Part shown: positions 1 through 64,000 of the stretch, piece by piece
How the letters are laid out: every line of letters starts with the position of its first letter
How positions within the stretch are numbered: position 1 is the stretch's first letter
From: Diphasiastrum complanatum
Lineage: Eukaryota; Streptophyta; Lycopodiopsida; Lycopodiales; Lycopodiaceae
Assembly: GCA_029204225.1 (NCBI GenBank)
Contig: CM055097.1
Location: 47,304,617-47,368,616, forward strand
Length of the DNA: 64,000 nt
Reading direction: 5' to 3'
Notes under the pieces: model-generated
What the model was told of the DNA's origin: nothing
The model's input: the letters and a program-made list of their open reading frames with translations, nothing else
The model's database searches: none
Position numbers and translations under genes: made by a program

Positions 1-500
1 CAACAACAACAACAAGAAGCAACTAGACCAACAAGCCAATGCAGTAGTAGAAGCATCACATAACCTAATGATGAAGGTGAGCAGAATGCATCCATGGTGG
101 ACCATCAACATGTCCAGCAATATGAAGAGTGGTTTCTTGATTCTAGAAGTACACAACATATGACAAGACATCAAGAATGGATTCATGACTATTCAACGTA
201 CAATACAAAGAAGTTTGTTCACCTTGGAGACAATAGCTCACACATGATAGAAGGTGAAGGTACTATTGTCAAGCTGGATTTTAGAGTGGTCAATTCAAAC
301 TCATTCCAAAAGTTTTGTATGTCCGAAATATTGTGACAAACATGTTGTTTGTCAGTAGGATCACTGATTTAACACATAGGGTAGAGTTGGATCAGACTCA
401 TGTAAAATTATTGAAAAAACAAACAAAGTCCTTATACTTGAAAAAATACAAAGATATTTATATTCTACTTATTGTATTTTTTGAGTATTATGCAGGTTAG
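1..500 (+). pseudogene. Ty1/copia gag-protease remnant
   Basis: The forward translation runs from a Gln-rich stretch (CAA repeats at the left edge) into a copia aspartic-protease-like segment: WFLDSRSTQHMTRHQEW, where copia proteases normally read WxLDSGATxHMT. The catalytic DSGA box has become DSRS, so the enzyme would be dead. A frame change near 335 continues the same homology (TNMLFVSRITDL, as in the region linking protease to the GAG-pre-integrase domain). Integrase and RT are not found downstream. This is a fragment that enters from the left edge of the window; the family is inferred from motif order only. Confidence 0.65.
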
Positions 501-960
501 AGTTTTTCACTACAAAAGAAAAAAAATTACTATTGGGGTCCAAGTTTGAATATCTTTGGTTAAGTATCATGTATACATTACACAATTGCATTAACAACAT
601 ATAAACAGTATTGATGTGCAACAGCTACATTACCATCAATCCAACCACAATAAGCACTGCAAAGAAAGGACATTGTTGAAATGATTACAGATTCAATAGT
701 AATTATATTCAAACCCACTTAGAGCCAATACGCTAATGCTAAGGTTCCAATATCAAGTTGAGTAGACACACATGCTGCAACCATAAATGTATTTTTCAGT
801 GACAACATGTTCAACATACATCCATAAAAATCGTGGGATCAGTAGCCATGTAGCACCCAATAAACTCACAAAAGTAATAAATATGTCTGATATGAAGTAT
901 TGCAATAAAATCACTATAATCTAAAGCAACCGAAATAGCTCGTTAATTCTATCTAATTCT
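501..960. other. Non-coding stretch, nothing recognised
   Basis: AT-rich sequence with stops in all frames. I see no LTR ends, RNA gene or repeat in it. It lies between the copia scrap and the methyltransferase-like pseudogene and may include 3' flank or intron of the latter. Confidence 0.4.
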
Positions 961-3164
961 CGTCCAAAATCTCCAAGGCCTCATCATTCACGAATATGAA
1001 TTTTTTTAGAGGTTTCTTCATATGCGACACGCTCATTCTCTCTTGTTGCCTCCAACAACCTGGCCATGGATTTAGCATCACAAGGAAAATCACTGACACA
1101 TATTAAATTAGAATCATTTTTGAGTCTAGAATCCTAAATGCTATATAAAAATTGTAAAACAATCACTAAGATCCGGACGAGCCCATATCAATCGGCTCGC
1201 CTCCAAGCTCCGAGATAGCAATTGATTCTTCAAGCACAATCCTAGATTGAGGCTGTGCTATCTTGAGCATTGCAAGGGAGATTCAAGCAAGCATCATACA
1301 TTGATTTCAAACAAAGAAATGTGAAACGAATGGACAAATTTTTACAATACTTGTAAATAGCTATCCAAACCTCGATTTTCTTTAACCCATGAAACACACG
1401 ACTCATCGATGTCCATGCCAAAAACATGGACTCCAACTTTTTTTTTTGCAGCGAGGATTGAAGTGCCAGCTCCGACAAGCAAGTCCAAGGCAATACCACC
1501 TTCCAGACAAAATGCAGACATGAGAAAGAGCATGAAGTACTCGCTCTTTTTCGTACTTCCTCTCACAAGCCTTTTGCTACTCTTTTCCATTGACCACTCC
1601 GAACGGGGTAGATAATGTGTCCAGATATCAGAGTCAAAATCAAACAGGTCTCTATCAAAATCTTTTGCATGACAACGGTTGATTGCAGGAATGTAGCTCA
1701 ATAACACAATATAGACAGTCAAGCAAAATAATGAATTTTTGGAAAACGTTACTTACATTGTGCACGTCTTGCTTTGTGCCAAATTTGTCAATGCTCCTCA
1801 AGCCTCCATGGCAGTGGATTGTGAACATGCATCACCCAATTAGAATCTCAACTTGCAGTCTATTCCCCGAAGGACTTATAAGCACCACCCAACCATGGTC
1901 ATCCAAGACAACATTGGTAATATCCAAGCAAGCTTCAAGGATATCATCAGACCATTTGTTCCAGGTAGACTTAGCAACAATAAGACCATCAACATTATAT
2001 CCCATGGGTAAATCATGCATTCTTTACTTTGAGTTGAAAGTAGTACCTAAATGCCACAATATATTATCACAATGTTGTATCATTACGTCACATGTCGGTA
2101 ATTATCTTATCATCTTATCTTCAAGCGTTTTGGTGGTAATTAGCTTGAACCATTGTTCTCCATGCTTAGGATCAACTATTCCAAGAAGTTTGGTCATCTA
2201 ATTCCCATATTTCTTTCATAAACGCATTTCCATATCATTATGGCTCTTCGGATCAAATGTCAGCTCGGACCTCTTTTCTGTAAGCTCTTTTTGATGATCA
2301 TGTTGTATACATATAAGTTTACCGACATGTAACATCATGTTTACGAAAAAGTGATCAACAAATAAAGGTGGCAAGTCATTGAAACCAATACATACATTAT
2401 AGACAATTTCCTAGCATAAATCTCATCAATAAGTACCAGGGCTCGACTCCCTTTTTCTCCAAATCTCAAACCAATTGAACTTTCGCCATGAGAAAATCTA
2501 CTTTGAAGATATAAAGCATCACTCTCTCCATGCTTTTGTACTGAATACAAAACATCTTCAAGTTCAGTTTTTACTACAGCCTCTTCGTTCAACCAAGACC
2601 CCAATAATGCAATTAGCAACAGCAAATAAATAGGAAAAAATTATAAATCTACGATTAGAAGCAAGAACTTGAGTAAACACTTACTTGTTGATTCTATTCA
2701 ATGTTGTCAACAAGGGCATGGATTACAGCCAAGCTTCCAATGCTGGTATCTGACCTGGATATGTTGATTCTTATAGCCAATCAGCTCTTATTATATTGTA
2801 CTTAGCAATGGCTTCTATCATGTCACCCGCTAGTCTCCATTCTTCACACAAGGCAATATGTTTACTTATGTGCCCATGAGTGCTCCAGATCACCACCCTT
2901 CTGCATCCACCTCACTATCTCTACACCAGAAGCGGGACCAACTGTGGACGTCTTGAAAATAAAACATCTCTCATTACCATTGTCTGAAACTTGGCCTGGG
3001 AATAGTGATCCTTGAAAAAATCCATATTGGCACTTCTCCCTGAGCCGTAAAATGGAGTCTACCGAATCTGTGTTTGATTGGTTGTCTGTTCGAAATTCAT
3101 CTATCCACTTTCTCAACCTACAGTTTACCAAGTCACACGATGAAGAAACAAGTTTCAAGCTCAC
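961..3164 (-). pseudogene. Decayed multi-exon methyltransferase-like gene
   Basis: Four minus-strand coding-like blocks lie in order, separated by intron-like sequence. Block 2862-3164 contains CQYGFFQGSLFPGQ. Block 2341-2625 contains DALYLQSRFSHGESSIGLRF. Block 1832-2020 contains VDGLIVAKSTWNKW, then ITNVVLDDHGWVVLISP. Block 1342-1722 contains KSEYFMLFLMSAF, then IALDLLVGAGTSILAAKK and VFGMDIDE. A further stretch near 970-1100 (AKSMARLLEATRENERVAYE) may be a last exon. A catalytic-type block placed before a C-terminal D-x-x-x-G-x-G-[TS] SAM loop is the motif order of beta-class N4-cytosine/N6-adenine DNA methyltransferases. The expected [DS]PP[WY] tetrapeptide reads KSTW here, so the site looks dead. 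Function and family are inference. It could instead be a captured gene piece inside a transposon. Confidence 0.4.
1832..2020 (-). pseudogene. Methyltransferase-like block with altered catalytic tetrapeptide
   Basis: This is the best preserved internal block of the pseudogene. The strand order hydrophobic beta-strand (GLIV), then AKSTW, then an amphipathic helix and VVLDDHGWVVLISPSG resembles the region around motif IV of amino-methyltransferases, where [DSN]PP[YFW] follows the strand. Here KSTW stands at that place, which would remove the catalytic prolines. The block ends at a possible GT donor near 1830. Confidence 0.35.
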
Positions 3165-3299
3165 ACAAAAAAAATTAGAACAAAAAAGATATCGTTTAAA
3201 ATTAATTTGCGTTCTTACTGCCTCTGATTGGTCAAGGGCTGAAGCTAGTTGTAGTGTTAATGGATCATAGTGTTAATGTTTAGGGTTAATGGATGTAGA

Positions 3300-3454
3300 G
3301 TTAGATTTGGATCCTCCATTCATGTTGAAATCTGAACTAAACTATCGCTCTCATGGGAACGAACCTACACGTGACAACTAATCTCATGTCTTTGATGCTA
3401 GATTGACTAGATCTTGGATTCAGGTTAGGCAAGGAAAGAAATCCACTACAATTT
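3300..3454 (+). mobile_element. 3' part of an LTR (tRNA-Asp-primed retrotransposon)
   Basis: The sequence directly left of a primer-binding site should be the 3' end of a 5' LTR. It ends in a CTACA-like terminus a few bases before the primer site. The 5' limit of the LTR is not visible because no second copy lies in the window, so only the right boundary is supported. Confidence 0.35.
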
Positions 3455-3473
3455 TGGTGCCGTTGCCGAGGAG
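3455..3473 (+). promoter_or_regulatory. Primer-binding site, tRNA-Asp type
   Basis: TGGTGCCGTTGCCGAGGAG differs at two positions from the TGGCGCCGTTGCCGGGGA-type site used by many plant Tat/Athila-like gypsy elements, where minus-strand DNA synthesis is primed by tRNA-Asp. The following ~700 bp (to ~4270) would be the leader of that element. Confidence 0.55.
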
Positions 3474-4266
3474 TTACGCCAATTTTTCAGTTTGCAGCAT
3501 GATTGTTGGATGGTTAGCTTGCATTAGGCATCTTGTCGTGGCATGAATAGTGTTAGATCTGCATTTAGGGTTAGTTTGGACTTGATTTTGCTTGATTTGA
3601 GTGGATTTACTTGTTGAAATCTGATTTTAAAATAGAAAAAGCTATTCTGATCACCAATCTTAAGATCCATTTGGATCTAAGATATCAAGAAAATAACAAA
3701 AATTGGTCAAATCTACTAGATTTGGTCAAAAAGAGACAAAAAACGTCATCAGAGCTGATAACTTTTTACCGTCTTTTAGAAATCCTTCATCGAGTTGCAG
3801 ACACCTTCATTTTTGTTTACAGAACCTTCAATTTGAAGGGCGAAGATTAATTTCTAGCAGATTTTCAGAAACATCAGAAAAACCGCAAAAAAACATCAAA
3901 AAATCACCAAAACCCTAAAAATACAGACAAAGAACCTTCGCGTAATTCACTGTGCTTAGGTGTGATTCAGATCTATCTATTGCTAGGTCGACGAAGAATA
4001 ATACCAAAAAGAAAAAGGTTTTCAGAGGATCAGTTGTCATATTATCATATTTTTTTTCAAAATAATCACTTTTTTGCAAAAATACCAATATTACTCTTGA
4101 TCTTTCGCCGAGTTTCCAAAACATTCTATTTATGGTAGAATATTATTTTTGAGTTCGACAAAGATTCTTCTTGATCAGACCACAGAAAATCTTGAACTTT
4201 ACCCTCGTCAAACTACAGAAACTGTGTTTTCTTGTGTCAAAAACCTTCGTCCGATTCTCCATAGTT
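3474..4266 (+). mobile_element. Leader of the tRNA-Asp-primed element, truncated
   Basis: No reliable coding sequence. The forward ORF at 3611-3850 has no recognisable domain and is probably chance. The stretch ends where minus-strand copia RNase H homology begins near 4270, so the copia fragment appears to have inserted into, or been joined to, this leader. Confidence 0.35.
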
Positions 4267-4503
4267 TTATCTGTGTTTTGCAATCTTCCAATGTGTCGAG
4301 CCTGGATTCGTGCAGCCCATCCTAAATACTACATAAGCAACATCAAGACGTGTGTTTTCGGCAAGGTACATCAGTGATCCTATCAGCTTCCTGTAAGGTG
4401 TTAGCTGCATTTGTTCTTTCTCTTCCTCAGTCTTCTTACAGTCATCATTTGTCAGCACCGTCCCTGCGAGCATTGAAGTATTTACTCTTTTGCAGTTCAG
4501 CAT
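4267..4503 (-). pseudogene. Copia 1 RT/RNase H connection, truncated
   Basis: The translation contains KRVNTSMLAGT, then YRKLIGSLMYLAENTRLDVAYVV and NPGSTHW. These match the conserved block between RT and RNase H of copia polyproteins (YRxxIGSLMYL.x.TRPDI.x.NPG..HW). Homology stops abruptly near 4270, which marks the truncation point. Confidence 0.75.
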
Positions 4504-4530
4504 CCCAAAGTCCTCTAGGATCTTCTGGGT

Positions 4531-5235
4531 TTATCTGGACTGGTAAAGGTATAACTTATCTCTCTCATAGTTCCTTTCAATTTGCAAGCCTAGGTAACAC
4601 CTGGCTCCTCCCAGATCCACAATCTCGAAATGTTTCGAGATGTCTATCTTCACTTCAACAATCAACTGCTCACTCTTGCAAAGTATCAGAGTGTCATCCA
4701 CATATACAGCCACAGTGATGATCTGCCCATCTGTAACTCTGACATATACATTGGAATCAGCCAACAGAGGCTTGAATTCTAATGATTTCAGGGCTTAATA
4801 TTTCTTCTTGTAGCATTGTCGGGCTAATTGTTTCAGACCATAGATGCTTCTATGCATTCTACATGCATAGTCAGGAAGTGAATTTGAGACATATCTTGGG
4901 GGTTGATCCATATAGACCTCTTCAGCTAGTTTGCCATGCAAGAAGGCTGTCTTCTCGTCCACAATGTTGATCCTGAGGTCATAAGCTGCATCATATGCAA
5001 ATAACAGATGTAGGGATGAATGTTTGACAACAGAAGAGAAGGTTTCAGAGTAGTCAATACCATATCTCTGAGAAAATCCCTTCGCTACCAGTCCTGCCTT
5101 GTATTTCATGGCATTCTCATTTGGTCCGTATTTGAGCTTGAAAACCCATTTGCATTTGACAATCTTGTGCTTATGTGGTAATGGCTCCAACGTCCATACC
5201 TGGTTCTTCCTCATGGACTCCATCTCTTCGTTCAT
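4531..5235 (-). pseudogene. Copia 1 reverse transcriptase (frameshifted)
   Basis: The upper part (4795-5235) reads NQVWTLEPLP, KCKWVFKLKYG, YKAGLVAKGFSQRYGIDYSE and then DEKTAFLHGKLAEEVYMDQP, the copia RT fingers and motif A region. The conserved D of DVKTAFLHG-type motif A is kept. The lower part (4531-4764) contains VAVYVDDTLIL, the YVDD catalytic motif C, and FEIVDLGGARCYLGLQIER. The two parts are in different frames and ~30 bp of linking sequence is out of frame. Confidence 0.8.
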
Positions 5236-5526
5236 GGCTTGGATCCATCTGTCCTTTTTTGGACTTACAATCGCCTCCTCGAAAGTCTATGGTTCGCCAT
5301 TGAATCCGCAGAACTCTTCTGACGTGGAAGCTGAGCTGCCTGGCACATATCTTGCTGGCACTCTTTGTGGTCTTATCGACCTTCTGGGAGATCCTCCTGG
5401 GACAGCAATGCCTTTGCCTTTTTTTGCTCTACTCGGTCTGGAACCATCTTGGTTTACAAGAACTACAGCGACAGGCTGTCTCTCGAATCTTTCTTCTTCA
5501 GATTCATCGCTCGAATGGAAGACGAC

Positions 5527-6551
5527 TCAAAAATCTTCATTTTCATATTCGTCTTCTGCTCCCTCTGTCACTGGCGGCAGATCATAGTACTGTCTCTCCA
5601 GAACTTTGTAACTGATAGGGTCGTCATTGGCCATTGTCCTGCTCTCATTAAATCTGACATCTCTCACTATTTTCACAGTGTTCATGTCTGGCATGTAGAC
5701 CCTGTAGTATGACGAATTGTTGTCATAACCTACCAAAAATCCCTGCTCGGCTTTCTCATCAAGCTTCTTTTGAAGCTTATCTAGAATATGTGCATAAGCT
5801 ACACAACCAAAGATGCTGGCATGAGACAGGTTGGGCTTTCTACCCCACCATAGCTCATGTGGTGTCGTGTGAGGGACACCAGATTTACCTGTCCTGTTCT
5901 GTATGTGGTTGTAGCTACTGCTTCAGCCCACAATACCTTTGGAGCCTTCAAGTAGGCCATCATGCATCTGGCTACTTCCATCAGGGTCCTGTTCTTTTTT
6001 TCTGCAACACCATTGTGCTACGGTGTGTAGGCTGCAGTTCTTCTATGAATAATGCCACGATCATTGCAGAATTTAGTGAAGCGATTCGTGATGTATTCGC
6101 CACCTCGATCTGTCCTGATCTGCTTAACCTTGTTGCTTGTACATCTCTCAGTCCAATTCACATATTCTGTGAATTTATGAAGTGCTTCAGATTTATTCTG
6201 AATAAAATACACTCTGGCAAATTTACTATAGTCATCAATGAAGGTTATATAATACTTTGAACCTCCTACTGAGATCACATTGAATGGTCCGCAAATGTCA
6301 GAATGTACTAGCTCCCGAATCCTAGTCGTTTTGTAGGACTCTTTGATGAATGGAGTGTATGACATCTTGCCTTTCAAACATGCATCACAAGTGGTTGAAC
6401 TGGTTCCATTCGAGATGTTGACCCCTGTTATCACTCCATGATGGCTTGCTTGGTAAAGCGCCATTGAGTCCATGTGATAGAGTCTTTTGTGCCACATTGT
6501 CTGGCGAGTTATCACGAGTCTGATGCATCTGATCTGCAGGTAGACGTACAT
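5527..6551 (-). pseudogene. Copia 1 integrase region (frameshifted)
   Basis: Segment 6018-6551 reads WHKRLYHMDSMAL (GAG-pre-integrase His), CDACLKGKMSYTPF (zinc-finger Cys pair), LVHSDICGPF (first catalytic Asp), FIDDYSKFARVYF and IRTDRGGEYITNRF (second Asp). The downstream piece 5799-5981 has MAYLKAPKVLWAEAVATTTY, the region after the catalytic Glu. Piece 5527-5736 has VGYDNNSSYYRVYMPD. Stops and frame changes separate the pieces. Confidence 0.8.
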
Positions 6552-6799
6552 TTAGATTATATAGGTCTCCTTTCCTTTTGTCTTGAGCGATTAGAGTACT
6601 GGTACTGGCATCAATCATGCTGCATGCTTCGTCAAAAAACGTCACATGCATCATTGCATTTGCTATTCTTGCTACAGAAAGCAAGTCTTGTTGCAGAGCA
6701 GGCAAAACAGAATGTCTTTGAGTCGTCTGTCTCTACCGTTGGTGTTGAGCCATAGTGAACCAATACCATTTACTTGATGCTTAGATCCATCTCCAAGAA

Positions 6800-7189
6800 C
6801 TATGAATCTGCACTTCTAAAATCAGACATTATTCGTCTTGATGTCACAAAGTGTGAGGTGGCTCCTGAGTCTAGGATTACCTCTTGTGTGTCAGATGTTG
6901 ACGCTGCACACACGTCTTCACAGATGTAGGTGGTCGCACAGTTTCTGTTCGTTCTTTCTTTGCCCATCTTTGAGCTCTCAAGCTCCTCGACATGGGATGA
7001 ACTGTTGCTATTCTCCTGTCTGTTCTGTGCTGATTTGTTCCTCGGGTTCTGGTGGCAATCCACGGTTGTGTAACCCTTCTTGTGGCAATGAATACACTCA
7101 ATATTGGGATTGAGCCAGCATGTATCTACTGTATGCCCGTCTCTTATGCATCTCACGCAAGTCTTCTTGTCTGCACCTTGTTGCTTCAA
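6800..7189 (-). pseudogene. Copia 1 nucleocapsid zinc knuckles and protease
   Basis: Two CCHC-like knuckles are visible: CVRCIRDGHTVDTC (canonical CX2CX4HX4C) and CIHCHKKGYTTVDC (the His replaced by Tyr). They are followed by EVILDSGATSHFVTSRRIM, an intact DSGAT aspartic-protease active site. Loss of the second knuckle His is a sign of decay. Confidence 0.8.
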
Positions 7190-7416
7190 CCTCCCTTTGC
7201 TCTTCTAGTTGCCCTTGCTTGTTCCCTCTGCTTGGATTTTTTTTTGTTGCCATAGAGGGCCTGGTCAGAATCATCTTTGTGAGCAAGATGTTCTCTGGCC
7301 TTGACTTCCTCTTGAATCTCGACAATCATCTTTTCGAGGTACATGGTAGGATCTTTCGCGAGCAGGATTCTTGTCGTTTGGAATGATCTGGGTAAGTCTC
7401 TCAGCAGGTACGTGAG

Positions 7417-7749
7417 CTACTTCTCAGTTGACACTGCATTCTCTGCCCCAGAGTTATGTAGTGATAGAAACAGATCCATCATCTTCCTTACAAAAGAAGT
7501 GAGATCCTTTCCATCCCATTGTAGATTCATTAGTTGATCTTCCAGCATCATGATTTGACTTCTTAATTTCGTCTGAAATCTGGTGAGCAATGCATCCCAC
7601 ATTTTCTTAGTTTTGGAGAGTGTAACCAGGGCAAGTGTGAGACTATCTTCGATGGAAGATGATAGCAAGGCTACTGCCTTGTCGTTTTCCTCCCTCCACT
7701 CGCGTAGCTCCTTGTCTGATGTCGTAGGCATCTCTTCTATGCCATCCAA
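7417..7749 (-). pseudogene. Copia 1 gag core
   Basis: ELREWREENDKAVALLSSSIEDSL, KTKKMWDALLTRFQTK, then MMLEDQLMNLQWDGKDLTSFVRKMMDLFLSL is the UBN2-type copia gag fold (W..xD..A..xI...L; A.xxWxxL...; L...L.xLKM.EGxS...). The frame breaks near 7415 before the zinc knuckles. Confidence 0.75.
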
Positions 7750-7974
7750 CTAGGGGAATAAACCTTCGCCCTTGAGTATCAATGATGTCTTAACTTTCTA
7801 GGCTAGAAAGTTAGATTCTGAAGAATCCAGAATTGTGCAGATCTTGCTTTGCATGCTGCTGATTGAAGCCATTGTTTCTGAATTATGTTTCCTCGTTGAT
7901 GGTTGCTTATCTGAATGCTAGGCCTTCTGGATCTGATAGTTTCTTGGCTGTATCAGATTACGACAAGATAGGCA

Positions 7975-7988
7975 TGGCTCTGATACCA
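7975..7988 (-). promoter_or_regulatory. Primer-binding site of copia 1 (tRNA-iMet)
   Basis: On the minus strand this reads TGGTATCAGAGCCA, complementary to the 3' end of initiator tRNA-Met, the usual plant copia primer. It lies five bases inside the LTR end and so fixes element orientation and the LTR boundary. Confidence 0.85.
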
Positions 7989-7992
7989 CTTA

Positions 7993-8321
7993 TGAGAGAA
8001 GAAATCATGAATCGGTCACGAAACTGTCACGAAAGCGAGGCAACCGCAATTCTCTTGCGATTCGGATGAAGTTCAGATGTGGTCGCTGGACAGTGCCAGC
8101 TGAATCACTCCTACAGTCCTCCATAATGTAGTCAGGCACTGTTGATCTACGTTTATAAATTAATGCACAACAAATTCAACCAATGTGCGAAATTGAAATG
8201 AATGGGAGAATCAGACACACGAATAACAGCAGACACATTTGCATTCGAGATCATACAACATAAAAGAAGACATGTGCACAATGGCTACAAGATCATCTAT
8301 TGTTTTTCTTTGATTCTTCAA
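7993..8321 (-). mobile_element. Copia 1 5' LTR, truncated
   Basis: The LTR starts (plus-strand view) with TGAGAGAAGAAATC beside the primer-binding site and is the reverse complement of 9395-9717 with few mismatches. It is cut at 8321, where sequence switches to plus-strand copia RNase H. The other copy continues for several hundred bases more, so this LTR has lost its outer part. Confidence 0.8.
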
Positions 8322-8735
8322 AGAACCTGCGCCATTGCATCAGGAGCAGCAATTCTCTGGGTCAGCAAGAAGCAGACCGTTGTAGCCTAGTCATCCTGCG
8401 AAGCAGAGTACGTTGCACTAGCAAAGATGGCTAACGAGATAATCTGGCTAAGACAGTTCTTGGACAAATTGGGCAAAACAAGAAACGATCCCCTGGTCTT
8501 GTAGATGGACAACACCTCTGCAATACACTTGACGAAAGATCCCGTGTTTCATTCCAGAAAAAAAGCACATTGTGATCAAGCATCACTTGATCAGGGATCT
8601 AATTGAAGAGAAGATGCTGCAGACCACCTTCATCGGAACGAAAGACATGGTTGCTGCTATCTTCACCAAAGCCCTAGACAAAGGACACTTTGAGAGACAA
8701 AGGAGAAGTCTCGGGATCGTATAGCTATCATGCTT
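8322..8735 (+). pseudogene. Copia RNase H fragment of a second, opposite copy
   Basis: Forward translation reads SGAAILWVSKKQTVVA, a stop, SSCEAEYVALAKMANEIIWLRQFL and DNTSAIHLTKDPVFHSRKKA. This is the copia RNase H tail (SKKQ..VA.SS.EAEY.A; DN.SAI.L..NPV.H.R.KH). One stop replaces the residue before SS, and a frame change follows near 8560. The fragment is followed directly by the plus-oriented LTR. Confidence 0.8.
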
Positions 8736-9717
8736 TGAGAGGGAGCTCAAGAAACAAAACGTTTCTAATTACAAAGCTATGCTATCTTTCAGCCCTCTAC
8801 CTGAAAAAGATGTTTGCGAACACGAAAGTCAAGAGACACGAAGCATGAAAGTTTCGCGAACACCTGACAAAAAGACACAAACACGAAAGATTCGCAAACG
8901 AGAATTTTTTGATGTCGAACACGAGAAAGTCATACGACGGAGATGAAACCAACGACGCGACATGAAAAATGTCACGAAAGACTTTCCACTATCATGCTCC
9001 AAAGAGTATCAGCAAAGATCATGCAAGTACCCAGAAGTACAAATATCCGATCCGATGGCATGACGTCAGCAGATACACTCTAGGTCATGGCTAATATGCC
9101 ACTCTTGTAATTTCCTGATTGGTTGTAGATGTTTAGTCACTCTAATCTTAAAAGTTACATAGAACGACTATATACTTGCTAGATGATACTTGTGACATAT
9201 ACAGACAGATGAAGTAGTCTGATGCTAGTAAGCAATCAGGACGAAATACAAACAAGAAGTCCGCCTGCGTGCGAGACGTGTTCTGTGATCAGGATCCATA
9301 GTGATCCACAAGTCCGCTAGTAAGCGAGACATCCACTCGTGAGATAACTGTATTTCTCTCACGCCAATGCACTGCATGGATCTGTATGCAGTGCTTGAAG
9401 AATCAAAGAAAAACAATAGATGATCTTGTAGCCATTGTGCACATGTCTTCTTTTATGTTGTATGATCTCGAATGCAAATGTGTCTACTGTTATTCGTGTG
9501 TCTGATTCTCCCATTCATTTCAATTTCGCACATTGGTTGAATTTGTTGAATGCTGCATTAATTTATAAATGTAGATCAGCAGTGCTTGACTTCATTCTGG
9601 AGGACGGTAGCTGGCAATGTCTAGCGACCACATCTAAATTCCATCCTAATCGCAAGAGAATCACGGTTGCCTCGCTTTCGCGACAGTTTTGCAACCGATT
9701 CGCGATTTCTTCTCTCA
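8736..9717 (+). mobile_element. 3' LTR of the opposite copia copy
   Basis: The right end (TTTCTTCTCTCA at 9706-9717) and 9395-9717 match copia 1's LTR in inverted orientation. The LTR must begin after the RNase H tail. A purine run GAGAGGGAG at 8737-8745 is a candidate polypurine tract, so the start is somewhere within ~8740-8760. LTR length would be about 0.95-0.98 kb. Confidence 0.65.
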
Positions 9718-10058
9718 TCAATGGCCAAGCAAGTTATCAAACTTTAACCAAGCAAAATACACGCTACTAATCCACCATACTATAAGATCTACACATGTAG
9801 ATCCTTCCACATCATTGAAAGCTTCTTCAAGAAAACAATAATTTATGAATAAAATCACTCAATTCTTAGCATCTTCAATCGAAATCAGGAAAGTAGAATT
9901 GAACTCTAACAATTATATTGATCAAGCATGCTTTCAGTCAAAACTTGTGAATCAAACTTCAAAATTCCATTGAGAACATAGCACTCCACTTGGGATGTAA
10001 ATCCAAGTGCTTCCAACTTCCAATCCGATGTAGAGCTTGCCTCCAATCTTTGTAATCC
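9718..10058 (-). mobile_element. Leader of another copia-like element (remnant)
   Basis: This non-coding segment lies inside a primer-binding site at its right end and is truncated on its left by the copia LTR. No domain is seen. Assignment rests on the primer site alone. Confidence 0.4.
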
Positions 10059-10072
10059 TGGCTCTGATACCA
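10059..10072 (-). promoter_or_regulatory. Primer-binding site (tRNA-iMet), minus strand
   Basis: The minus strand reads TGGTATCAGAGCCA, the same primer site as in copia 1, but the flanking sequence on both sides differs. It therefore marks a separate element whose LTR should begin just right of ~10075. Confidence 0.6.
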
Positions 10073-10264
10073 CTTTAAGGGAAACTCCTCAAGATTCTAC
10101 TTACAAGACAAACACAATGGAAAACACACTATGGAGAGTATAATTTTTCTTTATATTATGTTGTAAGGTATATAATGTTTGGGGCAGGTGCATGAACTAG
10201 GCCTAACATCCCTCAATGGTTCAATTATACCCCTCTAATTTATCGTAAATATTGTTGGATTTAT

Positions 10265-10265
10265 C

Positions 10266-10357
<92 letters not shown>
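10265..10357 (+). repeat. (CT)n microsatellite
   Basis: About 90 bp of almost pure CT repeat with one early interruption. No LINE-type terminal hairpin or SINE promoter boxes were found directly upstream, so unlike the minus-strand tracts at 44-60 kb it is not visibly an element tail. Confidence 0.95.
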
Positions 10358-10359
<2 letters not shown>

Positions 10360-11891
10360 GGATGGTGTTTTAAAACGCTCTGCTACACTATCCACACTTT
10401 TACGGCAACACACGATGATCGGCACTTCAGAAAAAGGTCCTACACTCATGCCATATTAGACCTTAAAAAACACCCTTTTTTAGATATTCGCTTTACGGAG
10501 TTTTTAATGCTTAGGCCCAACTTATGGGCAAGAGTAGTAGCTTCTCCCTCAAGCTACAATGTTTCCTTACTAGAAGCTTCACAACATACTACTATATTTA
10601 TGAGACAGTTTAGTCTACATTTCCACACCAAACTATGGAGATTGTTCATTACAAGACTCTTCTTGTGATGGCACCCTAATAGCCTTCCTTCCATCACAAT
10701 TTTTATATGTTAAGAGACTCACATTTACTCTACTTTTGTTATGAATCTTCTAGATAGATTCAATGATGAACTACAAGCATTTTCTATGCTTTGTTTATGT
10801 ATCATTGCGGTTTTATTTGACTATTAATGAAGCGTTGGATCATAGCTTTACTAAATGTTTGAATGTATGCAAAATTAATAGCCCTAGTTGCTCGCTGTCG
10901 CGATGGACTGTAGGGCAATTTTTGTAAGAAAAAATTTAGCTTCATATGCTAGCAAAACAGCCATGAAGCAAATCCTTTTTTTTTAGCTCAAAACATGGAA
11001 ATGAATACTCATTGTCCAGCAATGGACTATAGGCCACATTTACTGATTGATTCATCATAAAATTTGGGTTAAATATGGATGTTAGCACCTATTGTCTAGC
11101 AATGGACTGTAGGGTGCTAAATGCCGTATGTGGATGAGCAAAATATAATTTTTTTTTATCATGATTCAGGTTTCATTCATGTTGTCTGGACAGCGGCCAC
11201 AACTACACACATACAATGCAATCTGATCTCTTCCATAAAATTGAAGTGTCTCTTCCAAGTAATGCTTTGTCTTTCGGTAAAGTAGCAATACATTTGCATT
11301 GAATATTCATCTCCTTTTTTACTATGTAGCATTCTTGTGTGAGTATCTACATATTTGTTCGATTCTTATCTATGGAAAACTACTTCACTCGATTTGGTTC
11401 GATTTTGAACCATATATTGAAAAGTGTCTATACATGTATGTTACTTGACAATACCTTGATGAATAGGGTAAGCATTAGTAAGTAAGATTCATGCTTTGAT
11501 AAAAGAGGATGAGTATTTGTTATAATCACGATTTGAAATTAAGGATGCTTTACGGTATATAATGAGAGCATTATGTATTGCTTTTTTTTAAAGAAAACAC
11601 ACATTTCATGAAAATAGCATGGCATCCTCTCAAGATAATATGTTGACAATCATCCAGGTATGTCTTTTTTTTAAATGAATTTAGATTACGCATAAGCCAC
11701 AGATGTTACGTATACGTTTTGTGACAATTTAATCATTCAAGAAGAGGGTTTATTCTTTTCTAGACTTAGTTTCTTTAAATAATGGTTCTTTCTACACTAC
11801 GAGAATGTTGATTTGTTTATGGATTATCATAACATATACTTTACCATTTAACTACACTTTCAAAACTTTGAAAACATAGTTAGGTTTTGCT
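10358..11891. other. Non-coding stretch with a triple short motif
   Basis: No convincing coding sequence. ATGGACTRTAGGSY with a preceding TGTC..GC occurs at about 10903, 11022 and 11102. The rest is AT-rich, without recognisable LTR ends. Confidence 0.4.
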
Positions 11892-12338
11892 TGCTTATGA
11901 TCCTATTCCAATGATCTTATTCTAAGCAGGCCGATACTAGCAACCACAAAGGGAACAATTGGTGGACAAACCAACTTGACCAGTCCTAGATCAAACAGAT
12001 CTAGCCCCCAAGCTATGGATGGATCAATCTCATGAGGAATGAGGAATCACTCAAGTAGCATGTAGCTACAAATCACACAATCAAGCATGCACTAGTGCGA
12101 GCCCAATAGGTATACTTATACCCTCCAAGGCCCATGCACCACTAGTAGTGCACTATGACACCTTACTGTACTTCATCCAGTTCCAATCCACCATCATGAG
12201 TTTAGGCCTACAACCATTAATTATACCCTTATACACATAAGGGCCCCAATTCCCTTATAGTCACAACTAACTTATGGGTTGTTGGTCTACTAATCCCTCG
12301 CGTGGACACGCTACCCGAGACCAGTCGTGGGCATGACA
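11892..12338 (-). mobile_element. Gypsy element A 3' LTR
   Basis: Direct repeat of 16402-16894: both share a long block beginning TACTAGCAACCACAAAGGGA and ending CAGTCGTGGGCATGACA. The minus-strand terminus is TGTCATGCCC at 12338. A purine tract (minus strand AAGGAGGGAAGAA) lies just inside at 12339-12355, as expected for second-strand priming. Confidence 0.85.
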
Positions 12339-12360
12339 TTCTTCCCTCCTTATTCAAGTT

Positions 12361-12789
12361 CTATCCTCGAAACTTAAAACTAGAGAAGTTCCTCCTTAAA
12401 TTCCCTTCGTGCTCCCAAGAATCATCATCATTTGTGCATCCTTTCCATCGAACTAGACACTCGATAACCATACGATTTCTCAATCGTTTAGTTCTTGTAT
12501 CGAAGATCATTTTGGGTTCAAGTTGAGACATACCCGATGATTCATCCAATAGGTCCAATTTTTCTCCAGGACCAAGATGCTCACCTTCACGTAGACTCTT
12601 CTTGAGTTAGCTTACGTGAAAAACCAGGTGCACTTGAGTTCCTTTTGGGAGGTCCAATTGGTAAGCTAAGGATCCAATCTTTTTCAAGATCTGATATGGT
12701 CCTCTATACCTAGGAGACAATTTATAATGCTTGCCGGTACGCATTACACTATAATCCTTTGGGATTCTCAAATATATCCAATCCCCCAC
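12361..12789 (-). pseudogene. Gypsy A integrase C-terminus and chromodomain
   Basis: Piece 12607-12789 reads GDWIYLRIPKDYSV, KLSPRYRGPYQILKKIGSLAYQLDLP and VHLVFHVS, the GPY/F module after the integrase core. Piece 12361-12558 reads MIFDTRTKRLRNRMVIECLVRWKGCTNDDDSWE, a chromodomain core (LVKWKG....DSTWE). The pieces lie in different frames. Confidence 0.8.
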
Positions 12790-12798
12790 TTGAAAGTC

Positions 12799-13518
12799 TC
12801 ATAGTGATCTCTTCAAATTTGCATAATGTCGGTCCCTATCCTGGGGACAATGGACATTTTCACGTGCAATCTGTAGCATTTCTTGCATATCATGTAGGAA
12901 ATCCGGTACCTCCTGAAACTTGATCTTCCGAGTCTCTACTGCAATGGGTGATCTAGGCTCAAAACCATACGTAAGTATAAACGGGCTATAACTGGTAGCC
13001 GAATGCTTACTACTATTATAGGCAAACTTGATCAATGGAAGATACTTCTCCCAATCAGATTGTCTTCAAAAAACATATGCCCAGAGCATTTGTTCCATCA
13101 TCTAATTTGTTCTTTCCGTCTGACCATCCGTCTTAGGATGATCAGAAGAACCCAAGCTCAGAGTTGTCTCAAATTTAGCAAACATGGCTGACCAAACGTG
13201 ACTAGTAAACTTTGGATCGCGATCGCTCACAATATCACTTGGTAATCTGTAAAGTCTAAACAGACGCTCAAAAATAATTTGAGCTAAATCAGAAGCCTTC
13301 GCGATGTCTTTACCAGAATAAACATGGCCGATTTAGTTAGACGGGCGACCACAACCCAAATTGCATCATGTTGTTTATTCGTCCGCGGTAACCCAACCAT
13401 GAAATTCATGGATATATTATCCCATCTCTTATCAAGGATATCCAATGGATACAACAATATACCAGCCTTATGGCATTCGGCCTTATTCAATTGGCATTGG
13501 TCACACTTGACCACATAA
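12799..13518 (-). pseudogene. Gypsy A integrase core fragments
   Basis: Piece 13284-13514 reads VKCDQCQLNKAECHKAG (zinc-binding Cys pair), LLYPLDIL, WDNISMNFMVGLPRT (first catalytic Asp replaced: MDF.xGLP is usual, here MNF) and DAIWVVVARLTKSAMFI. Piece 12799-13035 reads MIKFAYNSSKHSATSYSPFILTYGFEP. Segment 13040-13280 carries degenerate remains of the core with several stops. Confidence 0.8.
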
Positions 13519-13932
13519 GATTCTACAAAGGGCTTGAGTTTTGGCCAACAAAAGTCCCTTCATACCAAATCCAATGTATGATGTATGCCGGGATGTCTTG
13601 TGCATGGTGAGTCATGACATTCATAAAGAATTTTATTTTTAACAACATCTACATCATGCATACAAACCTTCCCTTTCTTGAACAAAAGTCCATTACGGAT
13701 AGAGAAGTCATCAACACCCTTTTTATCTTCCCCCCCAAACTGATCACCATGTACATCACTCTCGCTTGACGAGGCTGTTAAAATCCTATTTCATATTGGT
13801 GTAAAATTTGGATCTTTCTCATAAAGACCTCTCAAAGAGAAATAAAAGTTTGTGCTGATCTCAGTGAAGGAAAGTTCGTTCACTTTACCAATTCAACTAA
13901 GTGCCCTGCTTAGTACGGTTCTCGGGCTTATT
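13519..13932 (-). pseudogene. Gypsy A integrase N-terminal remnant and deletion joint
   Basis: The minus strand still shows the HHCC-like part (CHDSPCTRHPGIHHT read around 13565-13615) and a short preceding linker. The segment then joins gag-type sequence near 13900, leaving no room for protease, RT or RNase H. Confidence 0.5.
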
Positions 13933-14906
13933 TCAAAGAAAACACAAATTGACTTTGATTGTTGCCAACTGTGCTTTGTCTTTTACCACTAGCTTCCTTT
14001 TGTTTCTTTTCTTCTTAGACTGTTGGTACGCCTCAACTTCCAGCTCGTCCAAAAGCTGCTTCTTCCGCTTGTTTTTTGATTTTTTCTTTTTAAGTTTTGG
14101 GGCCGTTTGGCCATGCATGCTTTTTTTCGCGACAACAACTGTGCTATCATTTGCCTTAGCCACACGGACAACATCTTCCAGGGATTGGAGGATATTTTGT
14201 TGGCACTCGTTTTGATAATCGGCTGGCAATCCCTCAATGAATTGCCACTCAGCCAACTTCCTATCAAAACATGGCACCTTGGCCAAAAAATCCAAGACTC
14301 CTGGACATAGGTGTCCAATTCTCAGTTGCCCATTTTGCAGTTAACAAATCGAATATATAACTCAAATCGTCTATTGTGACGAAAGCTTTACAAAATTCTC
14401 ATAGGAATTTAGCCCAAATCACCGGTTTCACGAGTAGTTTCCCCCCACTATGAGGAGGCCTTGCCCTCAAGAAACAACAAGACTAACGATATCCACTTTT
14501 CTTCTGGGACGTTGTGCAAGCTGAAATAGTTCATCCAACAATTTATCCAGTCCTCCACAACTTCGAAACGTTTAAACTTTTTATCATCGAAAAACATTTC
14601 CAGTTGGTAGCCCAAGTTGTGTGAATCAATAGCTTGTAATTGATTAAAAAGATTTTGCATTTTGTTATCATGCTGTTAATTGCTTTGATGTAGTTCCAGA
14701 ACCGCCTTGCCTAAAGTTTGCAATAGCTTATCGAAATCGAGGGAGCCATCACTATCTGGTGATGCCGGATGAATTTCAGTGTTCTCCCCATCACTACCGG
14801 GTGATGTCGAGTGAATTTCTGTGTCCCCCCCCCTCCACCGGAACTTCATCCTTATCCATTTGTCAGTGAAAACTGCAAAATTAAAAAATTTATGTTCAGT
14901 TATCAT
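13933..14906 (-). pseudogene. Gypsy A gag
   Basis: Minus-strand pieces in order: 14676-14906 (acidic N-terminus with two SPGSDGENTEIH-like repeats), 14448-14660 (FKRFEVVEDWINCWMNYFSLHNVPEEKWISLVLLFLEGKAS, a retrotransposon gag core) and 13933-14295 (FIEGLPADYQNE, then a very Lys-rich tract KLKKKKSKNKRKKQ). The core has the W...xYF..x.xPEE.xx..A..xLEG pattern of gypsy gag. Frame breaks separate the pieces. Confidence 0.7.
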
Positions 14907-16387
14907 TACGGGTATAATTATTTGTTAATAAAGCAATGTCCAAAAAAACATAGTATTTTAATAGGCCTACGTGCTTATTAAAATTATACCAATGAATTTT
15001 GCAAATGGATTATAAGTAATAAAATGCCAGAAAAACCATATTGATGCATAGACATTCAGTTTACACAATTACTTAAGCCATTACAATTCATCTTAAAATT
15101 AACTACATTTGCATTTATGTAGTCTACAATGACTACAATGCTCATGGAAAACAAAAAAATAAAAAGCAAAAAAAAAAAAACCATTAATAACCTCTAGCCA
15201 CTCTAGCCAACCACCCACCCCCCCCCCCCCCCCCCCCTTTTCACCTACCATGCACACTTAAGCTAACTTAAAAAAGCTTAAGTTACACTCCAAGTTATAC
15301 TCACCCCCCCTCCCTTTCTCTCTCTTCCCTCCAAAACGAGTCCTCGGGCTCGTCCTCCTTCATGCGTGCTCAAAAACAGGCCGAACCTGATATATATATA
15401 TATATATATGCACCCAAGATGAGGGATGGGGGCGCACCATCCCTCCACCACTTTTACGTAGAGAGCATGCAGGTATCTGGTGTTTGTAGGGCGCGCTGGA
15501 GGGAGCAAATAGATGCGGTCTTGGAAGATTATTTGCTATTTTTCTTACAGTTCTAACTAACCATTACTTACAGGAAGCTATTAAGCCATTTAGTACTGTT
15601 GTTCTTGTAGTTTACAGTTTGCATTAGGGCGCTTTTATAGTAGCTTTGCCTTCATACATCATAAGCAGCTTTGTTTACAGATTTACAATGAGTAGCTTTC
15701 CTTATGGTTGAAAAACAGGCTAGATGCTGCCCACATTTTTCCAAAACTCAAATTTGCAAGTTACCATTCCTTTACCACGTGATAGGCTTTGTTGTAGTTC
15801 ATACCATCATAAAAATGGCTAAACTGATTCACACAAACTTGCAGAACACTGTTAGTTTGCAAAAAAATCTAGCATGAACCTGTGAATCATAAAGAAACCG
15901 CCATGCAAATCATGTAAAGAGCCACCAACACTCACAACCAATGATTAGTTCTTTGTGTGCCTCTTTTTTTTGTTTTTTCTACATATTTAAGCCAAAACCG
16001 GCTCAATAAAAAGCAAAAGATAGCCAAGAAAAACTCTAAAACCACCGTTAAGTGAAGAACAAAGAGCCTTAAGAGAGAAAAAAAAAAAGCACAGTCTCAT
16101 ATTGATATTGTTGCTTACACAAAAGTGCTTTCAAAGAAGTAATCGACAATACAAGTGAATTGGAAACCGGAATTTACTTCCTAAAAACCAATATAAAGTG
16201 CTTTAAAAATTGAACCGATTGTATATCTGGTGGTGCACGTACCACACAGCTGATTACACCTCAAAAAAGGAATTCAACGGGAAGAGCAATCTGAACTTTT
16301 CCCACTTCGTTGCTTACTCCACCGATTTCTTGAAAAATGTCAAGATTCTTCTTAAGCACAAATCAATGGCAAAGCCTGCTTAGAACT
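14907..16387 (-). mobile_element. Gypsy A untranslated leader with simple repeats
   Basis: No coding sequence. The leader contains a C run at 15218-15237, a (TA)n tract at 15391-15409 and several A runs. It ends at the primer-binding site. Confidence 0.55.
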
Positions 16388-16400
16388 GGTTGTGATACCA
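16388..16400 (-). promoter_or_regulatory. Primer-binding site of gypsy A
   Basis: The minus strand reads TGGTATCACAACC, two substitutions from the tRNA-iMet site TGGTATCAGAGCC, immediately inside the LTR end. The changes fit an old element. Confidence 0.65.
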
Positions 16401-16401
16401 A

Positions 16402-16894
16402 TGTAAACTCCTATTCCAATGATCTTTTTCTAAGCATGCCAATACTAGCAACCACAAAGGGAAGGGATGGTGGGCAAACCAACCCGAACAATCCTAGATC
16501 AAACAGATCTAGCCCCCAAGCTATGGATCAATCTCAATGAGGATTGAGAAATCACTCAAGCAGCATGTAGCTTCAAATCACACAATCAAGCATGCACTAG
16601 TGAGAGCCCAATAGGTATACTGATACCCTCCAAGGCCCATGCACCACTAGTAGTGCACTGTGACACCTCACTGGACACCTCTGCAGTCTATCTAGGCCGC
16701 TTCATCTAGTTTCCCAATGACTCACTGATAGACCCATACAAATCCACCATCATGAGTTTAGGCCTACAACCATTAATTATGACCTTATACACATAAGGGC
16801 CCCAATTCCCTTATAGTCACAATTAACTTACGGGTTGTTGGTCTACTGATCCCTAGTGTGGACAGGCTACCTGAGACCAGTCGTGGGCATGACA
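16402..16894 (-). mobile_element. Gypsy A 5' LTR
   Basis: Paired with 11892-12338. It starts TGTAAACTCC beside the primer site and ends CATGACA at 16894. It carries an extra ~45-bp segment around 16670-16725 that is shortened in the 3' LTR. Confidence 0.85.
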
Positions 16895-16969
16895 AGGAAG
16901 TTCTTTTCTCTCAGAATGTCAGAAATCTGCTGCAGCAGCAAATGATAATAATAGTCGAATAGAGGAATG

Positions 16970-17167
16970 TTTGTGACAACCATATTGAGGGGATTAAAAT
17001 ACTATTCACACGAATTTTTTTATTGTTAACACTAAAAGTGTTGTACAAATCCTGATCAAAAGGACTCAAGACAATTCGTTCATTATGATCATAGTGACCG
17101 AAACAAGCAAGTAAATCATGAGAGCATTTCTTAATTAGATGTGTGTGTGTGTGTGTGTGTGTGTGTG
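16970..17167 (+). repeat. Dispersed repeat, copy 1, ending in (GT)n
   Basis: This block (from CATATTGAGG to the GT run) recurs at 23585-23756 with about one change per ten bases. Here it ends in (GT)n at 17142-17167; the other copy ends in a short GT run followed by (CT)n. Nature unknown. Confidence 0.75.
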
Positions 17168-17390
17168 ATATTCCGCCAACTGTCCCACATAACAAGATAA
17201 CCACACTAGGTGATGCAACAAGTATACCTAGTGTGGTTATACCTGCTGCACGCCTAAAACAGCATAGGATGCTGAAAGAAGAACCATGTGAAGACAATTT
17301 TTCCTGAGGATGAGTTTCACATATAAGTCTCCCTATGGAAGATTTTTTTGACTACAAGTATTCTCATTCAGGAGTGTCAAGAGATACCTA
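17168..17390. other. Non-coding stretch
   Basis: Unannotated sequence between the dispersed repeat and the tandem pair. It contains CACACTAGGTGATGCAAC and its near-inverted partner CTAGTGTGGTTATACC around 17200-17235. Nothing else is recognised. Confidence 0.4.
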
Positions 17391-18490
17391 CATGTTCTCA
17401 AGGACCATAATATCAAGTATATCTTGAGATTTCTAAACAACATCCTAGAATTGAGATAAACAATCAGGATATGAAAATAGTTTATCCAAGCCTATTTTGA
17501 ACTAGTCCGCAATACTTTCCAAATTTTACAACAGTCTAGAAGTAACATAATTGCATGAGAATGAAAAGTCTTATAATCATAATGTAAGCAAGTCGTATGA
17601 CTATAAAACCAAGTAATTGAAACTTCTCAATGAGCTTAATTTGTCCAATACGTCCAATACTTGTTATAATGCCTCATGTAGGGACAAGACAATAAAAGAT
17701 AAAGTGCATACCAGTGTAGGATAGTAATATCAGGTGTAACTTTGAAACTTTGAAAAACCAGTATTGATGGTGAAATATTACTAGGCAAATCTAGCCAAGT
17801 ATGGTTGGATATTCCGAATCCTCTCCAACACAAGAGTGGTGTGTGTGTATTTTGTACCAAACAAATCTAAGCAAACTGAACATATCACCACAAAACAACA
17901 CATACGAATCTTAAAGTCAATCGAATTCATAGAGTGTCATCATAGTCAAAAGACAACCATATTTTCTCAAGGAAGATGCCATCAAATATGTCCTAAGATT
18001 TTTCAATAGCATCCTATAATCGATATAAAAACTTAGGATATAATAATAGTTTTTTCCAACCAAATTCTGACTTGTTCACAATAGTAGCCAAAGTTTATAC
18101 TAGTCTAGTAGTGACATAACTGCCTGAGAAGCATTTCTCAAGTCTTACAACCATAATGTAGGAGGTTGTATGGTTAGAAAATCACATACTTGAAACTTGT
18201 CTAGTGTAGTAAAGGACGCGATAATGAAAGACAAAGTACAAAACCAGTAAGATAGTAATGTCAATAGCAACTTTGAAAAACTGAAAACCCAGTATTGTTG
18301 GTGAAATGTTACAAGGCAAATCTAGCCAAGTATGGTTGGATTTTTGAGGGGAATCCTCTCAAACACATGAGTGGTGTGTGTGTTTTTGAACCTAACAAAT
18401 CTAAACAAAACTGCACATTATCATGACAATACCAAGCATATGAATCTTAAAGTAAATCAAATTTGTATAGAGTCATCATAGTCAAAGATA
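17391..18490 (+). repeat. Two tandem diverged copies of a ~0.55 kb unit
   Basis: Unit 1 (about 17391-17956) and unit 2 (about 17957-18490) align from TTCTCAAGGA through AGTATGGTTGGAT, GAGTGGTGTGTGTG and the final CATCATAGTCAAA block. Spacing between matching landmarks is about 535-566 bp. Neither unit has coding sequence, LTR ends or promoter boxes that I can recognise. Confidence 0.8.
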
Positions 18491-18645
18491 TCATATTGAT
18501 CGAACCTAACAACCAGCAAAAGCTCTGAGTTGAAGAGAATATGCTCACCTGCATCCATCCACAACAACAACCATGTTAGAACATGAACATTATTGTGGGA
18601 ACTACATGTGTCTACACATATCCATGTTGCAACACATAGTCATTG

Positions 18646-19843
18646 TGTAGCGCAGGCATCCCAAAGGGAGCAGGGAACCACGACTTAGCTTCCCAGCCTT
18701 CAACTCTTGCCATCCAAACCCACTTGACATACAAGCAGCCAACTCGCCAACAACGATCAGACTTAACCAACTGGAAATTCATAAACCAACATTGAGATCC
18801 AACTTGGCGCCATGCCAGATCGAGGGTCCCGATGTGGGTGACTTCCCTCCAAGCAAGCCGCCCGACATACATCAAACTTAACCAACTCAAAGCTTTGTTA
18901 CAAACGAGTAACATCCATTCCAAGCAAGTGGTTTGACTTACATCAGACTTAACCAGCTGAAAGCTTTGTCACGAGCGCTGGAAGCCAACTTGGCGCCACG
19001 CCATACTGGACAACCATAAACAGGTAACTTCCACCCAAGCAAGCCATCCAACTCAGCCGACAGGTTAGAGCCCGTTCCCCAAGAGCTTAACCCATTCACG
19101 TTCATGCAAGGAACACTCAGAACCACAAGCCACGACAGATATGGAGACAACCAGTTCTTGGACCAAATGGTCCCGACAGCATACCGCTGGCGCCGCGGAC
19201 CGAACGGTCCTGACGACATACCGCTGGCGTCTCGGGATACGACCCTCAGCTATGTGCCAAATCAAAAAAGTTTGAAGCGGCCTTACAACGGGCGCTTTTA
19301 CCGAACACTGAAACCTAGAAGGTAATCAGAGTCAGTTTGAGAAAAATCCCACTTTATTGATAAATTTGAAAAGGTTACATTTCAAGTGTGTGACCGACCC
19401 TAGTCTTCGAGGCGCTGGCATGCCAAGGCGAGTGTCAGGACAACATTCCAGCAAGGGAGGCTGAGACTTGGTTGGAGCTCGCCCTGAGTCGCAACCCGCA
19501 CTCCCCTATAGTATTGGTGGGATTCGCCACCTCCCCTCATACCAAGTACTCTACCCAGGCTGGTAAAGCATGTTTTCTCTCTAGAAAGTCATTTTCTCTC
19601 TCTAGATTTTATTGATCCCCAGGCTTCCTTTAATCATGCCTCGATCGTGTGAGGTGATTGCACATCGATCTGAGCTCTCTGGACTGCGCTAGAACCGATC
19701 AAAGATATTCAGCTATAGGAACTTGGTGTCGGCTGGATTCTGGTCACAGTGGCGCCGGGAGCAGCAGGGGCGCTGCTGGCGCCGGGGACAATACTGGCGC
19801 CGGTGACACCGGAAGTAAGACTTGTAAAGGTAACTTTACAACA
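18646..19843 (-). mobile_element. 3' LTR of a non-coding LTR element
   Basis: From TGTAGCGCAGGCATCC (18646) onward this matches 22169-23258 almost base for base for ~1.09 kb. It then continues to a CA terminus near 19843, beyond which the minus strand has a purine tract (AAAGGTGGGGTGGA), a polypurine-tract candidate. The last ~110 bp, GC-rich with GGCGCCGG repeats, are absent from the other copy. Confidence 0.75.
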
Positions 19844-21794
19844 TCCACCCCACCTTTATAAAATCTGATGTCCTCACCAGATGTCAGATTAAAGTAAAGG
19901 TGCCTCCCAATTAAAAGTAGCTATACATTCGATCTACTTGGCACGGTACTCAATTTACTGGCCACTATTTATTAACATTGAAGCTGGCACACCACAAGTC
20001 GGAGGCTCAGCTCTTTGTACTGAAAAATCACTTAACTTTAAAATATCACTTTGTCTGGGAAAAGCGTAGGTTTTATATCGCTTTTCTAAAACCCAAGAAC
20101 TTTATTAACTAGTGACAGAGGCCTTTTGGTGAAATGTTCGCCCCTGTCGCTTCTGACTTCTGACATTGGAACTCCTTTGAGCTCCTGATTTGTCCTTGAT
20201 GCACTTTGTGTTGAGCTCCTTGAGCTCCAGATTTAATCAGTTCTGCACAGGTATCAAGGCTTCCTAAGCCAAAGGATTATCGTTTGATTGCCCACTTTAT
20301 GGTCCACTCTGTGCCTTGTTGCTTCTGCACCTTGATTTCTCTCCTTGTCCTAGCCTGATCTTGATACTTTTCCTTCTGGGCTCTTTAAGATAGGCAAAGA
20401 TTGAGTACTCTGCAATGCACCTCTCACTTAGTTTGAAGTAGCTCTTTGAATCAGCCCAAATACAACCATTGACCTCGTGGAAAGCCAAAGGGTCGCACTA
20501 GTTTGATCCGCATACGAACTATCTCTTCGTGCATGTCCGTCGCGCAAAACTTGACTTTCACAATTCCATCACTGGTCAGTTGCCTCACAGTCAAAACAAG
20601 AAGTGTACATCGAGCTTGGCTTCAAGTAGCTCTCTTTGAATCAAACACATGCACCCAGAGTTTGCACTAGTCCGATCTCAACAAGAACTGTCCCTTAGCG
20701 TCCGTTTGAAATACCAAGTCTCTCATGCAAGACTCAACTTTCACAGTTCCTTCATTGATAAGCTGCCTTACACGTAACACAAGCCAGCGTACTCATATGT
20801 TTCCTCATCATTGCTGGTCCAGAGAAAGCCTATAACAAGCTTTCCTTTCCACAACAAAAACTTGTCAACTTATTAGGTCCAAAGTTCGCCAGTCTCCTCG
20901 TGTGAGTATGGCTAGGTCACCTTGAATTTGCCCCCATTTTGATCAACTTTCATTCAAAATTTGCCCCAAGAGAGAGGTGTGTGTGATAGTTCCCCTCTTG
21001 CTTATAAAATCAGCTGACCGGACTTAGAGTAGAGTTCTTTGGACACAAAGCCTTTCCAACACTTTGCTCCCCATCTGCTAGAATTATGGCTCGATCCAAC
21101 TTGTTGCCAATCTCTGAAGAGGGTCCTAGTCTTCCCCCTTTGAGAAAAAACCCAACTGATACTGGATATCACCCATGCTCAGTGAGTTTCAGTTCCGAAG
21201 GTGGCAATCCCAAATGAAGACCAACTGCTCCATAGAAGATCTACCCTGAAATTGTCCTTTCCAACTTTTGACTTCCTGTTTGCGTCTGGTGGGCGTTGTC
21301 GCAAAAGAAACTAACCCAAGAAACAGGCTAGCCATCCATCCTTTGCAAACATTGAGTCGTTTCGTTGCCGTTCACGTGCAAGTACTTGAACTACAAATCC
21401 GCCCCACAGATTCTGTAGTCCTCTTTGTTTGATGGTATCAGCCTTCAAAAGAAAGGTTCCTTCTCGAGCCATCAGCTCCTTGTATCACAAGAAATCATGC
21501 AAACCAGACAAAGCATGAGTACTAAGACTCACCACGAATACATGCAAGCAAGACACTCAGGCAGGTTTACTAACAGGTAACAAAGACAAGGTCCCCCTTT
21601 GAGATGGTCCTGCCAACGGACCTTTGCCTGGCCGCGCCCATACAAATCGGTCACAGAATCAGCCCACATAGGTCACCCCTCCAACTATCTGTGCTTTCAT
21701 CATTAAGCAGCACATTGCCGCAATCACGCCCCACCACTTTTTGGTCGATAGCCCATATAGCTAAACGATCGGCAGCTATCCCGCACCGGCAGCT

Positions 21795-22100
21795 AACCAC
21801 CCGTGCTTTACACCTGAATTCGAGCAACATCTCTATATCAATGGTTAACCCGTACAGTTCGAATATGTCGCCCCGCACCCCACAAGGCACAGACCGTGCT
21901 TACACCAACCTAATGGCAGCACACTGCCTCATCTGTCCTACCTGCAGATAGCGCCAGGCCCGAACCGCAAGAACTGACCGTGCTTACACCTCAAGGGCAG
22001 CACCTTGACTCATCAAGTCCCCCGTTCTGCCGACCACCCCGACCGTGGACGCACCCGTGCTTACACTGTGGGCAACACCTTTCACAACAGTTGTCTTGAT
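21795..22100 (-). repeat. Four copies of CCGTGCTTACACC near the primer site
   Basis: Copies lie at about 21802 (one extra T), 21893, 21979 and 22047, three of them followed after 5-10 bases by GGCARCACM. They lie just downstream of the primer site in the element's own orientation, where packaging signals usually lie. A packaging role is inference only. Confidence 0.55.
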
Positions 22101-22153
22101 GAACCCCAAACAATGGCCATTTCCGTGAGATCCGCATAACTGACCGTCCAGTC

Positions 22154-22167
22154 AGCTTTGATACCAC
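22154..22167 (-). promoter_or_regulatory. Primer-binding site of the non-coding LTR element
   Basis: The minus strand reads TGTGGTATCAAAGC, one change from the tRNA-iMet site, directly inside the LTR end at 22169. It sets the element on the minus strand. Confidence 0.7.
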
Positions 22168-22168
22168 A

Positions 22169-23258
22169 TGTAGCGCAGGCATCCCAAAGGGAGCCGGGAA
22201 CCACGACTTAGCTTCCCAGCCTTCAACTCTTGCCATCCAAACCCACTTGACATACAAGCAGCCAACTCGCCAACAACGATTAGACTTAACCAACTAGAAA
22301 TTCAAAAACCGACATTAAGATCCAACCTGGCGCCATGCCAGATCGGGGGTCCCGATGTGGGTGACTTCCCTCCAAGCAAGCCGCCCGACATACATCAAAC
22401 TTAAGCAACTCGAAGCTTCGTTACAAACGAGTAACATCCATTCCAAACAAGTGGTCTGAATTACATCAGACTTAACCAACTGAAAGCTTCGTCACGAGCG
22501 CTGGAAGCCAACCTGGCGCCACGCTAGACTGGACAGCCATAAACAGATAACTTCCACCCAAGCAAGCCATCCAACTCAGCCGACAGGTTAGAGCCCGTTC
22601 CCCAAGAGCTTAACCCATTCACGTTCATGCAAGGAACACTCAGAACCACAAGCCGCGACAGATATGGAGACAACCAGTTCCTGGACCAAATGGTCCCGAC
22701 AGCATACCGTTGGCGCCACGAATCGAACGGTCCTGACGACATACCGCTGGCGTCCCGGGATATGACCATCAGCTATGTGCCAAATCAAAAAAGTTTGAAG
22801 CGGCCTTACAACTGGCGCTTTTATCGAACACTGAAACCTAGAAGGTAATCAAAGTCAGTTTGAGGAAAATCCCACTTTATTGATAAATTTGAGAAGGTTA
22901 CATTTCAAGTGTGTGACCGACCCTAGTCTCCGGGGCGCTGGCATGCCAAGGCGAGTGCTAGGACAACATTCCAGCAAGGGAGGCTGAGACTTGGTTGGAG
23001 CTCGCCCTGAGTCGCAACCCACACTCCGCTATAGTATTGGTGGGATTTGCCACCTCCCCTCATACCAAGTACTCTACCCAGGCTGGTAAAGCACGTTTTC
23101 TCTCTCTAGAAAGTCATTTTCTCTCTCTAGATTTTATTGATCCCCATGCTTCCTTTAATTATGCCTTGATCGTGTGAGGTGATTGCACATCGATCTGAGC
23201 TCTCTGGACTTCGCTAGAACCGATCAAAGATTTTCAGCCATAGGAACTTGGCGCCGGC
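22169..23258 (-). mobile_element. 5' LTR of the non-coding LTR element (outer end lost)
   Basis: Partner of 18646-19843. The match ends at the CTTGGCGCCGGC stretch near 23258, where unrelated sequence starts, so this LTR lacks the outer ~110 bp seen in the other copy. The LTR interior holds short ORFs in both copies, but they have no recognisable domain and I treat them as chance. Confidence 0.75.
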
Positions 23259-23584
23259 CCTTTTCAGAATACTTATCGGAATACCATCCCTTATCCTAAG
23301 TAACAACTTAAAGAAATATGTATTGCATTGTCAATTTCAAATTGTCAGGGCATTACCGTCCACAAATAAGTATATATAGGCTTTAATAGACAGGTCTAAT
23401 CCAAGTCATATAACTAAACCCATCATATCATTTATATTAGAAATAGTCGAAGTGTAATCAAATGTTTAAACAAAAAATAGTACACTTCAAAAGAAACCTC
23501 GTTAATGAAAGTTAAGCATCAACAATTAGTAAATTCATGATCATTTGATGGCACTTCAACTCTTCATACCCGTTAGTAGTGACA
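23259..23584. other. Non-coding stretch
   Basis: AT-rich sequence between the truncated LTR and the second copy of the dispersed repeat. Nothing is recognised. Confidence 0.4.
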
Positions 23585-23753
23585 ACCATATTGAGGCGAT
23601 TAGAAGACCGTTCACACGAATTTTTTCATTGTTAACATTAAGAGTGTTGTACGAAGTCTGATCAAAAGAACTCAAGACAGTTCGTTCATTGTGATCATAG
23701 TGAACGAAACAAGCAAGTAAATCATGAGATCACTTCTTAATTAGACGTGTGTG

Positions 23754-23756
<3 letters not shown>
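23585..23756 (+). repeat. Dispersed repeat, copy 2
   Basis: Second copy of the 16970-17167 block. It leads into a short GT run and then (CT)n. Confidence 0.75.

Positions 23757-23819
<63 letters not shown>
23757..23819 (+). repeat. (CT)n microsatellite
   Basis: About 60 bp of pure CT following the dispersed repeat, at the place where copy 1 has (GT)n. Confidence 0.95.
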
Positions 23820-23821
<2 letters not shown>

Positions 23822-24184
23822 CTTGTATTCACATATTATGGCTTAGGGGTGAAGCTTACTATAACCGATTTTAGGCTTTTTCTTGGTTGGGTGGTCTGGC
23901 TCCACTATCTTTTCATTTATGGTTTTTGCATGCTTGATCTTTGGGATTCGTCTCAATGGTCTCATTTGAATTTAATAATGACAATTAAACTACTTAAAAA
24001 TCCCAGTTGGTATATTCACAAGGGTACACGATATCGGATACACGCATATGGAGATTGAAATTTGCATGTGAAAACTCTAAAGTGAATCCACACCTTCTCC
24101 AACTTAGAAGTATTAGAAAGGTAAATTTTCTATGTCGTGATTTATTACCAAATTCAAAGACTTTCAGAAGATGATGTCTTCTAT

Positions 24185-24301
24185 CTCCCGCTATAGCCAA
24201 GTTGGATGAGTGGTTCTTGTGGCATTGAGACCTAGGCTTGAATCTGACATGCATGCACAAAAAGGGACATCCAGGAGCCTATGAGCTCCAACTCAGGCTA
24301 T

Positions 24302-24387
<86 letters not shown>
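24185..24387 (+). mobile_element. Candidate tRNA-derived SINE with (CT)n tail
   Basis: TAGCCAAGTTGG at 24194 fits the pol III A-box consensus TRGCNNAGYNGG at every position. GGCTTGAATCT at 24235 fits the B box GGTTCGANTCC at 8 of 11 positions, and the 41-bp spacing is normal. The body ends in a possible stem-loop (AGCCT..GAG......CTC.AGGCT, 24277-24300), then ATG, then (CT)n at 24303-24387. That is the same end design as the LINE copies at 44-61 kb, although the hairpin sequence is different. No target duplication was identified. Confidence 0.5.
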
Positions 24388-24390
<3 letters not shown>

Positions 24391-24475
24391 GATCATGTGT
24401 TGATGTACGACGTCACAATGGTCAATAAAGATGCTAGTACAATTCAATTTGTAACCCAAAAGATTTTGCCCTTTC

Positions 24476-24660
24476 TCCCCTAGTAGCTTGGTTGGTATTG
24501 CTAGTTTCTCATCTTCTTGAGGTTCGAAGTTTGACCCACTATGCTCACTTGGGATGGGTTTCGTGGACTTTGTGTCGAATGGCCTATGCCCATGTAAAAG
24601 GGTCTCATGCTTGTTATTGAACTGGGTGTTCTTATGAAGCATTAGTACCATTGGAAATCG
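24476..24660 (+). mobile_element. Second SINE-like element, pol III boxes only
   Basis: TAGCTTGGTTGG at 24484 matches the A box with one change. GGTTCGAAGTT at 24521 matches the B box at 8 of 11 positions. It lies ~90 bp downstream of the first candidate's (CT)n tail, in the same orientation. The 3' end is not defined; the limit given is approximate. Confidence 0.4.
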
Positions 24661-25830
24661 TAAACTATGTGTCTTTGTTCATAGCCACCATTACACTTGG
24701 GGTGGTTTTAGACTTCATTGCATGGCAAGTCTTTAATACAAGATGTAATTCTCCCATTGGTCCATAGAGGAAAAATGCCCCCCCACCCGCCCACCCCCTC
24801 TCTTATAGGCTTACATGAAGTTGCCACCGTGGCATATGAGGTGGCATGGGACCCTTGCCATGTAGGAGCAACTCAAGCCCATTTTTTGGAACTGGAAACA
24901 TTATTTAGCATGTTGAGTTGCTAGGGGCAACTTAAGAAAAATGAACCAATGATATGGTAGAGGTTAAAATGGGCCAATCAATTTGCGACACTCCATTCGA
25001 CACTTACCAACCAAGGTCAAAAGTAGGTGGTCCATTGCTCACCGTCAACTCACTTGCCGTCAAAAAATGGGCAACAGGCGAAAGGGCTAGGGTAAGGGAC
25101 TTTATGTTGTCTGAAATGACCTTTACTCATTCCACAAAACAATTGTTATCCCCCACAATATTCGAGTTGATATCCATTGACTTTGACACATGCTCATATA
25201 TGGATCATACTAACCACGAAGTAGGAATATCCAGGTATTATGTGCCGTAAATTTGGCTCGACCTTTATTTGGATGTTAGTATATACTCTTAACCACGCAT
25301 ACCCTTATGCAAATTAGAAATTCACTTGGAAGGGTATAGTCTTTTTTGTTGTGGACTAGATTTACTTGGACGTGATTCTCTTTCAAAGTGCAAGTAAGTA
25401 CTAGTGCCAAAACACAAAGATGCTTGCCTTTCAAGTGAAGCTTTAAGCTGCCATTAGCATTTTTTATTTGAAAGATTGATTTAGCATCACTTACAATGTA
25501 CTAGCATATTTTATGCACAAATGTATAATGTTAGGCCAAACCTAATCACAAGTAATTATTGGTGCAAAAACAAAAAGTGTGTTGCCCTTCAATTGAAGTT
25601 TAAAGTGGCACAAATGTACAATGTTTTTCCTAGTCGGCAAGTAACTACAATTGGTAAAACAAAAAGACTATTTACTTCTAGAAAGCATCACTTGTAATGT
25701 ATTAGCATATTCAAGAGAGAACAAGGTGATATGAAATATCACAATATGCTTTGCCGTGTCCTGCTCAATATACGTTCAAATAACTAAAAATTTTAAAAGA
25801 TTTACTGGAATACTAGTAAAGAGTGCCCGT
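24661..25830. other. Non-coding stretch
   Basis: No recognised gene. Two partly similar blocks (around 25360-25520 and 25540-25700) share phrases on the theme GCCAAAACACAAAGA...CTTCAA.TGAAG and CACTT.TAATGTA.TAGCATATT, suggesting a weak duplication. Confidence 0.4.
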
Positions 25831-25849
25831 CGTTGACAAGCAATGGCGT

Positions 25850-26115
25850 CCGATGTAGGTGATGGCTGATGATTTGTTGGAACGTCAGTATGTTGTTAAC
25901 GGGCGATGATCTAGTGGGACCTAGGCGTGATATTAGGTGTGAATGGTAGGCTGTTGCCATGAGAGGGAGAAGTAGGCATGACATTAGATGTGATGGGTAG
26001 GTTATAGGCATGGCAAGAGTCTCACTAAAACTTGAAAGGGGGGAACGTAGGTGTGACTGGTAGGCTGTAGCCATGAGAGGGGGGACGTAGGCGTGACCGG
26101 TAGGCTATAGGCATG
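25850..26115 (+). repeat. Minisatellite-like repeats
   Basis: The phrase GTAGGCGTGA(C/T)..GGTAGGCT.TAG.CATG recurs at about 25920, 25970, 26045 and 26085 with GAGAGGGGG separators. Copies are diverged and the period alternates (about 40-75 bp). It lies ~0.75 kb upstream of the MKK3 start codon. Confidence 0.6.
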
Positions 26116-26871
26116 GCGACATTCTCTCTCTAAAATAGTTTTAATTATATAATACAAGTATAAATACAAAATAGCCATGAAAAACTTATTTTAATGCTCA
26201 AAGTAATCTAAAAGCGATAACTTATTAGCTTTTAGCAAATGATCACAATACCTCAATGCTATTTTATTCACAAATGTTTAATCTTATGCTAGATCGAATA
26301 TACGAGCACTTGGCTCCAAGCATGTAATAGAATAACAAACGGGATGAAGTTGGTGTGAGCATTAGCATGGTAAGAATCTCCATATTACTCAACTCTTTCC
26401 AACACACTCCACAAAATGTTGCTCTTCGGATTAACTATAGAGGCGAAAAATCTATGCAATTGCAAAATGAGAGTTGGAATTCGGAATAGTTTAGACAAAG
26501 ATCTTATGAGATATGCATGGCAACTAGATAGCTTGGTCAAGGCTCAAGTGCCAATTCCACACCCTAAATACTGAAATGTACTTATTCATGTACCTATTAG
26601 GTGGTACCTTTGATGTGGTACTTTGAATTTATTCATCAATGATAGGGGAGGGATGATAACCCCAAAAAGAGAAAAGAAAAAGGCCACTAAGCTAATAATA
26701 ATGCCCCTGAAATAGGGGCAACCCCGATTTTTCCCTTGTGTTTTTTAAGGGCATGCCCTTGCTTGTGGAGGGTCGTGGGCTGAACCGGCGGTTTCAGAAG
26801 ACCAAAGGAAGGAAGAGAAGAGGAGAGAAGAGAAGAGGAGAGGGAGTGGGCGCAAGGAGGAGAGAGGAGCG
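26116..26871 (+). promoter_or_regulatory. MKK3 upstream region and GA-rich 5' leader
   Basis: The ~70 bases before the start codon are almost pure purine (GGAAGGAAGAGAAGAGG-type), a common feature of plant 5' leaders. I cannot place a TATA box or transcription start. A near-palindrome AAGGGCATGCCCTT lies at about 26748-26761. Calling this the promoter is inference from position. Confidence 0.4.
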
Positions 26872-26973
26872 ATGGCGGGCATGGAGCAGATGCGTAAGAA
26901 GCTTGTGCCACTGATGAATCTGGATTCCAGCTTGAGGCCAGACATGTCCATTGATGCTTCTGCCTCCTACAAG
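26872..26973 (+). CDS. MKK3: MKK3 exon 1 (start codon to KKLVPL segment)
   Basis: The ATG opens MAGMEQMRKKLVPL, then a Ser/Asp-rich stretch ending ASASYK. This matches the MKK3 N-terminus (MAG.EELKKKLVPLFD) in sequence and in distance to the next exon. The context GCGATGGCG is a good plant start. The exon closes with AAG and donor GTGTGTG at 26974. It is only 34 codons long and separated by 10.6 kb from the next exon, so gene finders could miss it. It is assigned here because it restores the N-terminus in phase 0 with exon 2. Confidence 0.85.
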
Positions 26974-28744
26974 GTGTGTGAGACCCCCCATGTGGGTTCT
27001 TATGTAGCTCACTTTATGCACTATCTGATAGAGGTTGAAGACAATTGAGAGTTGCTTTGGAGCTTTTGAGTGCTCATTGCGGCCTTTTTTCCCTTGAATT
27101 ATCAGCGTATGTTGTTTTGGGGTGAAATGGCTGCTTCTTCTGAGAGATTGGCCTACTTTTGATTGAGTTTTTAATATCTGAGTGTAGATGTCAGCATTCA
27201 TGATTGCTCCAGTTGTAATCCTTAAGAAAACCAAGTTCTAAATATTTCTAGTCTCTGATCTTCTGTTCTGTAGCTTTACACTTTAATGGGTTTAGTTGCC
27301 AGTGGTATCAGATGCCCATTGGACTTGCAAATATGGAGTTATTTGGAGGCTCATTTCGCTGTTGGCGGGCTGCCATGTGGCAGTTGAGAAAAGCTGCCCC
27401 CGAATTTCTGACAATGAGCAGCTTCCTTGGCCTTTCTTGGGCGCGGGAGCTGGAGCCTTGTAGATAGGGCAGGACGGCATCACAGTGCAAGGCTTGGTTG
27501 CCAGATTAACCTGAGGGGTTGGAGTTTTTGTTTGGTTACTGGGCCAAGCCTTTGACCCCTCCATCGTGTGTTTCAGTGATGGAACTATGTTTTTGAAGTC
27601 CAGCTTTGGTATGGAGCTCGATTGGCTTGTTGGATGAAACGTGCTACCATGAGGCTTGGACTTGTCTTATGCTTTTGATTTATCTTATGAATGAGTTTGA
27701 TCAACTACGGATTGGTTGCCGAAATGAAGTATATACAGTCCCTTGAATACTGAGGAACCCAGGATCCAATAATATCAAAAAAGCACAAGAAGAAATCCTA
27801 TTCGGATCACAACATTGCAAAGTATCAAGAAAGACATCCATTGACTAATTTATCGAAAGAATCGATTACATAGTACATACCAATGGTTGTCAATTGAAAG
27901 AGCAAGCCTATAGCTAGAGCTTGGCCAGTCATGTAGAATCAGGCACATAATTGATAAGATGCTAAGAGCTCAAGAAAACGAAATGGGGAGAACCTCCAAA
28001 CCCACCAAATGAAGAATGAGCCAAAACATCATTCTCTTTTGTGAGTACTGCCTTTGGTAATTTTTTAATTCAAAATTACTAACTAGTCAACTTTCTAACT
28101 GGTCCGTGGCCATTAGAATGAGACCCATCTTCCTTCGTCTTCTAGGCCCATTTGGGCATTCACATTATTCCCAATCGATTGGATTCCCCACCTGGCACAC
28201 CCTGCTTGCTCGCCTTTTTTCCTCTTTCTATTACTTAGTGCTGTATGCATCTGGGATACCTAGTACATGACACACCCCTTTTCAAGCTTTTTTGCCCTGA
28301 AAATGGAAGTGATGAATTTGGCAATTGCCACACATTGTAATCTAACCATCCAAGGAGAAGAGGGCCTACATTTATAAGTGGAGCTACGGATCTGAAAATT
28401 TTGTAAGATCATGCAGTGAATGAACTATCAATCCACAAACTCTACCCCATAATTTTTTAGAGATGGCCGATGGAATGATGTTGTGAAGTGGTCAAGTCCG
28501 TAGCGGGGATTGTCGAGGCGATGACACCAACTTTTCTATTTGTACACCTACATCAATGTAGGTTACGACTTAACCTCATGGGATATAGGTAGCAAAATGT
28601 ACGAGAAGAGCATTTGCAATACACACTTGGACCACGTAATCAAACTTACTCATCTCTATTTTGTTGCTCTTTAAATAAAAAATTGGTCCATATTCAAAAA
28701 CCCCTTAGGAATCAAAGACCATGGCTGTGAAATTGTCGTAAATG

Positions 28745-28945
28745 AAACAAGTAGAACATTTATCTCTAGTTGAACTCATCCCAACATTAAATAGAATCTT
28801 GACCTTTCGCTTGGGATTAACATAAAGGATAACATGCTTCCATACAAACTTTCTTTTTATTGGGCATTGAACAAGTAGAACATTTCTTCATAATATTTCT
28901 CGTTGAACTCCTCCCAACATTAAATACAACCTTGACCTTTTGCAA
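28745..28945 (+). repeat. Local duplication in intron 1
   Basis: Two copies, starting about 28748 and 28873, share GTAGAACATTT, then GTTGAACTC(A/C)TCCCAACATTAAATA and CTTGACCTTT. The second copy has a short extra segment. Confidence 0.65.
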
Positions 28946-30936
28946 CAACCAAAGTTTGAACAATATGTAGGTAAAAATTGTGTGTCTAACACTTACCTTT
29001 AAAACTTTCTTTGAGCCTAACTTCTTAACTGTAAATGGGAGTCGGGACAATATAGAAGATGTTGGATACATGCACCTGGTTGGCGACACAAAACCTTGAA
29101 TACTTATAAGATGTTTCCTCCCTTTTGGAGCTTGAAAGTTGCCAGGTGGAACCAGTTCTTGCCCAATGAGAGGTGGAATTTTTATCTCACCATTTACGAC
29201 ACATCAATGTGTTGGCAATCCTCAATGGTCTTTTGAAGAGATTCCCACCAATTGCATTCCTCGAATAATGTTGCATATATAGGGACCAGATGAAGGAAAA
29301 TGTAAATGAAAAGCTCATGAGGGATGACAATATGTTCTCATAGTAAAAAAGATTTCCAACATACTCATTGACATAAAAGTCATGCCTAGCATGTTATATA
29401 TCAAATTTAAAGCATTTGAAGGTAGAAACTTTGGAACAATTTTTTTGTCTAGGGTAATAAATTGCTCTATTTTGATTATGTAAGCTATTCTTTACCGAAA
29501 CATGTTAACATTTATTGTGTCATACCAAGTTTGAAGGTTTTGCTCCATTTTTAAGGAGAGAAGAAGAATCTTTATTTTAGTTTTGGGACACCTTCCTCTT
29601 TTCCGAAATGCAGCTCCTCTTGAGAAACAAGAAAAGCAGAAATAGCATATGTGGACATGTGATCACATTGTGGTGAAAGTTTGCCACCGCAACAATTTTG
29701 TGAAAAATAATGTCTTATTCAATATTTGTAAGTTGTCACCCAAATCATTAGTAACAAATGTGGCAAGGGAAACATGAAAACCAGCTGATGGTTCTTATTG
29801 GTTGATACATAACTCAATTAGTAACTTTCAAAAACTTTAGCGTGTAATTTTTCAAAACTATTCTATGATTAAGGATTATATTCAACATGCTTTAATACTA
29901 TCTTTCCACCAAGCATGAGCTGGTCTCTCAAGGTATTGTGGATCAAACATGGATTTATCACAAATACGACAAGGTTCAATTGGAAGTAGTTCTTTGAATC
30001 ATGTAACCATGTCACACGAGTGACTTATGAGCTTAGTAAGGAAATTGTACGATCATAATGGAATTAACATTCGCTATTGAGAGTTGAAAGTTGAATAGTT
30101 GTTTTTATCGATTCTATTATTGTGAATTTATGGAAATGAATGATGTTTTTCCACTAGGTAATTATCTATTGCAACATAGCTTAACAAGTTTATGGAAAAA
30201 ACAACCAACCGTCTCCTTATTTTCGAAGACTTGTTGGGCTGCTAGAATTAGGGTAAGACAATCTTATTTTCAGTGCAAATTTTCTTGGATTTCTAGAATG
30301 AGGGTACAATGGTGTTATTGTGGCTCCCTTGAACTAGTGGTTCATCCCATTGGGTACTAGGCATGTGTTAAGATGTAACCAAAAAATCATGAATTTATGG
30401 CTCCTTGAACTATTGTGAAGTGGCTAGTGATAGGGAAAGGTATCCTTAGTCCTCCGTTCAAATAGAATGAGAAATTAGATGAGAGCTTTTGTGAACTCAT
30501 TCTTCTAATCATCTCGGCTCCCATTATGAGTATAGTAGATCCACATATCCCTTGTAGGAAATAGAAGCCTAAGGATCTTAACTATTCAATCACACAAAGC
30601 ATTCTCAAAAGAAAGAGAGAAATGGCTAGAAACCCTCTTGTAGAAACTCGTGGACAGCCAGGGAGAATAGTTAGTATCGCTTACAAAAGTGTCTCATACA
30701 AATGGGATGCACACATATATATAGTCCAAGATGACTATTGGCTATCCAACTACTTGACTATTGACTATCCAACTTTCTATAAGTTACATAGAAAGAATAA
30801 GATACCTCCAATATGTCAAGTTAGGGCACTTAATGTCACAAATAGGCCTAGTGGACCCATGAGTCGCTATCAAGTTAATTTTATACTAACTTAGCTAACT
30901 CTAAGTTTAGTAGGCCTAATATAATAAATGACCATG

Positions 30937-30941
30937 GTTAC
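30937..30941. repeat. Target-site duplication GTTAC (left)
   Basis: GTTAC directly precedes the 5' LTR and recurs at 36609-36613 directly after the 3' LTR, as expected for a 5-bp gypsy integration footprint. Confidence 0.9.
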
Positions 30942-31299
30942 TGTTACGAGCTCGTAACCAGTGCCGAACCCTAGAGAACACAGATAGGTCAGATACCACA
31001 GTCAGGGTCGTGTCCAGCGTACATGACCAACAGGGCAAAACAGTGTGAGTAGTGTGCCCCAGCACGGTCCATAGCCATGGCGGGCCTAACACAGCCTAGG
31101 GACCCTGTCAGCAGGATAGGGCCCCCAGTTGGGTCCCGACGTGCAGTCGGCCACGTCAGTGTCACGTGGCCGACACTTGGCAGTAGCATGCTACCAGTCC
31201 TCACACTGGGCTAGGAGGGGCTTACTCTATATCAGGGAGTAGGCAAGGTTGGGTGGATCAATTAGTGTTTACCCTACTGTGGTGTTAGGATCTATTACA
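30942..31299 (+). mobile_element. Gypsy element B 5' LTR
   Basis: 358 bp, TGTTACGAGC...TATTACA. It matches the 3' LTR (36251-36608, also 358 bp) with six mismatches by eye and no indels, about 98% identity. A palindrome GAGCTC sits in the first ten bases and GGCCACGTCAGTGTCACG around 31148. The high similarity implies a recent insertion. Confidence 0.95.
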
Positions 31300-31300
31300 C

Positions 31301-31313
31301 TGGTATCAGAGCC
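31301..31313 (+). promoter_or_regulatory. Gypsy B primer-binding site (tRNA-iMet)
   Basis: TGGTATCAGAGCC starts one base after the LTR end, complementary to the initiator tRNA-Met 3' end. Confidence 0.92.
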
Positions 31314-31394
31314 ATCTCCATCTTTGGGAGCTTAGTAGCAGCAGTAGAGAAAGTCAGAAAGGTGTACAGATACTTGGAGATTTTCAGAAATCAG

Positions 31395-31875
31395 AAGAGC
31401 AGGGCCAGCGCTGTAGGGACAACTTCCTACTGACCAAAAGTCTGTAGGAAAGTTTGCTTTTTAGATAGAAATCAGTCCAAATTTCTAGAGCAGGTCCAGC
31501 GCTGCAAATTCAGTCTTCATCTCTGATTTTTGCCATCAGATTCAGGGAGTCAGAGCGGATTTTTGAGGAGAAAGTGTGGTGCTGATCCATCGCTGAGGGA
31601 TCAAAAATCTACCTCTGAAATTTCAGGGAAATCCAAGGAAATTTGAAGGGTTTTTAAACAAATTTTCTTAGCAGGGCCAGCGCTGGACAGGGAGGTGAAA
31701 AATTGGTTTTTCATCACTGTTTTTGAGGATTTTTCAGTAGTTTGAACATCAAACTAGATTGCCACAGACCAGCGACCTACTGCCTGAGTTCAGATCAGAG
31801 ATTCAAGCAAAGATTGGGCTTTAAATTTCAGAAAATTGGGCCAGACAGAGGGCTGTCCAGCCAGCGAGGGCAGAG
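31395..31875 (+). repeat. ~90-bp periodic CCAGCG array in the gypsy B leader
   Basis: GGNCCAGCGCTG-like cores occur at about 31403, 31493, 31581 (GATCCATCGCTG), 31674, 31766 (GACCAGCGACC) and 31855 (GTCCAGCCAGCG). Spacings are 90, 88, 93, 92 and about 89 bp. Flanks are diverged but often contain TTTCAG/AAATTT phrases. The array sits between the primer site and gag, where genomic-RNA packaging and dimer signals are usually found; that role is inference. Confidence 0.7.
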
Positions 31876-32201
31876 ATACAAAAAATTCCGGATTTTTTGT
31901 TGAAAAATTCCGGTTTTTACTCAGTTTGTTGGAGCCCCACACCTGAAATCAGATCAGTCAGCTACTCAACTCAAGAACCAGGAAATTTGGCACCGTTTTG
32001 AAGCTTCAAACTGGCATTTTCCGGGACAGCAGGTCTGAAATCTTGGGGAAAAGAGCTGAAAGGGTTCCTCTTCGTAATTTCTTTGGAAGTACAGTCCTCA
32101 GAAACAGCTAAGTCATCTTTCCTTTCCCTTGTACAGTTGTAAATTAGTCTTTTAGACTTTTTTCCTTCAGAAGTTAAGTTAGCTCTCTTTCAGTTCCGAA
32201 G

Positions 32202-33476
32202 ATGACCACTCCTCAGGGACCTGATCAACCCCAGGAGAGAGGCTTTGACGAACTTGAAACAGAAGCCTTGGCTTACAGAAAAGGGAAGGAACCCATGGAA
32301 GTGGAAGAACAGGAACAGTTCGTCGAAGAACTCGACAAACTGGTTACCAAGGAGCAGTTTCTCCAATTGGTAACAGAAGTGGATGAACTGAAGTTGGCAT
32401 TAGCCAATTTCAAGTCCAGTGTGGACGACTCGTTCGCTGAACTCAAAAACTTGATTTTGAGTTCCGCGAAAAGGAAGCCTTCCCTCCACTTCTCAGTTAT
32501 CCCCTTCTCCACTTCCATCAGTTTCGGGTGAGACTTTACGGTCTCACCACAGTGTTTTTAAAGACTTGAAACCTCCTACTTTTAATGGGGAAGAGAAGGA
32601 TAGAAATGCAGATATTCTACAAACCTTCCTCAGCAAATGGAAGAACATTCATGCTCTTAAACAGACCCCTGACCATTTGCAAGCTATTGAGGCCAGTCTT
32701 TCCTTAGGGCCTATGGCCTATAAGTGGTGGTTAAATCTCCAGGAGACTGGGCAGACTCCCCGGTCATGGAAAGCTTTCCTAAGAGAATTTCTACCAGAAA
32801 ATGAATTGGATAGAGCCTGGGAAGCCTGGGAAAGAATAGTAATGGATAAATCCCTCATCCAATATATCTCGCAGTATTGAGAAGCAATTTTAAAGGTTAA
32901 AAATATGGATGACTATCAGAAAATTAGGGGATTTGTCCGTGGCCTCAAAGATGAATATAAAGTAGAGGTCCAGAGAAACTCGCCTACTACCCTTGAGCAA
33001 GCTCTCAGATATGCTCAAATCTATGATGATTCAGTGGGTAGGAAGAGAGCGAGACAACAACCACTTTCTGAGCAGCCTCCTCAGAAAGACTTTCAATTTA
33101 AAAAGAAATTTTTAAAAAGAAAGAAAGAAGATAAATTTAAAAGTGAAGCTCCTCAAAAACGCCCTTCACTCATACAGCCCTTAAAACCAGATGATTTTGA
33201 GAAAGCCAAACAAGAACGTTTGTGCTTTGTGTGTATGAGCAAGGGACACACAGTTAGACAGTGTCCCAAGGGGCCTTTCACTAAAAAAGATAAGAAAGAT
33301 AAAAATCAAGTTCATCTTGTTCAGACTATATGTTTCCCCAGTGACTCGGCAGCTTCCGAGATCAAAGTGTATCATGAAGATCATGAACACTGTTGCCAGC
33401 TGACCTTTGCAATGCTAGCGAGACCTTTCAGCTTTGGGCCACATGACCTAGTACGTATGCATGGGAAAAGTTGGTA
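32202..33476 (+). pseudogene. Gypsy B gag with zinc knuckle (frameshift and stop)
   Basis: It starts MTTPQGPDQPQERGFDEL and runs through a coiled-coil-like acidic part (to ~32500). A frame change near 32490-32530 follows, then KPPTFNGEEKDRNADILQTF, MAYKWWLNLQETGQTP and FLREFLPENELDRAW, a typical gypsy gag core. An in-frame TGA at 32878 interrupts it before MDDYQKIRGFVRGLKDEY. CFVCMSKGHTVRQC (33226-33267) is an intact CX2CX4HX4C knuckle after a Lys-rich region. The gag end overlaps the start of the pol frame. Confidence 0.88.
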
Positions 33477-34537
33477 ACCAGTCAGTAAGAGTTATGGTTG
33501 ATGATGGGGCAACCCACAATTTCATCAACTACACCCTGGTTAAAAAGCTTAAACTACCAGAAGTACCTAGTCAGCATAGGTACATAGTTTTATTAGCTAA
33601 GGGTGAAGATAAAAAAATATGGGAAACTATGGTAAATAAGTTAAATCTTGGTATTCAGGGGTACCAAGATGAAATAAACTTTCAGATAATGCACCTGGAT
33701 CGAACAGATATTGTTCTCGGGAGAGATTGGCTCTACAGTTTAGGACCTTCCCTTCACAGAAACTATCAGGAGAACGCCCTCAGCTTTCAGCATAAAGGCC
33801 GAGAGATGCAGTTGCTTGGGGAGCATGATGTTCCCAACAACCCTATGGTTTGCAGTTCAAAGCTCTGTCAGCTAATCGGGGACGAAGACCATCAGGTATT
33901 CTTATGTGACTTTCAGTTTATTCCTGAAGTTTCTATTTCCAGTTCTATTCAGCAGAAAATTAGTAAATTAGAAACTTTATTGTCTAAATTTAAAGATGTT
34001 TTTCCTGAAGATTTGCCACATGGTTTACCACCTAGCAGAGAGGTAGATCATGTAATAAACCTAGTACCAGGTACAACACCTATTTCTAAACCTCCGTATC
34101 GGGTCAGCCGAACAGAGGATGAAGAAATAACTAGGCAGTTAACAGATTATCTTGGGAAAGGCCAAATTCAGACCAATAGTTCACCATGGGCCTCACCACT
34201 CCTATTGGTGAAAAAGAAAGAGGGGTCTATGCGTCTTTGCGTAGATTACAGAGCCCTCAATAAAGTCACAATTAAGAATAAATACCCTATGCCTCGGGCA
34301 GACGAGTTGTTTGACCAACTCGACGGGGCTAAGTTTTTCAGCAAAATAGACCTCAAATCGGGATATCATCAAGTCCGTATAAAATCGGAAGATGTCTCGA
34401 AAACAGCTTTTAGGACTCGTCACGGTCATTATGAGTTTAAGGTGATGCCATTTGGGCTCACAAATGCTCCAGCTACCTTTATGACCTTGATGAACAGTGT
34501 CCTCAGACCATACTTGGGTAAGTTTGTAGTCGTATGA
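33461..34537 (+). pseudogene. Gypsy B protease and N-terminal RT
   Basis: The 358-codon open stretch begins with a retropepsin ([18 protein letters not shown]; the active-site triad DSG appears as DDG), then [15 protein letters not shown] follows: [87 protein letters not shown] (motif A, catalytic Asp present) and [21 protein letters not shown] (motif B). The frame is lost at GKFVVV, exactly where YDD should follow. Downstream sequence resumes in another frame as DDILVYN, consistent with a 2-bp loss. Confidence 0.9.
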
Positions 34538-34930
34538 CATCCTCGTTTACAACAAAACGAGGAAGGAGCATCTAAAACACCTCAGAAAGGTGTTTCGACT
34601 GCTCAGAAAGCATAAGCTTTATGCTAAACAATCCAAGTGTGAATTCTTCGTTGAAGAAGTAGCATATTTGGGTCACATTATCTCTTCAGATGGGATTAAG
34701 ATGGACCCAAATAAGGTTAAAGCCATACTCAGTTGGCTGAGAGCTCAGAATATTTTGGAACTTCAGATCTTTCTTGGTTTGGCGGGATATTACAGACGAT
34801 TTGTCAAGGAATATGCTCAGATAGCAGTTCCTATGACAAATCTTCTTAAGGGGAAGGGAAAGGAGTTCATTTGGGAGTCCGCATAGCAGGAGATCTTTGA
34901 TGCTCTCAAAACAGCCTTAGCTACAGCGAG
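34538..34930 (+). pseudogene. Gypsy B RT C-terminus, RNase H deleted
   Basis: After the frame break the RT thumb reads LRKHKLYAKQSKCEFF, VAYLGHIISSDGIKMDP, FLGLAGYYRRFVKEYA and PMTNLLKGKGKEFIW. A TAG at 34884 stands before QEIFDALKTALATA. RNase H should follow, but the sequence jumps within ~50 bp to a linker and integrase. Confidence 0.85.
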
Positions 34931-34969
34931 CTGAGTTTTACTCAGATTTGTAATGAGTTACTCGAGTCC

Positions 34970-35662
34970 TTGAGAGGGAAATGCCAGCATGATGCATTCT
35001 TCTCTACTATCTGGAACTCAGTCCAGAACAGACAGTTACAGACTCCAAAACCAGTTTCCAGGGCTGGTGCCAGTTCATCCAAGAATACGGCAGCTTCCGT
35101 TGAGGAGGATGATGAGTTCGAGTATACATCGTCAGATGACGTTGAGGATTCTGAGCCTGTATTACCCAAGCAAACCCCAGCGGTTGAGGGTCAGTTGACT
35201 CAAGGATTCAAATGGAAACAGTATTCCATTCAGGATGAGTACTTGCTCTATAGAGATAGAGTATGTGTCCCCAATTCAGAGGATTATAGGCAGCAGGTCC
35301 TATATGAATGTCATGACAATCCTAGCGCGGGATAGCCAGGCGTACAGAAGACCTATGAGCTTCTTTGTAGGCAATTTTTCTGGCCCAGTATGAAAAAGGA
35401 CGTCCACCAGTATGTAACTAGTTGCCAGAAATGTCAAGTAAACAAAGCAGAGCGTTTAAAGGCAGGAGGGTTGTTGCATCCCTTAGAAATACCAGCTGGT
35501 AAATGGGAGAGTATCTCCATGGATCTTATAGTAGGCCTGCCTAAAACCCAAAAGGGTAATGACGCTATATGGGTCACAGTTGACCGTCTGACCAAAATGG
35601 CTCATTTCATTCCGACCAAAACAACCGTTTCAGCCACGCTCACCCACAACTGTAGGGTTTAA
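34970..35662 (+). pseudogene. Gypsy B integrase N-terminal part
   Basis: An acidic linker is followed by YLLYRDRVCVPNSEDYRQQVLYECHDNPSAG, a stop (TAG where H of HPG is expected), then TYELLCRQFFWPSMKKDV and CQKCQVNKAERLKAGGLLHPLEIP (zinc-binding). The core starts SISMDLIVGLPKTQKG (first catalytic Asp) and DRLTKMAHFIPTKTT, and breaks off at 35640. About 150 residues, including the second Asp and Glu, are absent. Confidence 0.85.
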
Positions 35663-36237
35663 ACAAGAAAAAGTTGAAGCAGCCAGAAACTTTTTAGAGG
35701 ACCTAAACCAGATGATAGAACATGCTAAACGTAGCATTAGGCAGTCCCAGGATCGAGCCAGGCATTATGCAGATCCACACAGACGGGATGTGCAGTTCTC
35801 CACTGGTGAGAAAGTCTACTTGAGAGTCCCAGTTGACTCTAAAACCCTCAAATCAGGAGTGTGTGCTAAGTTGTCTCCAAGGTATTGTGGTCCCTTTACC
35901 ATCAGTAGGAGACTAGGCGAGGTCACCTATGAACTAGAACTCCCACACAGCAGTATGGTTTTTCCAGTCTTTCATGTAAGTCAGTTACGAAAAGCCTTAA
36001 CCAGATCAGATAATCTGGTAGGGGACAGTGTGCTAGTTCTCCCATTGGATCCTCAGCAACCTCCACATGAACCAGAGGAGATTCTTGATAGTAGAGAGAC
36101 GTAGACTCGTCATACTTTATACCGAGAATATCTGGCTAAGTGGAATGATCAGCCTGTTGAGAATGCCACTTGGGAAAGAGGCAGTGTCCTTCGCAAGATT
36201 TTTCCAGACTTTGTCTTAGAGGACCAAGACGGTTCTT
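35640..36237 (+). pseudogene. Gypsy B integrase C-terminus and chromo-like tail
   Basis: After the deletion joint: GFKQEKVEAARNFLEDL, DRARHYADPHRRDVQFSTGEKVYLRV, KLSPRYCGPFTISRRLGEVTYELELP and VFPVFHVSQLRKAL (GPY/F module). The tail EEILDSRE, stop, TRHTLYREYLAKWNDQPVENATWE is chromodomain-like (LVKW.....ATWE). It ends at VLEDQDGS just before the polypurine tract. Confidence 0.85.
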
Positions 36238-36250
36238 AAGGGGGAGGGAG
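36237..36250 (+). promoter_or_regulatory. Gypsy B polypurine tract
   Basis: AAGGGGGAGGGAG directly abuts the 3' LTR start at 36251, the expected primer for plus-strand DNA. Confidence 0.88.
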
Positions 36251-36608
36251 TGTTACGAGCTCGTAACCAGTGCCGAACCCTAGAGAACACAGATAGGTCA
36301 GATACCACAGTCAGGGTCGTGTCCAGCGTACATGACCAACAGGGCAAAACAGTGTGAGTAGTGTGCCCCAGCACGGTCCATAGCCATGGCGGGCCTAACA
36401 TTCCCTAGGGACCCTGTCAGCAGGATAGGGCCCCCAGTTGGGTCCCGACGTGCAGTCGGCCACGTCAGTGTCACGTGGCCGACACTTGGCAGTAGCATGC
36501 TACCAGTCCTCACACTGGGCTAGGAGGGGCTTACTCTATATCAGGGAGTAGGCAAGGTTGGGTGGATCAGTTAGTGTTTGCCCTACTGTGGTGTTAGGAT
36601 CTATTATA
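36251..36608 (+). mobile_element. Gypsy B 3' LTR
   Basis: 358 bp, partner of 30942-31299. Its last dinucleotide is TA instead of CA (a C-to-T change). It is followed by the target duplication GTTAC (36609-36613). Confidence 0.95.
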
Positions 36609-36739
36609 GTTACACAACTCTCGACCTTTTGGGTCAAAGTAACCTATGGTAATGTAAGCAATTCCATTTACATTCCAACATCCCTTTTGTCATTAACACT
36701 TGCTAAACTGGAAAGCTTTAGTTCTTCAGACCATCTTGA

Positions 36740-37255
36740 GATGGATGGTTAAACAAAGAGAACTAATCAGACATTGCGAGCATATGTTTTATGATGGCAA
36801 AATCTTATTGGGAGAAGTATCTTCCCTTGATTGAGTTCGCCTACCATACTAGTAAGCTTTTGGCTTATTTTAGTGGTGATTTGCACGATCAAGTTTCAAA
36901 AGGTAGTGGATTTCTTGCATGATACACAAGCTACAAATAGCACGTGAAAATGTCCAAAGCCCCCAGAATAGGCATAGACATTATGCTATTTTGAAGAGAT
37001 CACCTCGAGATTTATGAAAAGGGGATTGGATATGTTTGCGAATCTCAAGGAATGTAATGCATATTGGCCAGCATTACAAATTGTTCGCTCGATATAGGTA
37101 AAATTCTTAAAAAGATTGAATCTTTGTCTTACCAATTAGACCTTCTAGAAGCAATTTATCTACACTTGGTATTTCATGTAAGTCGACTTAAGAGAAGTCC
37201 TTGTGAAGGGGATCACCCTGGTTCTGGAGACAAGCTTATGGTAATAGGTAGCTAA
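36740..37255 (+). pseudogene. Old gypsy integrase/GPY fragment
   Basis: Degenerate forward translation: TKRTNQTLRAYV (from QTERTNQTLE), FPLIEFAYHTSK, then ILKKIESLSYQLDLLEAIYLHLVFHVSRLKR (GPY/F tail). It resembles element A (12.6-13.0 kb) more than element B and has many stops. It lies between element B and MKK3 exon 2. Confidence 0.75.
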
Positions 37256-37605
37256 CTCACGAAAACTTCTTAGCTATCTTAAATCACTAGGAATAGTTTG
37301 CTCTTGGATGATTGGATTCTCTTAAGGTCTACTTTTGTGTCATCTTTCTTGTACACATTATTTCTGTTGTTTTAAATGATTGAACACTATTTTTGACTAT
37401 TCATAAAATGAAACTACGATTGGGAATTTTAACTAAACCTTGTTGTTTGAAATTTGTGAATATGATGGTAATTGTTAAACCGCTAGTGTAAGTTTTGTAA
37501 TATATGCATATTTGCCATTTCTTAGCAATCTTATTAACTTCAACGACAATAAAAAGATTACTACCAAAAAAGGTTTTTTTAATTACTTTTTGTCAATGTT
37601 CATAG

Positions 37606-37875
37606 GTTACGGATGCAGGAACCTTGAATCTCTTAAGTCGTTCATGTGGAGAATACAATATCAATGAGCTTGGGTTACAAAAGCGAAGTCCTGGAAGCTT
37701 AGAGGACAAGGAAGGTAGCGATGGAGGAAGCCGTGAAAGAACATATCAGTGTGCTTCAAATGAGATGTGCATTTTTGGTGCAATTGGTTATGGAGCTAGT
37801 AGCGTGGTGCGAAAGGCCATCCACATACCAACACATAGGATTTTGGCCTTGAAGAAAATTAACGTGTTTGAAAAG
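37606..37875 (+). CDS. MKK3: MKK3 exon 2 (linker and glycine-rich loop)
   Basis: The acceptor TTCATAG precedes 37606. The 90 codons read VTDAGTLNLLSRSCGEYNI, NELGLQKRSPGSLEDKE, TYQCASNEMCIFGAIGYGAS, SVVRKAIHIPTHRILALKKI and NVFEK. This contains the ATP-binding loop GAIGYGASSVV and the ALKK lysine of subdomain II. It matches MKK3's pre-kinase segment closely. The donor is AAG followed by GTTTGG, and the phase is 0. Confidence 0.95.
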
Positions 37876-40358
37876 GTTTGGTGGATAGGACTAAGGGCCA
37901 TGTTATAATCTCTTTCAAATGATTGTTATTATCTATTTAGCTCTTCAAGCATTGTCTCATATTAATGCTTGCTGATTATTCATATTTTCATGATTTCTCC
38001 CCTTATGTTAGCATATCTTTTTGCATATGGCCTACATGAATAAGGATGTATAACATAGTTTGTGCCTCAATCTTTGGGTTATGTTTTGCTTTTCGGATTG
38101 TGTGCTCCAGGATGCAACATTCTTGCAAAAAGTCTTTTTTCAAATATAATGTTTATGAGCATGTATTCATAGTATTTTGATACTATCTAATTTTTTTAAA
38201 GCTAAACTTTGTCTTAACAAAAAAAGTGTCCTATACAATGTTTTGAAATGTAACACATGTTTAAAAAGCCTTGCAACTATGGATTGTGCTATGCATGATG
38301 TAATTACAAAACAAAAGTAAAATGAACATCCATTTCAAACTAAATGGTATTAGTGGGCATATCTCATACAAGGGACATCGATGACTTAGAGGCCAAACTC
38401 CTGCTTCATCCCTCTGATATTCTTGCATCCATTTTAGCCAGTTTGCTAAACAATCGATTATATTCGGTTTTCCTCTGACTTGGTGCATTAATATCATCCA
38501 TCCTATTTATAAGAGTGATGACCCTATGAATCTTGGAAACTACTGCACTATAATGATAGGCCATATTGTGGCGAAACTCTATGGCACTATCCTCCAGACA
38601 GTAGTGAGCAGCAAGGCAGAGATTCGTGGATTACATACATTGGGTCAGGCAAGCTTAGAGCTCAGCATTCTACCAGTAACCACATTTTTATGCTCAGGGC
38701 TAGTTGCTCTGATGATACGTGAGATGTTTCTTCTACGTCGACAGACATGCCAGCAGGACCCGTTGGGTGATATAGGCTCCATTTGAGCTAGTTTTTGTGG
38801 ATGGTTCACGTTCATGGGCCTTATAAATTGCTCTGGAATTCTACACACTCGCACGTGCGTGTGGCATTCCTGCTCAATCTGACTAGCTTGATGACATGTT
38901 CTTTTATTGGTGCTAGACATTTTTTGGTCCTTGTGGATTGCTTGGGGCACCTGTAAATATTTGGTTGCATTACTATCTATTGAAATGAGGCATGCTTGGT
39001 TGCTACGACTTGCATGGCCCCTTCATATAGTTTGGCATGATTGCATTCATTTGGTGCAGTAGTTGTATGCAGGTATTTATACTTTTGACAATTTACTTTT
39101 GGCTCATATGGATCCTTTTGCATTGAGAGGTCTTCTTTGATGTTCATACTATGTACTGGGGTGCACTTGTTGCTTTAGCTATAGCTGTAAGAGTTTATGA
39201 TACCATGTTTGGTTGCTTTGAAGAAGAAACAATAGCATCTAATCTTTGCCTATAGGATCCTTGTTGAGATAAGCGGCAGGAATACATGTATGATAGGTTC
39301 TGCTCAAGCGCTACCTAACATCAAGACTCACAAGAAACATTGAATCAAATCAAATCGATGCAAAAATAATCCAAAAGATTCAAATCAAGCAATTTTTTCC
39401 TGGAAAAAAGTTGCGCTTTTGTTTTTCTTGAGAAATTCATGATTTTAAAGGTTCCAGGCAATCAAGACGTTACATTATACTCAAAATTTATATGCGATTA
39501 ACAAAAATAAAGAGGGACACAGATGGGAGATGGCTGATATGGTGACTATTACCCTAGACATGTTAGAGTTCTGATTACCTATAAAACAATTTGTAACCTG
39601 GTGCTACACAGATTTTCAGCATTTTTATTCATTGTGTTAAAATTTTCCAGTGATATTTGGGAATTAGATTTCTATTTTTTATTTTTCCAAAATATTAATT
39701 CTAAGAGGTTTAAATTCTTTGTGACTACAATTCATTGGCTATTGTACTAAGATATTGTCACACTTACACTTCCTCACAAGAAATAACCATCAGTTCACAA
39801 ACTACAGATCAGGAGATTAAAATTTTTGATACATAGTAGTTCTCTTTAATGAAGAGCTTGATTTTGCCCCTTGGATAATTGACAAAGTTCACACAATTTT
39901 GAAATCTTTTGCCTAGCACTGAACAGGTCTTGCTGGTGCAAAGGATGTTTGCTATATGAGTATTAGATATAACCTTGCTGTTGATGTTTCCCATTTCAAT
40001 GTCTCTTCATCCAGCAAGTTTCATGTTAACTCTCCATTAACCTTCAGCCTGAAGTTGCGTTGATGCCTGCTGACTGTTCAGTCGGATGGTTTTAGACCAT
40101 GAATTTCACTTCCTTCATTGATGGACAAATTCGAATGAACAACAATCACTCGACAAGTCTTGTTCTCATCTGTAATATGTATATGTGCTCTTAGAGAAGT
40201 TAAATAGAGGATGGTATTTGAGATCATTGTGAGATTGCATATACATTATTGGGATACTTTCTTGAACTTATGAATGAAAGTTCATAACATTTCCAGGAAT
40301 GTTATCTTTTGAGATATTTCTTTGCCATAATTTTGACCAAGGATTCTTTGTTTTACAG
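37876..40358 (+). other. MKK3 intron 2
   Basis: 2.48 kb. Apart from a sense-oriented LINE fragment at 38380-38790 it contains no recognised gene. It ends in the pyrimidine-rich acceptor TTTGTTTTACAG. Confidence 0.9.
38380..38790 (+). pseudogene. Internally deleted LINE ORF2 fragment, sense strand
   Basis: Forward translation reads FPLTWCINIIHPIYKSDDPM, NLGNYCTIMIGHIVAKLYGT, ILQTVVSSKAEIRGLHTLGQAS, matching the RT start of the intact LINE at 47-50.6 kb (GNYRTIMIGHTLAKIYGSILQTV). It then jumps within ~60 bp to ALMIREMFLLRRQ, the extreme C-terminus of the same protein (LLLREMYILRA). About 430 residues are therefore deleted. This is the only plus-strand copy of the family seen. Confidence 0.8.
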
Positions 40359-40577
40359 GAGAAACGTCAGCAACTGCTGAATGAGATTCGTACACTGTGT
40401 GAAGCTCCACGTGTAAAAGGACTCGTGGAATTCTATGGAGCGTTTTACTCCCCTGATAGCGGGCAGATTAGCATTGCATTAGAGTACATGGATGGTGGTT
40501 CATTGGCAGATATTGTACGGAGCAAAAAGTTCATTCCTGAGCCTATACTTTCTGTCATTACACGCAAAGTACTCCAG
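40359..40577 (+). CDS. MKK3: MKK3 exon 3 (kinase N-lobe and hinge)
   Basis: 73 codons: EKRQQLLNEIRTLCEAPRVK, GLVEFYGAFYSPDSGQISIA, LEYMDGGSLADIVRSKKFIP, EPILSVITRKVLQ. It holds the alpha-C glutamate region (NEIRTLC) and the hinge (ALEYMDGGSL). It joins exon 2 as FEK/EKRQ. The acceptor is TTTTACAG and the donor is CAG followed by GTGATG. Phase 0. Confidence 0.96.
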
Positions 40578-40730
40578 GTGATGGAAATGCCTCCCCGGTA
40601 GTATATACTGCTCATCTGTCAACTTTATTGGGTATACACTGTAATTTTTACTTGTTAAGCTGCAAGTCTGAAATTTCTTTTCGGGTTCACATAATCTGTT
40701 CTGATTCCTGTCAGTGTATATGATTCTCAG
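40578..40730 (+). other. MKK3 intron 3
   Basis: 153 bp with GT-AG ends. It is the only intron of ordinary size in this gene portion and contains no insertion. Confidence 0.95.
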
Positions 40731-40868
40731 GGTTTGCAGTTTTTGCATGGGGTAAGGCATTTAGTGCATCGGGACATCAAGCCTGCCAATCTGCTAATTA
40801 ACTTGAATGGCGAACCCAAAATTACGGATTTTGGTATCAGTGCAGGACTTGACAACTCAATAGCTATG
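40731..40868 (+). CDS. MKK3: MKK3 exon 4 (catalytic loop and DFG)
   Basis: 46 codons: [46 protein letters not shown]. It contains the catalytic loop [10 protein letters not shown] and DFG. It ends inside the activation segment, just after the first phospho-acceptor of the plant MAPKK S/T-x5-S/T motif (the Ser of DNS). The donor is ATG followed by GTAAGA. Phase 0. Confidence 0.97.
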
Positions 40869-41699
40869 GTAAGAAAGCTTATATCTTTGCTCCTTGACTC
40901 TACCATGAAAATCAGCCACACAGACTGCTGGCTGTTTGAGATCTCATGAGTAGACCTTTTCTGATTTGAGTGAAGTATAATTTGCTGAATCCTGGTACGA
41001 CTTTTCAAGAAAAGAGCACCTATGTTTTGATGTTTGAACTTTTTCTCATTAAGATGCAGGTTTGAGAAAGGGATCGATTTTTTTCTTTCACGGTGAAACA
41101 TTTGCAAAGCATTTCTCTTCATAACCTTTTAAGGTCGTTCTGGATTCCAGAAAGTTAACTAGCTGGGAAACAATTTGTTCTCATCTTTCATTCTTAGATA
41201 GGAAGCGGGTGCATAAAGCCGTAGAAGAATCAGCTTCTGACTTCTCTAGCACATATAAATCAAAGGAGATGCCCAAACATGATTCCTTATTCAAAATCCA
41301 TATGGAAGTTTCAAAAGCAAGAAAGTGGAGATGCAAGTAGTGAAGAGAACAAGATTGATGTGCTAGCAATCCAAGAGAAATCTAGGTCTACACAAGAAAG
41401 AAAAAGAGAATCCTTGACTCATCCTTGAAGAAGACACTTCCAACTAGCGGCCACGATCTTCAACTTTTTTGACACATTTGAACACAACCGGAAATTTTGT
41501 TCTCCTTACTAGAGATGTGGGAGAAGACAAGAGAGCCTTTCTCCTTTCAGTTCCTCCTACTTTGTGATGAAACTAGCTTTTGCAACGTTTTGTGTTACCT
41601 AGAATGCAACAAAATGAAAGAGATAATGGCCTCATAAACATTGTTCATTAGTGGACATCTCTTCAGTTCTCTAGCTCTCAATCTAACTCTGAACAATCT
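40869..41699. other. Unannotated start of intron 4
   Basis: No gene, LTR end or repeat recognised in this ~0.8 kb. Confidence 0.4.
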
Positions 41700-42540
41700 C
41701 AGATATCTCATTAATAGCAATAGGTTTAATATCTACAAATCTGATAATGCCATCCCTATAGATCATTGGCGTTCCGTTCGTTAGAGCCTCCTGTTTTACT
41801 TTTTTCCGTTCTCGAACCTGAATGAAAGTAAAGTCTTCATCCAGATATATCTGGGTATTCCGTAGTATAGATCTCTTACCTTAGCACTTCACGATGACCA
41901 GATGTAGATATGAAGCGAACAAGAGTATCTAGATATTTCTTAGGCCGCCATGTAGTATCCATATCTTTGTTGTGGTGTTGGAGACTCTCTTCTAAAACCT
42001 TCTTAGCTTCAACAACAACATAATGGGAGTTCGTAACACCTTTGACCCGAACATTAAGATCTTTTTGCTCTCGCAAATGGCTCTTAGTGAACGTAGATGA
42101 GATAAATGAAGATGGAGGTGGAAGTATTTTAACCTTTTAGCACATCTGCCAAGTTCGGACAATGGTATGATGCTGTTCCACTTAATTCTCAAGTTGTTGG
42201 ATCTTAGCTGGAGTCGTCGAGTGAGAAGAAGCTTCGATTTTGATGGCTGTTCAGGTATTCATAAGAATGTAATCGATCTGCACAAGTGACATAGATCATA
42301 AAGGTTGGAGGCACAAGTGCTTCTGCTTCTGGGGTATCCGGGGTCAAAGGAAGGGCTATAGTGGATTCATTATTAACAATGGGGTCTGACTGAGAGATAG
42401 GGATTGCCACTGGAATAGAAGGAGAAAGTTGGTTTGAAATGGAAGAAGAAGATGAGGCAGATGAAGAGGATGAAGCGGATGAAGGAGTGTTGGAAGGAAG
42501 GGTTGGTGCACCACCCTTCTTACTTTTGGCCATGATTCGA
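41700..42540 (-). pseudogene. LINE ORF1 remnant, copy 1
   Basis: It starts MAKSKKGGAPTLPSNTPSS followed by a Ser-rich tract (near 42530). Later comes LNVRVKGVTNSHYVVVEAKK, LEESLQHHNKDMDTTWRPKKYLDTLVRF and, in a shifted frame, TQIYLDEDFTFIQVRERKKV then MIYRDGIIRF. These line up with the ORF1 of the intact LINE (FNIRVRGIANGGKPLEEA, FDTAWRSK, IYMDDDLTNTQWLARKK, VVFIDGKPRF). The coiled-coil centre is missing and ORF2 does not follow. Confidence 0.75.
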
Positions 42541-42774
42541 ATCCTTTGCAAGCAAACAGTCCTGGTTTTGCAATCTGCTTGGACATCCGTTGGAAATCAG
42601 CTTGGGGTGGGGGGGGGGCATGTTTATAGGCTAGCCATCGTTGCACTTGATTGAATCACAGGCAGCAAATCATTGCAACTGGGCTTAGTTGGCAGGTGCA
42701 CTGGGATGAACCTTGACAGATCTATTGTTGAACTGGAAGCATGCTTATCTAGCCATTTGTAAGAGATCTAAACA

Positions 42775-42965
42775 CCACAGTAGGGCAAACACAAAACTGA
42801 TCCACCCAACCTTGCCTACTCCTTGATATGGAGTAAGCCCCTCCTAGCCCAATGTGAGGACTGGTAGCATGCATACTGCCATGTGTCGGCTATGTGGCAC
42901 TGACGTGGCCGACTGCACGTCGGGACCCAACAGGGGGCTCTATCCTGCTGATAGGGTCCTATCGA
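42775..42965 (-). mobile_element. Gypsy B-family LTR fragment
   Basis: Reverse complement of about the second half of the gypsy B LTR (CCTCCTAGCCCA.TGTGAGGACTGG, CACTGACGTGGCCGACTG and more). It is joined without the integrase C-terminus or polypurine tract to an integrase piece, so an internal deletion or recombination made this joint. Confidence 0.85.
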
Positions 42966-43594
42966 GAGAGACTCCTCCCAATTAGTTTGCTTCTTGCTGA
43001 TGTATGCACAAAGCATATTCTCCAGCACCTGATTTACCCTCTCTGTTTGACCGTCCGTCTGTGGATGGTCGATGGTACTCATATTAAGTTTAGTATGGAG
43101 ATGATGGAATACTGTCCTCCAAAATTTTCCATTAAACTTACTGTCCCGGTCGCTGACTATGCCAGAAGGTAGACCGTACAATTTAAATAGCCCGTCTACA
43201 AACAACCTCGCTCTGGAGCTCTAACGGTTGTTTTGGTCGGAATAAAATGAGCCATTTTGGTCAGACGGTCAACTGTGACCCATATAGCGTCATTACCCTT
43301 TTGGGTTTTAGGCAGGCCTACTATAAAATCCATGGAGATACTCTCCCATTTACCAGCTGGTATATCTAAGGGCTGTAACAACCCCCCTGCCTTTAAACGC
43401 TCTGCTTTATTAACTTGACATTTCTGGCAACTAATTACATATTGCTGGACGTCCTTTTTCATACCGGGCCAGAAAAATTGCCTACGAAGAAGCTCATAGG
43501 TCTTCTGTATGCCTGGGTGCCCCGCACTAGGATTGTCATGACACTCATATGTTGGGGTATTTTGTGAAATTCTGAGGTTTAATCTAGATCCCAA
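42966..43594 (-). pseudogene. Gypsy B-family integrase fragment
   Basis: The translation reads ECHDNPSAGHPGIQKTYELL, CQKCQVNKAERLKAGG, SMDFIVGLPKTQKGNDAIWV (first Asp), then FKLYGLPSGIVSDRDSKFNG (second Asp), TDGQTERVNQVLENMLCAYI and NWEESLS. It keeps the catalytic stretch that element B lost, with a ~60-bp loss between TKTT and FKLYGLP. Orientation is opposite to element B and to MKK3. Confidence 0.85.
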
Positions 43595-44269
43595 GTGGGT
43601 ATCTCACCATTTACAAAATCGGAAACCCTTAAATTTGTTTATCGCTTTATCCTTTACTTCTTAGTAATTTCTTGAATATTCGACATCAGACTGGTTAATT
43701 AATTCTTTCCAGCATGAAGTTATTCTTCTGAAAGACTGTTATATCATATGAATTACTTGTGTGAATAGACTTGGAATTCAGATAAATTCTAAGATGATCG
43801 TGTTTCAATTTCTTAAACCCAGGATATCTCTTTTGCACAAATGGATTTTAGAGGAATGATAGTTATTGTCGCTCGGGTTGAAAATATTTGAAGGAAAAGT
43901 TCTGATTGTAATAGAGTGAATTTTTTTCTGTGGAATGCACTTATTACTGACTTTTCATAGATTTAGATATGTTCATATATCATCTTTCCAGTTAACTTTT
44001 ATAGAAATTGGTAATTTCTTATAAAGGAGGGGTGAAATGATGGGATAAAATTCTATCTGAGGACCTATTGGTTGCATAGAGAACCAGTTGTGGTATAGAA
44101 ATGTGATTTTCTGGATGTAATTTCGAATAAATCTCTACTCTCATGCTTCCTAATCCTTGGCTTGGGGGTGAAGCTTCTGGAGATTGGTTGGATGCTTCTA
44201 TTTGGTTGGGAGGTTTTTCCATAGTGTGTTCTCTATTGTTTTGTCTTGTAAGCAGGATCTTGAGGTGGT
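43595..44269. other. Unannotated intron sequence
   Basis: AT-rich, with stops in all frames and no recognised element. A short (CAT)n run lies at 44290-44310 just to its right. Confidence 0.4.
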
Positions 44270-44602
44270 TTCCCTTACAAGGTAAGTCGTCATCATCATC
44301 ATCATCATCCCTATCAGATGCTAGATTCCGTCGTCTTCTCCTAGATAAGGAGGTAATATGAGGTTAAGAAACCTGGGTTGTCTAACATAGGTCCTGTCGT
44401 AGTAGAAACATTTGTCGTATCATTAGTGCAACTCATCGGGAGTCCTCATAGGCTATGAGTGATTGTATTGTGACGGGCGTGTAATGAAACAGACAATGGT
44501 ATCTTCCTCTGATCTCATAGTATATAGGGCACTTAAAAAAGTGCTCCTCCGACTCCATCTCATCCAAGGAACATAACTGGCAAATCCGCTCCTCTTTCGG
44601 GA

Positions 44603-44604
<2 letters not shown>
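44270..44604 (-). pseudogene. LINE ORF2 C-terminal fragment at the chain end
   Basis: RIPKEERICQLCSLDEMESE and EHFFKCPIYYEIRGRYHCLF form the zf-RVT-like CX2C...HX4C module. After a frame change come ALMIRQMFLLRQ and SRRRRRNLASDRDDDDDDDDLPVRE, corresponding to the last ~120 residues of the intact ORF2. It starts abruptly at the (CT)n tail of the next LINE copy. No own 3' hairpin or tail was found to its left. Confidence 0.8.
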
Positions 44605-44667
<63 letters not shown>

Positions 44668-45712
44668 TTTATTAATGTCTTTTCCATGCCAAAAGGCATA
44701 TATGACCAAATGGAGTACATGTCAAGTATGTGAAAACCAAGGTAGCATATAAAACTACAAACTGCCAACTGTCCATAAGGGGGGAGCAAAATAGCTGCCA
44801 GGAGTAGAGTAATATCATGTGCGAACTGCTGCATGACTATGAGTGATACACTGTCTCTGACTTTCAGCTGTGATAGCTCTTGCTTCAAAAGCTGGAACTC
44901 TGTTCTCATTTGGTCGGCTTCCCAAGAGGAAAAGAGTTCAACTGATTTGGAGGGAGTGTAGGGAATGGGTACGGTAGATGGAGGAGCTGTGAGTTGGTGT
45001 TAAGATGATGTGGAAGAGGAGGGTGAAAGGGAGGGGAGAGCAGTAGTGAGAGAGGAGGAGAGCAGCAGTGAGAGAGGAAGAAGAAGAAGTGAAAGTAGAG
45101 GAAGAAGAAGCGAGAAGACGGAAGGTGGAGGGGGGTGCCATGTCAGCAGTAGCCAGCTCATTGGGCAGCAGATGTGAGGTGGCATTGGGGGCTGAGGTGG
45201 CAGCAATAACGAGGGGAGAGGGTGAGGTGGCAACAACAAAGCCTGAGGTGGCAGCAACAGCAAGAGGGGAGGTGGCAATATCAACGAGGGTGGCAGATGC
45301 GCCATCTGTTTTGGTAGCAACAAGTGCTGAGGTGGCGGCCATCTAGCTTGGCAGCAGCATCGAGAGGTGGGGTGGGTGAGATGGCAATAGCGAAGGGGGT
45401 GGGGGGGTTGAGGTAGGAGGGCGAGGGGGTGGGGGTGGGGGTCTTGCGAGCAACTCGAGGAGGCGCCATAATAGGGACAGGTTCAACGAGGGACATGTAG
45501 CGAGGGGGGCAGTAGGGACAGGCAGTTAGCGAGGACAGGGGCTAGTGAAGTCAACGAGGACAGGAGCAAGGAAGGCAGTTAGCAAGGACAGGAGCGAGGG
45601 CAGTCAACAAGGGCAGCACATGCATCGAGAGTGAGGGGCAGGAGACAGGCAACGAGGGTCAGCAGACAGCGAGGGAGGTCGGACAAGGAGGTCAGAGGCA
45701 GGGCGCACGATC

Positions 45713-45716
<4 letters not shown>
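44605..45716 (-). mobile_element. LINE copy D: both ends present, middle deleted
   Basis: On the minus strand: GC-rich repeat leader (45480-45716), an ORF1 start at ~45470 (MAPPRVARKTPTPTPS, cf. MAPKKKEGVLTPPS in the intact copy), Ala/Thr/Ser-rich low-complexity coding, then YTPSKSVELFSSWEADQMRTEF matching the intact ORF1 coiled-coil start (YTPSKPTESLFAYDLSFIRQEI). It then jumps to a short 3' UTR, the terminal stem-loop (44677-44706) and (CT)n at 44606-44663. The rest of ORF1 and all of ORF2 are missing, so D is non-autonomous. Confidence 0.75.

Positions 45717-45784
<68 letters not shown>
45717..45784 (-). repeat. (CT)n tail of LINE copy E
   Basis: About 67 bp of (GA)n on the plus strand. 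On the LINE strand it follows ATTAATAAAAT after the terminal stem-loop. LINE D's leader begins immediately on the other side. Confidence 0.9.
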
Positions 45785-45788
<4 letters not shown>

Positions 45789-46786
45789 ATTAATGTCCTT
45801 GAATACCCTAAGGTACATAGGACTAAGAAAAGGTGCATGTCAAGTGTGCACATAGGAGCTTAAAGCTCAAATTTTTATAAAACAATAACTGCAAATACAA
45901 TGCATAAAGATGACTGGCCCAGTCAGGGTACAGCAGGGAATCGTATATCATGATGCCCATCAGCATGGAAGAAATGGTGGATGGTATGCTGTGAAGGTGT
46001 TCCCAAGCCTGCAACCAGCACCACCACACTGTGTAATGACTCTCTCCAACTCACCAATATACAAGCCAAAGAGGACTGGTGAGAGGGAGCAACCCTGCTT
46101 CACCCCAATAGTGCTCCCAATGTGATCAGATATGCCACTGCTATGCCGGAAACATCCCAGGACACGCTCATAAAGTGCCATCACCGCAACCTCCTCAATC
46201 AAGGCTCGTAATGTGAAGATGTGATCTGTAGTGGAGTAATGGGCCCGAAAACCTGCCTGACCCATAGCATGTAGTCTCCTAGTCTCCGCCTCTGAGATCA
46301 CAACAAACTGAAGTATAGTACCATATAGCTTTGCTAGGACATGCCCAATCATGATGGTGCGGTAGTTATTCGGAGTCATGGGGTCACCATTCTTATGGAT
46401 GGGGTGGATAATGTTAGTGCACCAAGATGATGGGAAACTGGAAATAACTGCGGAATTAAGAAAGGTGGCTATGGTGGGAACGAGTAGGTCAGACGCATGG
46501 GAGAGAAGTTCAGACTCAAGGTCTTCAATATCTCTGGCCTTGTGGGACTTCATCTTCTTAATGGCTGCAAGTACCATGTCAGATGTGAAGAAGGAGAACT
46601 CAGATGGTCGTGGAGATATAGAAATAGGTGAGTCGGTAGGGACGGTATACAGGCTAGTAGCATAATCAGTCCAATGCGGAGGTCCTCCAGGAGAGGTGGT
46701 GGAGAACAAGGAATGAACTCACGCCAAAAAGCGCCCGAGGAAGAACTGGAAAGAAGGTCAATAAGACGTTTCCCTTCAGAATCATC

Positions 46787-46788
<2 letters not shown>
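45785..46788 (-). pseudogene. LINE copy E: 5' truncated and internally deleted ORF2
   Basis: It starts mid-ORF2 at the neighbour's (CT)n tract: KRLIDLLSSSSSGAFWREF, then in another frame YATSLYTVPTDSPISISPRP, AIKKMKSHKARDIEDLESELL, NNYRTIMIGHVLAKLYGTI and MGQAGFRAHYSTTDHIFTLR. A gap removes ~45 residues including RT motif A (FVDFRKAFDSV in the intact copy), then ALYERVLGCF and STIGVKQGCSLSPVLFGLYI. Sequence after motif B jumps to the 3' UTR, so YADD is missing. The terminal stem-loop lies at 45795-45823. Confidence 0.85.

Positions 46789-46789
<1 letters not shown>

Positions 46790-46868
<79 letters not shown>
46790..46868 (-). repeat. (CT)n tail of the intact LINE copy F
   Basis: About 79 bp of pure (GA)n on the plus strand, lying between LINE F's 3' UTR and the truncated start of LINE E. 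Confidence 0.93.
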
Positions 46869-46871
<3 letters not shown>

Positions 46872-46887
46872 AGAATTATTATTATTA

Positions 46888-46916
46888 ACGTCTTTTGGTG
46901 CCCAGGGGCACATAAG
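46888..46916 (-). promoter_or_regulatory. LINE 3'-terminal stem-loop (copy F)
   Basis: On the LINE strand the outer stem GTCTT/AAGAC encloses the inner stem GTGCCC/GGGCAC with a two-base loop, then TTAATAATAATAATT and (CT)n. Equivalent hairpins occur in five other copies at 44677-44706, 45795-45823, 51968-51997, 59730-59759 and 61502-61531, with paired base changes. A role in template recognition by the LINE RT is inferred from known stem-loop-dependent LINEs. Confidence 0.8.
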
Positions 46917-47099
46917 ACAAAAGAGAGTACAAAATGTGAGAAGCATTGTCCGCATAAGGACTTATTTACCAATGAAAAGACAGTAAAACTAAAACTAAAA
47001 TATCGATCTCTCTGTCTCTAAGAGAAAAAGTATCCAAGCTTGACCACCAGCTGGTGAGGGTACAAAGCAAGAGCTTAACCACCTGCTCCGCGGAGGAAA
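46917..47099 (-). mobile_element. LINE F 3' UTR with a duplicated element
   Basis: Just after the ORF2 stop the minus-strand UTR contains two imperfect copies of an AGCTTAACCACCAGCT-like block (plus-strand view 47036-47085). A second small hairpin (GTCC..GGAC, near 46945-46965) follows. Both are conserved in the H copy at 59800-59910. Confidence 0.65.
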
Positions 47100-50000
47100 C
47101 TAGCTACGAGCAAGCCGAAAGTAATGAGTGATGGTAGTAGTGGGTCGTGATGTAGGCTGGTGGGAGGCGTATGAAGATCTAGTAGCACTGGATCGAGCCG
47201 AAACTCTCTGTGTCTTCGATCTTCGGACGGGGACGTCAAAATCCGCAACCGAAATATCCACTCTGTCTCGCTTCTGGAAGAACTGAGTAATGTGAGCCTG
47301 ACTGGAATCCATATCTGAGAGCGTAGGTAGAAGTGAAGCTCGTAAAATATACATCTCTCTCAAAAGAAGACCCACACATCTAGCATCTGGATACTCGAGG
47401 AAGGAGCTCAGCGTGAGGGGAATATCTCGGTATAAACAATGGTATCGTCCTCTAATCTCATAGTATACTGGGCAGCGAAAGATGAAATGAAACTCATCTT
47501 CCACCTCCTGAAGAGAACAAAGCTGACATATCCGCTGCAATCTGGGAGTGTCTGTGTATCTACCTGTCTCGATAGCAAGCTGATGAGAAGAGACTCGAAG
47601 CTGTCCTATACGATATCTCAGACCAAAAGATAGCGTCTGTGTAAGATAAACTGGAAGAATAGGCAAGCCCGAAACGTCCAGCCGTAAAAGATGTGTGCCA
47701 TAATAATGTAGCTTGACCCTATCTGGATCAGGATGTGACCATATAGTGCGTATGTAGCTCCGGTAGATCTGCTGTCTGATATAAGCATGGGTTCCATTCG
47801 GAAGATCAAGTGCGGATAAACCCCAAGTCTGAAGAAGGGCTGAGACACTGCGATACCAAGAGTGCTTGGCTCCCTGATCTGCAATGGTACAAGATGAAGT
47901 GAGAGCAGCAACAATGTATCTGGAGGTATCTAGATCTGATACCCTGTGAAGAAAGGTGATGATCTGAAACATAGCACCAACAACTAATGGAGGAGAAGCA
48001 AACTCGGCTAGTATGATATCATGTGGTACTGAGGGCTTAGCCCGGATTATCCTACTGAGCATGAGAATCTGGATACGAGTAAGATCTCTCCATGTATCGC
48101 GTGATAAATCAGGGCACCAAGTCTCAGCCGAATATAGCACAACTGGGGAGACAGTAGCAGAAAATAGTAGGCATCTGGTAGCAGGATCCTGCACATAATA
48201 AGTAGAGCAAAATCTTTCCATATGCACAAGAGCGGTATGCCCCTTGCGGAGCCTGGCGGTGGCTGCTGGTCGAAAAGTGAGTAGCGGACCAGAGAAAAGA
48301 ACTCCCAAATAGGTGTAGGAGGTCACGATCTCAATCGGTAGCCCGTCATAATAGAAAATCACATCTCTCATATGCTGTCTGTTGGTGTTAAACACCATAA
48401 TCTTAGTCTTCTTAAGGTTAACCGTCAATCCCCAACGCTGGCAAAAGTGATGTAAAGCAGAAAGGTGACTCTGTAAACCAGCTGCAGAGGATGAGAGGAG
48501 AACCACATCATCAGCGTACAAGAGAATGGGGATAATAATGTCTGCTAGGGGACAGCCCTCTCCACCTTCCTCGCGAATAATCCGCTCGAGGTCATCTATA
48601 TATAGTGCAAAAAGAGTGGGTGATAAGGGGCAACCCTGCTTCACCCCAATGGTAGAATGTATCTGTGAGGACCAGCCACTACCATCTCTGAAACGTGCCA
48701 AGACTCGCTCATATAAAGTAATGATCGCAGCAATAGTATCCTCTGAAAAGCCAAGTGAAGACAGTCTCTGGAAAAGAAGATGTCGTGGAACAGAGTCAAA
48801 AGCTTTGCGAAAATCCACAAAGCAACAGTAAATTCTCTGTTTCCGATGTCGAGCCTCCTCAATAATGCATCTCAAAATGAAGATCTGGTCTGAAGTAGAA
48901 TATCCCGGTCTGAAACCAGCTTGACCCATAGCGTGTAAACCCTCAGTTTCAGCAAAAGATCCAGTGACTGTCTGTAGTATAGAGCCATATATCTTAGCTA
49001 GAGTGTGGCCAATCATAATGGTGCGGTAGTTTCCTACATTCATGGGATCACCTGCCTTGAGGATGGGGTGAAGGATATTAGTACACCAAGCCGTAGGAAA
49101 ACCAGAAGTAACAGCTGTGTTAAAAACATGAGCAATGTAAGGGGAGATGAGATGTGCTACGGGCTTTAGGAAGTCTACACTTAAGGAGTCATAGTCTGTG
49201 GCTTTATTTAGTTTGGCATGTTTAATGGCGTTTTCAACCATGTCAGGGGTGAAAAGTGAGCAGTGGTCAGGTCTCGGTGAGAGTGAGGTAGGAGGAGAGT
49301 CCGTGGTATATAACTCCGTGGCATACTCGATCCAGGATTCGATGGCTATGGGGGCCAATGTTGAAGAGTGTCTGGTGAAATGTTTCCAGAAAAAAGAGGA
49401 GGAGGGTGAATCTAAAGAGTTGATCATTTTTTGGCAGAGTGATTGTAGGTACTTGATCTTCTTTGTTCTGGTGGTTCTATGATATTCTTTCTGGCATTGT
49501 TTGAGTGTGGCAGGGGAGTGTGACCTGGCATATGTCACATGATTGTGAAGAGAGCGGCATTCTGCATCATACCATCTGTTGTGAACACTTCTGTGAGATG
49601 ATGTCGTTTTGGTGGGGAAGGATGAGGAAGCAGCAGCTAAGAGGGATGTAGAGAGAAAAGTGGCTTGCTGGTCAATTGGTGCCATGAATGGGAAGTTAGC
49701 GAGTAGTTGGGATAAGATTGTGGTGTAATTAGTGAATCCAGATTGGGTGAAAGGAATACGTTTATGAGTGGGAAGAGAGCAAGAAATTTGCAAAGAAGAG
49801 GTTATGTGACCAAGTGAGATGTGTAAGAGTGAGTGATCGGAAATGGTAGGGGGTGTGATGGAGAAATCAGAAATGTGAGAGATCAAAGCAGGTGATCCAA
49901 TGAAGTAGTCGACCACACTATGTCCTCCACCATGAGGATAGCATGTATATGCTGATGAGGAAGGCCACTGTGTGAGGCCATTCAAAATGGCAAGAGCGTG

Positions 50001-50603
50001 TGTCTCTGCTAGAGTGATCAACTGCTCCCCGAAAGATGTAGCTGGAGTGTCTGCATCCTGTGATACCCGGTCTAGCCCCATATCCAAAGGGTAAAGCCTG
50101 AGAAGATCCGTAGCTGCATGAAATTCGGTTTGTCTAGAGCTTGTGCGGGCGTTGAAATCACCTGCTAGTAAAATGGAACCCTGCTGAGAAAAGATAGCAA
50201 TATCATCTGAGAGAGCCTGAAAAGGGTCCCCGCCAAACTCAGCAAACACTGAGGTCTGTGGAGCAAAATAGCATACAGCTATATAGATGTCCTGAGGTAA
50301 TCCCAATAGTGAGCCAATAATGTGTAACCAAATATAGCGAGCGTATGGATCTTGTTTAACCATCTGAACTGTGGTGTCTCTGTATAAACAAGCTACTCCT
50401 CCAGATCCTCGACAAGTTTTTCCCCTAACAAATGGACGAAAAGCAGAATGCCAAGAGTACTCCTGTATATTTGGAAGAGGATGATATAAGGACTCATGAG
50501 TTTCAGCCAACAACAAAATGTCGCATTTTCTAATAAAATCAGCAAAGTCTCCGGCTGATGACGAAGATAAAAAACCATTACAATTCCAGAAGCCAAGTCT
50601 CAA
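47100..50603 (-). CDS. LINE ORF2: endonuclease-reverse transcriptase
   Basis: 1167 codons without interruption. Residues ~1-260 are an EEP/APE-type endonuclease: MRLGFWNCNGF, ILLLAETHESL, GSILLAGDFNART and TISDHSLLHISLG (catalytic SDH). RT starts ~528 (NYRTIMIGHTLAKIYG), motif A ~598 (FVDFRKAFDSVPR), motif B GVKQGCPLSPTLFALYIDDL, motif C ~698 (LLYADDVVLL). The zf-RVT-like finger is at ~1023 (ICQLCSLQEVEDEFHFIFRC). All catalytic residues are present. The C-terminal tail is Ser/Arg-rich. The protein nicks target DNA and primes reverse transcription of its own RNA. Clade placement (L1-like) is inferred; the exact clade needs a tree. Confidence 0.95.
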   Translation of the reverse strand: MRLGFWNCNGFLSSSSAGDFADFIRKCDILLLAETHESLYHPLPNIQEYSWHSAFRPFVRGKTCRGSGGVACLYRDTTVQMVKQDPYARYIWLHIIGSLLGLPQDIYIAVCYFAPQTSVFAEFGGDPFQALSDDIAIFSQQGSILLAGDFNARTSSRQTEFHAATDLLRLYPLDMGLDRVSQDADTPATSFGEQLITLAETHALAILNGLTQWPSSSAYTCYPHGGGHSVVDYFIGSPALISHISDFSITPPTISDHSLLHISLGHITSSLQISCSLPTHKRIPFTQSGFTNYTTILSQLLANFPFMAPIDQQATFLSTSLLAAASSSFPTKTTSSHRSVHNRWYDAECRSLHNHVTYARSHSPATLKQCQKEYHRTTRTKKIKYLQSLCQKMINSLDSPSSSFFWKHFTRHSSTLAPIAIESWIEYATELYTTDSPPTSLSPRPDHCSLFTPDMVENAIKHAKLNKATDYDSLSVDFLKPVAHLISPYIAHVFNTAVTSGFPTAWCTNILHPILKAGDPMNVGNYRTIMIGHTLAKIYGSILQTVTGSFAETEGLHAMGQAGFRPGYSTSDQIFILRCIIEEARHRKQRIYCCFVDFRKAFDSVPRHLLFQRLSSLGFSEDTIAAIITLYERVLARFRDGSGWSSQIHSTIGVKQGCPLSPTLFALYIDDLERIIREEGGEGCPLADIIIPILLYADDVVLLSSSAAGLQSHLSALHHFCQRWGLTVNLKKTKIMVFNTNRQHMRDVIFYYDGLPIEIVTSYTYLGVLFSGPLLTFRPAATARLRKGHTALVHMERFCSTYYVQDPATRCLLFSATVSPVVLYSAETWCPDLSRDTWRDLTRIQILMLSRIIRAKPSVPHDIILAEFASPPLVVGAMFQIITFLHRVSDLDTSRYIVAALTSSCTIADQGAKHSWYRSVSALLQTWGLSALDLPNGTHAYIRQQIYRSYIRTIWSHPDPDRVKLHYYGTHLLRLDVSGLPILPVYLTQTLSFGLRYRIGQLRVSSHQLAIETGRYTDTPRLQRICQLCSLQEVEDEFHFIFRCPVYYEIRGRYHCLYRDIPLTLSSFLEYPDARCVGLLLREMYILRASLLPTLSDMDSSQAHITQFFQKRDRVDISVADFDVPVRRSKTQRVSARSSATRSSYASHQPTSRPTTTITHYFRLARS

Positions 50604-50651
50604 ATTGGTGGGGGATCTCGGGTAGCTTCTATATCCGGGGGCCCCTAGTTC

Positions 50652-51560
50652 CTATTGTGGAAGGTCGAAAAATCTCGGTTTCCCGTCAATAAAAACAACC
50701 CTTTGCCCTTTCTCTTTCGCTTCAAGGATAATCTTTTTTCTTGCCAACCATTGAGTATTTGTTAAGTCATCATCCATATAAATGAAAGTACCTTTAAGCT
50801 TTGCCCTAAGCCGAAGGGCAGCATTGCGTTGTGAAAGCGAGCGGAACTTGATAAACAAAACATTGTCATCAAATTTACTGCGCCAAGCAGTATCAAAACC
50901 GTCAGCCACATGAGATAACTTGGAAATGAGCAAATCCGTAGCTTCTTCCAACGGTTTTCCACCATTGGCAATGCCTCTTACTCTAATGTTAAAGGCTTTT
51001 TTGGCCCTTCTGGCTTGTTCACCCAAAACTGTCTCCAAATCGTTTTCCTTCGGAAAAGATGAAATCTGAGAGTGATTACCTTGCTTAAGGATCGATGTCG
51101 TTTCTTCAACCTGTTTTGCGAGTGATGAGAGTTTGCTGCCCATATCATCCGGTTTGAAGAGTGCTGCCCACGTTTTCGTCTCCTCGACTTGTTTCTCCAA
51201 GCTATTGATCTTGTTGGAAGTCTCCTCCAAGGCACTTTTTTCTGCAATTCGTTGCTTAAGATATATATTTTCTTGCTCAAGCTGCTCCACACGTTCCGTG
51301 ACACCAAAAAGATCCTTAGCTAACTTGCTATTTTCAGCTTCAAAGAGGTGTAGTTGTTTCTTAAGTCCAAGAATTTCTTGCCGGATAAAACTAAGATCAT
51401 AAGCAAAAAGACTTTCAGTAGGTTTGGAAGGAGTGTAGTCAATGGCAGCCATGTTGATAGTTTCTGTCACCGAAGACGGCTCCTCCATCACTACCGGTGA
51501 TGGGGGGGTGTCCAACAGGGAGGGGGGTGTAAGAACACCCTCCTTTTTCTTAGGTGCCAT
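50652..51560 (-). CDS. LINE ORF1: coiled-coil RNA-binding protein
   Basis: 302 codons starting MAPKKKEGVLTPPS. Residues ~55-165 are heptad-rich (LKKQLHLFEAENSKL; RVEQLEQENIYLKQR), a long coiled coil for trimer or multimer assembly. Residues ~190-302 resemble the RRM plus C-terminal domain of L1 ORF1p/Transposase_22 proteins: NIRVRGIANGG, FIKFRSLSQRNAALRLR, then IYMDDDLTNTQWLARKKII and RVVFIDGKPRF. There is no CCHC knuckle, whereas many angiosperm L1 ORF1 proteins have one. It ends 48 nt before ORF2. Related but broken copies lie at 41700-42540 and 63720-64000. Confidence 0.88.
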   Translation of the reverse strand: MAPKKKEGVLTPPSLLDTPPSPVVMEEPSSVTETINMAAIDYTPSKPTESLFAYDLSFIRQEILGLKKQLHLFEAENSKLAKDLFGVTERVEQLEQENIYLKQRIAEKSALEETSNKINSLEKQVEETKTWAALFKPDDMGSKLSSLAKQVEETTSILKQGNHSQISSFPKENDLETVLGEQARRAKKAFNIRVRGIANGGKPLEEATDLLISKLSHVADGFDTAWRSKFDDNVLFIKFRSLSQRNAALRLRAKLKGTFIYMDDDLTNTQWLARKKIILEAKEKGQRVVFIDGKPRFFDLPQ

Positions 51561-51902
51561 AGGAGGCGGTAAGCAGATGGAGGACCAGCGCAGGGCAGCG
51601 TAGGGCAGGTGCGAAGGTCAGCACTGCAGCGCCAGCAGGGCGGACAGCAGCGCCAGCAGGGTGGGTGGGCGCGCAAGAGAGAGAGAGGGCAGCAGCGCTA
51701 GCAGGGCGGGCAGCGCACCAGCAGGGCGGGCAGCGCACCAGCAGGCGGGCAGCGCACCAGCAAGCGGGCAGCGCACCAGCAGAGCGGCGAGAGAGAGAGA
51801 GAGGGGCAGGGGTAGCGAGGGAGGGATAGCGCACCAGCAGGGCGGGCAGCGCACCAGCAGGCGGGCAGCGCACCAGCAGGCGGATAGCGCACCAGCAGAG
51901 CG

Positions 51903-51904
<2 letters not shown>
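51561..51904 (-). repeat. LINE F leader: GC-rich tandem repeats
   Basis: Short units of the GCACCAGCAGGGCGGGCA type repeat about ten times. The larger block (several units, GCACCAGCAGAGCGGC, then GA-rich) occurs twice, ~118 bp apart (51712-51803 and 51830-51915). LINE D has a leader of the same style but different sequence. Such monomer arrays act as promoters in some LINEs; that is not shown here. Confidence 0.75.

Positions 51905-51958
<54 letters not shown>
51905..51958 (-). repeat. (CT)n tail of LINE copy G
   Basis: About 53 bp of (GA)n on the plus strand between LINE F's leader and the 3' hairpin of copy G. Part of it may belong to F's leader, whose inner units also end in GA runs. Confidence 0.85.
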
Positions 51959-51962
<4 letters not shown>

Positions 51963-52110
51963 CTAATGTCTTTTCCATGCCATAAGACATATAAGACCAA
52001 ACAATTATTAGATAAGATGGAACCTAGACGGATCAATGCTGTCAAACAACTTAACTAAAGCAAAACTAGCTAACTATAAAGAGATTTTATGGCCAGGATT
52101 ATATGGTGTG
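51959..52110 (-). mobile_element. LINE copy G: 3' end only
   Basis: It shows the terminal stem-loop (51968-51997; inner stem ATGTC/GGCAT with one G-U pair) and a TTAGTAAAT spacer before (CT)n. No ORF2 sequence is recognised upstream. The 5' limit is unclear. Confidence 0.6.
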
Positions 52111-52167
52111 AAGACCACTTACTCATGGCATCCAACAGTGGGTGATCAGTCCACTTGGCATCCATGC

Positions 52168-52463
52168 TCTCCGTGACCTATGAATATTGAGTGACTCATA
52201 AGGTACCAAACCCATGCACTGCCATGGACATGTGACTCGCGCGGTCACCCCAAGTACTTGTCAACTAGAATCTTGTCACACACTGATGGCTAGGGCCCAG
52301 ATGGTCACGATATACTCTCTGTGACCCATGAATATTGATCGACTCATAAGGTACCATCCCCATGCCCCACCATGGACTTGTGACTTGCTTGGTCACCCCA
52401 ACTACTTGCCGGCTTGCATCTTGTCACACATTGATGGCTAGGGCCCAGATGGTCATGATCTTG
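52168..52463 (+). repeat. Tandem pair, 148-bp unit
   Basis: Two consecutive copies (from ~52168 and ~52316) share CTCTCYGTGACCYATGAATA, CATAAGGTACCA, GGTCACCCCAACTACTTG and GATGGCTAGGGCCCAGATGG. They differ at roughly one base in ten. Nothing coding. Confidence 0.85.
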
Positions 52464-52599
52464 AGTTCTTTGACAGCTTGCTCAGAAGATGTTGTCCCTG
52501 CAGAAATAAGACTCCTGCCCAAGCAAAAAACACCAGCAAGGATGGAAGTGGAACATTCTGTAGAAAACAAATCAGATTACAAATTGCATACAAAGCAGT

Positions 52600-53117
52600 A
52601 GATATTAGAAAATGTCTCTGAAATTCATGAAAATGAATAAGTGCAAGCAACGCTGAAGTTCAAGAACAGGCGCAATCTGCTTTGTAGCTATAGTCGATTT
52701 GAGAAGATCGCAATAAATTTAGTGGATGAGCACTACTCTGATCTGCTGCTGGCGTCCTTGCGTTGCTCAACTAACTCTAACTAACATTTCAAAGAAGTTT
52801 GAATCTACAAATCCGATTTGACAATTTAGAACCTTGACCCTGATCTAATGAGATCCTGAGATATTTCGAACTAAAATAGTTTCTTTTTTTGTAACCTGAA
52901 AATCTACATCATCAGAGATCACACCGATCAGTGTCCTTAGACACTATAGGAATTCCGATCGGTGTGTTAGTAGATGCGCAATGATGTGCTGAAACTCCTG
53001 ATAATGCCGATTGGTATTTTGTGGTGTCTTGATCGTTTTTGGAGCACTTCTTGAAGTCTGGCACATTTTTGGGAGACACATTAAAAGTTGATGTCAAAAT
53101 TGGGTGGAAATCCAACA
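52600..53117 (-). mobile_element. 3' LTR of copia element 2 (inner end defined)
   Basis: The minus strand reads AAGGGGGAG followed by TGTTGGATTTCC at 53117, a polypurine tract against a TG-starting LTR. The other end is not resolved because no second LTR is found. Confidence 0.55.
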
Positions 53118-55010
53118 CTCCCCCTTAATGCGGATCCTGCAATACTTTGATTTTTAGATCTAATATATTCTGATGTGGTTGTCCTTTGCCAATGCTTTTG
53201 TAAACCTATCTACTGCCATGAATTTTGGCTTGCAATAAATCAAGGCTATCTGCTTGCTCAACACCTTTTCTTTGATGTAATGGTATCTTATTTCAATATG
53301 CTTGCTTTGAGAATGAAATGTTGGATTCAGAGAGAATGCAATGGTGCTTTGATTATCACAATACAAAATGGTAGATTGAGGTTGAGCAAGATTAATGTCA
53401 GATAGCAGGTTCCTAGCTAGATGGCTTCTTTTGTAGCTATGGACGAGTGTTTTACCACAGGGTTGAGTGTCTCAAAATAGTCAAGTATTGGGATTTGTGA
53501 AGATCCTTTTGCAACAAGTTGAGCTTTGAATTAATCTACTTGACTATCAGCCTTGTATTTAACTCTAAAGATCCATTTAGTGGAAATACTAATTCTGTCT
53601 TCAGGTAATTCAATGACAGTCCAAGTTTTGTCTCTAATAAGTGCATGGTACTCTCTGTCCATGGTTATCTTCCACAATCTGCATTATCATGAGCCGTGGC
53701 TTCTTGGACTGAACTTGGTTTTGCAACAAATTGACAAGAAGCTTTATCAATAAATTTTGTTGGTGGATATCTTATTGTTGATGACCTTCTTGGAATGAAG
53801 TGCTCCTGCTGTTGCTGAGTTATGTCTTCATTAGAATTTGTCTCGTACTGGAGTACTGGAATCTGCATTAGTATCTTGCAGTCCTAAAGTGCCGGTTGAT
53901 GAAGGCTGCAGATTTTTATTTTTAATGTTGGTCTTTCCTTTCATATGATAGAATTGATCCTCAAGGATTATTACATCTCTACTATTGAATATCTTCTGAG
54001 TAATTGGACTAAACAACTTGCATGCTTCATAATTTGAAGCATAGCCTACAAACATTGTTTTAATACTAGTAGCATCCAGCTTCTTTCTTAACTCAGCCGG
54101 AACTTGAGAGAAAGCAATACATCCAAAGACTTTGAAATTTTTAACAGAGGGTTTAGATCTATTCCAGACCTCATGGGGTTCGTTATCATCTAATGCTTTG
54201 GTGATGCATCTATTCTGAATGAATGCTGCAGTAGCTATTGCTTCTGCCTAGAACTGTGGGAGTGAAGCATGAGCCAGCATACATTTGCACTCTCTATGAG
54301 ATTTCTGCTCTTTCTCTCAACAATCCCATTTGAGTGGGGGGAATAACTTGTAGTAGATTGTTGTTGTATTCCTTGTGCCTTGCAATAATCTTGGAATTCA
54401 TTGGAAGTGAATTCACCTACTCCATTAGTTCGAAATGCTTTGATCTCTTTGGAAGTTTAGTTTTTTGCCAGTTCTTTGAACTGCTCGAAGAACTTAAAAG
54501 CTTCATATTTCTTTTGCAAAAAATAGATGACTATTCTTTGAGAGTGACCATCGATAAAAGTTAGAAAGTATCTTGCTCTTCCTATGGAGGCAGTCTGCAT
54601 AGCCCCACAAATGTCAACATGTACAAGATCCAATAAATCTATGGAAGTATGAATATGGTTTGATATAGATGGTGTTTATGAATGCTATTATGCATCTTTC
54701 ACACTCCTTTGTATCAGGTTTTCCCATATAATGTAGATCTTGTACAATCTTTTGATTTCACATTTGTAAAATACTTTTGTGATTTAAATGGCCTAGTCTA
54801 CTGAATATAAAGTGACTGAAGAATGGAGTGCTGGGCTATTAGTAGAATAATAGTGACTTAATCTATAGAGGTAGCCACTCTTGCCAAGTGCAAGGACTTT
54901 CTTGGATTTACCAAGAATGGTACAATTTTCATTATCAAATTCAACCTTATGCCTTAAATCAACTATCCTGCTAATAGAAGCAGATTTTTAGTAGGTCTAG
55001 GAACATTGGA
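53118..55010 (-). pseudogene. Ty1/copia element 2 pol remnant
   Basis: From right to left on the minus strand: a GAG-pre-integrase block (YLYRLSHYY around 54850), integrase core remains with stops, then KNFKVFGCIAFSQVPAELRKKLDAT and KTMFVGYASNYEACKLFSP (53831-54120). Next are RRSSTIRYPPTKF, RT start (VIELPEDRISISTKWIFRVKYKAD, AQLVAKGSSQ), and after a large deletion RNase H: ILYCDNQSTIAFSLNPTFHSQSKHIEIRYHYI and FTKALAKD. The RT centre with YVDD is lost. 5' LTR and gag are not found. Confidence 0.8.
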
Positions 55011-56130
55011 CAATAGATTAACATCACCATTTTGAAACTTCAGTTTAACTATACCTGGGATATAACCTCTTACGACATGTCACAATCACTCAAGAATTAG
55101 TCACAAACTACATGAATTGTTTTTCACAAAGAAAAAGAAAACATATGATTCAATGCTACATGGATCACCATTGAATGTTATTATCAGATGAGTATGTGGT
55201 TGCACAAGCATGTATAGTCAGATTCTTGAAGCTCATCCTTTCTACAAATTGCTTCTAGTCGCACACAATCCAAGATCTAGTCGTATCTCTATAGGACTAG
55301 TAGAGTGTGAGCTTAACAATTGGGCTCAACCTAAGGCTATTGTTTTGTGCAAAAGAATAAAGGAAGTAGTCATCTTTATCCATGTTCTTTGCCATGAAAA
55401 CTTCATATTATGATTGTACACAAGAAGGGAGCACTTAAAGAACTTGAGAGAATGAACTCCTCATTCCTCCAATATACAAACAAAGAAGCAATATCACAAA
55501 CATAAATCTTTAGCTCAACATTCATATGCAAGGGTGGAGATGCAAGTAGTCACAAGATTGAGATTGCCATGTCGATAGTTCAAAAGAATTTCATGTTTAC
55601 ATAAAAAGAGAAAGGTTGTGCCCTTAGTCAAATCTATAGCTTGTTAGAAATTCCTGCCTACATTTATTATTATTGCTGCCAAAAACATCATACATTCTTG
55701 CAACTGAAATTACCTTTACTAGTTGCTGCAAAATGACAATAAATATGAATGAAATAAATATCGTGTAACATTCAGTGGTGCAATAATTACACAAGTTAAA
55801 GGTTAATAAATTGATGAAGTCCAATTTCAGGCACACCAAATGCCCTTTGCCGTTTCAACAAGCCAAGCCTGAACAAGGTTTATGCTCCAGCAATAGTTGC
55901 CTAAGACTTTTGTCTTGATACACAAAATTAGATACGTGAGAGAAGAATTGAATTCACTTGTTGAAGGTGATGATGCTTGAAATGTAAGAATATTGAGCAT
56001 ACGTGGTGTTTGCAAGTTAATCCATGAGTTGCATCATCAGATTGTTTGAAATGTAATGTATCAACAAACAAGAATGTCCCTGATGTCTCAATCCACAAGA
56101 TCTCATTCATAAATCTTTATTTGGATGCAG
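55011..56130. other. Right end of intron 4, nothing recognised
   Basis: About 1.1 kb of AT-rich sequence leading to the exon 5 acceptor. No gene or repeat is seen. Confidence 0.5.
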
Positions 56131-56298
56131 TGCGCTACATTTGTTGGGACAGTTACGTATATGTCTCCAGAAAGGATCAATAATGAATGCTATTCTTACC
56201 CAGCTGATATATGGAGTTTGGGACTTGCATTATTGGAGTGCAGTACAGGGGAATTTCCTTACAATGCAAACAAAGGACCCGTCAATCTTATGTTGCAG
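56131..56298 (+). CDS. MKK3: MKK3 exon 5 (activation loop end, APE, subdomain IX)
   Basis: 56 codons: [56 protein letters not shown]. It supplies the Thr that completes the S-x5-T activation motif begun in exon 4, the P+1 loop [10 protein letters not shown] and DIWSLG. The reading frame meets TGA two codons after LMLQ, so splicing must occur at CAG. The following bases are GCATGA, so the predicted donor is GC, not GT. Acceptor TTTGGATGCAG. Phase 0. Confidence 0.94.
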
Positions 56299-59200
56299 GC
56301 ATGAGCACTTTCAAGAAAAACAACATTGATATTTCTTAATGATTGTAGCGATTCCATATTCGATTGAAGTTGGATATGCGTATTTATGAATTTTTCCAAT
56401 GGCTTATGTGTTGGTAGGGGTGGGTTATTTATGAATGGTTGAATTTGATCGTGCAAGCTTTTGGTTGTTTCTTTCTTCCTCTATCAAAAGGTTTTTTCCT
56501 GCTGTCATGATGCAACATGCATGGTTACCTTTTGTGATAGCTTTGGATGAATAGCGAAGTGATAACCATTATGGATTCTCAATTTGACATGTACTATGAA
56601 GTTTTTTCTCCTTTCTTTATGCATGTTGAAATTTCCCTTGCAAAGGAATTCCAAACAGGGTGGTATACCCTATTGAAAGACATTTCCTAAAACATGTAAG
56701 CAAGGGAATTTAAGTTCGACAGACACTTGATTAGATAGCTACTAGCATAGACAATTGTTAACTCAATCAATACAAACATCCTCTTTGAACATTGATCTTT
56801 AAATCTGAACTCATATAAAGCCCATGGGCCATAATACTTACGCTGCCTTTTATGGTACTCTTACCTTGTTTATAGTAATTAAGGGCTTCACCTTTCAAGT
56901 TGACTACAAGCTACCATGATCCATCTTCAAATCACTATCAATATAGTAGCACCATATTCTGTTTGGGATATTAATGAACAATTTTAGTACAAACTTTCTT
57001 AACTTTAAAAACAGTTAGTTATATGATTTTTAGCATGAGTGTCTACACAGGAAGAGATTTTAAATAATTTTTAACCCTGTTGGTAAGTTATCTGGCAAGG
57101 AACGTTCCAAGAGGCTATACGTTTAGAATTTGCCGTATGTTGCCATGGCTAAATGATTCACAAGAGATAGAAACTAGATTTAAATCGAATCAGCAGTCAT
57201 ATTATAATCATTTTTTCAATATCAAGAGATTTACTAAATAATCACTCATAGCCTAGAATTATAGATTGTGTATGCTAAATCTAAAATATGCAAATCAACT
57301 AATCCTCTATAGCCTTGAATCAAAACTAGGAGCTTTGATACTTTGACTTCCCAAGTCTCGAACTTTGCTCCTGAAGCTAGATATACTTAGAATATATGAT
57401 TGTTGGCATCAATTTCTAGGCCAAGTTTCTACATAAGACGAGAATAAATAAATTATGAGTTGAACCATTGTCCACTAAAATACTGACTTTTCATCTTTCA
57501 TTGCGTCTTTCAAATGAAATAAGTCTTTTGGCAAATGTGTAGTAGCACACTCACAAACAATCAGGTCAATTTTGAATTTTAGATTTTCACTACTTAGCAT
57601 CTCAATCACTTGAGCTATGAGAGTTTCATTCGCTCTAGCAAGGATTTCATATCATGTCTAGGCTTATTGCAAATAAAATAGAAATTTGTTTTCTTGGCCT
57701 TTTCCCAAGAAATCTACTTCTTTTGCTTACTTTTTGATGGAGGTCAACCTCTCGATTAATGTACCATAAAGTGAAGATAAAAATAGTTGCAATTTATGGG
57801 AATTGTTGGTTACTAGCTATGTAAGATACTTAAGTGCTTGTTCTTTGGGGCTACAGATCCATTGATGGGGTGCACTCAGTAGGCGGCCCAGAAGGTCATG
57901 AAAATTTTCTCTCGACAAATGATGATCTTGGTTCTTTGAAAGTTCTTGTTAGGAAACCCTTGTGAGCATCTTTGTAAGTCCTTTCTGTCACATTTTTGCC
58001 TTGTAGGAGGGCATGCAAACAACACATTGTTGGCTGTAGTGACCTAAACACATTTTCAACTGGGTAATAACCTTAGATCCTCAAAGAAAATTGGCACTAG
58101 AATTATTGATATACAAGTTGCTACTTTGTGGAGAAAACCTTAATTTCCATGGCTCAATGTTTCCTCGAATCATGGTTTAAAGTTTAAACTGGGCCTAGTT
58201 CAAATGAGAAAAAAATTTAGGGCAGTTTTTGTTTTTGTTTTTTCGTTCAGAATGTTTTCTTTGGAAAATTTGATTTGATCTGGATACAACCTTCATTTAA
58301 TCAATATGCAAACCTCTTCTATATCTAGTCTAGGCCGTTACACTAATCTGATTTGAGTCAAATAAAACCTTCACTGAATCGATGCAGAGGTGGCACATTC
58401 TTCATAGGTGGACACATGGCCCATGGAATCAAAATAAATGCCCCTTTATGCTTATGATATGTAAAGTTCAGAAGTTGGGACCCATGTGTTCCAACCAGAA
58501 TTTGGAGGAGAGTTTTACAGGTTTCTCTCGTGATAACTAGTGACACCTGGCCCTTACTTTGCGTCACTATCATTAGCGTGCATGGTGACACATTTTACAA
58601 GTGTCAAAAAATCTGGAAAAGGTCAGGAAGGGTCTAGAATGGGCTTCTATCTTCCAAGTAAAGTGCTTGAGAGGGTAAATATGAGTGCTCTCCAAGAGAG
58701 CTTTGTATGAGAGAACTACATGTTGCTGCAGAAAATCCAGCAAGCTAGTGACATACTATTGCTGCCATTTTGCTGTCCTTATTGTCTTTTGATTTCTGAA
58801 ATAGTATCTTGCAACTAGACAGATACTATAAGATCCTATCCTGCATGTTGTATGAACAATTTAGCACTTGTCTTTTAGTTAAGAAGCTGGATTTTCTGGT
58901 TTTTGACACAGATACTTAGCATATGTACATCAAATTTCTGTTTTTTCTCACGTGGTATTTATTAGAGCCTCTTAAGTTTAGAGCCTATGGACAGCTCTCT
59001 CATCTTTTGCTTATAACCTTTTATATGCAAGTCATTTGTGCTAAAACAAAGCACATCAACCAAGAAAAGTTGTTAGCATAAAGTTTTACAAGTTTGCACT
59101 AAGAATCTCTTTTAGAACCTTCTTACAGGTGATCAATTTTTCTTCATGGCTGAAATCTTCTAAGATGGAGATCTTTCCCACTCGGATTGTACATCACGAT

Positions 59201-59464
59201 TCACTAGAATCACAATTCAGTGAAGAAGGAACCTGTATAAACTTCTTGGAATTTCAGCCATGTTTTTGAAAATTTCCTTTGTTTTTGGCTAGCGTCTTAC
59301 TGGAGGAAGTTTTTTGCTAAACTGAATGCATTTTTTGATAGGCTTTTCAAAGATCTAAAAGGACGTATAGATTTTGCTGTTAAATTCTTTGTTGTTAGAA
59401 AATGGCTACAGACTGTGGCTTTTAACAGCCCTCTTTGTGTGTACTCTTTCTCTCTAGAACAACC
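56299..59464. other. MKK3 intron 5, left part, no gene seen
   Basis: About 3.2 kb of AT-rich sequence. No LTR end, coding domain or MKK3 exon is recognised. A CT-rich stretch (TCTTTCTCTCTAG) at ~59445 precedes the copia gag start. Confidence 0.5.
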
Positions 59465-59575
59465 ATGTCTAGTTTAAACCAATCTAATTTGCCTGGATCT
59501 AGCAGACTAGATGGCGCAAACCATAGCATTTGGAAATTAAAGATCCAAAACATCCTTATGGACAATGATTGCTAG
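59465..59575 (+). pseudogene. Ty1/copia gag N-terminus
   Basis: MSSLNQSNLPGSSRLDGANH and SIWKLKIQNILMDNDC match the opening of copia gag proteins (LDG.NYSIWK.KMQ.xL). A TAG follows, where Trp is usual. Homology ends within ~70 bp, where LINE H's (GA)n begins, so LINE H probably inserted into or replaced this gag. Confidence 0.75.
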
Positions 59576-59642
59576 GGAACTAGAATAGGAAGGCAACTAA
59601 AATAGGACAAGAGAGCATAGGTTTGTTCGGTTTGTTGTGATC

Positions 59643-59645
<3 letters not shown>

Positions 59646-59709
<64 letters not shown>
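59646..59709 (-). repeat. (CT)n tail of LINE copy H
   Basis: About 64 bp of (GA)n on the plus strand. It follows the stem-loop at 59730-59759 and an AT-rich spacer. Confidence 0.93.
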
Positions 59710-59712
<3 letters not shown>

Positions 59713-61447
59713 GAATAGAATATATTAATGTCTTTTGGGTGCCCTTGGGCACATAAGACAAAGAAAAAGTACATCAGAAAGGAGCGTTGTCCATGTTGGA
59801 CTTATTTCTATCCGCTAAAGCTAAAAACAGAATAAACTGGAAATAAAACCAAAGCTTAACCTCCAGCTATGGTGAGGGTACAAAAGCAGTAGCTTAACCA
59901 CCAGCTACGTGGAGGAGTATAACTCACTAACTGAAAGAGAAAAACTGTGTGATCTGGTGTGAGGCACACGGTGGCCTCTGATGATGAACTCTGGACGGTC
60001 GAGGAAGACGTTGGAGCTTCTGTCGGCGAGCTGGAATGTCAATCTCACTATCAGAAGTATCCTCCCTAACTCTTTTCTGAAAGAAAAGTGTAATATGTGG
60101 CTGGCTGTGGTCAATATCCTGATCACCCGGCATAAGTGAAGATCTCAAGGAGAACAACTCTCGCAAAAGTAAACCAACACATCTCGCATCGGGATAGGCA
60201 AAGAAGGAACCAAGCGTGAGTGGAGTGTCCCGATAAAGATAGTGGTATCTGTCTCTGATCTGATAGTAAGCTGGACATAAGAAAATAAAGTGAAACTCAT
60301 CCTCAACCTCCTGTAATGTACAACACCGACAGATCCGTAATGGTCGTGGCATGTCTGTGTATCTGCCAGTCTCAATAGCGAGCTGATGAGAAGAGACCCG
60401 AAGCTGACCGATGCAGTAGCGCAGGCCAAAAGACAACGGCTGAGAGAGATAACTCGGTCTAACGGGAAGCCCTGATGCATCTAAGTGAAGAAAGTGAATG
60501 CGGTAGAACTGAAGCTTAACCCGTGAAGGATCAAGGTGAGACCAAACAATATGTATGTATGCTCTATAGATCCGTCTACGAATGAACGCATGAGTCCCAT
60601 TGGGGAGGTCAGACATAGATAATCCCTAGCTATGTAGAAAGTCCGAAGCATACTGAAACCATGAAGACTTAGCCCGCTGCTCAGCCAAAATGCGAGAGGA
60701 TGTAAAAGCCGCTACCACGTATCTGGAGGAATCAAGCTCTGAGATTCTGTGAATGAATGTGATAATCCTGAAAATAGCCTCGACAAGTAGTGGAGGAGAC
60801 GCAAACTCCGCCAAGGCCAGAAAAGAGAACACCCAAGTATGTGTAAGACGCTACTATCTCTAGAGGCTGTCCATCAAAATAGAACATAGTGTCTCTCATT
60901 TGCTGCCTGTTGGTGTTAAACACCATAACCTTAGTCTTTCCAATGTTCACCATTAGCCCCCATATCTGACAGAAAGTATACAAAGCATCCAGATGTCGCT
61001 GAAGTCCTGTAGCTGAACTAGATAGTAAAACCACATCATCTGCATAAAGAAGGATGGGGATAACAATATTTGCCAAAGGACAGCCATCCCCCCCTTCTTC
61101 CCGAATAATACGCTCAAGGTCGTCAATGTATAAAGCAAACAGGGTGGGTGATTCCCTGCTTTACTCCGACCGTACTATGAATATATGAAGACCATCCATC
61201 TCCATCACGAAATCCAAAACTCTCTCATATAATGTGATGATAGCAGCAATGATCTCCTGTGAGAAACCAAGGGATGAAAGACGCTGGAGCAGCAAGTGTC
61301 GCGGAACTGAATCAAATGCTTTGCGGAAGTCCACAAAACATCAATAGACTCTCTGTTTCCTGAACTTCGCTGCCTAACCAAACCATAGAGCTTAGTCATA
61401 GTGTGGCTGATCATAATAGTACGATAGTTGTCTACATTCAGAGGATC
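59710..61447 (-). pseudogene. LINE copy H: 5' truncated ORF2
   Basis: It starts at GDPLNVDNYRTIMISHTMTKL (61447), directly beside another copy's (CT)-rich tail. A deletion removes ~60 residues. Motif A (CFVDFRKAFDSVPRHLL, shifted frame) follows, then LLYADDVVLLSSSATGLQ (60732-61076), a deletion after YTYLGVLFSG, and FLALAEFASPPLLVEAIFRI. The last 229 residues (59927-60616) are open: LPNGTHAFIRRRIYRAYI, ICRCCTLQEVEDEFHFIFLC and FFQKRVRED. The 3' UTR matches copy F. Confidence 0.88.
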
Positions 61448-61690
61448 ACCCCCCCTTCAGAGAGAGAGAGACAAAAGAAAAAGAAGAAAGATTTTATTAA
61501 CGTCTTTTCCATGCCAATAGGCATATAAGACGAAAAAGTACATGTCAAGTGTGTGGTACAGTAGGAGCATGTGAAATGTCTCCGTTTTAGAAAATAAATG
61601 AGATGCCAATATACTATACTACGAACATGAAGTAGGTCTAAAAAGCAAAGGTCTAATACTGCCAATAAGATAATGGTATAACCCTATGCC
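61448..61690 (-). mobile_element. LINE copy I: 3' end with short CT-rich tail
   Basis: The terminal stem-loop at 61502-61531 (inner ATGCC/GGCAT, outer GTCTT/AAGAC) is followed on the LINE strand by GTTAATAAAATC and an impure CT tract that ends where copy H begins. GTACATGTCAAGTGTG near 61535-61555 is shared with copies D and E. No coding part; the 5' limit is approximate. Confidence 0.7.
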
Positions 61691-61789
61691 ATCAAGTACC
61701 GCTGCTGTGGCTGCTTTCATAGCTTAAGTCTTGCTTATGTGATGCATTCATAGCTTAGCTCTAGATCAGTTGTGGCTCTATTCGTAACT
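61691..61789 (+). mobile_element. Gypsy C LTR end (partial)
   Basis: Sequence directly left of the primer site. No second copy exists in the window, so LTR extent is unknown. LINE copy I cuts or borders it on the left. Confidence 0.4.
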
Positions 61790-61801
61790 TGGTATCAGAG
61801 C
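61790..61801 (+). promoter_or_regulatory. Gypsy C primer-binding site (tRNA-iMet)
   Basis: TGGTATCAGAGC, an exact match to the initiator tRNA-Met site, followed by a long leader and gag in the same orientation. Confidence 0.85.
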
Positions 61802-61836
61802 ACTTTCTTGTGCACTACTTTTTCAGATTTAGTAGA

Positions 61837-62350
61837 GGCTGTCCAGCGCCCTACTAACCTATCACTTTTGTCGATTTTTTCATTAGATTTCCATCGTTTT
61901 TTCAGATTTAGTAGAGGCTGTCCAGCGCCCTACTAACCCATCACTTACGTCGATTTTTTCATCAGATTTCCATCGTTATTCCAGATTTGGTAGAGGCTGG
62001 CCAGCGCCCTACTACCTTGTCACTTTTGTCGATTTTCTCCACCAATTTGCTGCCCATTTCATGGCTTGATTGGAGGCTGTCCAGCGCCCTACTTCATCAC
62101 CATTTTCAGCGGTTTTCTCCATTTTTTTTTTCAGGTTATGTGCGGATTTTGGTAGCTACTGCCTAGCGCCCTACTACCTTGCCATCTTCGACGGATTTCT
62201 CCACCGATTTGCTGTACATTTTGTTGATTGTTTGGAGGCTGTTCAGCGCCCTACTTCATCATCATTTTCAGCGGTTTTTTCCATCATGTTGCAGGACATT
62301 TGTGGATCTTACTAGCTGTTGCCCAGCACCCATTTTCAGCTTGGATCTTC

Positions 62351-62411
<61 letters not shown>

Positions 62412-62725
62412 GCCTCCTATCCAAAAATCACCCAATTCCGTAATCGTTTGCTATTCCAAATTGCCAAAATCCTGCAGCTTGTTCATTGCTGCCCCAGCCC
62501 TTCCGACTTGTCACTTTCGCCTATTATTTTATCCGTTTCCAGCCATCTTTCACAGAAGAAATAGCGTTTCGGACAACCAAAGTTCCGAAACGCATTCCAG
62601 CAAACTTGATTAGGTTTCCCAGAATGTGCAAAAGGCTCTCCAGCGCCCATCCTCAACCACATTTCACGGAATTCCGACTCCGTTTGATATTCCAATTTGA
62701 CATTTTCTCCTGGCTGTCCAGCGCA
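61837..62725 (+). repeat. ~80-bp periodic CCAGCGCCC array in the gypsy C leader
   Basis: GGCTGTCCAGCGCCCTACTA-like cores lie at about 61837, 61916, 61995, 62075, 62156, 62237 and 62315 (steps of 78-81 bp). Two more lie in the same register at 62633 and 62711. Intervening text repeats TTTTCAGC, GATTTTCTCCA and TTTGCTG phrases. A (CT)n tract sits inside the array. The array fills the leader between primer site and gag. Confidence 0.85.
62353..62410 (+). repeat. (CT)n tract inside the gypsy C leader
   Basis: About 58 bp of pure CT within the leader array. No LINE hairpin or insertion is attached. Confidence 0.95.
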
Positions 62726-62865
62726 TTTTTATAGCTTTCATTTTCACTTTTTCCATTTGCTGATTGCTGCCCTTTCTTAGTTGTGATAATAATGGCTTTA
62801 ATAGACTAATTTGGGATGACGACAAGAGTCCGCTCCCTCAAGTTTTCATCTATTCCCCTATCATT

Positions 62866-63719
62866 ATGGCACATTCACCCACCCCGAGTGAAACTGTTCA
62901 GGAAAACTTATCCGATCAGTTTCGGCGCATGGATGAAACCCTTTCTGGCCTCGTTCTTCGCTTCGATACAGTTATGACCGGCTTTCCTACTATGCAGTCA
63001 CATATTGATTATTTACAGCCTCATGGTCCTGAAAAAATTCCTGTCTTTCCTTCATTTGGGACTCCCCCTCCATTTGGATTTCCATCTTCTGCTAGTCAGC
63101 CTGGTGGTGGACCGTTCATTCCACCTAACCCACCTCCTGGTTTCTTTTCACGTCCCCCAGTTCCTGAGCCACACTTTGCTCAAGACTTTCGTGATAGGGT
63201 ACAGCTTGCTACCTATTCCGGTTCCTCTGACGGGAACTTATTAGAGAATTGGTTTGCTAAGCTTGACACATATTTTCAGATCTACCCTAAGACTGATTCT
63301 CAGAAGATCCAGTTGGCTGCTTTACACTTAGATGGACGCGCCGCCATGTGGTGGCAAGTTTATCGAGTTGATTCTGATCGGGAAGGGCTCCATATATGGC
63401 ATACCTTTCACCGTGACCACCGTCATGCTATGATTGATTCTCAGTGGCTCGACCGCCAACGTGATACATTCTGTAGTCTCAGTCAGAACAATGACCTTGC
63501 TTTTTATACAGATCAGTTTATGGAGCTTTCTTATCTTTTCACAGATCTACCGCCCACTGAGCTTATTTCTCGTTACATTGCTGGGTTTCGTGGTGCCTTA
63601 CGTTACGCTGTTTCTTCCTTCCGTCCTCCCACTCTTGTTGAGGCGATGTCTCTTGCCAGTACTTTACAGCACAAGTACTATGACACCCTTCCTTCCCGCT
63701 TCTCCCGACCCCGTTCTAT
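62866..63719 (+). pseudogene. Gypsy C gag, cut off
   Basis: The ATG at 62866 opens MAHSPTPSETVQENLSDQFR. An upstream in-frame extension exists but the leader array argues for this start. A Pro/Gly/Phe-rich segment (PPPFGFPSS; PPGFFSRPPVPEPHF) precedes a retrotransposon gag core: VQLATYSGSSDGNLLENWFA, LAALHLDGRAAMWWQVYR, WLDRQRDTFCSLSQ, YTDQFMELSYLFTDLP and IAGFRGALRYAVSSFRPPTLVEA. The reading frame is open, but homology ends near 63719 before any zinc knuckle, where minus-strand LINE ORF1 begins. Confidence 0.88.
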
Positions 63720-64000
63720 CATGTGGGTACACTGTCAATGTAGCGAACCTGTCCATCTCAATAAATAACACGCCAGCCTGATGTCTTGGCATCTTGGAAG
63801 GCTTGACGCCTTTCCTCCACTTGGATGTATGTGAGATCATCGTCCATGAAGATTCGTGTATCTTAAGGCTTAGCTCTCTTACGTAGGGCATCTTTGCAGG
63901 TAATAGCTGAGGCAAAACGAATAATCAAGGTAGAATTATCTCGTTTTGTCAGCCATGCAGTATCAAGCCCTTCAACATGGTGGTCCAATGTGGTTTCAAG
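63720..64000 (-). pseudogene. LINE ORF1 C-terminal fragment at the right edge
   Basis: Reading in from the edge: LDTAWLTKRDNSTLIIRFAS, ALRKRAK, a stop, TRIFMDDDLTYIQVEERRQA and RVIYFEMDRFATL. This parallels the intact ORF1 (FDTAWRSKFDDNVLFIKFRS, IYMDDDLTNTQWLARKK, RVVFIDGKPRFFDL). It ends at the joint with gypsy C gag. ORF2 does not follow. Confidence 0.8.

Follow-up and report, generated by a model that had tools for sequence, protein, structure and literature searches.

Insertions of a LINE lineage appear directed to (CT)n tracts in the clubmoss Diphasiastrum complanatum

The LINE that we call F very probably belongs, with its relatives, to an abundant LINE lineage of Diphasiastrum complanatum that encodes an APE-type endonuclease, looks L1-like in ORF1 and would insert chiefly into (CT)n/(GA)n tracts, a reading drawn from the sequence of one 64,000-nucleotide stretch of DNA (the window) and from F copies elsewhere in the genome. 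No microsatellite-targeting LINE from land plants was found in our literature search, and within the literature searched this would be the first such lineage reported from a land plant.

Results

The minus strand of the window carries, head to tail, the 3' end of one LINE (G), the full-length element F, a truncated element (E), an internally deleted one (D) and a piece of ORF2 (C), separated by uninterrupted (GA)n/(CT)n tracts; every piece begins where a tract ends, and all share a single orientation. An earlier note on this DNA had described this chain, and both the tract coordinates and the matches bear it out. The same note held that two further elements, H and I, repeat the pattern, which stands insofar as a tract joins the 3' end of I to H, but that tract measures just 13 bp and the tail of H leads into DNA not recognised as LINE.

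51959 (start approximate) to 52110, minus strand: G, LINE 3' end with a hairpin that was aligned with 17 others
51905 to 51958, minus strand: (CT)n tract from the 3' end of G to the 5' end of F
46869 to 51904, minus strand: F, a full-length LINE of 5036 bp, tail excluded
46791 to 46868, minus strand: (CT)n tract from the tail of F to E
45785 to 46790, minus strand: E, LINE of another family, 5'-truncated and internally deleted (tblastn)
45716 to 45784, minus strand: (CT)n tract from the tail of E to D
44664 to 45715, minus strand: D, 5' UTR and start of ORF1 fused to a 3' end by internal deletion (by eye and from reading frames)
44606 to 44663, minus strand: (CT)n tract from the tail of D to C
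44388 to 44605, minus strand: C, C-terminal piece of ORF2 beginning at the tract (tblastn)
61459 to 61471, minus strand: short (TC)n tract from the 3' end of I to the truncated H
59710 to 61458, minus strand: H, 5'-truncated LINE, with ORF2 from about residue 532
59645 to 59709, minus strand: (CT)n tail of H, continuing into the unrecognised DNA

Only residues 416-704 of ORF2 were matched in E, which therefore also lacks the C-terminal part, and the match in C spans about 220 bp, with no 3' end seen. Four more long tracts in the window (at 10266, 23758, 24303 and 62353) have no recognisable LINE 3' end before them.

Both reading frames of F are open, and its parts are as follows.

51676 to 51919, minus strand: 5' UTR of tandem 58/116-bp monomers with CT runs inside, the called array extending into the tract
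50655 to 51560, minus strand: ORF1, 302 aa, with predicted coiled coil, RRM and C-terminal domain
47103 to 50651, minus strand: ORF2, with APE-type endonuclease, reverse transcriptase and CCHC-like C-terminal motif (Pfam PF03372, PF14529 and PF00078)
46881 to 46927, minus strand: 3' stem-loop GUCUU..GUGCC/GGCAC..AAGAC, in which families show compensatory changes

An endonuclease and a reverse transcriptase in one protein, 5' truncation and a fixed 3' end mark the element as an APE-type LINE. ORF1 gave no Pfam hit over a cut-off, and its structural model, of middling confidence, has the human LINE-1 ORF1p trimer (2yko/2ykp) as its top Foldseek match. By phmmer, F scores much the same against R2 (87 bits) as against L1 (79 bits), and its endonuclease has a weak match, to the L1 endonuclease only. 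A reverse transcriptase tree unites F with 24 other D. complanatum fragments, some of them F copies or duplicates, in one clade (support 100/99), and no relatives were found in the viral contigs scanned. Compared with 20 genomic loci, F is 99.4-99.8% identical over 1.3-2.5 kb aligned. The 3' hairpin covaries among families, with 12 double-change cells where shuffles give 3.1, when the structure is taken from the fold of one among the aligned sequences; the count of doubly changed pairs (equalled by 57/500 shuffles) and the number of pair types (equalled by 408/500) are unexceptional, and the 3' UTR of F as a whole folds no better than its own shuffles (z -0.43).

The pattern reaches beyond the window: among 28 independent F copies whose 5' junction could be read, sampled as the best-scoring copies in contig order and not at random, 26 are flanked on that side by same-sense (CT)n, against a chance level of 1.1% for a random window position to fall at most 5 bp from a CT/GA run of at least 20 bp. 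The 26 include L062, recognised for just 25 bases of 5' UTR (without it the count is 25/27), as well as L016 and L040, which are truncated in the body and break at CTCTCTC and CTCT. The remaining two are L028, on (CTT)n, and a minus copy in L019, on (GA)n in its own sense; the junction is not visible in 3 of the 12 loci of one sampled set and in L042. Seven copies that share one alternative 5' UTR have seven different start points, all on (CT)n, which argues that the tract belongs to the target and not to a fixed end of the element. L062 is an eighth copy, its match to this UTR limited to the first 25 bases. CT words at the alternative-UTR breakpoints are longer than expected once the null takes into account CT letters absorbed into the tract, in a test weaker than the uncorrected one, their sum being reached in 235 of 100,000 draws with L062 and in 576 without it (253 in another run).

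Microsatellite lies on the other side of these insertions as well, for a CT run is present in all 55 tails examined, the window included, with lengths from 6 bp at the shortest to 257 bp. Neighbouring elements are biased in orientation: same-orientation LINE sequence lies downstream of 27/55 copies, and LINE protein matches at most 1.2 kb downstream have the same orientation in 18/30 and the opposite one in 0/30. (CT)n-directed insertion does not predict the inverted LINE neighbours observed in L010 and L018-L021, nor the ORF1 that lies inverted further downstream in L012. Duplicated segments were also observed (L016/L017 and L018/L020). The earlier note had proposed that this LINE inserts into its relatives' (CT)n tails, a proposal that these junctions uphold and that we would amend in scope: since other (CT)n repeats are also hit and a LINE 3' end lies directly upstream of just 13/28 copies, the target would be (CT)n in general, with LINE tails one common source.

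Empty and filled sites were compared in one family of dispersed repeats, in the (CT)n of which three F copies sit (L024, L065 and L063). The joined flanks of L024 match without interruption in 40/40 scored places (from 1073 candidates), over span 1-327 in 39 of them and 1-326 in one, and the empty copies already hold (CT)14-32 in all 12 that were read; the empty-site (CT)n of L080 is split into runs of 8 and 21. CT is longer at the filled sites (80-286 bp), which have the same flanks with totals of 80 bp at L024, where (CT)12AAAT(CT)50 stands before F, and 118 bp at L065, and diverged flanks with 286 bp, 80 bp of it in the 5' tract, at L063; target duplications are unreadable inside a microsatellite. 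Mostly non-(CT)n flanks elsewhere and empty sites lacking (CT)n were the observations that the earlier note had set against its own proposal, and in the sampled copies and this repeat family the opposite was found.

Discussion

The empty sites bear directly on an alternative that the earlier note had raised, namely that (GA)n tracts piled up unrelated LINE copies by unequal exchange, to which we add repair, in which case there would be no insertion preference. Long tracts of one kind would favour recombination, and the inverted neighbours and duplicated segments do show rearrangement, but L024 and L065 still have the empty-site flanks on either side, and these persist in diverged form around L063, the insertions having different 5' ends; moreover, (CT)n sites outside LINEs are also hit, and the variable endpoints within one UTR all abut (CT)n. 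As empty sites with pre-existing (CT)n argue against exchange and for insertion into the tract, this alternative is contradicted in the L024 repeat family, and we consider it very unlikely as the general explanation.

We give hardly any credence to insertion anywhere in the genome with (CT)n carried by the RNA at both ends, transcripts starting in upstream (CT)n and ending in the (CT)n tail. It would agree with the CT run in every tail and with L024, where a 4-base filler seems to split target CT from element CT, yet 5'-truncated and variably started copies likewise start on (CT)n and the empty sites already contain it, observations that led us to reject RNA-borne (CT)n as the only cause of the 5' tract. 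That the tracts postdate insertion, having grown as microsatellites from short CT words at random junctions, seems to us scarcely credible: the wide range of tail lengths and the additional CT at filled sites are in its favour, but a tract was present at the insertion point in every empty copy read, and growth in one sense at almost all 5' junctions is implausible in copies so nearly identical to F. Growth may still extend an existing tract.

Under the preferred reading, insertion directed to (CT)n, the F endonuclease would nick the GA strand of a tract, and the element RNA, through the (UC)n tail beside its conserved 3' hairpin, would pair with the exposed GA end and prime reverse transcription, with slippage making the tail longer. 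The cDNA end, full-length or stopped early, could then join the upstream CT strand through CT-word microhomology, an outcome that would fix orientation and leave a (CT)n tract at either end of the insertion. As each element terminates in (CT)n, older copies would themselves become targets, and head-to-tail chains would accumulate.

Kojima and Fujiwara reportedly described in 2004 a set of (TC)n-targeting elements of the Tx1 group in animals, said to bear the names Kibi and Koshi. By description, these are like F in being APE-type LINEs that enter a pyrimidine microsatellite and differ in having animal hosts where F resides in a clubmoss; no account is known to us of their forming chains on their own tails or bringing a net gain of target. 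Human LINE-1 may resemble F in ORF1, to judge by the coiled coil, RRM and C-terminal domain predicted for F, whereas its tail is poly(A) and F has a (CT)n tail, a conserved 3' hairpin and a proposed (CT)n target. The LINE-1 target site is given as TT|AAAA (PMC13295347). The 3' hairpin of F fits the proposal of Ohshima (2013) that recognition of a specific 3' end was ancestral in plant L1s, stem-loops persisting in one lineage (PMC3747384).

Microsatellite-targeting LINEs are already known in animals, and Togen of fish, which is (TG)n-specific, and some HERO families are listed as microsatellite-specific; Togen is placed near NeSL, which, like HERO, is counted there as a restriction-like-endonuclease group (PMC4640811). 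They share the microsatellite specificity proposed for F but have another repeat unit and are placed near or within restriction-like-endonuclease groups, and Togen has a fish host. Zepp of green algae, like F a green-lineage LINE with clustered copies, is described as forming clusters of nested copies, one per chromosome, probably at the centromere (PMC3446292), and is elsewhere given as telomeric (PMC10088271). The best-scored F copies are not gathered into a single centromeric or telomeric cluster on each chromosome; many are scattered along single contigs (e.g. C1, C4, C6 and C8), on several chromosomes, with (CT)n as their location. SART, TRAS, Tx1-1_ACar, GilM/GilT and HeT-A/TART/TAHRE are likewise described as entering short tandem repeats or as standing in head-to-tail arrays (PMC10088271), and the telomere-targeting LINEs occupy telomeric sites in contrast to the dispersed (CT)n of F. 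This scatter of the sampled copies led us to reject self-targeting at telomeres or centromeres like that of Zepp or HeT-A.

We put forward as possible, and as somewhat short of probable, that the F lineage makes its own habitat: each insertion would turn one (CT)14-32 tract into two totalling 80-286 bp, targets would outgrow their use, arrays would seed themselves, and most long (CT)n in the genome may be products of LINEs. If this is true, F would be a plant transposon whose own activity adds to the sites where it can land. The genome has candidate places in the thousands and many near-identical copies, so that two questions would become testable within it: by what route an APE endonuclease acquires a preference for a dinucleotide repeat, and whether more target can be made than used by a retrotransposon, driving microsatellite growth.

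Architecture of the LINE chain

The head-to-tail chain that the earlier note had described is present on the minus strand of the window, running from the 3' end of one LINE (G) through (CT)n, the full-length LINE F, (CT)n, the truncated E, (CT)n, the internally deleted D and (CT)n to an ORF2 C-terminal piece (C). F (46869-51904) retains an open ORF1, of 302 aa counted from the first ATG, and an open ORF2 whose domains are an endonuclease and a reverse transcriptase. The repeat of the pattern claimed for I and H (61.5-59.6 kb) has the same layout, but its joining tract is merely 13 bp; the tail of H runs into DNA without recognised LINE identity. Elsewhere in the window, no LINE 3' end was recognised before four long (CT)n tracts, which are possible unused targets.

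Other features of the window
10266-10357, plus: long (CT)n, no recognised LINE 3' end
23758-23819, plus: long (CT)n, no recognised LINE 3' end
24303-24388, plus: long (CT)n, no recognised LINE 3' end
62353-62410, plus: long (CT)n, no recognised LINE 3' end
52167-52459: tandem repeat, two copies of a 148-bp unit, upstream of G
41728-42596, minus: degraded ORF1 of another LINE, C-terminal part 34-41% identical to F ORF1
32461-36104, plus, and 42816-43603, minus: Gypsy-like pol frames, by eye from open frames
4795-7204: Copia-like frames

F family and its 3' end

In a reverse transcriptase tree, F and 24 other fragments from the window and from loci of the clubmoss Diphasiastrum complanatum form one clade (support 100/99), with two proteins as sister; many of the rows are short, and some represent duplicated segments or copies of F. 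F ORF1 matches a D. complanatum protein at 97%. Its predicted fold resembles that of human LINE-1 ORF1p, and in a second comparison of predicted folds other RRM proteins score equally high; the matches of the F endonuclease are weak and all to L1 EN. A first look through the 1.74-Gb genome with a 601-bp piece of F gave 2460 candidates, of which 40 were scored, all at 100%. Against the final 2.5 kb of F, 20 loci are 99.4-99.8% identical; the alignment is full-length in 15 and covers 1.3-2.3 kb in five. For the D-type family, a 30-base 3' motif gave 1182 hits on one strand and 1196 on the other, whereas its reversed pattern gave 0. Internal deletions are frequent in copies otherwise about 99% like F (L010, L017, L022, L026, L028, L038, L039, L050), and D and E in the window look similar in this respect.

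A common stem-loop precedes the tail in 18 LINE 3' ends, which come from several families. When the fold of F was applied to the 17 distinct sequences among them, pairing reached 94.1% of cells versus 89.5% in shuffles, and double changes filled 12 cells in three pairs versus 3.1 (0/500 shuffles reach 12); the numbers of pairs with double changes and of pair types were unexceptional (reached in 57/500 and 408/500 shuffles).

Junctions of copies across the genome

Same-sense (CT)n stands at the 5' start of 26 of 28 independent F copies, F itself included (25/27 without L062), whereas 1.1% of random positions in the window are close to a CT or GA run; the mostly non-(CT)n flanks that would have spoken against the earlier note's reading did not turn up in this sample. 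The first set of 20 loci gave 17 copies, since L017, L020 and L021 are duplicated segments of L016, L018 and L019, and 15 of these start on the tract; L028 starts on (CTT)n and the minus copy in L019 on (GA)n. In the second set of 12 pieces the nine readable junctions (L060-L065, L068-L070) are without exception on (CT)n, with L059, L066 and L067 falling short of the junction and L062 counted though just 25 bases past its tract match an F 5' UTR. The truncated L040 also starts on (CT)n; L042, its junction unreadable, stands outside the tally. A LINE 3' end directly precedes the tract in 13 of the 28 (nine of the first 17, L062, L069, L040 and F).

All 55 tails examined (17, 30 and 7 copies in three locus sets, plus F) are CT runs, of 6 to 257 bp. 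Same-orientation LINE sequence follows 27 of the 55 by unequal criteria: at or near the tract in 7/17 (excluding L016, whose downstream LINE begins only at 777 bp), as protein matches anywhere within 1.2 kb in 18/30 (opposite orientation, 0/30), by eye in 300-bp pieces in 1/7, and in F (1/1). Another F-type 5' UTR follows the tail of L068, and L012, L035 and L050 hold chains of at least three LINE pieces.

Inverted LINE 3' ends follow copies in L010 and L019, and an inverted ORF1 lies farther on in L012. The inverted neighbours seen in L010 and L018-L021 stand head-to-head over a single (CT)n tract or, in L010, tail-to-tail via a CTCCCCGGGGAG palindrome. Insertion in one orientation leaves the inverted neighbours in L010 and L018-L021 unexplained. 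The target may also be wider than strict (CT)n, because LINE pieces also come after tails of another kind.

(CTT)n or (CTTT)n-like LINE tails
Window 61472-61538
L012:6698-6752
L028:3667-3721

Empty and filled sites

A dispersed repeat at L024 holds F within its own (CT)n in some places and is empty in others. The flanks of L024, joined over a short CT run, matched without interruption in 40/40 scored places among 1073 candidates (39 spanning 1-327, one 1-326), which is not a frequency because the ranking favours uninterrupted copies. Of the 40, 12 were read; in all 12 the flanks differ by a few bases at most and enclose 14-32 bp of CT repeat, so that the pre-existing (CT)n anticipated at empty sites is found in this repeat family; the empty site L080 has its CT as runs of 8 and 21. 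F lies within the same flanks at L024, between (CT)12AAAT(CT)50 and (CT)18, and at L065, between (CT)64 and (CT)54, and within diverged forms of them at L063, between (CT)80 and (CT)206, where the piece shows just 8 bp of 3' flank. L042 shares the 3' flank of the family; L013 and L070 share a different 5' flank, GACGAGCGGCCA(CT)n, and have related 3' flanks. Empty sites with (CT)n and filled sites in the same flanks therefore indicate insertion into a pre-existing tract. Filled sites total 80, 118 and 286 bp of CT, more than empty sites, and the excess could come from slippage in reverse transcription or from later growth. The four bases AAAT, which break the 5' CT run of L024 and are missing from the 12 read empty sites, may mark the true junction.

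The tract before the copies belongs to the target. One alternative 5' UTR is common to seven copies with seven different start points, each on (CT)n, and CT words before breakpoints are longer than under a null allowing absorption (in 100,000 draws the observed sum was reached 235 times when L062 was included and 576 times when it was left out). Among copies truncated in the body, L016 breaks at CTCTCTC and L040 at CTCT. Two unrelated 5' UTRs, one of the window's monomer type and one of a second type, occur on the same F body (L014, L068, L015, L025, L010, L063, L065; also L062, which may carry a third type), which suggests exchange of the 5' UTR. In the non-LINE flanks of L014 and L060, a Copia-like primer-binding-site word lies near the tract.

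Discussion

A 2026 Bov-B paper (PMC13295347) names only Tx1 and R1 as APE clades with site-specific LINEs; further comparison literature comprises Kojima and Jurka, 2015 (PMC4640811), Ohshima, 2013 (PMC3747384), Kojima, 2018 (PMC5753468), PMC10088271 and PMC3446292. Among the matches listed, as titles and abstract starts with subscription papers mostly outside, none concerned a (CT)n-targeting LINE of land plants or lycophytes, and absence is accordingly unproven.

Both the first observation and its main interpretation, a LINE inserting into the (CT)n tails of its relatives, hold. We infer how the target would be cleaved and how the tail would grow. These results are best explained by a LINE lineage that targets (CT)n, the tails of its relatives being one kind of such tract among others.
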